Shown here in pieces: positions 1 to 64,000 of a stretch of 64,000 nt of DNA. Every line of letters starts with the position of its first letter. The stretch's first letter is position 1. The position numbers and the translations under genes are program-made. This DNA is from Lepisosteus oculatus (Eukaryota; Chordata; Actinopteri; Semionotiformes; Lepisosteidae): contig NC_090696.1 of assembly GCF_040954835.1 (NCBI RefSeq), positions 72,477,722-72,541,721 on the forward strand. The letters are read 5' to 3'. Below the pieces are notes generated by a model. That model ran no database searches and was not told where the DNA came from. It worked only from the letters and a program-made list of their open reading frames with translations.

Positions 1-19
1 TTACGTAGTGAACACTTAC

Positions 20-73
20 TGGAAGAGCAATGCTCAGCCCAATGAGGAGCATCAGAAAGAGAGCCGTCTTCAT
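20..73 (-). CDS. SCPP gene A1, signal-peptide exon only (cut by window edge)
   Basis: Exon 2 of a secreted SCPP-type protein; the remaining exons lie beyond the left edge. The exon runs 86..20 on the minus strand, with acceptor AG at 88-87, ATG at 73-71, and donor GTAAG directly after the codon ending at 20. It encodes MKTALFLMLLIGLSIALP, a complete signal peptide ending on a phase-0 junction, which is the family hallmark. The best exon 1 is untranslated and ends at 542 (CAG|GTACTG), downstream of the TATA box near 632-640. The signal peptide is very close to that of gene A2 (MKTAIFLSCIIGLTIAIP), so the two are probably tandem paralogs. The product cannot be named from this exon. Confidence 0.75.
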
Positions 74-163
74 GATTCACTGGAGGCTAAAGAAGATAAG
101 ATCAAAGAATTAAGTATCAAACCGTTACAAAGTGTTGGCTTCAGCTTTTGTATACCTTATTAA

Positions 164-310
164 GGTTTTCTTCTGGTGCTCTGGTTTCCTACCACCTTTT
201 TAAGATGTGCTGGCTGGGTAATTCAGTGTCTCTTAACTATTTGTGTGTGCGTGTGTAAGTGTGTATGTGCCTTGCAGTGGACTGGCATCTCATCCATGGT
301 GTCATCTCAC
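164..310 (+). repeat. SINE/L2-type repeat remnant in intron 1 of gene A1
   Basis: The stretch matches, loosely, the 3' half of the common fish repeat that reads 'ggttttctccggtgctccggtttcctcccac ... gccctgcgatggactggcatcccatccagggtgt'. Recognisable here are 'tctggtgctctggtttcctac' and 'ggactggcatctcatccatgg', separated by a GT-rich run. It is diverged and incomplete. The family assignment is from memory of the consensus. Confidence 0.55.
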
Positions 311-630
311 AATGTGCTCCTTAGTTCTGGAATTACACTCCAAGGAATAAACGCATCTCTGACAATAAATTAATGGATTATTGGCTTTGAAAAGCACAAA
401 GATAAAATCTATGATTTTTTTTTTGCACATGCTCCTACAGTACTAATATGTTTTCCATAAATGCAAAAGAAGAAAATGGTAGTAATACAGTACTCACAAA
501 AGTTTGTCTATGTAAAAGAAGATAAATGCAAAGTTCAGTACCTGTTAATTGCTGTAGCTTAAGAATAATGAAGTAGTACTGTATTCGCAATGTTATCTTC
601 TTGGTAAAAATGCTCCATTCCATAAGTCCT

Positions 631-665
631 ATTTATATAAATTTCAAACAATGAATGACCAATCA
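631..665 (-). promoter_or_regulatory. Core promoter of gene A1
   Basis: On the minus strand a TTTATATAAAT TATA box (about 640-631) follows a TTGATTGG element (plus-strand CCAATCA at 659-665) by about 20 bp. Transcription would start near 605-610, giving an untranslated exon 1 of about 65 nt that ends at 542. The layout matches the other SCPP promoters in the window, but with a canonical TATATAA box instead of TTTAAAA. Confidence 0.6.
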
Positions 666-3025
666 AATCTTATTTACAAACAGCCATCATTTCAATATAC
701 ATACAGTGTTGACTAAGGAAGAGGCGTACTGGGTTTATGGGTCACACCCACCTGAAGATGACCTGTAAACTTCTGCAGTTTATTGTGCACCAAACACCCG
801 TAAACATATTTTTCCACACACAGTGACATACAGTACGCTTTCATTTAATTGAGAAAGATATATTTTTGTATAACAAATCTAAAATCCTAATCATCTGAAG
901 TAATCATATCAATTAGGATTATAGATTACTGCATAACACTGTCCATAAATAACTGATAGACATCTTGGTAAGACCAATAATGTTTTCTTGCCTTTCTGTT
1001 AAAAAATATGATAAAAGATTGAATTTCCTCACAATGTCAATGTAATGAAAGGTACATTTTTGGGTTGGATATTTTAATTACCTTTGTAAAGGGACATACT
1101 TTCACAAATGAAAATTTCACTTTCAAAGCTATAGTCAGGGTAAAATATATTTATGAATTTAAGTTAATAAAATAAACAATTTCTAGCACTCTCAGATCTT
1201 TGTATCCAATTAAGTGCTTTATTCCGGCTGTTTTGGAAACAAAATACAGTACCTTGCTCCAAAAGGAGCAGAAATGAAATACTCTACAATTCACTGACAC
1301 AATTGCTGAGATAAAAAGAGAAAATAAGACTGTTTTAAGGCTATTAAGTTTAAAAAATCTAATCAATGAACAATGAAAAAACATGTTGGTTTTATAAGCC
1401 AGCCTAATGAGCCTACTGTAACTAAACAGTATTAACTAAATTGGTAGAGTAAAATTTGTTTGATACACAATATCACTCTCTACTCTTCAGGAAGTCACAT
1501 ATCACTGCCTGATTTCAATATGATGAGATGGTTGAGAAAGGCACCTATTGTATAATCTCCTGAGAGAAAATAAATCTGGGAAACAGTATTTTGTTCTTGA
1601 TCCATAAGCACAATGGAAACATAGTGAATTAGAAAGAGATTTAACCCCTGCAGATCTGGTTTCCACTCCAGACTTGATTAAGAAGTGATGACATTTCCCA
1701 AACTGGATGGGTTCTCTGCTGAAATTCATCAGCCTTTCTGGGTATTCCTGAAGTCAAATCTAGGGCATGTCAGTGGTGGCTGTATAGTCACATACAGACA
1801 AGTTGGATTCAGGTGGAGATGGGACAGATAAAATAAAATACATTAAAATACCTCCTATTATTAACTTCTTGTGTAAGCTCTATTTTGACATCTGTTTCTC
1901 TGACATGGGTTTGTTTAAAAGTTAATTTAAACAGCCCACTCAATTTTCAGGAAGAGGTTTGGCAACAGTGTTTAGGGATCCAGGCATATATTGTATCTGT
2001 ATGGTTGGGGGTTCAAATCTTGACCATTACAAAGGCTCTGGAAGGTTAGTACAGTAAAAAATGAATTTACATCTTAAAGTAATCTGTGGCATATCCACAC
2101 TTAAAACTGAAGAAAATATGTACCTTTCTGCGATGAAAAAACGGTTTATTTTTTTATATTGGTACTTAAATATTTACTGGATTATTCCTTGTCTTGAATA
2201 TCAGATTAAAAGGGTTTTTGTTGTATTTAGCCCCTGCAAATCTAGCTTCCACTCCAACCTCTTTTAACCACATTATATTATATACAGTACATCATCTAAT
2301 TTGGATGTTCTACTTGAGAAAGTGGTGGAGTTACAAAAAAAAGTGGTGTAATTTATTATAAAATGGTTTAAAAGAAACACATGTTTTAACAGTAATGTGA
2401 ATGTAACATTTCTAAATACTAAGTACAGTCTCCATGAAGGGGTGCTCTAATCGAGGAGAACTGATTCTTTTACAAAGTGAAATACAATTTTTACAAATCT
2501 AATATTCTTTACAGTTCCCATGTATAATAAACAATATTTTAATAATAATGCAAGATATGTATTTTCCTGTAACTTGTTTCGGATTATGGTAGAAATCTTC
2601 AAACTTCTTATCAGCATGAGCTTTGATTTTCACTTACAATATGTGCACTCTGCTAAGAATATTTGTTTAGTTAATAATTTCTTAGTGAACATAATGTGGT
2701 TGTGAAGCACCCAAGTGTCACACAAGCCTCTGAAGTCTCTGAAGAACCATGCCTTTAATCCCAGGAAGTGCTGATAGCTCTGTCCCTATTAACATGTGTC
2801 TAATTTAACGCTTCATTCTGTCTGTTTTGGAAACACCATAGTGACAAAATACAGTGCTTTGCCTTTATCGTTCAAAAAATAAGCAAAACAACTTTGCATG
2901 TGATACCTGCTGTAAGTTTATTATTTTTTGAGAAGTCGTTACTTTTAAGAAGTTTAAGGTCGTAGAGAAAGAGTTAGTTCAGACTAGGAATGATACAGTA
3001 GGATACAATCATTGTATATTTGAAT

Positions 3026-4579
3026 TTATGGCTTTTTTGTTGTAGGCAATGTAGTGGTTGTTGGAGTCGTAGTCGTTGGAGTCGTAGTCGTTGGAGTTGT
3101 TGCAGCCAGAGTTTTAATTATGTTCTGGATCAGCTGGAGTAGTGCAGAGGTAGGCACCTGTGAAAGACAAAAGTGAAGTACTGGATGAGGGTCTTTTTTG
3201 TGCTATTCATTTGTATGCATGTGTTCTCATAACCTCAACGGCTCATTGTCAGGGCATTGTCCACCTTTCTTATCTAGCTGCTCTTATAGTTTGCGCTGAC
3301 ACAGAAGCAAAAATCTGTGTACTATAGCATCGGAGGAACTTTCTTTACTCGTGCCTTTACCTCTCACACATTGAGGCACGACAATTGAGCCACAATGTAA
3401 GGCTCTAACTCTATGAACAGGTGTGTTCTACTGTCCTTAATAAAAACAGAACAACCTGTCTGCTGTTGAAAAAAATAACATGATCAGAAATAAACATGCA
3501 AAAGAATAAAAATCAATATTGCATAGTTTAATTTCACACCCCCTCTGTCAGAAGAGGTACAGTAGCTGTTTTCTCCTTTGCTTCCCTTATTTTTCTTTAA
3601 AAAGCCCTTTTTATTCCTTACAAGTGCATCAGGCTTCATAAGGGGTTGTTTGTCACTGTACACCAAATGAAATTTATTTTAAAGAACGTCATCTTCAAAT
3701 ATGTAGCATGAAAGGACTTACTTGATTTAGTTCCAGTGAGTTTGAGTCTGAGCTTGAGAATGAACGCGAACGTTTAACTCGTTGATGGTCATGATTAGCC
3801 TGTAAGAACAAAGAAGTTCAATTAATATATACAATCTGTTTAATTAACTTTATATCCTGAAAACGTTTAGTATTTTCTTCTAATTTTTGAGTTATCTGTA
3901 CAGTATATCCCATATTTATGTACTGTATATTAACATTTTTTTCAATTTTACATTTCTGTCAAATGAAGGCATATGTAATGTCCGGTTAGAGTTTAGATTT
4001 TAAATTACAGTCCTTTACAACTTTTAATAATTTGTAAAACCAATAACTTCACAGTAACTAATTGTTACAATTAAGATTTTAGCCATCTGCCCACCTACAG
4101 CACAAACCTCTCATTATTTTCTAATTTGTATTACAGAAAAAAAATATCCAGTTCAAACAGTAACATAACTGATGTCATTTTTCCAAATAATTTCGGTACA
4201 AAATGTGATTCTTGTTTCAGTCACTAGTTTCCTCCAATTTAGGATTAGACCAAATGACCACTCTAAAAAGACACAGGCCCAAGAACGGCAAAAGCTACTC
4301 TTGATGGAAGCAGTAATGTGTGACCTCAAAATATAGTTTTGTTATATTTAATAATGGTAAAGTAATTCAGGTATAAAATTGTGAAAAGAGCTCAGGCAAA
4401 GACAAAACAGCCATGGAATATACAGTATTTGGTTAATCAGTCTGAGATAGATCGCAGATTATGAAGGCATAACAAGAGACATTTTTTATATAGTACAAAT
4501 TAAATAAGATATAGAGTAAACTTACCGGAATAGCAATGGTTAGACCAATAATGCACGACAGGAAGATTGCGGTCTTCAT
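3026..4579 (-). CDS. SCPP gene A2: small secreted protein with furin-type site and Thr/Pro-rich tail
   Basis: Three coding exons give an 87-residue protein. Exon 2 (4592..4526, ATG at 4579) encodes the signal peptide MKTAIFLSCIIGLTIAIP. Exon 3 (3799..3722) encodes 26 residues with RVKR, a match to the furin consensus R-x-K/R-R, then a serine run with SLE, a Fam20C-type S-x-E site. Exon 4 (3157..3026) starts VPTSALLQLIQNIIKTLAAT, continues as three TPTTT units and ends TTKKP-stop. A polyA signal AATAAA lies at 2922-2917. All junctions are phase 0 with AG/GT borders (GTAAGT donors on exons 2 and 3). Exon 1 probably ends at 4791 (CAA|GTCAGT). The Thr/Pro tail looks like an O-glycosylation domain. 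I recognise the family layout but not the orthologue. What is seen: exons and motifs; inferred: cleavage and phosphorylation. Confidence 0.8.
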
Positions 4580-4876
4580 GGTGTATGGAGGTCTGTAAAA
4601 AAAGAAAAAGAAAATGTTAATTTCAGTCACAAATAAATTCATCATCTTGGTAGGGTTTATGTTCCATTTTATTGTTTTTTCAAAATATAGTTAATCATTT
4701 CATGATAAAGTATTATTATCATACAGCAATTTGGTGACAGCATAAACAAAGTTCAGATCAGCACAGATGTGGAAGAGGCAAAAAACTGACTTGATAACTG
4801 TAGGGAAGATCTGTTGCTCGCCTGGATGAGACACCTGGATCAGTTTGATTGTAGTCCCCCACTTTTCTGGGTTGAA

Positions 4877-4926
4877 TTTATATACATTTCATCCTGTGAA
4901 GAACCAACCACGATGGTTGTGACTCA
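4877..4926 (-). promoter_or_regulatory. Core promoter of gene A2
   Basis: On the minus strand a TATATAAAT box (about 4884-4877) is preceded about 35 bp upstream by TGAGTCA (4926-4920), a perfect AP-1 consensus. The likely start site near 4850 gives an exon 1 of about 60 nt. No CTGATTGG element is seen at the position used by most other SCPP genes in the window. Confidence 0.5.
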
Positions 4927-6235
4927 TTCACTTAATTAAATTCTTTCTCTTTGAAGATTATTGCTAAACAAGAAAAATAATAAACACAGTGAATGAGTGG
5001 CAACTCCACGTGGGAGAGGATCCCATTATTTGTTCTTTACTGGTTTTTTTTTGGCTCATAACACTCTTTCTGGGATGAACTGGGTTTCTGTCTTTTTATA
5101 ACTCGGAGGTAAAGCTGACTATATGTTTTAGATTTTGGTGTAAGAATAGCCAATTTATATATTTTATCTCATGATAAAAATCCATATTTAATAAAGCCTA
5201 TTATTCAGTTAACCCAAGCAAGAGATTTTAAAAGCTATAATGGGAAACTTATACCAAGGAAAGAAGTATATCTGGAATTGACTTTAGAAGCAAATACAAT
5301 TATAATTAAAAAAAAATAAATGATTACATCTCCACATAAATGTAATACGCTTTTTTCAACAACTTGAGTTTTGGAATTTTAATGGCTTTGATTAATGTAT
5401 CTGTGTACAGAATAGTATAATTATATATTTTGAAAAGATGGTTTTAGCATTGTGTGCATATTTAGCACAGAATTTAATTTAAGTTAGCTCAAAAAGAGGA
5501 ATTGTTATAAATGGAATTGTACTCTGTGTTCTTTAATTGTATTTTAATTCTCAGCCTCCTATTCTGACAATGAAGTAGCATTAGTCTTGAAAAGGATATT
5601 AGAATATAACATTAGAATATAACAGACTTCACGGTACTTTGTTTCAAAGTAATGTGAGACAATACTTAGAAAACTGCAGATTCCCATTGTTAAAAACAGC
5701 GTTCTTATTTAGTTGACTTAAAGTAACATGAAGCTGATCTCCTACCATTTACATGATTTATGTCTTTTTTAAGAGTTGAATTAAAATTAAACATTATTTT
5801 GTTCAGGGGTGTTAGTCGTTCATTCCTTTAACAAGTGTCTCTTCAAAGGCTGGTTTTGAACATAGTTTATTATTAGGAAATCATGTTCTTTGTGGGCACT
5901 TTTTGCAAAACATATTGCATACTTTATACAAGAATGAAAATAAACCTTACATTTCAAAAGAGAAGAAGTTGCTCAATAGCTTACAGATTGTTTACGTGAG
6001 TTTAATTAAGTCCTGGGAAACATATTTTTAATGTTTTAGTTCTCCTACTGTTTCAAAATATAAATTGAAAAGGCCTTAATATTAGATCACATTTTTAAAA
6101 TACAGTAGTTGCATTACTTTTGTACGTGTTTTAAATGAAATGGAGCTTAAACAATGTGCATTTAAACTCAAGGTGTTTAAAAGGTGTAACAGTCTGAAAA
6201 TGTCAGGTCACTTTTTTCAGATAAATAATTTCGGC

Positions 6236-6410
6236 ATGATGCTGGGCAGTTAGTACAGCTGTCTCACAGTTCTGAGTTCAGTTCTAGGCTATAACTTAAT
6301 CTGTGTGAAGTATCCAATTTTTTTTAGCTTCATCCTTTTTCTCCACTTCTTCTTTTCTCCTGGTACTCCAGTTTCTCCATGACCCAAAGACAAGTTGATA
6401 AGGTAGAGTG
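6236..6410 (+). repeat. tRNA-type SINE remnant
   Basis: Diverged copy of the fish SINE whose consensus reads '...gcagttagtgcagctgcctcacagctc...ctgtgtggagtttgca...tctccggtgctccagtttcctcccacagtccaaagac...'. Recognisable parts are 'gggcagttagtacagctgtctcacagttctg', 'ctgtgtgaagt', 'tggtactccagtttctccatgacccaaagac'. Same broad family as the copies near 35.27 and 44.50 kb. Confidence 0.6.
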
Positions 6411-6658
6411 GTTGTGCAAAATTGTCCATTTTATAAGCATAAGGAGTGTGGCTCTTTTTGTATTAATTCACCTTGTCTGGAGGAATGCCTTCCACAAGGC
6501 TGGGGATCAATCGAAGAGATATACTAGATTTTTAAAATGAGATTAAGAGCCTTGCATAAAGCTGAGGTATTAAAATAAATACTAATTAAATAAAAGGTGT
6601 TTTGGAAATGTTACCTAAATATTAGATTCAACAGAAGGAAGTTGTAATATCTTGCTTT

Positions 6659-6990
6659 TTACAACTCCACTTTCAAAAAATGTTTTCTCTGTGGCTCATT
6701 CATATTTAAACAAAATACAAAGCAAATAATAATAATAATAAAACACGTAAAAATAAAATGAGTTATTTTTGATAATTTAGTATTCAGTGGTTGATTGATC
6801 AGAGATGCAATCAGATGTTTCTTGAAAGAACCCATGGAGTCAGCTTTTTCATCTTCGCTAGGGAGCTTGTTCCAGGCCCTCACAATCCTTTGTGTAGCAA
6901 GTTGTCTCCTGTTCTCGGCTTTAAATGTATTTCCCCATAGTCTTCATCTGTTCTGGTCCTTCTTTCATTGGAAAATCCTGCACTTGTCGT
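6659..6990 (-). mobile_element. CR1-like LINE 3' fragment
   Basis: On the minus strand the reading frame contains RAWNKLPSEDEKADSMGSF followed by KKHLIASL. This is the usual C-terminal end of a CR1/L2-type reverse transcriptase ORF ('R-x-W-N-x-LP ... S-x-x-x-FK-x-x-L'). The nucleotide stretch 'gggagcttgttccaggccctcacaatcc' is likewise typical of CR1-type elements. Only the last part of the element remains; no 5' end or target duplication was identified. Confidence 0.7.
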
Positions 6991-7099
6991 CTTCGAATGC
7001 TGTCTTGAATTTCATCCAGTGCAGTCTGGATTTTCCCCTACTTCTGTGTTAGCCAGTCCTTCAGTTACCACACTGCTGTGGACAATGTGCAACCATGGT

Positions 7100-8640
7100 G
7101 GTGATCAGGTCGGAATCCAAGCGCTTGTGTTCGGAGAGTTTCGGAGCCTTACGATGACACCTGAAGGCAGAAGAGAAAAAGCACCCTAGAGACGGCCGAG
7201 TGTGCACTGGAGGAAGCAGGAAGTGACGATAACAACAGAGATGGGCTGCGGCCTAGCAGTAGACCAGCGTTGCTGTAGTAGTCGCAGCAGAGACTGGTGG
7301 CAGACTGGCTGTGGCCATGGCCGACACTGCAGGGGTAGGCTGCCAACTCAGCGAAGGCCGGCCTAGGTGAAGGGTCTGCAACTAGAGCCGAGCAAGCAAA
7401 ACATACATCATCAGAGGGGTCAACCAAGAGCACGCCAGGAGCCAGGCTGATCAGGGTGTGTGCTCGTGGGAGCCTAGTCCAGGCGGATTACAGGGCAGGT
7501 TGTAGGAAGTGTGCCCTGGACCAGGCTGAGATGTGCAGTGACTAGCCGCTGCCTTGCAGTGGACCAAACTAACTGCATAAGTTGCAGCAGAGATGGCCAG
7601 CCGACTGCCAGCACACGGTTGGAGCTGTAGAAGCCGTAGCAGGCTAGTGTGGGGGCTGGAAAGCTTGTATCTGGAGCCAGACAGGACAGGGCACTCGTTG
7701 TCAGGGCGGTCTACGGGTAGCGCAACAGGAGCTGGGCTGATCGGGGACCAGGTCAAAGCATGTACTGTCACGGTGGGCTTCAGCAGGCTCTCCCTGGTCT
7801 GGGCAAGGCACTGTGCCCACTGAGGACCAGAACCAGTGCAAGGCTCCAGGGGAGAAAAGGATGAAGGTGGAACGTGATGCCAGTTTGTAGCTGACTGGAA
7901 TGGCTGTATTGTATAAACCCCTGAAGGCTGGTGAAGCTGTATAGACCGCAGTGGGCTGATGAGGTGATCGACTGCCAACTTGTAGTGGACCAGGGAGGCT
8001 GCAGAAGTTGCAGCAAAGCTGGTGAAGCTGTATAGCTCACTGCAGGCTGCTGGAACCGAAGAGACTGCAGCAGGCTGGTACAGGGACTGGCTGCTTGTAG
8101 AGAACCGGGAAGCTGCAGGGGTGGGCTGCGATTTGTAGCAGAGCGATGAGGCTGTAGAAGCTGCAGCAGGGTGGTGCAGGGACTAGCTGCTGACTTGTAC
8201 CGGACCAGAGAATCTGTAGTCGTAGTAGGCTGGGGCGGTGATTGGCTACTGGCTTTTAGCAAACCAAAACGGCTGTAAAAATTGCGGCAGAGATTGGCTG
8301 CTGACTTACAGCAAACTGGTGATGCAGTAGAAGCAGCAGAGACCAGATTCCTCCTCTGAGATGCTGAAGCAGCTGCTGCAGGGGTAGGCTGCCTGCTGGC
8401 TGGAGTAGCGGCTGTCATATGGTTGCAGCAGAGGCTGACTGCCAACAGACGACTGGGGCGGCGAGTGGATCAGGGGCAGTAAAGGCTGGCTGCTGACTGG
8501 GGTAGATGACACTGGGGAAGAACATGTCCGAGGCTTAGACATGACCTTTTGGGATCCGCTATCCGAAAGGGTGTTCCAGCACATCCGGAGGGGAGTGTGG
8601 TCAGAGCAGTACCGCCCGTGAGAGATCAGTGATAGAGGTG
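7100..8640. repeat. GC-rich degenerate tandem repeat block
   Basis: A sharply GC-richer island of about 1.5 kb in AT-rich surroundings. Read on the plus strand it repeats a loose unit of roughly 50-70 bp built around 'ggctgctgacttgtagc', 'gaggctgtagaagctgcagc' and 'agggactggctgc'; clear neighbouring units start near 8085, 8190, 8240 and 8293. Several open frames of 137-221 codons run through it on the minus strand, but they overlap in different frames and track the repeat, so I do not treat them as genes. It sits between a CR1-like fragment and a possible second LINE tail. Confidence 0.7.
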
Positions 8641-8769
8641 AATTAATTGTATAATAATATGCCTGATTAGTGGGGACAAATGACAAACTGACCGCGCCCT
8701 TAATCCAAAGGAGGACCACAATTCCTTGCAGGAATGCTACAATATGTTTTCAGTACAATCTAGCCACCC

Positions 8770-8960
8770 TTTAAATAAATTAAAAGTAATAAGATCATTA
8801 GAAAGGCTACAGCAGCTAATAAATCTAAACATCTCATCCACCCATTTCTTGAAGGATGCCAGTTTTCCAGCAACAATGCTGGGCAGCTTGTTTTATACTT
8901 CCGTAACTCTGTGTTAAGAACTACCTCTTATTCCCAGTTTCCAAACTAACTTCCAAAAGA
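8770..8960 (-). mobile_element. Possible LINE 3' fragment
   Basis: The stretch contains 'catcccacccatttcttgaag'-like and 'ctgggcagcttgttttatact' sequence, followed by 'gttaagaactacctcttattc', which resembles the tail of CR1-type elements seen at 6.8 kb. Diverged; assignment tentative. Confidence 0.35.
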
Positions 8961-9702
8961 ATCTTCAAGTTACACCAAAATCAGTAGTTTTGAGGAATTA
9001 AAGTCATTTGACTTTGGTCAGAATATTTTTTGTGATTGTTAACTGGTATACCAACTAAATCCGTAGTATAAATATTATTTGAGAGACACCCCTCTCTCAA
9101 AAAACGAAATATTGTTATGACGTATGTGCAACAAATAGGTAGCTCTGTAGATAACTAACCTCCCCCTAAGAACCTAAGACAAAATAAATCAGTTAAAAAT
9201 ACAAATTTAATTATTGCAGAAACAGACACACCCAGTGCTGCAGTGATTCACTCTAATCATGGGTTTAAATGTAAGAATAAAACGACAACTGCTCAAAGCC
9301 TGGTGAAATCCTAAAATAGCCACAGTCAAGTGGGAGATTTGTTGAGTAATGGAGTAATTGTAAAAATGTGTCTTTTTAAAACATTATTTTATTACCTACT
9401 TCTGATTTTGAGATTAAGCTTGATCCACTTCCTCTTAATTTAATCTAAGAGTTCATACTTATTGTGCAGTATGTTCTTATTGTGTTGTTTCCTGTGTGTT
9501 AACTCAAAGTTCTCATTCAATAGCAACTACAGAACAGTTGTTATATTTTATTTGACAGACCACATAGGATATAATAGGGATTAAGCGTTTTACCTGAAAA
9601 TCCAAGTTTGATCCATAGGTAAAATAAGTGGTAAATGGAATCGTCTGTTGAAGTCTGAACGATGAATCAGTGTATGTATGTAAGCAATGGATACTTCAGG
9701 CA

Positions 9703-9773
9703 CGGTATAAAATAGTTGTAATTGTCTTTGAACAGGAAGAGAGCAAGACTGAAAAGTTAGCTGTCAGAAGAAG
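9703..9773 (+). promoter_or_regulatory. Possible plus-strand TATA box and first exon
   Basis: A good TATA box TATAAAATA at 9706-9714 is followed at the usual distance by purine-rich 'aggaagagagcaagactg...gtcagaagaag' ending in a clean donor AAG|GTAATA at 9773. It is the only plus-strand promoter-like unit I noticed. No convincing coding exon follows: the one ATG between plausible splice sites, near 10087, gives only a short weak hydrophobic peptide and a junction that is not phase 0. It may be a non-coding RNA start or a dead gene. Confidence 0.3.
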
Positions 9774-10710
9774 GTAATATTTATGTTTTTTTGTTTATTT
9801 AATTTAAGAATTTTATTTTATAATTGTTGGTTCTTAGGCCAAAACTGTAGTTTCTACTAAAGAGGTGTCATAATTTTTGTATTAATGGGTAATAATCATA
9901 GGAATTAAAAAGGTAAAATATTGACACAGATCATTAGATGAATCAAACACATTCTCTTTATTGAATGTCTATTGTTTATTATTTTAAGACTTTTTATAAA
10001 AAATAAAACATTTTCTTTAACAGATTAACATAGCATACAATGTAAAATGTTAATGTTCTCGTGTTTAAGGCAAATTTTAAAAATAATGACTGTGAAATTG
10101 GCAGTTTTAGCTGAAAAAAGGTATGTGTATTTTCAAGATCCTTCATAAAATTGAAAGAGACCTTGTTTTAATGGAATTTTAGACATAAACATTTATAAAA
10201 AATAGTGCCACTATTTAAGTCAGTCCTACAAAATTTTCTTTGCCCTTCTAACAATTATAGATCATCGATTTTATTTAAAAAGTTTGACAGAAATATCTTC
10301 AGCATTTATTTTTTATGAGCTTTTAATTCCATCAAGTCCGTCTTATTCATCCTCTTGTTTTTATATAGGAGAAGCAATATTGTAATGACTATGATTAATG
10401 AAACTTTGAGTATCTAAGAGCAGTTTGTTTTAAAAACAGCTTATCAAAATTAATCTGTTTTTATAAATGTGAATGCTGACTGTGTTTGACTTGAGTAAAG
10501 TATAGTACCATCAGTCCCAAAAATAATTTCAAAGGGGTATTTTCATACATTTTTACTGTTGTCTTTTCAGTTTAATGTTCATATGAATATGGATTAACAT
10601 AATTTGTAAGTATGTACTTATAAGATAAGATTTTATCTGTATATTAGTTCACACAAAATAAATATACATAAAGTAAATCTTAAAATGAAGCCTTGTTTCA
10701 ATGATAAATA

Positions 10711-10820
10711 GTCCATCCATCATTTTCTAACTGCTTCATCCAATTCAGAGTTGCTGGGTAGTCGGACCCTAACACAGCAAGCAATAGGCACAGGGCTGGG
10801 TACACCCTGGACATGGACAA
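10711..10820 (-). repeat. Dispersed fish repeat tail (CCATCCAT...GCTT family)
   Basis: Starts 'tccatccatcattttctaac' and continues through a diverged 'agttgctgggtagtcggacc ... aggcacagggctgggtacac ... ctggaca'. This is the reverse-oriented 3' end of the widespread fish repeat that ends '...gataagcggttagaaaatggatgga'. Short copy of the same family as that at 27.16-27.44 kb. Confidence 0.6.
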
Positions 10821-13713
10821 TGATAAATAATATAAATCCTTTTAAAATGCAAAACAAGATCCCAGCATGGTACAGAACAAAAGAAATAAGTTGATTGATG
10901 CTGAATAGAGAGGCTTTACACTGCAAATGGGATATGGCATACTGTAGACAAACATCTCAGCAGTATTTATTTTTCTTGATTTTTGGAAAGGATTGCATTA
11001 ATAGCCCTCTTTTTTCATTATCAGTCCAAATTATACGGTATCTTTCAGTATTTGGATTTTAGTATTCGGCTGAAAAAACATACTTTGTCTTCAGGTGACT
11101 CTTGCCACTGACAGAGACTGCCAAGCTGGTTGTGTCCTGCTTGTTTTCATCTCATTTGCTATTGTGAGCCTTTGCTCTTTCGAAGCAGAGCTAGACAGCT
11201 GTGTGAGTCACCTCCTAATAAGAGCTTTCCCATGTTTCTACTGACGTCTAGGACTAACACCATTTGGCTTTCCCTTTTAGTGCCCCTTTAGCATGCCTAG
11301 CCCTACACATCATGTGAAAGACTATGATTTCAGTACTGTATTTGTTCATGCTAAAAATGTTTCTAATAGTGTCCTCCAAACGTGCTGAGACAACAAAGTT
11401 GAGTCATGTTTTTTTTTGTGTTTACAATCATGAATTTTGTATTTGTTAACTGTGAGAATAATTGGAATGATCAGTAATTAAAGAAAATTATATGCCTGTT
11501 CTTTTTGCATACTAACATGCATATATTTGATCATATTAGAACAAAAACATTGTGTTTTTACATAAAGAGTTGAGGGAGCTCAGTGGGTGGCAGACTTCAT
11601 ACATATTGTATAATATACAACCAGATACAGACTTTTACTTTCTAAAAATTACTTAAAGTGATTGTTACAGTACAATTTAGATACATAGTTACTTGAAATC
11701 ACTGTGTTGAACACAAAGGGTTTTTTCAACCAAATTACATCTTATATCTTCTGACTGATGATGAAAAATACTCCCTTTATTTTCAATTGTAAGTTATAAT
11801 TTTATCATACAGTACATAATAAAACAAAATACTTTATAAAGAATAAATTGTTCCATGATTATGCGTGCATGTATTCAAAAATGGCAAAGAGCATAGTGGT
11901 TAAAACGTTTTATTCAATTTGGAAATGTTTACATGTGTTGAGAACAATTAAAGTCTTTTCTCTAGACACATTGGCACAGATTAGTATTGATATTGATAAG
12001 AACACTCTAAAGAGATTCATATGGCATTTTTATAATGTTTATTATAGCTAAACTATTTTTGTTAAGCAGTTTCATTAATACGTAAATCTGTTTTGGACGG
12101 ATTCAACTATTATTTAATTAAAGAATTTAATAAGTGAAGAGCTGCCAGTTGTTTCTTCAACTCACAGGATGCACTTGTCCCTGTAGAAAGAGGTCACAAA
12201 CATACACGTTAGGAAAGCTTCAGCTGAAGTCTATGGAATACTAGCGTCCACTGTCGATACAAATAATTATAGTCCCATGTACGAATGAGACAGTTGTTTA
12301 CGTATTATTTGCATAGTCTTTTAAACAAGTGGTTTTGAACCTGAAAACTACAGAATGATTCTATGCTCACCTTTTGTGAATACAGGAATGTAGAGGGTAC
12401 TAACTATATTAAAATGTTTGTTTCCTAAACACATCAAAATTTCACCTGAGTTCCTAAAATGATTTTAAGTTCTTCTCTTTGGATTATTTTATTTACTATC
12501 CTTCCCACTTAATTCCAGAGGTATGGTATGCGGTCCCTAATGCAGTCATATAAAGATTTTTTTGTAATGGCCATTTACCATTTAGGATGTCAGCTTCTTG
12601 ATTTGGGGATCTTAAGGTTCAAAAAGAAATGAAAAGCTGGGACGAGTCTGCAAAAAAGGAAACAAAAACAATGGTTGAATGTTTTTTGGTTAATTTGTTT
12701 AAAGAGTTCTAAGAAGATTGGTATAAGGTACCAGGATAACAGTTTGGTAATCCAAACTGTTAAAAAAAGAAGATCTATTTGAAAACACAAAATAAAACCT
12801 GCTAGGTCAAAGTTTCTACAAGCTGTCTAGCCACACACCCAATCAGAAATGTTTAGGCCTCCTATTTTTAAATTCTTATCATGCCTACTTTTCATTATTG
12901 TTGTGTGAGAGCCTCTGTGTATGAATGTTTTCAGTGTGTGAGTAATCTTTGGTGCTCCTTTATACAATGTCTTGGGTTCCAGCTTCAGAAGACCATCAGA
13001 AGGTTGTTTTTTTTTTCCTGATAAGGGTCATGTTGCAACCCAAGGTCCTGGAAGCACAGTGTGAAAGAGAAGACAGGACATCTGTCTGTCATGTCTATGC
13101 TCACAAGCACACAGGGACAATGTAGAGACACCACTTAAAGTAGCCAGAATGCTTTCAGGAAGCACCAGTGGCGATTCAGAAACCCACTCAAACATCAGAG
13201 CATGTACTGTACTATTCACACAGAATGCAGCACTGTGCAGAACTGAACTGGAGCCAAGAGCTGTGAGGTAGGAATGCTAACTCTGCAATGCTACTGTGCT
13301 GCTTAAATCTTTCTTTCTTCTCTGGAGTTTGGCAAATGCCAATTGCCACAAGCATCATGGCCCATATTAAATCAAAACTTCAACTATATGTAAAGCAAGC
13401 TTGATTGGCACTAGATGTTTAGAATATTACTAGGAAGTTTGTTTTATTATTTTTTTTGTGAGTGTAATTTTTTTTTGTTATTGTGTAATAAGAACAAATA
13501 TGAGAGTGAAAAAAAATAAAATAAAGAAGTCCTCCACAGTTGGAGAGGTGGAGGTCAGTTAAAAAATCTAACTATATGTAAAGTATTTAACCCAGACCTT
13601 TGTTCATTTCGGTACTGAAACGTACCACTCGGTATCAAGAAAGAGCATGAGACGACTTGGCTCTGTGCAGCAACTGATTGTCAAGTTTAATAGCAGCAGT
13701 GATAAACTGGATT

Positions 13714-15903
13714 TCAAATATAGTACTGTACCTCCTCAGTCCCAGTAGTAGTAGCTTCCGTAATCTGCTCAGGAGCAGATGTAGTTGGCCATATCTCTGC
13801 TCCAGTTTCAGGTGTAACCTGGCCAAATTTTTCCTAAAAATAGACAATAAAATGTGAGAATAATAACACAAATGGAAACATACCACACATACGCACACAA
13901 ACAGACTTACACATACTGTACACTCATAGTGCAGGTCATGTTTTAAATACTTACCAGTTCCACCTGTCCCTGTGGCTGCTGGGATGCTTTCTGAAAAGAG
14001 AATTGTAAGATAAAGTGAATGAACAGCATAATCCTGTGTTTAGATGATCATTTTCATCATATCTGTTAGTTTTCTATGCGATAGTTTATTTTTTTGCCAA
14101 ATGCTATTTTTGCCAAATAAAAAAGGATTTTGCTATCTTTGTTTCCAAAACTGTTTCCCCTTTTTAATTCATTACAAAACTAAAAGTAACTTTTAACCTC
14201 TCTGGTCACATCTTTAATGCATCCATTAAAATTATTTCTGGGACTGGTGAAGTCAGTCTAGTACAAATGAATCCTAATGCTAAGAGTAAATCTTACAACA
14301 GGCACTCCTAATGCTTTTCTTTTCTGCTAACACCATACAGGACACGATTATTCCTTATTCTGTACAGTACCTGAAATAGCAGCTGAGGCACCTGTGTCGG
14401 CTGCTCCAGCTGCTGTTGAACTGGGCTCTGTGTCGGCTGGAGGATTGTGGGTGGCTGTTGGTGAGGGTATCTATACGCAATGTAGTAAGGCAAGCCCTGT
14501 GCACAGAAACAAACAAGTCCCTCTCGTGAAACGTCAATATCTTAAAGCTTGTTTCTCTTGTAGAAGTCAAACATGGAGGCTAAGGTAGGAAACATGACCG
14601 TACCTGTCCTCCAGGCTGCTGAGGGAAGGTGATAGAGGGATAGTACTGGGGCAGCACCTTGGGATGAACAGAAATGGTCGTTTTAAGCGTAGACGTGATA
14701 CTGAACCGTCCACATACAGGGTCAATACAGAGAAAAGGCCTACACAGAGGAGAGCTGGGTGAGGACACGGACGGGAGCAGGACCTACCTGGTTAGGAGTC
14801 TGCGGCTGTTGAGGCGCAGCCGGGTCCTGTGGGTTCAGGGGCTGCTGTGGGCTCGCGGGGAGCTGCTCCTGCTGGGTGGGGGGGAAGAGCATCTGGGGGG
14901 GTAGGTGTCCCTGGGAGGGCACCAACACTTGAGGTGGCAGGAGCAACTGAGGGGGCAGAGGTCCCTGAGGAGTCAGGGGTCCCTGGCCGGCTCCCGTTAC
15001 CTGGGGGTTAAGGGACAGCTGGGGTGGAAGAGCGACCACATCTGGAGGCTGCTGCTGCTGGAACATGTATGGCGGGATGAAAGGCAGAGCCTAGAGTTTG
15101 GAGAAAGGATCGTAAGTCCCGGGCATCCTTTTCTGTACTCGTTGCCTCTCATCCTAAGACTTAATTGTTTGGTTTGGCCCTAGCAGGCTGCTAAAACACA
15201 TGGGGGAAAAAAACAATATTAAAAAAGAGTACCTGTGGCTGACCATATCCAACACCACTGTATCCAAGCCCGGATAATCGAAAGAACTGCAAAAGAAAAA
15301 GAAGTGCCTGAAACCAGGAGGAAGGAGCATTGCACAGCTGTGATTTACATTACATTTCCCTTATCCGAAAAGCCTGGGTCATGAAAAACATTTGTATGTT
15401 TCTGTACAAATTAAACCAATCAATGACTTCATTTTATTAATATTTTACCAGAATAATATTACCTATTATTACAGTACATATTAAAATGTCCTGACGGGTC
15501 TACGATCCCAATGCCCAGCTTTGCCTATCTTCTGAGGTCTGATGAGATCAGGGCTACAAAGTGCTTGTGTATGGAACACTTCCTGTATGTTTCGTAGAAC
15601 TGGAACATTTTGTTTTCTTTCTCCTTGCAATGTCTTGCACCACTACTCTAAATGAATCAAGTTATTCATTTCTTGATGTCTTTAGACCTCATTGCTCATT
15701 TACCTCATTGCTGTTACTGGTTGACAATCCAAAATGCTGACGGTACACCTAGAGGAATAAAAAGGCATTATGGCTTTTGGATTTTTCTGCGAAAAATGTT
15801 CTTAAAGTAGGGATTATATCTGAAAAGCAGTATGATTAACATGACTTACTGGAATTGTGAGGCATGTGCTCACAAGGCTGAGGAAAACCAGAGCAGCATG
15901 CAT
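13714..15903 (-). CDS. SCPP gene F: ODAM-like P/Q-rich SCPP
   Basis: Eight coding exons, about 263 residues: 15914..15850 (ATG 15903, MHAALVFLSLVSTCLTIP), 15748..15704 (VYRQHFGLSTSNSNE), 15286..15233 (FFRLSGLGYSGVGYGQPQ), 15090..14788 (101 residues, many PPQ and PQ steps), 14657..14604 (VLPQYYPSITFPQQPGGQ), 14496..14371 (begins GLPYYIAYRYPHQQPP), 13990..13955, and 13833 to stop at 13716-13714 (ends EEVQYYI). All junctions are phase 0. Compared with mammalian ODAM as I recall it, order and content correspond: the SASNSNE exon, a WIPPF..QQQQ exon, a VMPYVFSF..QGQ exon, and a YYPVY..Q-rich exon. ODAM works at the ameloblast-tooth surface and junctional epithelium. The S-x-E site is SNE. Exon 1 ends at 16812 (AAAG|GTAAAA). 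A polyA signal lies at 13448-13443. The last coding exon may instead splice at 13732 (GAG|GTACAG); both readings are possible. Confidence 0.75.
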
Positions 15904-16919
15904 TTCAATATGCCCTAAAAAATAAAAAATATTTTACTTGATTGAAAAATTCATACAATCCCCCCCCCCTTTTATTAAATTTAAGCCTTTTGTATATATA
16001 CAGTACATGTTTATTTTGACGACGATTTTAATAATATAATTCTGTGAAGATTATCAATAATTTTGTGGTCACATAAGTCATTTCATATTTATACAGTAGC
16101 TCTCAAATGCATATGCTGTTGAAAACACACACATCACTCGTAAGTCCACATTAAAGAAGAAATCCATTTAATTTAGGAAATAGGTTAGTTTTATTATTTT
16201 TCAAGACTTTTCTAGCACTTTATGACCTCATAATCCTTAAACACGTTTGAATCCTTAGTCCATATACTTTACCTTTTCCACCAAAATATAATTCTGTACA
16301 GTATGTCATCAATACCCAACACTCAAAGACAGTTTGCATTTCTTATACAGATGTGATTTCATTAGCGATAGAATTAGAACATCACACCTCCTATTAGTAA
16401 TTCTTTTACTAGGCACCCACACATTTATTACTTTCACTAGGAGTGCTGTCAGGTATAGAAGAACTAACAAGAATCACATGTGATCCAGGCTTTCAGACTT
16501 TGCCTGAGGAAAAGATGCTAAATAATTTTGAATACTGTATTTTTAACATGACGTTTTTTTCACCTCACTGGTTTTCTATGAATGTTTTGCAAATATATTA
16601 TGGGGTACAAATATACAGTAAATCCACAATCATTTAATTAATTTTGATTTATCAGACTATAAATTGGTATTAATCAATTATTAAATGTTACTTTAAGAAC
16701 TCTTAAAATGTTTGGTCTTGATCCAGATTGCTGTATTATGGATAATAAAACAATGAGTAGTATAGGCAAAAACAGTGTGTGGAAACCACGTTTATTTTTT
16801 TATTTTTTTACCTTTGTGCAGGTGTTCAATTCAAATCCAGGACAAGGAGTTTAATCTGCGTTTTCCCTTTCTCTGCTTGATCTTCTTTGAAGATGTCCTA
16901 CATCTCTGTATTCCTTTGC

Positions 16920-16957
16920 TTTTTAAGCTTGTGTTGCATCCCGACTCCACCAATCAG
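16920..16957 (-). promoter_or_regulatory. Core promoter of gene F
   Basis: Minus-strand order is CTGATTGG (plus CCAATCAG, 16950-16957), a 22-bp gap, then CTTAAAAAG (16927-16920) as TATA-like box. The untranslated exon 1 follows and ends at 16812. The same two elements with the same 22-bp gap occur in front of gene E. Confidence 0.65.
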
Positions 16958-18483
16958 CTCTTGGAATCACAAGATGCTAGACAAGCTCCGTGTGACATCA
17001 TTCACCCCATCATTGGGATTTAGGCACCTACTGTAAGCAGTAGACATACAAATTATAGTATTATGGAGAACAGATACATCCTGTCCTGTACCCGCACAGT
17101 GTCTGCTGCAATTATAGCAATAGCGTTCGTTTTTCTGTTGTAATTTTTTTATTTATAATGTTGAATTGTACAAAGAATAAAAATAATCACTTATATTTAG
17201 TATATATCCAACCAACTTCAAAATAGTTTTGTTTTTTTCATTTGTTTTGTATAGCAAGAAAATAAAAATCTGCAATTTACAAAAAACATAGGGCCAAAAT
17301 TGTCACCAATAACACAGTATCTTAAATCCCCCAGAGAAAGTGACCATTATAGTTGTCTTTTTACATCCTGTGTAATATTATTCCAATTGTTCGTGAGACC
17401 AGTTTTTAAAGACAGCCGGATTTTCATGATTATATTCTGACATTCAAGGATTGAAATATCCCTCTACATATTACCAAAGTTATTTCTTGTTGGATGTAAT
17501 TGTGAATAATCATGACAATTCTTATACTTCCTGTATATGAAGAAGTTACTTTTTCTTGAAAGGCAGTTAGGATGTTTTGTTTTTTTATACCTGTGTCTTG
17601 TAATTAATTCCAAGAATAATGTAATGCAATGAACTGTGTACTGTATATGGGAACACAGGCACTTGAAAGCCATTTGAGAAAAAGAGTCAATGTGCCACTT
17701 GCCAGTGATTTCAATAGATCAGGAGGTCACTAGGATGCATGGTACCAACTGGTACGAGATTCACTGCCCACCAAAAAGCACTGAGACAGTAAAGACAAGA
17801 CTATGAATAGCACTGTACTCGCAATCACAAGATTAATTTTAAGGGTAAGTACAAAATAATATAGTTTTATTTTGTGGTAATTCTATGCATACATTTCCAT
17901 TTGTAATTATCTGAGATGCTTTGGTTCATCTAGAGTTCTTGCTTATTCTTGGAGTGTTCTGATTTTACTTTTTTCTTCAACAAATAAAATGCATTTTCTC
18001 TTGAATTTAAATCCAGAAATTGATTTCTGAGACCTGAAAAACTGCTTGGTCTTTTGGCTGTATGATTTAGGTCACTGCCTCATGGTAAAGCAAAAAAAAA
18101 AAAATAATAAAGTGTCCAAATATGATCTGTGTGATCACTAGAAATCATTGGGCTGAACACAGTATTACTTTTCTAATACACTAGAATGCTTGCACGGAAT
18201 TACCTCCAAAAATTAAATGTTCAGTAGTGATTATCATTCATATAAATTTTATGATCACAATACAAATTGCTTCATTGTAAAGCAAATATAATTTTTCACT
18301 TTTTTGTCCAAATAATTTTGGACGACACTGTGCTGTACATGTGCAAAGAAATGCCATATTCACTGGCATGCCTATAGCCTCAGATCTGCAGGGTTAAACC
18401 TCACAAACAGCTTTGCATCTTTTCATATGCTTATGCCAGATTTCCCCTGGTCTGTCAACTTTCCTCTGTCTCAATCCTAACAT

Positions 18484-18870
18484 TCAAGGGGCTGAAAGTG
18501 TCCTTGTTTGCTCTGAGACAGGTCTGTAGTAGGCTGCCTTCAGCTTCAGGTGTAAACCCACAGAAAGGCTGCATTCTGGCAAGGGAATTACAGTGTTATC
18601 TTCATACAGTTCCACTGCAGGCTCCAAAACACGACAGTCTGTCATAAAGGAGTGTGACTCCACAGCACCATTCCTGATTGGACTGTGTTTTTTTGGCAAA
18701 CTTGGTTATATCATAGTTACATACGTCTCTGGCAGAAACTTGTCAAGGATAGGACGTACAACTGCTCTATGGCAACTCTGCCTATGCTCAGAGTCAGTAA
18801 TTAACATTCCCAGAGAAATGATTGTATTTTTTGTTATTTTTGCTATTTTGTTAACAGCTACAGTGATGTA
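18484..18870 (-). other. Unrecognised open frame, possible relic
   Basis: A 71-codon frame (18699..18484) includes MTDCRVLEPAVELYEDNTVI and reads protein-like rather than random; upstream in the same frame, past a stop near 18710, there is further protein-like sequence with RPILDKFLPETYVTM. I do not recognise the family and see neither SCPP-type exon borders nor a promoter. It could be a fragment of a dispersed element or a processed pseudogene. The remainder of 17.0-21.2 kb shows no gene that I can support. Confidence 0.25.
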
Positions 18871-20299
18871 GTTCCAGCAGATTAAGTTTCATCCAAATGC
18901 TCAGAGCGCATAATGTACTTTGTTAATTAAGACGGACACTTTGGTTATTGGAAAAATGCATAACACCAAGTACATCCTGCAGTCACTTCTGTCATATTTT
19001 ATCGGTCTGATACTTTGCCAGTGAGTGATAAAACGAATTTCAATGATTGTACTGTTGTTTGTAGGACCAATATTAAGGAATGGTTTTATGAAGATTTTAG
19101 GAACAAAGATGGAATAAGAGCAGTTAAGGAGAATAAAGTTTTGTTGTGTAACTATACTACAATACCGTATCAAAAAGCACGGACAAGGACAAGCAAGTTC
19201 AAAACATTTTTAATATATTTACATTTTTAAAAACTCATTCGTATGTAACAAAATTGTGCCAGCGCATGTGAGTTATGATTTTACTATCTATGCCTACTAT
19301 TTTATGTTTAAATCTTGGGAGTCAAATATGTTGTTACAAGAAAAGTAAATCCAATGCCTCTCATTATTAAAAGCTTTAGAATGCTATCTAATACAGTATT
19401 TACAATTATGTTAACCCAAATTAAATGGCTGTTTCATATATAGATCAATTTATATCTTATCTTAAAATAAGGGCTGCAACAGACTTTCAAATACAACCAA
19501 GCGATTTGCAAAAGGTCAATTAATGTTTTAACGGAGTGTTTTTTTTTTTAATTTGTGCGGTATCTACAGTGATTAGAGAAGATGAAAAAGAGGGAATTTT
19601 TAAAAGTTTGAATTTGAATGTGAGTTCAGTACAATAGCTACATAAGTACAAAAAATAGAGTGTAAAATAATGAATAGTGGGATTTTATGTCTAGTCAGAC
19701 GCTGCTTTGTTATGGTATCCTGATTACTCCAAACGTCATCCAGCATAATCTCTGACAAATACATGCTGAAGTCACTTTAGTGTTAAGCTGTGTCTGGCTT
19801 TTCCACCAACCACTTACTACTTCAAGGTTATGTGTCATAACTGCTGTACATTCATACCAAGCCCCAATGACTCCAAATTATGTGTGGTAAAATAGAGATT
19901 AGGCTAATTTGAATTCTGTAATTTTATGTTTAGTTAACTTTTGCTAGACTTGCAAAATGTTGGTTTTTAACATTAAATTAGACTTGGGTTCAAGGTGAAA
20001 TACTGAAAATAAAGTTCACAACCGAGCATGGATGAGCTAAAGGAGGAATGAGGGGAAAACACAACAGTTTGAGATAATGATACAACAGCTTAAGTAGAAG
20101 GTTTCACGAGATAAATGGTATGTCTGTACTATTTAAATATTTATGTAGGAAAAGGAAGATATAGAAGACCACCTCTTGTTCATAACTGTGAAGTACATGA
20201 ATCAGATATCTAATATGCAAGTTGTTATTGAGGAATACAGGGGCACTGCTTCAGGGAAAGTCTTCACTGATTCTCTCTGGCTCCTACCAAAGGCATTGG

Positions 20300-20839
20300 T
20301 CAAGAGAAAATCTGAGAATCTTGAGCTGCTGCTTCATCACACTTAGCACCTAAAAGCCAAGGTAGGGATAAAAACCATAGTTTTAAGATTATGCAGTAAC
20401 TTCCATCTGCATTTTTCATGTTCAAGTGCCTCCAATACTTTCCACACTTTGTGGCTGTTCTGTGATGCCATGAATCTTCTGTACATGTGTATGCATTATT
20501 GAGAAAGGTGCCCTGGCCTAATCTAACCCACCAGTGAGCTGAGAAATTGTCAAGCCTGTGCTTGTACAGTGCTTCAGCTGTATGAACAGCACAATTTAAG
20601 CACAAGGCAAGGTGTAGAGACACAACAACAGCAGCCTCAATGCCAGTGGTTTGTTGGAGGGGAAAGTGAATTTGTAGTAAAATGTTCATCGGAAGTGTGG
20701 TCACCATCCATTGTGATGCTTCTGATGAACTTGGTAACTGGTAAGGGCTCTCGTGGCCAACTGGAAGTATGTGCAATCCTAGTGGGGGACCCCTAAGAAC
20801 AGTAACCATGCAAATGGGTCCATACAGTATGTAACTCAC
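20300..20839 (-). other. Unrecognised 179-codon open frame
   Basis: The longest uninterrupted open frame in the non-SCPP part of the window. It lacks a signal peptide, P/Q bias or repeats; a stretch with HWWVRLGQGT and WHHRTATKCGKYWRHL is rich in Trp, His and Cys. No splice or promoter signals of the cluster type surround it. It may be a chance frame in a dispersed repeat; no function is proposed. Confidence 0.2.
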
Positions 20840-22333
20840 CTAGGATACCAGTGATGATAAAGCCAAATTATTTTTATGAAAATATAATTTGGAGAACAGA
20901 CTTGTAAATCATTAATACACTTATAATAGATTAAAATACAGAATATCTAATTTTCATTATCTAAAATATATCAAGAGCATTTAGTACATGTTTTCTGGAA
21001 AGATAGATCTTATTATATTCTTAGTTTTGACTCCTACGTGATTATGCCTGTTTGGGCCTTTTGTCTCTCTGCTTTGTTAACATGAGAATCGATAAGTAAA
21101 TCACTACAGCATGTTTTAAAAATTCAGCTGTTAAAATTGATCATGACCGAACAAATATAAATGTGTTACACTTGCAGTCAGTGAAAACACACATTTGTGG
21201 GGCTACAAGAACAAAACTTTATTGATTTTTGTTTTGGACATAGCATACAGTATGTACAGTACCAAGAAAGAACATGCAGATTTAATTAAATAGTTTATCA
21301 TTTAACAAAACAGTGTTAATGCTGGGAGCTTGACAAGAGGTTTTATTTTTCCATGTAAAGCAATAAAAACAATGGAAGGACTCCAGATATTTAACATGCT
21401 TGCAACAGTGTTACTGTGGTTAATACTGTACATCTCACAGATTCAGCTTTTTTACTTTAGGGGGCACTCATCCAAAACATATCTGTGGTGATTTTCCTTC
21501 ACCCTGTAAAATAAATAATAATATTTTTTTAGAAAGAAGTACTGTGATATTTGGAATACGGTCAATTTGCTTTCAAACATGCAACACGCAGATCACTATT
21601 ATCTGTTGTTAGAATTGTTTTTAAATACAGAATCTGTGTCAATAAAAGAAGCATATAATATTACAATCCATCCTCCAATTATGAAAAGTCTGTGATCCTT
21701 ACTAAAAGACCAGAGAAATACGGAACCTCTTTTTAGAAAACAGGACACAAGGTGAGACATTCTTGGTCAGGAGACCACGCTCTGACAAGCCAACATACAC
21801 ACAGACACGCACAAAGAGACAATTTTACAGACTCCTACTAATCTATCCAGAATGTCTTAGATGCTTTGAGAAAACCATTGCACCTGGTAAAAACTAATTT
21901 AATTATGTCCTATAAAATTGCTTAATGAAATGCCTTTATTAAACATTTGGGTTTTCAGGTTCACAAAGACTATGTGTGATAAAAAAAAATAATACCTTTT
22001 AGCTACTGTCTGTTCAAAAGTCTTCCTCTATGGCTCCATGAGGCTTGCAACATTTGGCTGGTTCAATGATAAATGAACAAACAAATTAATAAATTATCCA
22101 CCTTTGTTTGCTCTGTCTACTTTCGTTTTATAATAACTAACAAGTTGTATGTTGTTAGAGTGTGATAAATTAATTTGTGACAGCGACCTTATCACGACTA
22201 GCATTCTTTAAACGGACATATAAATGCTAACAATGAAGATTACTTTACCGTGTATTTTATACTTGCAACCCTTAGTGTTATATATTATATATACTATGCA
22301 TTTTCTGTTTATAGTATGTACCGTATACATATA

Positions 22334-22465
22334 TTAACTGTACTGCACCTCATCTGTAACTGCATTAACATCCTGATCAGAAGGAGTGGTAGGCATGTGA
22401 TAAGCTTCTGGAAATGACACAGTGGTAGACTCCTGTACTGCTTGAGTTTGGGTTTCCTGCAGTAA

Positions 22466-22499
<34 letters not shown>

Positions 22500-25400
22500 T
22501 AAGATAATATACTAAGAACCATTTAGGTGACAAGGTCCTCTTTTCAATGTGATAATACAGTTATAGATTGCATGTTATGGAGAGTGCATATGTCTACATT
22601 GTAATGAAAATAATTCTGATAAGCAACATACCGATATAGTGACTTATTAATTTTACCTAGATTTCTGGATAAATCTTAACATTAATAAAAGCCATATCTA
22701 TTACACACAACCATCTGAGCAATTAAAGGATTTTTTCAGTCATTAATTAATTTAAAAGGTTTTATTTCTTCTACTCCTAACCTTTGGAATACAATCTTAT
22801 CCCTGGTGTGATTACTGCATACAAAATAAATTAAAGCATGGTAACTTATTACATCAAATTATAAAATATTACATTAAAATAAAAAAGTAATATACAGTTT
22901 GATGAAACTAAAACAAAAATTGAACTTACTTTTATGTCTTCTTCATGATTTAGAGGAGTTCTCTGTAAAAGTAATATTTTTCTTTAACTTAAGACACAAG
23001 GGTCTTTAATTTGTATGGCTATGCAGGTTTTTTTTTTTTTTTTTTTTTTTGCTCACTTGCTTATTTAAAGCAGCTCTACATGAACTGGATTATTTTTTTC
23101 CCATTCAGCAGAACAGTCATTGTTTGCACGTCTTGGCCACATCCTATTTAAATAGACAAGAGGTCTTTCCATGCACTCAAACCTACAGGGATGAGTCTGG
23201 ACGACCCTAAACACCTACTCAGTCTGCAAATGTCTGAAAAAGCGAGACATCAGTTAGCTCAACATTCTACCACTGGACTGGATAAAAAAGCAAAACGGGC
23301 ATTTTATTCCACCCCAAGGTCCCTGACTTAGAGAAACGACTTGACACTGCAAGTAAGACAAGTGCTGTACTGAACGCATGCAACAAATGACTATGGTATT
23401 TTAATTTAGGATGATTAAATCAGTACTGTGCTATAGGCACCTGTAAAGGTCCAGGTGTTGGAGGGAGGATGGCGGGTTCAGAAGGTGTCCCCTCTGGCAC
23501 TTGTGTTGGGAGTGACGAGCTACTTTGCTGTCGAAGGAACTGATAGTAGTTGTAGAGTGGGTAGCCCTGGAACTGAAAATAATATCGTTATCATGACTGG
23601 AGGCGGACCAGTCTCATGTTTTGCTTGTCCTACGTGTTTTCCAGCTGTTGCAGGTGCAAGTGTCGCACCTTAACCTGATTAATGAGTAGCATACTGTTTT
23701 GTGCAAACAGTCTATTCTTTATTCATTTACATCATAAATAATAACAGTCATTCAATAAATTACTCCGTAAGTGTCAGTGCACTGGTAAACCGGGTCGCAC
23801 AACCTGTAATGTCGGCCGTATGCGTTACAGTATTTTAACCTTTTTACTAGTATTTTGTTACAATGTACTTGGAATGGTTGGCTGGATTGTTCAAATAACA
23901 GAATTGTGAATACCATTAATTGTACATCAATGGTGTTTAGAACACATACAAAGGAAATTACAGTGAATGCTCATCACAACTACTGTATGTACGCCAGAGG
24001 GGGCTTACATCACTGGTGTCCAACCAGTGTGGCCTGTAGGCATGTATGCAACAGCGCCCTCTTGTGTGCATGACAGTTGTTGACTGGTACATGACCCCTG
24101 TTTTAGTGCGGTCCAGATTTCAGTCTTTAAAGTGCATATTTTTGCCAATCAGCTTAGTCTATAGGAGTACTCTATAGACAACTATAACAACTATAGACAA
24201 CTCTTTGTGAAGGTACTGTGATTTTTTCTTTCTATCTTTGAAATTCAGATATATTCTGTGTAAAATCTGATTGATGCCCTGGTAAAACATTATTCATTAC
24301 CTGTTGTGTCTGACGTGGATACATTGAAGTGGGGTTGATTGAAACAACCTGTGTCAGAGAAGACATGGAAAACGGCATGAGAAAATCAATTATGTGAATT
24401 CTCATTACCTAGATAAATTGATATTGTAACGCAACGGGGGCGACCTGCAGCGACCTAGCCCCGTGAGCTAAAGAGAGATCTCTCCACAGCCCAGTAGCTG
24501 TAGTCCTGCTATCACAGGGAAGGGCGGTGACGTCACCTGCTCTGGTACGCCGGCTCTTACACACAGTGCTTGTCGGCCGTAAGCGTTACAATATGTATTT
24601 TGTACATGTACTGTATAGAACATCTATATTCATATAAAAGTATGTAAAAGCTACAAAGTTCATTTTCACACATTATATGCATCACATGACTTCCCATGTA
24701 AGACAACATAGAGTACATACTGTAAATAGAGTAAGAATGTGCAATTCTGTTAACTTCTATTACATTGTATGTGGTATTGGGACAACTCTTTCCTTTTTAT
24801 AACAGTCTGGTGTTTGTGTAACTGCGTTTGGAAATACTGTAGCAATCCCGTTATACAGCTTCTGTTTTTTTTTTCTCATACAGCCCCTACTTTACAACCA
24901 CACAATAAACAGTACAGTACATTGTTCAAAAAGCATTCATGGACAGCCACCAGAGTTAAAGTTAAAGGACGGGGTCGAGACGCCATCACACTGAACGCAG
25001 TGAGGTCATTCACACACGAGAACAAGGAGTCACAATGGTATCGTCATTCTGAATTTTGAAACGCGAATATCCTGCAGAAGGGAAACGATGTGACGTTTTC
25101 TTGCTCTTCCCATTAGAGCCCGGTTCTGCCCTACCTGTGGCTGTATCTGTTGTGGTTGCTCCGGCACCAGGGGATCCAGTGGGCTCTGACCCTGCGGCAT
25201 CTGGCCTTGGCCGGTGCGCGAGGAGAGGATCACCGGGGGAGGCAGCGCACCCACGGGAAAAACATTCCTCGGGGGGAAAAACACCTGCGACTGTGCCGGC
25301 AGAAGCACTGCCGGGTGCAGCGGGGCCTGCGCAGGCAGCAGGAACTGGGGGCTCACCAGGCCTTGTCTCTGAAACACTACCTGAGGACCCACGGGGCTCT

Positions 25401-26196
25401 GGGCTGGCAGGGGCACCTGCTCTAGTACTTGGCCACCGCCCTGAGGCAGCTGGGGCACCAAAGACTGAACGTATGGCAGGGCCTGTGAGGAAATAAAAGC
25501 AGTCAATATATGATGTAAAATAAGCAATTTTACATCTTAAGCATGGCGTATAGTCTGATATTGAAAGTGATTTGATACTGATTTATTGATTTGGCTATGA
25601 CTATTTTTTTTTATTATTTAATTTCTGAAATGTCTAACAGTCCCTGCGCCCCTACCTATTGGTTCAAACCAAATATCTCTTCATAGTAAAAAAAGAAAGC
25701 ATTAAGAGGACGTTACCAGCGATTGTCCTAAACCAGTGTAGTCAAGTCCAGTAGTGTAGCCAAGACCATTCATCCGCAAGATCTGGATGAAGAAATACAC
25801 AACGTAAAACAAAATCAGTGAGGAGACTCTTGAACGCGCAATTTCAATATATCAAATGTAGGAAATACATTTAAAGGCATTTACCTCCAGGCTGTTACTT
25901 GCAGACAGTCCAATGTTTGCTTGATACAGCTACAGTTTAAATAATGGAAACAATTAAAATAAAAGGTTTGCATTCGGGAAAAAAAGCTTGGAATTGTATT
26001 TTTACTTACAGTATTTAAGGCTATAAGGAAAATTCGTCAAACGATATTTGCATATTTAATGTCCGTGGTTATTCCTATTTATTCGTGACAAAGTAGAGTT
26101 GTTGGTATGAAAATCGACTTAGATAAGATGTTTACTTACAGGAAAGGCAATATTTGTGCCTATGAAACAGACTAGCAGTACGACAGTCTTCATCAT
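22334..26196 (-). CDS. SCPP gene E: ODAM-like P/Q-rich SCPP, paralog of gene F
   Basis: Eight coding exons, about 283 residues: 26208..26140 (two in-frame ATGs at 26196 and 26193; MKTVVLLVCFIGTNIAFP), 25920-region exon ending GLSASNSLE (from LYQAN, donor GTAAATG), 25782..25717 (starts ILRMNGLGYTTG), 25482..25135 (116 residues, P/Q-rich with repeated LLPAQ), 24348..24301 (VVSINPTSMYPRQTQQ), 23572..23441 (starts FQGYPLYNYYQFLRQQ), 22962..22930 (RTPLNHEEDIK), 22456 to stop at 22336-22334 (ends DEVQYS). Every exon has a counterpart in gene F, including the S-x-E site (SLE) in exon 3 and the final E-V-Q-Y. Exon 1 ends at 26701 or 26744. A likely terminal exon begins near 21505 (TTTTACAG|GGTGAAGG) with AATAAA at 21223-21218; it is either 3'UTR or, if GAG|GTGCAG is spliced, codes a short tail. 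Likely a secreted enamel/ganoin-type matrix protein (inference). Confidence 0.75.
22460..22500. repeat. (AAT)n microsatellite
   Basis: About 13 consecutive 'aat' triplets beside the acceptor of the last coding exon of gene E. On the transcribed strand they read (ATT)n just upstream of the acceptor and so may form part of its pyrimidine-rich tract. Confidence 0.95.
23028..23050. repeat. Poly(T) tract in intron of gene E
   Basis: A run of more than 20 T on the plus strand in the intron between the exons at 23572..23441 and 22962..22930. No adjoining element recognised. Confidence 0.9.
24421..24594. mobile_element. Small terminal-inverted-repeat element (MITE-like)
   Basis: A GC-rich 174-bp block in AT-rich intron sequence of gene E, bounded by perfect inverted ends ATATTGTAACGC (24421-24432) and GCGTTACAATAT (24583-24594). 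Inside is a 12-bp palindrome GGTGACGTCACC (24526-24537) containing a full CRE site. It is too short to code a transposase. A solo end with the same 'gtcggccgtatgcgttaca' sequence lies at 23811-23829. The superfamily is not assigned, because the target duplication is ambiguous within the AT-rich borders. Confidence 0.6.
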
Positions 26197-26801
26197 TCCG
26201 GGTGATTTCTACAGTAACAGTGAAAGAAAAAGAATTTAAACTATAAAGCTGAAAAAAAAAGATTTTGAAAAACAAATCTACATACCACCAGAGTTTTCTT
26301 AGTTTTTTCCACTAGATGGCGATATAGCTTAAATAATGGAAGGCATACTAGTTCGCAAGACGTTTTAGTACAGGGCTAAGCTTGAATTCAGCAGGTTGAC
26401 AAATTGACAGGTTTGTAGTAATTAACGTAGATTGGACCTCTTAACCTTATTGAAGTAGTTTTATCTAAATTAACAGTAGTCTGAAACAGTTAAGAACTCA
26501 CTGTATATCTAAATTAAACAATCATTTGTTATGATCTAATGTATAATGAAAATCAAAAAAATAAAAATAAAAAAACTAATGATTGCATATACAGCACTTA
26601 CAGTATTTTATTTTCTGTTTTATTTGTTTTATACATTATATATGATAAAGTATGCTTTGATGGCTGGTTGTTCATGCAAATGGAAGAAGAAACAACTTAC
26701 TGAGAAGCCTCACTAATTGTTGTTGCCTGGACTCCAAACTCACCTCAGAACCTCTTCAGAAATTCCCTTGCAACTCACAAATGCTCTCTTTGTCCTGCAG
26801 C

Positions 26802-26839
26802 TTTTTAAACTTTCTCTCTTGTTTGATTCAGCCAATCAG
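26802..26839 (-). promoter_or_regulatory. Core promoter of gene E
   Basis: Minus-strand CTGATTGG (plus CCAATCAG at 26832-26839), a 22-bp gap, then GTTTAAAAAG (TATA-like, 26809-26802). Exon 1 begins about 25-30 bp further on. Same elements and spacing as the gene F promoter. Confidence 0.7.
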
Positions 26840-27154
26840 TAGTAAAGAATCTGTGAGTATTCATTATTTGAGACAGAGATCCCACATTACTGCATTGTCT
26901 GCTGGTAATGTCAACATCTTTGCAGAAATGAAATAATTATATCCATTACCTCACCTATAGTACCTGCTGGATGGAAACAACATCCGTCACCAAGTATTAA
27001 CCTCCCAGCTTAATCAGCTTACATTATTCTAATACTTATTATTAAGTGGAAATAAAAATCTATACCCCTGTGGGCTGATACAGTATCTTAGGACATTCTG
27101 CACTTTGTTTCATAACAAAGGGGAGTCACTTTTCATAACCTCTCAGAAGAAATT

Positions 27155-27440
27155 GTATACATTCATCCATTTGAGAAAGCCCATTGTTCCTAGCAAGGGA
27201 AAACCTGGAATCTACCCCAGAAGCACAGAATTCAGGACAGAACCACACATGGCACAGGACGCCAGACCATTGCAGTGCACAATTCAGCGACACCTACTGT
27301 ATGAGCCTGGCCAGCATGAGCATGAGAGGAAACTGGAGCATTGGGAGAAGGCACACACAAACATGGGGCAAACATCCAGAAACACAGCTTTTCAAACCAG
27401 AATCAAACTCCAGACAAAGTGGTGCAAGGCAGAGTCTGCA
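27155..27440 (-). repeat. Dispersed fish repeat (L2/SINE-tail family), old copy
   Basis: Runs 'catccatttgagaaagccc ... gcaagggaaaacctggaatc ... acgccagaccattgcagtgc ... gaggaaactggagcattggg ... acacaaacatggggcaaaca'. This follows the order of the widespread fish repeat ('ccatccattttctaaccgct ... ggcgccagtccatcgcaggg ... ggaaaccggagcacccggag ... gcaaacacagggagaacatgc'), at considerable divergence. The two overlapping open frames here (132 and 129 codons) come from the repeat. The rest of 26.9-29.7 kb holds nothing else I can support as a gene. Confidence 0.7.
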
Positions 27441-30196
27441 AAGCAAATTCTTGCAAATCCCCAGTCTGTTTGTAACACAATATTTGAAGGTTTTCTGCAT
27501 TAAATATTTTTTTTTGTCCACCATAATAACAAGTAGTTGTGATGACAAAAAAGGGCCAACATGCTGCCATTAAAATATTTTGACTTTATCCATTAAGAAA
27601 CTTAACGCATCCATTGACAGAAAAGTTTTAATATTCGAGAAGCTGATTATACATACCGTAGCTCTTAAATAATGTTGTGCGTGAAGCCATTATTATTTCA
27701 GGGTAGCGGCAATAATTCAATTACAAAAACAAATGAATTCCAGCAGTATACTCTAATTGATTCAATTACTGATTTTATGTTTAGTATTTAACTGTCATTC
27801 GATTTTATTTAAAAGGCAGCAAACATCAATTAATTTAATTTTAAATGACATTTCATCGCGACCTTTGAAGGGCTATTGGTCATGAAAATGGAAATTGAAA
27901 ATTGGGACATTGGAATGAAAATTAGATGACTGCTGTCTGTGAGTTATTTGTTTGTTTTTATCTTTTCATCTTAAATATATTTTGAATGATGTATTGCATG
28001 AACACAAACTTTCTACTAAACATTAACGGAATGATGAGTCATTCTTACTAAATGGAGCAAGAAGTTACGTAAGCCATGATGACAAGAATCAGACACTTCT
28101 GAAGCCACTTCACCAGCAGATGTCTTTGTGGTCTCATTTTATCTTCATTTAGGTAAACCATCTACATCTTGTCGTGCCTTTGCATAATTACAACTTAGTT
28201 GCAGTGAGTAATATCTCCTGTTTTCATAGGTGAGACATATTTTCAGCAGGAGAAAAATGTACTGAGTCCGCAGATTTTTGGCAGAGTCATTACAGAATAG
28301 CTGTAAGAAAGTCAGTAATTCCTTCACCCATTTAGGACACCCCATTTATACAGTACAGTTGGTGCTGAAAAAAACTGTAAGGCTGGGTACTTCAGAATGA
28401 CCTGTTTAAGTAATAAATGGTCTTTTTGTTTGGGAAAAATCCTACTTGTTTTATGTTTGGTCTTCCTCTGTTTGATCAACACATCTGTAAGGATGGGGTT
28501 TCTAAAAATGCAGTTGAACAGTGGCACTAATGAAACAGATTTTATAAATGATTTTATCCAGATCATATATCGAGAATAATTGAAACACGCAATGCCCTAT
28601 CAACCTGTGTGACATTTCCACTTATAATTTTCAAAACTAATCTTGCTAAAAGCACAGCTGGCACACAGAGAGGTTGTGCCGTCTGGCCTTCAGATGGTAG
28701 ACATCTACTGGCTCACTCAGGAAGCACTAAGACACCTGACAAATTGTCTTCATGCAAGTGGTCAGGAGACGGAGAGCAGCAATTCATCCCCCCCCCCAGA
28801 GGTTTCTGGGAAATGTAGTCGTGCTCTCACAGGGACCACATATGGACAGAAATCTATAACCTGATGCCATCAGTACAATACATACACCACTCACTCTTCA
28901 AGAGGCCACATGTTACATCTTTCTTACATTTATATTGTACATGTGGCTTTATTATGTTGTCAAAGAGTGCAGTTTGAGGATGGCAGTCATTATGTATGTA
29001 CTTGTTGTAGTTAAGAAAAAAAATGTTAAATAAAGTTTAATTTTAAAATATTTAGTTTGTGTTTTGAAAAAGATTCATAGGACCTTCTATATGTCTATAC
29101 ATGAGTAGGATACGTCAAGCTGTGCAGAAGAAAGAAAGTGAAGGCCTCAGGGATTTACGATACATTTTTGAAACACGTGATGTTTTTATGTCATATCAAC
29201 CTCTGGTGATTATGGAGACTTAATTATGATATGTGGTAGCTGTGAGGTTTTCATCACCTGCCTGTATTTCTCTTTTCACTGTTAGTCACTGTAACACCTG
29301 GGCACGCATTTCTCTAAGAAAGGTCAATTGTTCAATAAAAAGGAAATCTAGCGTCTCATTACAAGACCAGTAAAACGTGCCTCGTGTATGTAAAGCACAA
29401 AAATGTTGTTATTATTATTCTTCATAATTTTGTGTAATATTGAACATCTTTTTTTGCCATCATAGGGTTTATACAGTAACTGGATTTGTTTCTGGTCAAA
29501 ATAAGATATTGCTGCAGGAATCTGAGGAATCTCTCCTAGAAACTGAACGTTAAAGATTACATTCATAGAAGCTAAAATTAAACAGGTTTTTTTTCTGACA
29601 TGTAGCAAAATATACCTCAAATCTGATTAATGAAAAAGTCATTTGTAATGTTACACCCTTAATAATGGCCCTGTTTTGTTACTCCAGATATATTACAGCA
29701 GCAGATGATAAGTACTCAAGCAAAGTTTATTTAGTAGTTTGTATGACAGCACAAGCACTTCAAACAATAGAACAAAAAAGAGCTTTGGTATTTTTTATGC
29801 AGTCGTTTTTGGAAACTGTTGATTACTAATTAATTTAATTTTACTGCTTGGAGCATACAGTACATTTTCCCAATATCTACTGTCTTGAGTAGATGTGTTT
29901 TAGGATTAGCTATTAGGGAAAGAATAAAGAAATATTAGTTTGTAAAATTGAATCACCTGAATCTAATTTGTGAATTATTAGTAAATACTAGTCAGGCAAT
30001 TGCCTGATCTCCTGTCCAAGGTGTCTGACAGGTCAAATACCTTTTTTTTTAAATGAATCGTTGAAATGATTGAATATTAAATACCAGACAGATCACACTA
30101 AAACAGAAATATGTGACAGATTTATCAAAATATGCTGTATACAGTACACTATATAGGCTAAAGAGACTAATCTAATGTACATCTATGTCTATGGCA

Positions 30197-33100
30197 TCAT
30201 TCATCTACAGTTTGCAGGGTTTCAGCAAGTTCAGCAGTCTTCGACAACGGCCGCTGTTGGCTTTCACTCGACTCAAATCTAGAAACAAAGCATCATGGAA
30301 GAACATCAGAACATCATGTGAAATAGGACAGAGCACGATTCATTCACAGAAAGTACTGAAGGGGAGTGAAGTGCGATATCCCTCTTTAATTGACTTTTTT
30401 ATATGGTAGCTTAGCAAATTTTAAAAAAAGAGACAAATTAATTGATTTCGTGCACTCAGTTCCAAAAATGCAGGGTTGGAAAATGTGATCTCTGTGTTAT
30501 TCCTATAATTACAATTAAATTAAGGTGTTCTAGAAGACTTTTAAATGGCAACTCATTCTGCTGGTCTCCAGATGTCATAGACAATTTTTTGCACCTTATG
30601 TTTCTCTATATATGTTAGGTTTTTGAAGATGAACAGTAATTTAGAGTTACAGCATTATTAAGGCAGACTGAAAATGAATTTATCAGGTTAGTGAATCCCA
30701 ATAATACCATCAATTTTACTTAATGAAAAGTACAGGATGAAATTAAACAATTTAACAATTTGCTGTGCTACTTGATTAAGCTACTAAGAATGTGTTTTGA
30801 CCAATGAAATACAGCAGTGCTTATGTGAACAACTATGATGACACACATAATTATCTGTTTTTATGTCAATAAGATTTAGAAGACTGTACCAGAGTTAAGA
30901 GGGTTGTTTGCAAAGCAAAAAAATGTCTAAAAACATACCTGCGTTTCTGCAGCTGACTGTTCTGCATCGGCCTTTTCATCAATAGAGCGCTGGAAAGAAC
31001 AAAATATTACTTTACTGTACATCTTGATTACCTTTTTGTGAAATTTTCAAAGAGTTGGATGTTGGCCATGAATTGCCTTTTTCTTAATATTTAAAGATAT
31101 CAGATAAGGCATTTTTGTAAGCAGGATAAAAATACATGAAAATGTAATTAAATCTAATATATTGAGCAATTTCCTTTAACCTTTGCTTGTGATATGTATT
31201 GTTTATAAAACTCAGTAAGGTATATTCATACCTGGGCTCGTTGCAAACCTCCAGCTGCTTGCTGCTGTGGAACATTCCCAGGAGGGACTGGTCCTCCCTG
31301 ATGAACATTGCAAGTAGGATATTATTGAAATGTCTGCAGAGTGTGACATCCAGTTTTTGGGTTTGAAAATACTACACTTGTGTGGTATAACAGTCCTCCT
31401 GAAATCCTACTAGTTGGCACTGGTGTTGATAGAAGACGGTAAAAGGTGTAGCTCTGTCTTCTTACCTGTTATGATTATTACTTGCTTCATTCATACTTTA
31501 TATACTTATCTTTAAATTTGGGTATCGGCAACTGCGTTTCTCATTTTGTACTTGTCTCTTGCACATCCCAAAAAACAATAACTCAATTGATTTAATCTTT
31601 ACCACTCCCAAAGCAACATAAGAGGGCCGAGAATCATCTGGAATGTTTTTGTGATTCTACCAAAAATCTGCTCTGAAGTTACAGTAGTTTTGATTGGATG
31701 AGTAACAACACTCTTGACATCACTGTTTGCTGAAAGGCCTCTGGCAGGTCACAGGGGTTACGGCAAGCTTCATGCACAGACCCGTGAGCGTTAAGCTAGT
31801 AGGAGAATCTCAGCCTGCTAATGACTTAGCCCAGACTCCCAGGTGGAGATGTCTGGACTATAGGACTCAAGCTGTGCTCCAATCATGCTCCTCTACTTCT
31901 AAAGATATGTTACAGCCCTCGAATTAAGCATTTTACCTGTATAACAAAAATTAATTCTTTTAGTTTGTATTTATTAATACACATTATTTCTTTCATTGTA
32001 ATAGGGATAATACATTTTTATATGTTACATACAGTTCATATACTGTATGTGCACTTCTACAAAACAGTTGCAATAGTTAATGTAATAATAGTAAGGATCT
32101 AGGTTTGTTTATTGACTCAAAAGACATCAAACTAGTTTCTCTTCAAACCAAATCAGCACAGCAACTGCACTATGACTTCAAAAGCAAGTTCTTCACTCCC
32201 AGAAAACATTACAATACCGTATTACCATTTCACAGATACTGTAAATAACATACAACGTTTGCTTCATTGTTTTATAAGTGTCATCCATATGTTTGGTGTC
32301 ATTAAAAAGGAAATTACATACTGTGATCTGTTTTGCAAAGCACTTCATACTGTACATCAAGGACATTGTGATTTAAAGCAGAGAAGAGCTATCGGACCTG
32401 TGCATTCCTGATAGTACTTGAATTATTGCCCCTTTCTCTCCGTGATAATTTCTTCAGGTTTATTGGTTCCTGAACACTTCTGTGAATCCCAAGCTATCTT
32501 AACTAACACAACCGTTGGGGTGAAGCTTTTATAATGTATTAAACACTGGAGTCACCATACCAGGATTGGCTGTTGCAGAGGGTTCATTCCATTCTGGGCT
32601 GTTTGAGAAAGTGCAACATAGTACATCAGGCCCTGTCAAGGGAACAAAAAAGGGGATGCTGTGTGAAAGCTTGCATTGTTCTTCTAAGATCATTTTCATT
32701 ACAAAATTTGAAAATGTGAACGGATATAAAAACACAAAATGTTATTAAAAGTATAAGGAGTCACTATTTGCACAGTTCCTTCCTCAACACATTTGCTGGG
32801 ATGGCAAGTGAAAGAACCTTAATGCAAACCTTAATTTAATTTCTTTAAACAAAATAAACGTATATATTCCACAATACATCAAACTTACAATGAGCACACA
32901 CTCTAACATATAGTAATGCAGAAGCGCTACTGGGTAATAAAGTGTCCTTGAAAAGGTGATTGTCTTTTTTCAATCCGTTTATTGTTAATCCCTCCAAGCC
33001 CTGCTACCTGGTGTTGTCCCTGTCCTGGCTTTGAAACTGCAGTTCTTTATCACATCATAGTATGGATTAAAATACATTGTATTTAAGTATAACTTAAGAA

Positions 33101-34534
33101 CACATTCCGAGACTCCAGTTCAGTAGGCCTTACCCCATTGGGAGGTGGAGGTAGCTGTCCCTGAATCTGAGGAATGCCAGGCTGCATTGCCAGACCAGGG
33201 GAGAATGGCAGGCCAAACGGATTCACAGGGAGTCCTGGTTGTTGCATCAAAAATGATGGAACACCAGGAACCACCTAGAGAAGAAACGTACATTAGAAAA
33301 TCATCTGTACACCTCTACAGCCTCCTGTCGTTCCCTAAAATGTATCGATAGAGTGGATATCTTACAAGAACGCCTTCACGATTGTGGTGGGTATTAACAG
33401 CACACAGTTGCCATGGCTTCAGTGAATGGATATTAACAAGCTTTTGCACTTTATAAGGCTGAGGGGTCATAACCATCTGAACAGACTTCTATTACTGTCT
33501 ATTCTCAACAGAATTGGTTAGCAGCCACCACCAACTGTTCTGCACTTATTAAGTCACACTGCTGTGACATATCTAAATTTCAACAGTGAAACAGACGTAC
33601 TGTACTATATATATGTATTTTAAAAGGAACACCTTTCTGCTTTTTAGTGTGTTAGATGGGTTTCTCTCTTTTTTTACATGCTGAAGAAGAACATTTGTGT
33701 GAAACATCCCAAAATATATTTTCACCTCATTTATACCTTGAGTAATCTGAAAATGTATTTTTTTCCTTCAGGCTTTTATTTGTACACTGCAATAAACCTA
33801 CTCTAAAAACCTACTCCTGTCTGAATATCTGATTGTCATCAGAATATGTATCATCGCATAATAGTATTAATTCAAATATATTGATTTAGGTATAACTTAT
33901 CACCAACCAGGAGACATAAAGTTACAGGGAGCAAAATGCTTACCTGAGCAATCTGTGGTTGTAGAGTTAATCCACCACCATTCAGTAAAGCTGGAGTCAG
34001 ACCATTTACAACCAGCCCTGGATTAAGTCCATTTACCAGCCCTCCATTAAGGCCAACAAGCAGTTTCACCTTTTTATACAAAAAAGATCATTAGCAGCCC
34101 ATTTCAAATCCTCCCCTTTTTAAAGTAAATATCCAGTTAGAACAATGCTTTTAATAAATGTTCATTAACAGGGAAAAAAAACAAATGGTAACACAGTTGT
34201 TATTAGGATTATTAGATTATTAGGAAATGTCTGTCTGTCAAGTGACTTGATATTCCCTGCCATGACAAATCATGGAAGAAAAAAAACTTATATTGGAAAA
34301 GCTAGTACAGTATGTGAAGAAAAAACACCCTTACCTTTGATTCAGTTCCAACCTGTATGATGAAAAGGATAGACTTGTAATTAGCTTGAAACAGAAGAGG
34401 GACAAGACAATGTAGGGCGACACAAAAAGACTATCAAATAGTTTTTCTGTAAGTAAGAGATGTTACTGAAATAACATACTCACCGGAAAGAGGGCTAAGA
34501 AGCAGAGCATTACTGAAAACAGTACAAGCTTCAT
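30197..34534 (-). CDS. SCPP gene B1 (duplicate copy 1), G/N- and P/Q-rich
   Basis: Eight coding exons, about 199 residues: 34554..34484 (ATG 34534, MKLVLFSVMLCFLALFP), 34352..34335 (VGTESK), 34069..33944 (42 residues with LLVGLNGGLVNGLNPGL), 33274..33134 (47 residues, starts VVPGVPSFLMQQPGLP), 32632..32561 (starts GLMYYVALSQTAQNG), 31297..31232 (starts GGPVPPGNVPQQQ), 30989..30939 (RSIDEKADAEQSAAETQ), 30271..30197 (starts SSESQQRPLSK, has TAELAETLQ, ends TVDE-stop). All junctions are phase 0. The last exon uses acceptor TTTGAG|TCG; it is chosen because RPLSK..LAETLQ aligns with RPAMS..LAEALK of gene C. Exon 1 ends at 34818. AATAAA at 29731-29726 could end the transcript. Exon 3 lacks an S-x-E site. 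The paralogy with gene C is clear in exons 4-8. A role in mineralised matrix is inferred. Confidence 0.8.
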
Positions 34535-34898
34535 TCTTTCAGCCTGAGTCCTGGCTGAGGAAGAAAAAAAGATTGCAGTTAAATACCATATTAATCTGTC
34601 GGCTTATACTGTTTTCCCAAAATGTTAAGGTTTAATCTCAAATTTTGTTACTTTGCTTAAGTTAATTAATAAAGACTAAAAGCCTGAAAGTTTGCAATAT
34701 TTATGCATTTTAAAGTATTATATAGATCTTGAACAGTATATTTGTTTAATCTGTACATTAAACCTACTCAGAAGTTATTAAAAAAGAACTATAAAAACAA
34801 TATTTAACAAAACCTACCTTTTTGTGTGGATGTGTTTCTTTGGTACAGTCAGGAATGCTGACGGGTTTCTGTCCTATAAATTTGTTGTAAACCTCACC

Positions 34899-34946
34899 TT
34901 TTTAAAGAATTGTCATTAGCTTTCTATTGATTTTTTACCCAATCAG
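34899..34946 (-). promoter_or_regulatory. Core promoter of gene B1
   Basis: Minus-strand CTGATTGG (plus CCAATCAG at 34939-34946), a 32-bp gap, then CTTTAAAAAGG (34906-34899). The following GAGGTTTACA is shared with gene C (GAGTTTTACA). Exon 1 ends at 34818 with AAAAAG|GTAGGT. Confidence 0.7.
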
Positions 34947-35270
34947 AGTTAAGGATTCTAACATGATTCATAAGATTTGTCACATAATAATTATCACAAC
35001 CACATCCTTTTAAAAATTTGAGAAAATATTGAAAATATCATTACAGAAATGTGTAATAGTGATTAAGGATTATAAAAATTGACGTTTCGTGTGACATCAG
35101 TCCTTGCTTTAAGTCCATTTTAAGCCATGGTAATGCTATTTTTCAAGTTCATATATCTGTGTTTGGCAATTTTGGAAGGATGCAAGTTGGGTACTCACAT
35201 TTCCCATTGTCATGTGTTGGTAAATACTTCAGTACATAGTCTTAAGCATATAATTATAACGTTACCATGT

Positions 35271-35576
35271 ATTGTACTCTGGGTGTCATGATGGCCCTGC
35301 AGTTAGCATTATTGACTCACAGCTCTTGAGGACTGAGTTAAATATATTATTTAAATGCCTTTTGTGTGTGAAGTTTGTATGTTATTCCCATGGAAATGTG
35401 GGATTTTGCTCCAGTTTCTTCCCCCATCCCCAAGATGTAATATCAGGGTTACCTTCTGGCCTATGGCTCAGATCAATTGTAGTTTCTGTTCTTATCAGTT
35501 TAATGCTTGATAGGCTTACTCAATTTCCCTACTGGATTAATAGAGTCTTATCTATCTATCTGTCTATCTATCTACC
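35271..35576 (+). repeat. SINE with (TCTA)n tail, copy 1
   Basis: Recognisable order of a tRNA-type fish SINE: 'gatggccctgcagttagcat', 'ttgactcacagctcttgagg', 'gtgaagtttgtatgttattc', 'tgctccagtttcttcccccat', then 'ctggattaatagagtcttatc' and a TCTA microsatellite at about 35545-35574. The long open frame here is a by-product. Confidence 0.7.
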
Positions 35577-36219
35577 AGGCATCTCTGAATTGCTCCCTAC
35601 GTGCATGTGCCTGGTGATGAACCAGTGTTCCCATTCGTGGCACACTGTACACTGCCTTGCAAGCTGATGCAATAAGGCTGTATAGGAAGAAAGCAACGGG
35701 AATGTCCTAAAGGACCCATTTCTCCCTTTTGGACAGTGCTTGTTTTTTTCTTTCAGAAGGATAGTGAACTGAAAGGCTTCAGGTTCAGCTTGGATTGTCT
35801 GAAATAAAATCAAACGGGCAGGGAGGAGACGTTAGAGGAGATAATGAAATAGGCCAGAACAATCCGCTAATTTATCTATGCTGAGTGTGGATGATATTGT
35901 TCTTGCCTCGGAGCTCCAGAGACTTGATGCCAGTTTCAGGCATCTGTGTCTGGACTTTGATCCTCTTTGTGCTCATATGGGTTTTCTTCTAGTGCTCTTC
36001 TGAACTGCCTCTTCTACTCATGTAACTGGGCTTTCCGATAATGGAGGATAGCTGTGGACGAATATGTGTGACATCCAATGGATCATATGCAGCGATGCTT
36101 CTCGTGTAATAAATCACAGAGAGTTCTACAAGATGGTCAGAAAGAAAAATATTTACCCAAGGTGGTACCTAAAGTGCTAAAAATCTGTAAACCTGCAGTA
36201 AATTTGAAAGTACAACAGG

Positions 36220-36385
36220 TAACAGGTAATAGGTTTATTCCATGCTGAAAAGAGAAGAAACAAAATATAAGGTTTCGACTGTGGAGCCTTCTTCGTGTGT
36301 AAGCACCCACCTGTAGAAGGCTTCACAGTTTAAACGTTGTGTTTTCTTCTCTTTTCAGCATGGAATAAAACTTGTTTGAACTACT
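36220..36385. repeat. Penelope-like terminal sequence as large palindrome, copy 1
   Basis: Two arms of about 60-70 bp in inverted orientation: 'aataggtttattccatgctg ... gtggagccttcttcgtgtg' and 'cacctgtagaaggcttcaca ... cagcatggaataaaacttg'. The arm sequence equals the end of the Penelope-like fragment at 37.14 kb. Duplicated at 45.51-45.68 kb, so it predates the segmental duplication. Confidence 0.7.
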
Positions 36386-37094
36386 ACAATAGGTAATTTT
36401 GATTAAACTTAAAACTAAATATTTAAACAGTTTTAAAAGTTACAAAATCAGACAAATATGATTTTCTGTATTTACTATTGGATGTTTTTGAAGAAGTGAA
36501 TTGTGGCCTGTGATTTTCATTTTATACAGTTTTCATCATATTTGTGTCCAAAAATAGGTGTGTTTCCATAACATTCAGTGGCACTGTCCAAAATAATAAT
36601 AATTGCCCATTCACAATTGATGTATTAAACCCCAAGATATCCTCCCTGCACTTTTTCACCACAAAGATCTAGAATCCTTGAAATGTGAGCTTCCCTCTTC
36701 CTGAATCTGTGAACTGTGGTCTGATGTTCATGGAAAGCAGATGGAGATGAAAGATTACTTTATTAGAGGTTCTTGGTCAGATTGCCTGAGAGGGAAGCTG
36801 TATAATCTCTTGAGATGAATATCGTTGGTATGACTAAGAACATGAATGATGACAGGTTAGGCTGTGGTCTGTGGTCTCAAGAGGGGCGCTTCTGCAATAT
36901 GCATTTGAAATATACACCAGATAACTAACTCAATGGAGTACTGTATGCAAGCTTCTGCAAAGATATTACTACCGTAAATACCATGTTTTTCCTTATTTTT
37001 TATTTGTTTCTACTGCAGCTTCTTAGTATTGAGACAGAATTATTAGAAAGTAGATGACGCGACGTTTTATTTTTAAACTTATATATATATATAA

Positions 37095-37560
37095 ATAGTA
37101 CTTCAGGTGGGTAGCTGCTTCAGCATGCGTAGGCTGCAAAGGAACAAGTAATAGGTTTATTCCATGCTGAAAAAAAGAAGAAAGAGAACACAATGTTTCG
37201 GCCGTGGAGCCTTCTTCAGGTGTGAGAGAGACAGGGCAGTAGGCAAAGGTAAAGTAGCGGGAGAACAAAGGTTGGGAGGGAGGAGGAGTGAGAGGTGGGA
37301 GCAGGGGACAGAAAGAGAGGCCAATCAAGAGGTGTGAAGTCAGAATGGGTGCAGAGAGGTGTGAAAAGTAACTTCAAATGAATGGAGAAAATTTAAAAGA
37401 ACAGTAGTCTGTTGTTAAGAGAAGGGAGAATGTGTGATCCTAGCTGCAGAATAATTTTGGTTTCGGTGGTCTTTCTGATGTATGAGTTCGGAAAACCGTC
37501 TTTGAGAACACAGACGGAGAGATTAGAGTGGTCGTGGCCGTCAGAGGTGAAATGAGAAAT
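37095..37560 (-). mobile_element. Penelope-like retroelement 3' fragment, inserted after the duplication
   Basis: Present only in copy 1 of the segmental duplication; copy 2 passes directly from 'ataaatatacatataaata' to 'atattctcag' near 46.39 kb. On the minus strand an open segment reads HFTSDGHDHSNLSVCVLKDG and continues with RKTTETKIILQLGSH and LNNRLL. This resembles the conserved C-terminal 'HF...GH...DL.V.VL..F...RK..E..LI...LN' part of Penelope-like elements. At its 37.14-kb end it carries the 'aataggtttattccatgctg...gtggagccttcttcaggtgtg' terminal sequence. Truncated and non-coding as it stands. Confidence 0.6.
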
Positions 37561-37803
37561 AATATTCTCATTTTCTATTTTCTATGTCTTTTTTTGCTCT
37601 TTAACCTGAAAAAACACATGACATTGATCAAAAATAAACGAGGACAAAATACAGTTGAAATAATTGAAAAATAAACCAAAAAATCAAGTGAACAATACTT
37701 CTCTAATCATTTTTTTAGATCATATCAAACAAAATTTAGCCCTTTGATTACGTGTAGGGATATAAAAAAATATGACTACATCTCAGTAAATACAGTTGCT
37801 CTT

Positions 37804-37878
37804 TCCTTGGTGGTTGTATAGTGGTGAGCATAGCTGCCTTCCAAGCAGTTGACCCGGGTTCGATTCCCAGCCAATGCA
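37804..37878 (+). tRNA. tRNA-Gly(TCC)-like sequence, probable pseudogene, copy 1
   Basis: Closely follows vertebrate tRNA-Gly-TCC: 'tatagtggtgagcatagctg', anticodon arm 'ccttccaagcagt', T-arm 'gacccgggttcgattccc', acceptor 'ccaatgca'. Against it being functional: a 3-nt insertion in the D-arm and two mismatches in the acceptor stem. No T-run terminator follows at once. It lies 17 bp upstream of the 5S-derived SINE. Confidence 0.7.
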
Positions 37879-37894
37879 TCGCACAGACTTTTAA

Positions 37895-38430
37895 TGGCCA
37901 GTAGCCATATCACCCTGCAACTCACAACTGGCAACCCACTGAAGCTCAGCAGGTGTGAGCCTGGTCAGTACCTGGATGAGAGACCTCCTGGGAAAAACTA
38001 AGGTTGCTGCTGGAAGAGGTGTTAGTGGGGGCAGCAGGGGGCGCTCACCCTGCGGTCCATGTGGGTCCTAATGTCCCAGTATAGTGACGGGGACACTATA
38101 CTGTAAACAGGCGCTGTCTTTCAGATGAGATGTAAAACCGAGGTCCTGACTCTCTGTGGATTAAAAATCCCAGGGCATTTCTTGAGAAGAGTAAGGGTGT
38201 AACATATTGTGTAACCCTGGCGTCCTGGCCAAATTTCCCATTGGGCCTTACCAATCATGGCCTCCTAATAATCACCATCTATGAATTGGCTTCATTACTC
38301 TGCTCTCCTTCCCACTGATAGCTGATGTGTGGTGAGCGTTCTGGTGCACTATGGCTGCCGTCGCATCATCCAGGTGGATGCTGCACATTGGTGGTGGTGG
38401 AGAGGAGTCGAAATGAGTTGCAGACCCCCT
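37895..38430 (+). mobile_element. 5S-rRNA-derived SINE (SINE3-like), copy 1
   Basis: The head matches 5S rRNA closely: 'gtagccatatcaccctg', 'gaagctcagcaggtgtgagc', 'ctggtcagtacctggatgag', 'agacctcctgggaaaa'; these are the 5S internal promoter boxes A, IE and C. The body follows: 'gggggcgctcaccctgcgg', 'tcagatgagatgtaaaaccg', 'ccaatcatggcctcctaata', 'cactatggctgccgtcgcat', 'gtggtggtggagaggagt'. This is a 5S-headed SINE known from fish. Copy 2 at 46.66-47.20 kb is almost identical. Confidence 0.85.
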
Positions 38431-39778
38431 ACTGAGACCCTGTTTTTATTCTCCCACCATTGTCTTCCTGGAACTGAAACATTGTTCCAACTGGCTGTAA
38501 CACTGACTCTCATCACTCTATTGCTTAGATACCTTAAAAAGGGTATTTCTGGTGGCTTTCTCATCTGACCAGGGGTTTTCAGGCTTATCTGTTATATGAG
38601 CATCCCAGACATAGTTCTTTTCATTGATGCAATTGATGAGAAGATTTGATGTGCAACTGTTAAGAAACAATTGAGCTTACCTTTTTATTAAATCTACCTG
38701 GTATCACAAAAACAATCACTTTGTTTCGTAGAGCTACTGTATCATTTGTTTTGTATATGTTGATTGTCCTTAATCTTACTGTAGAGAGTATAAATTGATT
38801 TTTGTGTTATTCCCTTTCTAAGATTCTTAGATGGGTACATTTAGTTCACGGTCATCATGTTCTCCATTACACACTCCTCTGAAGCCTTGGTAACCCAATT
38901 TTTTCGCATCTCTCCTTCACTCTGATCCACGCCTTGTTTTTCAAACCCCTTCTGTCTTCAGACTTCTAATTAAAAGAGGAACGTTCATGCTAAAACCCAT
39001 TCAATCCAGGCTGTTGAAAAGTCTTTGTATCACCCCAGTGTCATTAACAAATGATTGGCTTAATCAACATAATTGCTAGAACAGGCAGCAGTCTACAGTA
39101 CGTTAATAACGTTCTCAATGGCTACTTGCAGCTAACGTATTTAACTCTCACGTCTCTATTAGTACCCTTAGGAGTTTCTTCTTTATTTAAAGTAATATGT
39201 AGCTCATTTTTAAATTTAAATTCAGAATTCACAAAGGTTTAGTAAGAGATATCACAAATTGTATAATACTTTAATTTTTTAACCTCTAAATAAGTACAGT
39301 ACATGTGTTCCAGTTTGTAAAAAAATTAAGCTTTCGGTAGGTTTAAATTTTATATGGTCCACTTTCAGTCAATGAAATTCCACAATTTTTTTATGATACC
39401 TGACAATATCCTTGTACATCTGATAGCAACAGTAGAATTAGGTATAATTATAAATTACTAGATATAAAAAGTAATTTATAAAAAATAATAAGTTTATGTA
39501 ATTTTGAAATCAAAGGAATGTACCAGTTGAAAAGACACATGAAACAGAAATTGTGATATTAACATATTTATTCATCAATCATTTTAAAATAGATGGACAT
39601 CAAGCACAGAAACTATTAGTCTGTAATCTTCAACATAAGAACAGAATTTTATTTTTCTAATCTTAAAACAGTAGTAATTAGACATCTTAAGTAACATTTA
39701 AATTGCCATGAATATTCTTTTTAGTATCACTTAATGCTGTAGTATCCTGGTGTGCCATCATGATGATTCATGCAGTAC

Positions 39779-42700
39779 CTACAGAGGCTGGAAACATTAA
39801 ACACAAAAAACATTGACTAGCAAACGAGCAGTAAGATTTGGCCTTAAAAAACAATCACCTGTAGAACTACTTCATGTACTGTAAATACTGTACTTGACTT
39901 TGGTGTCTGTGGTTTTGGGACTTAATGATTAATGGGATTAATGAATCCCAATAATTCCATTAATTTTACTTAAGGAATGGTACAGGATGAAATTAAACAA
40001 TTTAACAATTTGCTGTGCTACTTGATTAAGCTACTAAGAATGTGTTTTGACCAATGAAATACAGCAGTGCTTATGTGAACAACTATGATAACACACATAA
40101 TTATTTGTTTTTATGTCAATAAGATTTAGAAGACTGTAGCAGAGTAAAGAGGGTTGTTTGCAAAGCAAAAAAATGTCTAAAAACATACCTGTGTTTCTGC
40201 AGCTGACTGTTCTGCATCGGCCTTTTCATCAATAGAGCGCTGGAAAGAACAAAATATTACTTTACTGTACATCTTGATTACCTTTTTGTGACATTCTCAA
40301 AGAGTTGGATGTTGGCCATGAATTGCCTTTTTCTTAATATTTAAAGATATCAGATAAGGCATTTTTGTAAGCAGGATAAAAATACATGAAAATGTAATTA
40401 AATCTAATATATTGAGCAATTTCCTTTAACCTTTGCTTGTGATATGTATTGTTTATAAAACTCAGTAAGGTATATTCATACCTGGGCTCGTTGCAAACCT
40501 CCAGCTGCTTGCTGCTGTGGAACATTTCCAGGAGGGACTGGTCCTCCCTGATGAACATTACAAGTAGGATATTATTGAAATGTCTGCAGAGTGTGACATC
40601 CAGTTTTTGGGTTTGAAAATACTACACTTGTGTGGTATAACAGTCCCGTTTTCCTCCTGAAATCCTACTAGTTGGCACTGGTGTTGATAGAAGACGGTAA
40701 AAGGTGTAGCTCTGTCTTCTTACCTGTTATGATTATTACTTGCTTCATTCATACTTTATATACTTATTTTTAAATTTGGGTATCGGCAACTGCGTTTCTC
40801 ATTTTGTTCTTGTCTCTTGCACATCCCAAAAAACAATAACTCAATTGATTTAATCTTTACCACTCCCAAAGCAACATAAGAGGGCCGAGAATCATCTGGA
40901 ATGTTTTTGTGATTCTACCAAAAATCTGGTCTGAAGTTACAGTAGCTTTGATTGGATGAGTAACAACACTCTTGACATCACTGTTTGCTGAAAGGCCTCT
41001 GGCAGGTCACAGGGGTTACGGCAAGCTTCATGCACAGACCCGTGAGCGTTAAGCTAGTAGGAGAATCTCAGCCTGCTAATGACTTAGCCCAGACTCCCAG
41101 GTGGAGATGTCTGGACTATAGGACTCAAGCTGTGCTCCAATCATGCTCCTCTACTTCTAAAGATATGCTAAAGCCCTCGAATTAAGCATTTTACCTGTAT
41201 AACAAAAATTAATTATTTTAGTTTGTATTTATTAATACACATTATTTCTTTCATTGTAATAGGGATAATACATTTTTATATGTTACATACAGTTCATATA
41301 CTGTATGTGCACTTCTACAAAACAGTTGCACTAGTTATTGTAATAATAGTAAGGATCTAGGTTTGTTTATTGACTCAAAAGACATCAAACTAGTTTCTCT
41401 TCAAACCAAATCAGCACAGCAACTGCACTATCACTTCAAGAGCAAGTTCTTCACTCCCAGAAAGCATGACAATACCGTATTACCATTTCAATGTTACTGT
41501 AAATAACATACAAAGTTTGCTTCATAGTTTTATAAGTGTCATCCATATGTTTGGTGTCATTAAAAAGGAAATTACATACTGTGATCTGTTTTGCAAAGCA
41601 CTTCATACTGTACATCAAGGACATTGTGATTTAAAGCAGAGAAGAGCTATCGGACCTGTGTATTCCTGATAGTACTTGAATTATTGCCCCTTTCTCTCCG
41701 TGATAATTTCTTCAGGTTTATTGGTTCCTGAACACTTCTGTGAATCCCAAGCTATCTCAGCTAACACAACCGTTGGGGTGAAGCTTTTATAATGTATTAA
41801 ACACTGGAGTCACCATACCAGGATTGGCTGTTGCAGAGGGTTCATTCCATTCTGGGCTGTTTGAGGAAGTGCAACATAGTACATCAGGCCCTGTCAAGGG
41901 AACAAAAAATGGGATGCTGTGTGAAAGCTTGCATTGTTCTTCTAAGATCATTTTCATTACAAAATTTGAAAATGTGAACGGATATAAAAACACAAAATAT
42001 TATTAAAAGTATAAGGAGTCACTATTTGCACAGTTCCTTCCTCAACACATTTGCTGGGATGGCAAGTGAAAGAACCTTAATGCAAACCTTAATTTAATTT
42101 CTTTAATCAAAATAAACGGATATATTCCACAATACATCAAACTTACAATGAGCACCCACTCTAACATACAGTAATGCAGAAGCGCTACTGGGTAATAAAG
42201 TGTCCTTGAAAAGGTGATTGTCTTTTTTCAATCCGTTTACTGTTAATCCCTCCAAGCCCTGCTACCTGGTGTTGTCCCTGTCCTGGCTTTGAAACTGCAG
42301 TTCTTTATCACATCATAGTATGGATTAAAATACATTGTATTTAAGTATAACTTAATAACACATTCCGAGACTCCAGTTCAGTAGGCCTTACCCCATTGGG
42401 AGGTGGAGGTAGCTGTCCCTGAATCTGAGGAATGCCAGGCTGCATTGCCAGACCAGGGGAGAAGGGCAGGCCAAACGGATTCACAGGGAGTCCTGGTTGT
42501 TGCATCAAAAATGATGGAACACCAGGAACCACCTAGATAAGAAACGTACATTAGAAAATCATCTGTACACCTGTACAGCCTCCTGTCGTTCCCTAAAACG
42601 TATCGATAGAGTGGATATCTTACGAAGAACGCCTTCACGATTGTGGTGGGTATTAACAGCACACAGTTGCCATGGCTTCAGGGAATGGATATTAACTAGC

Positions 42701-43734
42701 TTTTGCACTTTATAAGGCTGAGGCGTCAGAACCATCTGAACAGACTTCTATTACTGTCTATTCTCTAAAGAAAGTCAACGTTAGCAGCCACCACCAACTG
42801 TTCTGCACTTATTAAGTCACACTGCTGTGACATATCTAAATTTCAACAGTGAAACAGACATACTGTCTATATGTATGTATTTTAGAAGGAACACCTTTCT
42901 GCTTTTTAGTGTGTTAGATGGGTTTCTCTCTTTTTTTACATGCTGAAGAAGAACATTTGTGTGAAACATCCCAAATTATCTTTTCACCTCATTTATACCT
43001 TGAGTAATCTCAAAATGTTTTTTTTTCCTTCAGGCTTTTATTTGTACACTGCAATAAACCTACTCTAAAAACCTACTCCTGTTTGAATATCTGATTGTCA
43101 TCAGAATATGTATCATCGCATAATAGCATTAATTCAAATATATTGATTTAGGTATAACTTAATCACCACCCAGGAGACATAAAGTCACAGGGAGCAAAAT
43201 GCTTACCTGAGCAATCTGTGGTTGTAGAGTTAATCCACCACCATTCAGTAAAGCTGGAGTCAGACCATTTACAACCAGCCCTGGATTAAGTCCATTTACC
43301 AGCCCTCCATTAAGGCCAACAAGCAGTTTCACCTTTTTATACAAAAAAGATCATTAGCACCCCATTTCAAATCCTCCCCTTTTTAAAGTAAATATCCAGT
43401 TAGAACAATGCTTTTAATAAATGTTCATTAACAGGAAAAAATTGACTTGATATTCCCTGCCATGACAAATCATGGAAGAAAAAACACTTATATTGGAAAA
43501 GCTAGTACAGTATGTCAAGAAAAAACACCCTTACCTTTGAATCAGTTCCAACCTGTATGATGAAAAGGATAGACTTGTAATTAGCTTGAAACAAAAGAGG
43601 GACAAGACAATGTAGGGTGACACAAAAAGACTATCAAATAGTTTTTCTGTAAGTGAGAGATGTTACTGAAATAACATACTCACCGGAAAGAGGGCTAAGA
43701 AGCAGAGCATTACTGAAAACAGTACAAGCTTCAT
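39779..43734 (-). CDS. SCPP gene B2 (duplicate copy 2) with gene-C-type last exon
   Basis: Coding exons parallel B1: 43754..43684 (ATG 43734), 43552..43535 (VGTDSK), 43332..43207, 42532..42392, 41890..41819 (GLMYYVALPQTAQNG), 40547..40482, 40239..40189 (RSIDEKADAEQSAAETQ). Differences from B1 are few: E to D in exon 3 and S to P in the GLMYY exon. The duplication ends inside the next intron, so the B-type last exon (SSESQQ...) is absent. The first acceptor downstream, TGTTTCCAG at 39790-39788, opens a copy of gene C's terminal exon, which here reads CCT CTG TAG (P-L-stop at 39779), with AATAAA at 39653-39648. The predicted protein is about 177 residues and lacks the acidic LAETLQ tail of B1. 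Exon 1 ends at 44041. The terminal splice is inferred. Confidence 0.75.
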
Positions 43735-44121
43735 TCTTTCAGCCTGAGTCCTGGCTGAGAAAGAAAAAAAGACTGCAGTTAAATAGCATGTTAATCTGTC
43801 TGTTTATACTGTTTTCCCAAAATGTTAAGGTTTAATCTCAAATATTGTTACTTTGCTTAAGTTTATTAATAAAGATTAAAAGCCTGAAAGTTTGCAATAT
43901 TTATGCATTTTAAAGTGTTATATAGATCATAGCAAACATTATGATAATATAATGAACAGTATATTTGTTTAATCTGTACATTAAACCTACTCAGAAGTTA
44001 TTAAAAAAGAACTATAAAAACAATATTTAACAAAACCTACCTTTTTGTGTGGATGTGTTTCTTTGGTACAGTCAGGAATGCTGACGGGTTTCTGTCCTGT
44101 AAATTTGTTGTAAACCTCACC

Positions 44122-44169
44122 TTTTTAAAGAATTGTCATTAGCTTTCTATTGATTTTTTACCCAATCAG
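44122..44169 (-). promoter_or_regulatory. Core promoter of gene B2
   Basis: Copy of the B1 promoter: CTGATTGG (plus CCAATCAG at 44162-44169), 32-bp gap, CTTTAAAAAGG (44129-44122). No difference in either element from B1, so both duplicates kept the whole proximal promoter. Confidence 0.7.
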
Positions 44170-44494
44170 AGTTAAGGATTCTAACATGATTCATAAGATT
44201 TGTCACATAATAATTATCACAACCACATCCTTTTAAAAAAATTGAGAAAATATTGAAAATATCATTACAGAAATGTGTAATAGTGATTAAGGATTATAAA
44301 AACTGACGTTTCGTGTGACATCAGTCCTTGCTTTAAGTCCATTTTAAGCCATGGTAATGCTATTTTTCAAGTTCATATATCTGTGTTTAGCAATTTTGGA
44401 AGGATGCAAGTTGGGTACTCACATTTCCCATTGTCATGTGTTGGTAAATACTTCAGTACATAGTCTTAAGCATATAATTATAACGTTACCATGT

Positions 44495-44805
44495 ATTGTA
44501 CTCTGGGTGTCATGATGGCCCTGCAGTTTGCATTATTGACTCACAGCTCTTGAGGACTGAGTTAAATATATTATTTAAATGCCTTGTGTGTGTGGAGTTT
44601 GTATGTTATTCCCATGGAAATGTGGGATTTTGCTCCAGTTTCTTCCCCCAACCCCAAGATGTAATATCAGGGTTACCTTCTGGCCTATGGCTCAGATCAA
44701 TTGTAGTTTCTGTTCTTATCAGTTTAATGCTTGATAGGCCTACTCAATTTCCCTACTGGATTAATAGAGTCTTATCTATCTATCTGTCTGTCTATCTATC
44801 TACCA
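44495..44805 (+). repeat. SINE with (TCTA/TCTG)n tail, copy 2
   Basis: Duplicate of the SINE at 35.27 kb. The tetranucleotide tail is one or two units longer (44774-44803), the expected microsatellite drift between copies. Confidence 0.7.
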
Positions 44806-45511
44806 GGCATCTCTGAATTGCTCCCTACGTGCATGTGCCTGGTGATGAACCAGTGTTCCCATTCGTGGCACACTGTGCACTGCCTTGCAAGCTGATGCAA
44901 TAAGGCTGTATAGGAAGAAAGCAACAGGAATGTCCTAAAGGAGCCATTTCTCCCTTTTGGACAGTGCTTGTTTTTTTCTTTCAGAAGGATAGTGTACTGA
45001 AAGGCTTCAGGTTCAGCCTGGATTGTCTGAAATAAAATCAAGCGGGCAGGGAGGAGACGTTAGAGGAGAGAATGAAATAGGCCAGAACAATCCGCTAATT
45101 TATCTACGCTGAGTGTGGATGATATTGTTCTTGCCTCGGAGCTCCAGAGACTTGATTCCAGTTTCAGGCATCTGTGTCTGGACTTTGGTCCTCTCTGTGC
45201 TCATATGGGTTTGCTTCTAGTGCTCCGATTTCCCTCTATCTCCCAAAGCAGACACCCTGGCTAAACTTCTAAATTCACCCTCTTCTGAACTGCCCCTTCT
45301 ACTCATGTAACTGGACTTTCCGATAATGGAGGAAAGCTGTGGACGAATATGTGTGACATCAAATGGATCATATGCAGCGATGCTTCTCATGTAATAAATC
45401 ACGGAGTCCATCTTGTCCATCTACAAGATGGTCAAAAAGAAAATGTTTTACCCAAGATGGTACCTAAGATATTAAAAATATGTAAACCTGCAGTAAATTT
45501 GAAAGTACAAT

Positions 45512-45680
45512 AGGTAACAGGTAATAGGTTTATTCCATGTTGAAAAGAGAAGAAAGAAAACATAACGTTTCGACTGTGGAGCCTTCTTCATGTGTAAGCA
45601 CCCACCTGAAGAAGGCTCCACAGTTGAAACGTTGTGTTTTCTTTCTTCTCTTTTCAGCATGAAATAAAACTTTAGAACTA
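45512..45680. repeat. Penelope-like palindrome, copy 2
   Basis: Duplicate of the palindrome at 36.22 kb, with better-preserved arms: 'tgtggagccttcttcatgtg' against 'cacctgaagaaggctccaca'. Confidence 0.7.
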
Positions 45681-46571
45681 CTACAATAGGTAATTTTGAT
45701 TAAACTTAAAACTAAATATTTAAACAGTTTTAAAAGTTACAAAATCAGACAAATATGATTTTCTGTATTTACTATTGGATGTTTGAAGAAGTGAACTGTG
45801 GCCTGTGATTTTCATTTTATACAGTTTTCATCATATCTGTGTCTAGAAATAGGTGTGTTTCAATAACATTCAGTGGCACTGTCCAAAATAATAACAATTG
45901 CCCATTCACAAATGATGTATTAAACCCCAAGATTTCCTCCCTGCACTTTTTCACCACAAAGATCTAGAACCCTTGAAATGTGAGCTTCCCTCTTCCTGAG
46001 TCTGTGAAATGTGGTCTGATGTTCATGGAAAGCAGATGGAGATTAAAGATCACTTTATTAGAGGTTCTTGGTCAGATTGCCTGAGAGGGAAGCTGTATTA
46101 TCTCTTGAGATGAATAACGTTGGTATGACTAAGAACATGAATGATGACAGGTTAGGCTGTGGTCTGTGGTCTCAAGAGGGGCGCTTCTGCAATATGCATT
46201 CGAAATATACACCGGATAACTAACTCAATGGAGTATGCAAGCTTCTGCAAAGATATTACTACCGTAAATACCATGTTTTTCCTTATTATTTGTTTGTTTC
46301 TACTGTAGCTACTTAGTATTGAGACAGAATTATTAGAAAGTAGATGACGCGACGTTTTATTTTTAAACTAATATATAAATATACATATAAATAATATTCT
46401 CAGTTTCTATTTTCTTTTTTTCTCTTTAACCTGGAAAAAAACATGACATTGATAAAAAATAAACGAGGACAAAATACTTTTTTCAGATCATATCAAACAA
46501 AATTTAGCCCTCTGATTACGTGTAGGGATATAAAAAAATATGACTACATCTCAGTAAATACAGTTGCTCTT

Positions 46572-46646
46572 TCCTTGGTGGTTGTATAGTGGTGAGCATA
46601 GCTGCCTTCCAAGCAGTTGACCCGGGTTCGATTCCTGGCCAATGCA
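46572..46646 (+). tRNA. tRNA-Gly(TCC)-like sequence, probable pseudogene, copy 2
   Basis: Duplicate of the sequence at 37.80 kb with one change visible in the T-arm side ('attcctggcc' for 'attcccagcc'). Same D-arm insertion and acceptor-stem mismatches. Confidence 0.7.
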
Positions 46647-46662
46647 TCGCACAGACTTTTAA

Positions 46663-47198
46663 TGGCCAGCAGCCATATCACCCTGCAGCTCACAACTGGC
46701 AACCCACTGAAGCTCAGCAGGTGTGAGCCTGGTCAGTACCTGGATGGGAGACCTCCTGGGAAAAACTAAGGTTGCTGCTGGAAGGGGTGTTAGTGGGGGC
46801 AGCAGGGGGCGCTCACCCTGCGCTCCATGTGGGTCCTAATGTCCCAGTATAGTGACGGGGACACTATACTGTAAACAGGCGCCGTCTTTCAGATGAGATG
46901 TAAAACCGAGGTCCTGACTCTCTGTGGATTAAAAATCCCAGGGCATTTCTTGAGAAGAGTAAGGGTGTAACATATTGTGTAACCCTGGCGTCCTGGCCAA
47001 ATTTCCCATTGGCCCTTACCAATCATGGCCTCCTAATAATCACCATCTATGAATTGGCTTCATTACTCTGCTCTCCTTCCCACTGATAGGTGATGTGTGG
47101 TGAGCGTTCTGGTGCACTATGGCTGCCGTCGCATCATCCAGGTGGATGCTGCACATTGGTGGTGGTGGAGAGGAGTCGAAATGAGTTGCAGACCCCCT
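46663..47198 (+). mobile_element. 5S-rRNA-derived SINE, copy 2
   Basis: Duplicate of the SINE at 37.90 kb. Box C region 'ctggatgggagacctcctgg' is slightly closer to 5S rRNA here than in copy 1 ('ctggatgagagacctcctgg'). Confidence 0.85.
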
Positions 47199-48526
47199 AC
47201 TGAGACCCTGTTTTTATTCTCCCACCATTGTCTTCCTGGAACTGAAACATCGTTCCAACTGGCTGTAACACTGACTCTCATCACTCTATTGCTTAGATAC
47301 CTTAAAAAGGGTATTTCTGGTGGCTTTCTCATCTGACCAGGGGTTTTCAGGCTTATCTGTTATATGAGCATCCCAGACATAGTTCTTTTCATTGATGCAA
47401 TTGATGAGAAGATTTGATGTGCAACTGTTAAGAAACAATTGAGTTTACCTTTTTATTAAATCTACCTGGTATCACAAAAACAATCACTTTGTTTCGTAGA
47501 GCTACTGTATCATTTGTTCTGTATATGTTGATTGTCCTTAATCTTGCTGTAGAGAGTGTAAATTGATTTTTGTGTTATTCCCTTTCTAAGATTCTTCGAT
47601 GGGTACATTTAGTTCACGGTCATCATGTTCTCCATTATACACTCCTCTGAAGCCTTGGTAACCCAATTTTTTCGCATCTCTCCTTCGCTCTGATCCACGC
47701 CTTGTTTTTCAAACCCCTTCTGTCTTCAGACTTCTAATTAAAAGAGGAACGTTCATGCTAAAACCCATTCAATCCAGGCTGTTGAAAAGTCTTTGCATCA
47801 CCCCAGTGTCATTAACAAATGATTGGCTTAATCAACATAATTGCTAGAACAGGCAGCAGTCTACAGTACGTTAATAACGTTCTCAATGGCTACTTGCAGC
47901 TAACGTATTTAACTCTCACGTCTCTATTAGTACCCTTAGGAGTTTCTTCTTTATTTAAAGTAATATGTAGCTCATTTTTAAATTTAAATTCAGAATTCAC
48001 AAAGATTTAGTAAGAGATATCACAAATTGTATAATACCTTAATTTTTTAACCTCTAAATAAGTACAGTACATGTGTTCCAGTTTGTAAAAAAATTAAGCT
48101 TTCGGTAGGTTTCAATTTTATATGGTCCACTTTCAGTCAATGAAATTCCACTAATGTTTTTTATGATACCTGACAATATCCTTGTACATCTGATAGCAAC
48201 AGTAGAATTAGCTATAATGATAAATTACTAGACATAAAAAGTAATTTATAAAAAATAATAAATTTATGTAATCTTGAAATCAAAGGAATGTACCAGCTGA
48301 AAAGACACATGAAACAGAAATTGTGATATTAACATATTTATTCATCAATCATTTTAAAATAGACGTACATCAAGCACAGAAACTATTAGTCTGTATCTTC
48401 AACATAAGAACAGAATTGTATTATTCTAATCTTAAAACAGTAGTAATTAGACATCTTCAGTAACATTTAAATTGCCATTAATATTCTTTTTAGTATCATT
48501 TAATGCTGCAGTATCCCGGTGTGCCA

Positions 48527-51500
48527 TCACGATGATTCATGTTGTACCTGCAGAGGCTGGAAACATTAAACACATAAACATTCACTAGCAAACGAGCAGT
48601 AAGATCTGGCCTTAAAAAACAATCACCTGTAGAACTACTTCATGTACTGTAAATACTGTACTTGACTTTGGTGTCTGTGGTTTTGGGACTTATGGTTTTT
48701 AGTATCTGGAACCAATGACAGTGCTTTACTGCACTTGCAATTCCTAAGCTGTAAATTGATTTAATTTGAAATTACTGCCTCTAGTATTTAGGTGCTTATT
48801 CAGTATGATGATCCTATTTTATGCCACCTTGTTTGACATCAGTTCCTGAGGGATTGTGGTCAGTATTAACAGTTGGAACTCCACTTACCAAAATGCTTTG
48901 GTATTGCAAATGAAAAGTTACGGTAGTAGTCAGTTTTGAGAAAATGAGTGCTTCATTTTTAAATGCAGGATAAACTAAGAGTACATTTTTACTGTGAAAA
49001 GAAATGACTTTAGCCCTATGCATATCTGACTCGATATCATGTTTGGCCCCATTTGAATTCTTAGAAATATGTTTAGTCTTGTGTTAGACCCAGAAGGTGG
49101 ATCAAAGAGTAATGTAAATCTTGGATTATACTGTACGTGAAGATTTTAAGACATATCTCTTTAACTATACTTACAAGGTTCGTATTGATGTGTTCCAGGT
49201 ATTTATTTGGACGGATTTAGTTTGGATTGAAATGAAGGAAGCTGGAATGTACAAAACAAAAAATCACCAAAAATGATGGTGATAGGCAAATGCTGGCAGT
49301 CAAAATTATGAGAAAGTTTACTGAAATCTTGCATACACAGAAAATGATCAATTATCCATTGACTCATTCAAAAGTTTTAAATTTATTTGAACTAAAAATA
49401 AAACAGTCAACACCTTTTACTGACATTTTATCACATTACTTCCATATGTCATCAACCAGTGAAAGAATGCACATTTATGTTAGAGGGTTTAAGACCCTTC
49501 ATGAAAACACATGAGATTGGAAAATATGTGAGCACCTGAAAGATTGGTTCTTCATTTTAACATCAACTGTTAAGATGATTTCAGAATTTCTGTTAAGTCG
49601 AGTGCCCTCTGAACAGAATCTGGAGTAGGAATATTAAATATTGTGCATGCTCTATACCACTCAAATGTGGATATGTGGGTATAGTGCAGTGTCCAAACTC
49701 AAAATTATGGTGTCCTAGAATTTCTTTAGTAGACACTTCTGAAAACAACAAGGTCTATAAGGTACAGTAGATGCAGTGAGAGTTTAGTCTTGCTGTAAGC
49801 AAGCTTCAAAACAGACAAATCCTGAGAAGTTGAAGAATGCTTTTTACTGCCACTGAAGTAAAACTCCAGGTGCAATCTCCGTTGTTTGAATATTGTTTCT
49901 TAAAGACTGTCTGCAAGATGCTGTAAGTGTGACAAAGACAACATCGACAGTACCTTGCAGAAAGGAAGAGAATGGACAGAATGGAAATGAGTAGTGTGCA
50001 AAATGTGATTTACGAGCCTCTAAAGAAAGGAAAAACATGATTTTGTAACCTTTATTACCTTTCGTAATGGAAGGTGACTTAAAGAAAACATTCACAATAC
50101 GAAAAATATTTGATTTTTGTTTTCAAAATATCAGTCTGGAAATTCAACTTTAAAAGTAAATCTCAAATAGAGCTGTTTCTGACCTACAGTAAGGGCAAAA
50201 GTGTCAAAGACTGTGATAGAAATATAAATAATCAATACACTTTTACAGACGTACCTTTAGAGCTTCAGCAAGAGACATCGCTGGCCGAGCACTGGAAAGT
50301 GATGCAGCCTGAATGGAAGAAAATACATATTTTAAGAAAATTAAGGGCATGGAAATAACTAATTCAACATTTCAAAGGGTCAACACGAGGGCCCGATTGA
50401 AAATTGTTCAATTTTAGAAATCATTGTTATCGTCGGTATCTCAACAAAGCTGACCAATAATTATTGGCATCACTGTAAGCTCACTCTCTGATTGTTTTAA
50501 CCTTTTGAGCCATTTGAACATTAGGTACAAATAATAAACGATAGCAGGTAGTATAGATATGACCTGTATTAAATGTGTTTTTACATATTATCATATGCAA
50601 AACCTTAATCAACTGCAGTGTACATACTCTATCAGCATATAAGCTATCAAAACATCAACATATGTAGGCTGAACATTTGCAAGGGTTAACTCTCGTACCT
50701 CTGAGCCTGGCACTGCTGGATTTGGGTTTGCAGGTGCTGAATGCTAGAAGCAAAGAGAAATTAAGAGAATAAGCAATAAGTATATAACACTATACTATAA
50801 TGTCATAGTAAGTACAGTACATGTGGCGTTTATATTTGTTTTAACAAAGCTGATAAATCTACAGATATCTTACTGTACGGAATATACAGTTAATTACAAT
50901 TGCTTCCCGCAGCACCAAAGTGGCTACAATATCTGCTTTGCTTGTGTTGCTAATCATGTCAATGAAATAATGAATAAAGTATTGTAGTTCAACCATAAGT
51001 ATTTTCTTAGCATGGTCTACAACATTCTTTCTTTAATTCTATGTTATTGGACTCTGGGTGAGAGCACTGTACTGTATTTGACAGTCCAATTGGCACAGCG
51101 TAAAGAGCTGGAAGACACCCTTCGTACCTTGACTCTCTGTGCTCCATTGCCAGCTGCCTGTACACCAGCTGCCTGGAGTGCCGGTAACTGCAGGTTGCCA
51201 TTTGCTCCGGCAACTGGAAGAATCTAAGCAGCCAAAAAGTATAAAATCCGCAAAACCTTACTCCTGTATCTGAAAATATACACAACACTATTCCTGGAAG
51301 CAGACGTGTAAGCTTTTCACAAGTTACAAATGATTTTTTTTTTTTTTAGCTGAAACAAGCTGCATGTTGGAGACAACTCCCAGATAATTTGCAATACAAA
51401 AAAAAAAGGACTGGAAAATGCAAACTATGTTTCAGTAGTTCGGTCAAATCACAACTTAACTTGCCTGGCTGAATCACTGGCCAAAGATCAGCGTTGCCAC

Positions 51501-53229
51501 ACCTCCCCTTGCTTAGAAGGAATGAACTAGTAAGCCAGCGAAGACAGTGAAGTTGAAGGAGGCAGGATTATCCAGAAAAGAGTTGGGGGCCGCCATAGAA
51601 GATAACCTCCTCTCAAATTTATGTTAAATAACACCATTGCTTAGCAGCTTTCACAGTAATAGTATACCTTTTCTCCTATTAAGTTTCATGGATAAGCTCA
51701 GGATGGCACTGGCTCTTACCAGGAAAAAGCGAGTGATCAGGGACGGATATTTCAAACAGGTTTTTAGACTCACTGTTCTGAGAGAAAATACATAATCATC
51801 TTACCTTTATGAGTTGTAGTTGGTTTGGTGCTGGTACCTGCAGCCCTGCTACTACATTCGCTTGCTGTAGCACTGCTAATAAAGGGGCCCCCTGCCATGA
51901 GTATAAAACAGGACGAAACGTTAGGAAAGAAGAGATGGGGAGCTTTCACAACGTGTACTATGTGTAAACCAGAGAAATAATGTCTATGAACGCAAATATA
52001 TAGAAGGAATGTTACCCCATTGGGCAGTTGCAGCAGTTGGCCCTGGGGGATGCCAGGCTGCTGTTGTTGTAGAGGAAGCAAGAGGCCCTGCTGTAGTGCA
52101 AGATCAGGAATGATAGGCAGTCCGGCCTGAGCCAGACCAATGCCAGGCTGCAGGACAACGATAGGTGAAACACCTGGGATGACCTGCAAAGTGGGATTTA
52201 GAAGGTCAATGAGAGCGTGTTAAATTGAAGGCTTAACACAGTATTCTAGATGCAAAACTTTGGAAATCTCAAAACTCAACATTATTCTGCCTATATGACA
52301 TAGGGTTACCTTAATTTTCCTGCTTTCTTGAAAGATATTCACTTTCAAGAACAAGATATCGTTTAAGTATGCAGTTGGCTTGAAACATGCATGCAGGCAG
52401 AAAACAATTCCAAAGCCACTAACACTATATTTAGCTTGATAGATTATGAATGATATATAGTAAGGTGCACCTACCTGTGCTATCTGAGGCTGCCCACCCA
52501 GCAAAGCTCCATTAACAATACCTGGGTTAGCTGCATTGGCAATCAAGGCTCCATTAAGAAGGCCTCCATTTATGCCCACAATCTGGAAGAATGAAAGAAA
52601 GTGTTCATCATCATCACAAACAGGTCTTAAGGTTAAATACAGTACTTTGGATAACAGGTATTATTAGTTCGGACAGATTATTAAGACACACTGGGTACTG
52701 TTAACAGTTCATTTCATTGTACATATTATCATAATGTGATATAAAATTAAAACCAGTGATTAAAAAAGTTAATTGAGTTAATTGATTAAAAATGTTCTAA
52801 TATATTGTTATATACTGTTATGATTCTTATGGAAATTATTTGAATACACTGTATTCTCTCTATAGCTGTAAATATTGCAGTTTCACAGTTATTCTAAATA
52901 CAATATTTTGTCTTCTACCTGTTGCTCAGAAACACCCAGCAGCAGAGAATATATAAACAAGTAACACAACAAAGTACACAAGTGCTCTGAGAAACATACA
53001 GGATGCAGATACTTGAGTGAAAGGAAAAGAGATTAAGAGGACTCAAATACCTCTGCACTTGCAGACAATGCTCCTGCATCCACCTAAAAATAAGAACAAT
53101 TATTGTTTTAAAAATATAGACTGCATGAAAACAGATATATCATCAACCTTTTTCCTGCCATTAATTTTAAATACTTACCAGTTGCATGAAGCTTTGGAAG
53201 AAGAAACAAATGAAATAAAGTGTCTTCAT
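48527..53229 (-). CDS. SCPP gene C: G/N/Q-rich SCPP, parental paralog of B1/B2
   Basis: Nine coding exons, about 223 residues: 53242..53179 (ATG 53229, MKTLYFICFFFQSFMQL), 53083..53051 (VDAGALSASAE, S-x-E site SAE), 52582..52475 (starts IVGINGGLLNGALIANAANP), 52183..52016 (56 residues, starts VIPGVSPIVVLQPGIG), 51891..51805 (starts GAPLLAVLQQANVVAG), 51223..51128 (starts ILPVAGANGNLQLPALQ), 50743..50699 (HSAPANPNPAVPGSE), 50308..50255 (AASLSSARPAMSLAEALK), 48556..48527 (PLQVQHESS-stop). All junctions are phase 0 with AG/GT borders. NGGLLNG, PQIAQ and VPG exons correspond to exons of B1/B2, so C and B arose by an older duplication. Exon 1 ends at 53438 (CCAAAG|GTAGAA). The 3' end has only a weak polyA signal (AATACA near 48418). 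Secreted matrix role is inferred from the family. Confidence 0.8.
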
Positions 53230-53520
53230 TTCTGAGCAAATCCTGCAGAAATAAGGGAGAGAGAATGGAATGTTTTGGGAAATACACAGGTTCTTGACTG
53301 TAGCGAAAGTTAGCAGGTGAATGATTCAGACATTATTTTAGCTTAAACAAATGTCTGTGGAGATTTCATGACGTGTGCTAGTTCTTAATATTCAATTTAC
53401 AGTTGAGATTAAATCCTTTAAAAGATTGTTTTTCTACCTTTGGATGCAACAGCAGGTTAATGTGCAAATGATGTGTCAAAAAGGAGAAGATTTCCCTGCC
53501 ATTGCAGTGTAAAACTCTGC

Positions 53521-53566
53521 TTTTTAAAGCATTTTTTCCCATATCCACAAGCATCCAGCCAATCAG
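53521..53566 (-). promoter_or_regulatory. Core promoter of gene C
   Basis: Minus-strand CTGATTGG (plus CCAATCAG at 53559-53566), a 30-bp gap, then CTTTAAAAAGC (53528-53521), then GAGTTTTACA shared with B1/B2. Exon 1 ends at 53438. Confidence 0.7.
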
Positions 53567-53913
53567 TGCTGAACACTGGAAAGTGATTCAGCATATTTAT
53601 GTCACTAACCACCAGCAGTATCTGGGGTTCTAAACAACAAAGTTCTCAGCCCATTATAGTAATCTTTTAATGAACACCAGCAAATGAAGATTACTAATTA
53701 AAAATAAATCTTATTCATCATGACATTTCAAAATATCCAGAATCACATTTTATGGTGTATATCATAGACTTTAGACAAAAAAGCACAATTGATATATAAA
53801 ATTAAAAGAATACTACTGCTCGGAAGTAAAGGATTATTACAGGTATTTATTTTAGAGTGAATAAACAATGCAAATCAAAACAATATGTTAAAATGGAAAG
53901 AGAGCAGAAAACA

Positions 53914-53987
53914 TTAATAATTGCTCATTCAACAGTCTCTTAGTTGCCACTTAATAATTGCTCATTCAACAGTCTCTTAGTTGCCAC
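53914..53987. repeat. Perfect 37-bp tandem duplication
   Basis: The 37-bp unit starting 'ttaataattgctcattcaac' occurs at 53914-53950 and again, identical, at 53951-53987. It lies about 350 bp upstream of the gene C promoter elements. Otherwise 53.6-56.4 kb shows no gene. Confidence 0.95.
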
Positions 53988-55440
53988 TTGCTTTTTTGGG
54001 AGTTAGCTTTGGTGTTCGTCTTGAAGTAGTCTATGGGTTGACTTTGCTAATACGTTTCAGCTATAATTCCAGACATTTAAAAGCTTGTGCTGTGAATACA
54101 GAGAAAGGACTGAGCTGAGTGTGAAAGCCTCAGCTGTCCAATAATCCGAGGTAACCCCACTGAGCTTGTGTGAGATTTTCTTGATTCATCCCAACCAAAG
54201 CAGCTCAGTAAACTCATCTATAAAACTCCCTAACAGAACCCCATCATTTAAAAGTAAATGTGCATTGCTCTGAGATTCCAAATTACTTTAGTTCCTGGAA
54301 GTTTTGGCAAAATGTATCCCAGATAAAGAATATTTTATGTGCTATGAGTCAGGAATTATACACAGCAATTTCAATTCCAGGTTACCTGCGTTTTACATTG
54401 CCAAGCGTGGATATCTGGAATGGTACTAATCAGTCTCAAGTCACCAAACAGCACAGCTAAGCACTGTAGCTCCAGGATATCCACAGACTTGACGCCCCAA
54501 TACTGAGCTCAATCTTTCCACCCAGGGGTGTTGGACACAAGATGCATGAGGTGGGCAACACACAGACGGTGGTGGTGTGGATGTTCAATTATCAAAGGAC
54601 GCATAAACAACAACATGAACCATATTTCAGTAATATATTTCAATATTAACACAAAACATTCATCAATATTAATACATAATTCCTTAATTTCTCTCTTATT
54701 TTGCTAGAATATCCAAAATGAACAGATCCCTTTTCCAAACTTTGGCATTTATTAATCACGTCTGGGATATCTTTGTACTGTAGCTCTTTTACAGAAAACG
54801 AATGATGTTACTCATGTTACATCAAGCACTACATTCAGTTTGATTAAACAAGTATATTGTTTGCTATTGCTGCCATGTGTTGGTACAGTACATCTTGAAC
54901 ACTTTTAACTGGGCTGAAACTAGCGGACAGCTGATGTCATACTGGGTGTTGTGGTAGCGGACTCCACCTTGCAACTCTTTGCTCACCATGAACTCATTTC
55001 TGTTTGGTTTTCTAAAGGTTGTTTAAGGGCACTTAAAAAGGTAAAACTGTTTTTGTGTTTGGTGTGATTTTCGAAAAAACAAAAAGGTATTTGATTTTTT
55101 TTGTTTCTTGTTGAGAGGAAGTTAAGAGTTGCATGTATGCTTTACAGTGGAAAATAAAAAAAACTGCTTGAAATTAAAGCTTAAATACACAAGTCAGACT
55201 TATTGTGTGAACACATACAGTAAGCTGCTAACTGTCTTGCACTCATCTCTTCGATGACAGAAAAACAACAATTTTAATCCAGTGGGATTTATTAATGAAA
55301 GTGTGTACATTTCAATGGTTGTCCCATTCCTTTGTCAGCTATTCAGAGCTGAGTAGAAGTAATTAAAAAAAAAATTAACTCTACCACCACCTATGCTTTA
55401 ATATAAATCTTCTCATTAAAGCAGAGTTACAATTAATTAA

Positions 55441-55510
55441 GTATTCAATTTTCAAGGATTTTGTAACAATATTGGCTTGAAATGTTACAAAATCCTTGAA
55501 AATTAAATAC
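55441..55510. repeat. 28-bp-arm inverted repeat (hairpin)
   Basis: Arms 55441-55468 and 55483-55510 are reverse complements with one mismatch; the inner 22 bp ('aattttcaaggattttgtaa...') are perfect. The spacer is 14 bp. It lies about 0.9 kb downstream of gene D's polyA site. Confidence 0.9.
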
Positions 55511-56753
55511 AAAATTAATTCATTCATTAAATTCTCAGTAGACAGTTTTAAAAACTATACTTTTCTGAATTTTGGTGGAAAAAAATGGAAAACAATGAAA
55601 GTCATCAGAAAGACATCAGAAAACCTTAACCATATAACATTCTATTTCTATTCTATTATTGGAATTCGGTATTAAAGCAATTTTAGTTTAAGGGATAGGT
55701 GTTTTAAAGTGCCTAGTCAAATTTTATCGACACCTTTCAATTAACACCCGATTAAGACCTGGAAAACGTCTTACTGGATAAATTGGTTACCCAAAGTAAT
55801 TAAGTTGCGGTGAGATATGATGAAAATCAGAAATCTTTCAACTGTTTTCACACTGAAACTCTTGGACCTGTACCACAGCGCCATCTACTGCCCGTGGCTC
55901 TTATTGACATCATATTACTTTCAGTAACAAAAGTATTCTGTTAAGTAAAACATCTAATTTATTAGATTCGTATACGTTCAGGTTTATATGCATTTTCACC
56001 CTTTATCATTTTAATTCATTAGCTTTTAGTCATGGATCTCTTCCTAAAAAATAACAACTTTTTAAAAGCTGTCTGCTTGTATTATACTCCAAAGCTACCA
56101 GATTGAAACTGATATCCAACTATCCCGTGAAACAGAAGTCCGGCAAATGTCAATACATATCTTAAAACTTTGAATGGTATTAATGAGCACCCAAAAATAC
56201 AAATGTGAAATATATTTAATTATATATTTTTACATTATCTGAAAAGTTTTTATACATATTATAATATATTTACCGTTGTCAGTCAGAAACAGGAAAAAAA
56301 TAATTGTTTCTATCATTTCTCAGATTTAATTTTCTCCATTTCTTAAACCGTGTTAAGTAAACCATTCAACTCAATACCTGTAAAACCTTTTCAATTATTA
56401 ATTTGAATCACAAAGGGAATTTGTAACATTTTCCATTGTTGTTTATTAATACAAACATACGTATTTTCATTGTGTGTTAATTTCTAAATCATATTATAAA
56501 ACACTTAAGTTATTATATATATATTAAAAGATGTATTGGAAGAAACATTTCCTGCTGATGTGATTCTTGAAGATCTGTAAAATACAACACAAAATTAAAT
56601 CATCATAAGCATAACCCACTATAGCTATGAATCCCATAATTAAATTAAAGTACCTAAGTTTTTGTGAAGCAATGAGAGGCATAAATATACATTTGATTAA
56701 AGGGATTGTTCGAAATTGAACACTTACAGAATTCTGGATCAGTGACTCAGCTT

Positions 56754-59700
56754 TTAACCGTGAAAAGAGATCTGTAATAAAAACCACAATGCAAAGCCTC
56801 AAAAACTCTTTATTTGACGAGTTGTACAGTAAAATAAGCTCTGTGCTAGAAGGGTTGCAATTTGCAGTCTCAGTTTTCACAAGCCTTTTTTAAAATTTGC
56901 TTTGACTAATTAAATAAATTTCATATAAGTTAAGTTGTGGCTATAGAAAAACGAATTCGAATTGTGTAGCCAAAGTAACACTTTCACAAAGTATGTGAAA
57001 CTGCAGTATGTATTAAAATTAGTGTCAGAGCTGGGGTTCAGGTTAGCTTTAGAGCTGAAAAATTGATTATCATGGATACTTTTGTGTTTTACTGTATATG
57101 TTTCTTCATTTAAAAAAATGCATATAATGGATATATTATAATTATATATTATAGAATATTATAATACATTATAATAGCATGTTTATGTATGTGAAGGTAT
57201 TACAGTATATTTGCTACACAATGATAAAATAGATCAAAACTTTCAACTTTGCAATAAAATAATAATATAAGTAACTAATAGATACTGTATGCTTGCTTGT
57301 GTCTGTACTATTGTATGATAATTTGGTCTGTGTCTTTTCAACTGTAAGATCCGTTTTTTGTCAGTAGACCAGATATTCAGAATGGGTATTAGTTGGGGAG
57401 CATCAGCTACTGCTTCCACAAGTTATCCCTCTATTTGTCCTTTTTGTCTCCACAGTCAGAGAAACTGAAAACGGAGCTTTAATTAATACAGTGAAATGTC
57501 CCAGCATCACTAGGGTTCTTTGAGACAGGGCAAGAGTTAAATGATGCATCTAAACTACAGAAAACCAGATGTGACATGTTCTTTTTATTACAGTGAAATA
57601 TTGTAACTGTTTTCTGTTCTCACCCCCAGTGTGCAGCACACAGCAGCAGTTTTCAGAATTAACTGTTCAGTTTAGCAAAGGTGTTAAGTTTTAATTTCAC
57701 CTTCATTTTAGGGCAGCTTTACAATCCTGCCTTGTCTCAAAACTTTGATCATTATTGCGCTAGAAGGTCATCACACTCTTCATTACTTTGAAGTAACACT
57801 CATTCTAATCAGTATAACATAAATAAGACAGCAATCCAAATTCCTGCTTACTTGCTTCGGTGCTGTTTTCGAATAAGGTTTAAGGCCCTAGAGGGAGAAA
57901 AATCAGCTTTAAATTAACATTCAAAAGTTACAGTACATGCTGTTTCTAACTTCATTAAATATTCTACAGTTCTTATCACTTTAACTGAGATATACAGTAC
58001 AGTTACTGTGGGCTGTTTTCAACTATGCCCGATGTATATTTTGCATTTACCTCCTTGGTTGTCCTATAATCCAGGATAAGCAATGCAAATGATATCCATT
58101 ATATATTTTGTTAATGCTAGGAACAAAATATTCACTAATATATATATAAATATAATAATGTATTTACCGCTCCATTAAAATCATCAAAACCAGTAACTGG
58201 GAAGATCTGGAAAATAGAAAGACAAGACAAAGAAAACATGGAAAAATATGGTAAATTTGTTCTCTGTCTGGAGCTTGTAGTGATCATCAGCATCATCTAG
58301 TTCTAGAGCAGCTTCTGAAATTGGTTGTGGGTTATTATTCAGGTATTATTACTATTCTCTTCAGTGTTAATTCTATATGTTCATTATCATTTTTCCATTG
58401 CTCTACCGGGTAAGTTGAATGAGAGCAAATTCTCATTTATAGCGACAACCACTAGAAACATCTACAGTACCTGTACATAGCAGAGCATTGACTGGAGCGA
58501 TCTGAGTTAAGCACCTTCATCGAGAGCTCAACTGCTGTGTCGCTCCTGGAATCTGAAACCACATCTTCCTGGTTCACAGCCCTAATCACTCCTGCACATA
58601 GTAATTTATTTACTCTAATAGCTTAAATCAAATAAATGCATTTATTCATTCTGAGAGTTTACCCTGTGAGTCTTGTAACATCAAACGTCATTTTAAAACG
58701 GGGAATCAGGCTGTATGAGCATTTTGAATCAGGAAAGGTAATAGCATTGTGAATTGCACGTTTTGTTTTTATGAATGTTCTTTCAGTCTAGCAATCTCCA
58801 GAAGGCAGCAATACATGATATATTCAAGAATTGGGTATGATGCCAGCATCCTGACAAATCCCTTTCCTACAGGTTCTCTACAAGCTAGAGCCCCAAAATA
58901 AAACTAATTCCATTTTAACAGGCAGCAGTGTTTATGCATTATGTGGAAGTCTGCAAGCAGCTGCTTAATTGTGTTTTTGAAGCTTCTTTCAGGGAAATAA
59001 ACTGCAGGATGAGATCCTTGGATCAATTAAATTAACAATGAGTTGGGTGGGCTGAATTACCTTCCTTGTTTATAATGTTTCTTCTTTCTATCATGATTGT
59101 AAAGTCCTTGTCTATGTACAGGTGTAAGGTGTGTAAGACGTATGCTAGGTACTTTTAACGCTCACTGAGAAAAGTGGTCCACAAGTTGTTCTTTTTACTC
59201 ACCCCTCCTCCAAGTCCCGAAAAACCATCAAATCCAGTAAATGGAAGACCCTGAAAATAAATTTTAAAATAATGTGACTACATAATGCTCCATTTATTTG
59301 AACGTATTATGAAAAAGAAAACTGGTTGACTGGTCTGTAACAATCTTGGCTTTGTGCATCTGCTTTAAAGAGTAGCTTTCTAATTATACATAAACTGTAT
59401 TTCATTTGTATATATTATTCATCCTTTTTCTAAGGGCTTCATCCATGCATGGTAGAAGGTTGTGGGGCCTCACCAGGAAAACTAGTATACAATATATCCA
59501 TTTTGGTCAATTCTAAAATAAAAATTCCAAGCAAAGATTTTCAATGTTGACCTAAAATTGCTCAATATTTTTTGTATTAACTTACTCCTCCTATGAATCC
59601 TGAAAAACCATTGAATCCATTAACTGGCAGACCCTGCAAAAACACATTAAAACAAACACAATGAGCTCAAAGAAACTTTTTTTAAAAATTCATTCAATTG

Positions 59701-62700
59701 TCTACAGTATGTTTACACATTAATGTCATCGTCTGCACAATATGAAAGAGTGATAAGACAGGTAGACAGAATGTATGGATATAAAGATAAAAGTGCAGAA
59801 TTAAAATCAAGGGTGGATTTGTTTAAATTGTACAATGAGCTAACAAGACCACATTTAGAATATTTTTTTTTACAATTGTGGATTGTGGTCACCATGTTAA
59901 AATATATATATATATTAATATATATATATAGCTATGCTGGATTTATTCAAGACAAAAGCAACCAGATACATTTGTGGGCTAAAGGGGATTTAGCCTCTGA
60001 TTACTAGGATACAGAAGTATTCCTAATCTGAGAAAAAAGATTCCTTCAAAAAGGTTGGAAGGAATATGGAACAAGCTACACAGCCACTTTGTCTTAGCCG
60101 ATACAGATATGGTCCAAGAAATGGCTGAATAAGATCCTGTGATAACATACAATAGCTATAGTATTAGCAACCAAACAAGCTTGATGCCCCAATGGTCTGC
60201 TCTCATTTGGTAGCTTTTTATATGTTCATATGGTTTTAACTTTTCTGTGCACTTCAAGCAGCTATTGTTATAAAAGGCAATATAATATTACAAAATTGTC
60301 GATGCAGCTTACTAAGTGCAAAGTGTGTGCGCCTGTGTTTATTTGGCATATACAGTACTTATTGTTCCTCAAAAACGTAACTTCAAGACAAAAGAAAATA
60401 AAAAAAACATACCCCTCCATTTCCTTCGAAAATGATAATAGGTAAATTCTGGGGGCAGAGAACAGGACATTTGTGAATATTTTATTATATTGAATGGTAT
60501 TATTGTGAAGGACCATCTTCTTTTCTGAACAAATGCAATGTGTATGAGAGCTCCAGCACATTGCCTTAAATAGTAAGAAATAGAAACTACAGCGTTATTC
60601 TTCCTTACACATTGCTAGAGCTGTTTAAGCAACATGTTTTCTTCAGACATCTTCCTTTATACATTGCTGTTGGTATGGAGGGCAGAAACAAATCTCACAG
60701 TGTTAGGCTGTGATAATGACACCACACCTCAGGACTCCCCATGGTGTCCAGGTCTCTCTTGGTGAGATATCATCCTTTCTGGGGTAGCTATCTTGTCTCA
60801 TGTTTGTGTGGGCAAGGAGGATGCTGAGAGAAGGCAGCTTAGATCCCAGGAAGTAAAGCATCTTGGTATGCCCCAAGCTTTGGCTTTTTGGATTCCTATG
60901 CTACTGCAAGTGCAAGTGTTCATATATTTTAATAATTGCTCTGGATGCTGTGTTTTAGGGTCATGTCATGCCTCTCATAGGCACCAATGTATTGTAGTAA
61001 AGATCATCAGTAGCAAATGCAGATGGAATTAAATGCAGTGTAGTTGCTGTTTGAACAGATATGTAAATAATGGTGTTTTTTCACAATATGTAGCTGCAGA
61101 AAAATAGCATAAGAAGTGTTCAAAGGAGGAAATACATAATACGTTCTCCATGTGATCACAATGAAACTAGAGTATTTTCTAATAAAATTGCTATTCAATA
61201 TCTATTAATTAAATTCAAATGCTAAAGGAGAACAAAAAGAAGAAAAAAATACATTTTTCGCTTGGAACAACAAAGCCACAGAAATGATGCTTATAATTTT
61301 TTTCCACCTGAAAGCAGATTAACTTAGAATTAAGAATTAGAATTTTAAAACTCACGCCTCCTCCATCAGGTGGTACCGGGGCAGGCTTAAAAGAAACAGA
61401 AGACATGATGTGAATCATGTCTAAGACATTTCTGTTCAGCTCAGTGTTAATGTCAGCCCAGATGCTATGTATCCTAGTAACTTTGAACATATTTAATATC
61501 ATTTAGTGAATATATTTAAGTTAGTTACTTAATCGATTACTGTATATAATTTTAAGAACTGATATTGATATCCATACTTTTTCGTATATTGCATATTATA
61601 CTGTTATATTCATAGTTTATCTCAACTGCTGTTAGAAATGGGAAAGAAAGGTATCCCTTCTAATATACAGTAGCTATCTATCCAGATATGTACAGTATAC
61701 CTCTTATCATTTTTCACTCTTTATAATACTGCATGAAAACTTAAAAATAAATTTAACAGAAAATATTTTTGATTAAAAAAAATTACCTCTGGCACAACCT
61801 GTGGAATGTATTGAGGTATGACTTGCGGGACGACCTGTGGGACGTACTGTGGGACAACTTGTGGGATGTACTGTGGGACGACTTGTGGGACATACTGTGG
61901 AATGACCTGAGGGACATACTGAGGAATGACCTGGGGGATGTATTGAGGAATGACCTGAGGAACCACCTGAGGGACGTACTGAGGGATTTTCTGCGTTGTC
62001 TCGGTTTGCTGAAGGGAAGGAAATTGATTGATTAAAAACAGGATACAGTATTACGATATTCTTGTATACTTGTGTGCAGTCAATATCAATGCTTTTTTCA
62101 TTTATTTGCCCAATTGACATAAGCAGTTGATTTCGATTCTTGTAAAGATCCAAGGGTGCAACTAATTTTTATGTCTCTGTTGAGATATAAAATGAATGAT
62201 TTCCCTGCTGAGAGACAGTGATTTCTTAATAGCACTACTCCTCTGGAAAGAAGTATGTTTTTTTCTTTGCAAAAGTGAACAAGTATTTAAGAAAACTTTT
62301 TAGAAAAAAAAATGATCAGCGGTTTCTGAAGAAAGATAGCTCTTGAGATTTACTTTTGAAGATTTGATTCATCCTATGAAATTGTTTTGTAATCAACCGA
62401 GATAAAATAGAAGAAAATAGAAAGGGACATTTTACAAAACTGTGAAAGTAAAGGAGTTCAGTGGAGTTTAATATCTTGCTATCGGGCAGCCATGAAGCAT
62501 TAAAGGAGAAGCTCACATTACCTCGGCCTCAGCACTCTCACTTTCTCCATCTTCCTCCTCTCCATTCTGCTCAAGCTAAAAAAAAAAAAAAAAAAAAAAT
62601 CTCTTAATGCTGCCTCACAGAGGTAAAGCCAACAGCACTTAAAATATAAAATAAAATATAAAATAAACTAAAATAGAACTTACTGGGACTGGACTTGCGA

Positions 62701-62743
62701 ATGCCGCACCAAAGAAATACAGCAATAATATTGCAGATTTCAT
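56754..62743 (-). CDS. SCPP gene D: acidic exon 3, PQYVPQVV repeat, GF-rich exon triplet
   Basis: Ten coding exons, about 196 residues: 62758..62684 (ATG 62743, MKSAILLLYFFGAAFASPVP), 62575..62522 (LEQNGEEEDGESESAEAE, with S-x-E site SAE), 62008..61787 (74 residues; QTETTQKI then tandem PQYVPQVV/PQYIPQVI), 61385..61356 (PAPVPPDGGG), 60448..60413 (NLPIIIFEGNGG), 59633..59586 (GLPVNGFNGFSGFIGG), 59250..59203 (GLPFTGFDGFSGLGGG), 58206..58168 (IFPVTGFDDFNGA), 57887..57852 (GLKPYSKTAPKQ), 56771..56728 (ISFHG-stop at 56754). A further untranslated exon starts at 56574, with AATAAA at 56447-56442. All junctions are phase 0. Exon 1 ends at 63403. The repeat and the three GF exons look like internal amplification of exons and codons. 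Likely a secreted matrix phosphoprotein; I cannot name the orthologue. Confidence 0.8.
59735..60150 (+). mobile_element. CR1-like LINE fragment in intron of gene D
   Basis: A plus-strand frame reads KLYNELTRPHLEYFFLQLW, a match to the 'LY-x-x-LVRPHLEY-x-x-x-x-W' motif near the C-terminus of CR1-type reverse transcriptases. It is followed by 'atttattcaagacaaaagca' and 'attccttcaaaaaggttgg'. An AT dinucleotide expansion (about 59904-59930) interrupts it. Opposite to the gene, truncated at both ends. Confidence 0.65.
62577..62599. repeat. Poly(A) tract at acceptor of gene D exon 3
   Basis: About 23 A on the plus strand, giving a pure T pyrimidine tract immediately before the TAG acceptor at 62577-62576 on the transcribed strand. 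Length variation here could affect splicing of the acidic exon. Confidence 0.9.
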
Positions 62744-63490
62744 TTCTTGTCAATCAAACTTGAAAAACATGAAAAACAATTAAATAATAGTGTTTGCAAA
62801 ACAGTTTTTTTTAATCAATCCTTTAAAAAGTCCAGCTTAATTCATCTCTGGATGATTATTTTCTACCTAGTAGTACCTGGAAGTAAGCCTAAATACAGTA
62901 CAATTATTATTACGATAAAAGTATAATAATAATAACAATAATAATGATAATAATAGTGGTGTTGTCTGTTATAGCTGCAGAATTAAAATTGCTTTAATCA
63001 AGTACTACTAAAATAACACATCTGCTGAAGATAGCAAAATACACATCACATGTCTATTATATAAACCTTTATAATTTAATATAAAAGAAACAACTTAGTT
63101 ACTACCAATGTTTAACAGGGAGGACACCACAACAGGATATAGAAGGTGATGCCCAAATGAATAAAATAAAAGGTCTCTTCACGTGTTAGGATTTATATAT
63201 TAAAGATATAATGCAAAATTAAAAGCTGTTTTCAACCTTTTACCCTTTAGTCCAGAATCCTTCATCAGGTAAAACATTTTTAATCACACTTTTAACATTT
63301 ACATTATTCAAAAATAATACTTGCCAACAACAGATATCGTTAAGGTTAAATTAAAAAGATAGTTAAGTTAAAAACAGAGTAAATTAAATCTTGAATTATT
63401 ACCTTTGTAGGGGAGCTACAGCAAATTCCCTTAGAAAACAGTGATGCTGTAGAGTGTTAAAATTTAACTGAAATGTTAGCTCCAAGCGGG

Positions 63491-63527
63491 ATTTAAACAC
63501 TATGCATGTAAGTGTTTGTCCAATCAG
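63491..63527 (-). promoter_or_regulatory. Core promoter of gene D
   Basis: Minus-strand CTGATTGG (plus CCAATCAG at 63520-63527), about 22-bp gap, then GTGTTTAAATC (around 63498-63491). Exon 1 of about 65 nt ends at 63403 (ACAAAG|GTAATA). From here to 64000 no further exon is visible. Confidence 0.65.
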
Positions 63528-64000
63528 GAGATGTGATGTATTGAAAACATGCAGTTGAAAAAAAAAAACCTGTTGCTTGACAACAAAGAACCCCCAAATT
63601 TCTCTGAAAAAACAATGAGTGACTTAACACAGGCCACAACATATGATGCACAAACGTCTCAGTTGCCTTCCAAGGCATGAAAGCCTGTCATAATAGACAC
63701 CGCAGTCGCATTATGATGCAAAAATTTCAATAACAATAAAATGCGAAGCTCTGTAATTAGATATTCATTCAACACATGATCTTCTCATTTGTTCCAAAGG
63801 TGTGAGGGTTGAGTGATAAACGGCATCAGTGAGCTCAGCGTGAAGGGGAGTTGACAGTAATTCCAGGAATAAAAAGAAACACAAAAAATGTAATGGTGTG
63901 TTGTCAAGCGCTTGAGCGGATGAGGAAGAGACAAGAAGGAGGGAGGGCAAAGGAATTAAAACACGAGAATGGGATCATGAAAATGTAGCCATCTAAACTG

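Follow-up and report, generated by a model that had tools for sequence, protein, structure and literature searches.

Gene B2 is probably a chimeric P/Q-rich SCPP gene, produced by a single tandem duplication spanning about 9 kb and closed by an exon of its neighbour, gene C. The window, the whole 64,000-nucleotide stretch of Lepisosteus oculatus DNA analysed here, carries two copies of gene B, hereafter labelled B1 and B2, together with gene C (Table 1). The sequence places one break within the last intron of B and the other in the intron preceding C's last exon, the ends having been joined without homology and with about 13 nucleotides of filler; the joint is read directly in the DNA, whereas the repair route is reconstructed. 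B1 and C remain whole. B2 retains from B the upstream region, the signal peptide, the body and the SxxE exon, and the donor of its RSIDEK exon at 40188 would be spliced over 401 nucleotides to a C-derived acceptor at 39787. The C-derived exon is predicted to add two residues (PL) and to supply a stop codon, C's 3′ UTR and polyA signals in exchange for B's own. The fused transcript is predicted to be used, and the likely consequence is an extra dose of an almost unchanged secreted matrix protein, encoded with a different 3′ UTR, and not a protein with a new C-terminal domain.

Table 1 Features of the duplicated region, in window positions
Feature	Positions	Strand	Content	Basis
Left unit (U1)	30688..39924	.	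B1 body and upstream region; right end is the C-type terminal exon predicted for B2	self-BLAST, alignment
Right unit (U2)	39938..48692	.	B2 body and upstream region; right end is C's own terminal exon	self-BLAST, alignment
Duplication joint	39925..39937	.	about 13 nt matching neither B nor C intron	
B1 coding body, exons 2–8	30939..34534	-	34534-34484, 34352-34335, 34069-33944, 33274-33134, 32632-32561, 31297-31232, 30989-30939	
B1's own last exon	29731..30278	-	better acceptor gives start 30278 (I, stop); sequence-only start 30271 (SSESQQRPLSKTAELAETLQTVDE, stop); AATAAA at 29731	
B2 coding body, exons 2–8	40189..43734	-	43734-43684, 43552-43535, 43332-43207, 42532-42392, 41890-41819, 40547-40482, 40239-40189	
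B2 exon 8 (RSIDEK exon)	40189..40239	-	RSIDEKADAEQSAAETQ; closes the B body; carries two SxxE motifs	
C-type terminal exon of B2	39758..39787	-	CCTCTGTAG, read as PL and stop in phase 0	translation; acceptor score 4.8
C-derived 3′ UTR of B2	39572..39757	-	AATAAA at 39653 and 39572	
Gene C, coding exons 2–9	50255..53229	-	paralogous to B (exons 4 and 5)	
C's terminal exon	48527..48556	-	source of B2's last exon; PLQVQHESS and stop if spliced directly from exon 9	
Alternative stop exon of C	49175..49241	-	LPSFQSKLNPSK and stop, followed by a GTAAGT donor; lies beyond the duplicated unit	

Self-BLAST of the window resolves two collinear units forming a tandem duplication of about 9 kb. In a global alignment the units are 97.5% identical, with 218 differences over 8640 aligned bases (about 2.5% divergence) and 21 indel events, the largest of which measures 458 nt and three others 57–63 nt. 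As regards gene conversion between the units, the longest identical run is 230 nt, on a rough estimate about the length that this divergence would give. Of the outer ends, 30688 on the left falls within the last intron of B1 (30938-30279) and 48692 on the right within the intron that precedes C's exon at 48556. B2 is B1-like down to about 39938, and from about 39924 downwards it matches C's last intron and last exon, with CATTAATC present twice around the joint. A 701-bp query spanning the joint has three matches in the 1.2-Gb assembly. Only the one at its own position is full length; the other two are of its B half at B1 and of its C half at C. When the B1 protein is searched against the genome, its last-exon reading is covered by one of the 12 matches listed (23 candidates scored), which is B1 itself. 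A sequence-only reading of this DNA had set the breakpoints at about 30.69 kb in B's last intron and about 48.69 kb in C's, and had placed a copy of C's terminal exon after the RSIDEK exon of B2; the unit ends, the joint query and the search with the B1 protein together show these placements to be right. What is found is thus a single novel joint inside two genes, with both parents intact, as in a chimera made by tandem duplication. We infer the ancestral order from the position of the joint.

B and C have the make-up of P/Q-rich SCPP genes. Each opens with an exon that resembles a signal peptide by eye. After exon 2, proline and glutamine make up 26.6% of B, where 6 of 158 residues are acidic, and 22.3% of C, where 5 of 197 are. 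All predicted coding exons are multiples of three, namely B exons 2–8 (seven in both copies) and C exons 2–9 (eight). SxxE occurs twice in B exon 8, whose peptide is identical in B1 and B2, and once in C exon 9, and SxE once in C exon 3 and nowhere in the B body; motifs this short also occur by chance. A search of the window alone, with filters off, detects similarity between C and B in exon 4 (52% identity, E 4e-7) and exon 5 (43%, E 5e-7). The genome search with C returns nine matches at E <=1, of which a single weak one lies outside the window (two stops, E 0.008). Neither B1 nor C matches a Pfam model; for such fast-changing proteins, family models are an aid and not a definition.

The setting looks like a fish SCPP (tooth/scale) cluster. 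The SPARC domain (PF10591) has 11 matches in the genome, two of which, at C1:72553526-72553660 and C1:72556006-72556155, lie on the minus strand starting 11.8 kb to the right of the window, and a third, at C1:72310703-72310837, is on the same strand 167 kb to the left. A SPARC-domain gene 11.8 kb outside the window is as expected of an SCPP cluster, and with it several features of P/Q-rich SCPP genes are present: SPARC-like linkage, predicted phase-0 coding introns, a P/Q-rich, secreted protein (signal judged by eye) with few acidic residues, and SxE/SxxE motifs. Two further genes, at about 26.2–21.3 kb and 16.9–12.1 kb, are odam-like, a label given by eye only since the ODAM model has no match in this genome, nor any in the controls; neither gene has a Pfam match. 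Against Pfam, two of three neighbouring genes are without a match and one matches only below the cut-off. Another SCPP-like gene has an exon at about 61780-62010 on the minus strand that contains repeated Pro-Gln-(Y/V)-(I/V)-Pro-Gln-Val units. In ray-finned fish, P/Q-rich SCPP genes cluster around sparcl1, also with odam, and scpp3 varies in copy number, with three or more copies in most actinopterygians, according to the part of PMC13367325 available. The multi-copy scpp3 and the scpp9a/scpp9b genes described there are similar to B and C in being clustered P/Q-rich SCPP genes, and the window resembles the gar-type cluster I (sparcl1, odam, several scpp3 and scpp9), a likeness at the level of the cluster and not of named orthologues.

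The copy of C's terminal exon lies 401 nt downstream of the RSIDEK exon of B2. The sequence-only reading was right that the exon at 39787 derives from C; it omitted that in B2 the exon codes only PL before an in-frame TAG. C's copy reads PLQVQHESS and B2 stops at PL because it has TAG where C has CAG, with a predicted end of ...SAAETQPL. Splice sites were scored from general base frequencies and not with a trained model, which makes the scores a rough guide: the acceptor at 39787 scores 4.8 and that of C's own copy 3.8, and the exon-8 donor scores 6.0 in B1 and has the same letters in B2. A rival acceptor at 40133 equals 39787 in score (4.8) and would give B2 a different end. In the 3′ UTR, the AATAAA at 39572 is shared with C at 48342, and that at 39653 is absent at the matching place in C, so the polyA site may differ between B2 and C. 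Between the units, 4 of 30 positions differ in the joined exon and 9 of 197 in the 3′ UTR; as other windows of the unit are also locally diverged (20 of 200 near 36.2 kb), we make no claim of selection on the joined exon.

B1 keeps its own last exon, as previously read, but the start given to it at 30271, and with it a tail of 24 amino acids, is doubtful: this start follows a GAG acceptor scoring −2.7, and a TAG 7 nt upstream scores 4.1. From 30278 the exon would open with ATT TGA, that is isoleucine and a stop, and B1 would end in ...SAAETQI. Should splicing use the stronger acceptor, the ends would differ by I versus PL, and the B1 and B2 proteins may then differ at the end only by ETQI versus ETQPL. 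The firm difference between the predicted genes is the 3′ UTR, which in B2 is C's. The 24-residue tail is weakly similar to the tail of C, at p 0.0035 against shuffles when the longest C query is used, and at 0.03 and 0.076 with shorter queries; but when the window's remaining open 24-mers are scored (5154, some of them overlapping, with C's and B1's own tails excluded), 13 do as well. Homology among the last exons is unsupported (C versus D p 0.48, B1 versus C p 0.08, B1 versus D p 0.70).

The last introns bear on how the joint formed. The sequence-only reading had proposed exon swapping by unequal crossing-over in introns of B and C, and the two genes are indeed paralogous, exons 4 and 5 being detectably similar. 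Chimeras of neighbouring paralogues by this route are known, for example CYP11B1/CYP11B2, which arises from unequal crossing-over between adjacent genes (PMC8750845, in the part of the source available). Here, however, a local alignment of the B and C last introns scores 28 against a shuffle mean of 26.2 and is equalled by 30 of 100 shuffles, so that the homology on which unequal crossing-over depends is not found at the two breakpoints, and the joint carries 13 nt of filler. We therefore regard homologous crossing-over as very unlikely; given the missing intron homology and the filler, end joining or template switching fits better. Of the earlier reading, then, the observation is partly confirmed and the interpretation partly supported. 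Across the joint lies a 7-bp inverted repeat (TGGGATT/AATCCCA) that neither arm contains. It might point to snap-back templating of the filler, but an inverted repeat with a stem of at least 6 is present at 108 of 1500 random centres, and the repeat is not significant. That the assembly has placed two haplotypes in tandem, as the high similarity of the units might suggest, is barely credible: the units differ by 2.5% and by 21 indel events, some of them long, the window has no run of N, and the joint has its own filler.

Whether B2 is a working gene, and where C itself ends, bear on what the chimera means. Over the 525-nt body, B1 and B2 differ by five changes, two nonsynonymous (E to D and S to P) and three synonymous. 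Coding sequence (5/525) is less diverged than non-coding (213/8115; Fisher one-sided p 0.007) or introns only (p 0.031), p values that rest on these five changes. With dN 0.005 and dS 0.022, dN/dS is about 0.23, and the two nonsynonymous changes compare with 8.4 expected at the intron rate (p 0.009). Coding indels number zero, an absence expected by chance with probability 0.26, and an upstream block of 287 nt (34730-35016) has one substitution and one indel. The bodies of B1 and B2 thus look functional from their sequence, although constraint measured on one pair does not demonstrate selection on each copy. A stop codon placed in the final exon does not require message decay. That B2 is instead a decaying copy, with little or no transcription and a joined exon without a role, is unlikely: its exon reads PL where C's reads PLQVQHESS, and the joined exon and 3′ UTR have diverged beyond the average of the unit, but the body is intact under this dN/dS, the splice sites are retained and the upstream block is almost unchanged.

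The identity of C's last coding exon is uncertain between the exon at 48556 and that at 49241-49175. It is quite possible, at somewhat under an even chance, that C normally ends at the latter (LPSFQSKLNPSK and stop), the 48556 exon being a 3′ UTR exon and B2 reading two codons into a captured untranslated exon. The acceptor at 49241 scores 5.4 against 3.8 for 48556, and a 12-residue reading, closed by a stop, leads from it to a GTAAGT donor that scores 3.5. The neighbouring gene at 12647 is read as having a comparable layout, and the 48556 exon, with 4 of 30 positions different, has no sign of coding constraint. This combination of acceptor, stop and donor occurs five times in 128 kb (both strands), or an expected 0.07 per 1.7 kb (0.13 with looser limits), although the limits of the scan were set after the exon had been seen. 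Against this end, 49241 is one of ten acceptors scoring >=4 between 50250 and 48556, another of which reaches 8.1; the donor of gene D's corresponding exon is poor (1.6); and the two stop-exon peptides, of the C candidate and the 12647 gene, are weakly similar (p 0.04, uncorrected). The available part of PMC4373244 also assigns the stop codon of every enamel matrix protein gene, and of many SCPP genes, to the last exon, which counts against an end at 49241. Should C end at 49241-49175, its 48556 exon would be untranslated, and phase 0 would no longer be an argument at the B2 junction. The sequence-only reading had held that the swap was tolerated because all introns are phase 0; the predicted coding exons are in phase 0 as it said, and the tolerance is overstated, since what it saves is two codons before a stop.

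On our preferred reading, a duplication that gave B2 an end from C, the chimeric joint is real and of a known kind, and its meaning at the protein level is small. In Drosophila yakuba, 76 chimeras are described among 1116 tandem duplications, with stress on altered expression through shuffled ends (PMC5460883, the part available). As there, the breaks lie inside two genes and unite the 5′ part of one with the 3′ part of the other; unlike there, the parents of B2 are paralogous SCPP-like genes, the breaks lie in last introns and the 3′ partner codes for two residues. A second parallel is placental AMTN, in which a terminal exon 9 with a few residues and a stop codon has been recruited, the stop codon being suggested as its possible sole role (PMC4373244, likewise in part). 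In both cases the end of an SCPP gene is replaced by a short stop exon, and SxxE motifs stand just before the last exon, in AMTN exon 7 as in B exon 8 and C exon 9. AMTN differs in that its exon 8 gained a new internal splice donor and one more exon was taken in, whereas a duplication brought B2 the exon of a neighbour. Among titles and the openings of abstracts, we found no SCPP chimera of this kind, in a literature whose coverage of gar is partial and which is no proof that the case is unpublished.

The case is well preserved and its joint readable: a gene of a fast-changing mineralization cluster gains a new end while the parents are retained. It suggests that growth in SCPP copy number can also swap 3′ UTRs and stop exons, and it would gain weight if the two copies proved to be differently regulated in teeth or scales. 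A bolder generalization, which we think improbable, is that SCPP terminal exons are interchangeable cassettes of stop codon and 3′ UTR: the body would functionally end at the SxxE exon, any downstream acceptor with a stop nearby would close the gene, and B2 would have made C's untranslated exon its stop exon. Were this so, two near-identical matrix proteins would be under the control of different 3′ UTRs.

The units also carry non-coding elements. A 458-nt stretch at 37099-37556, present only in the left unit and with an end that resembles a repeat element by eye, was either inserted after the duplication or lost from the other copy. Once per unit, a tRNA-Gly(TCC)-like sequence adjoins a 5S-rRNA-like sequence (37808-38015 and 46576-46783), a pair that looks like a composite SINE. 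Each unit further holds one U2-snRNA-like sequence, upstream of B1 at 35449-35560 and of B2 at 44673-44784, both scoring above the Rfam gathering score.
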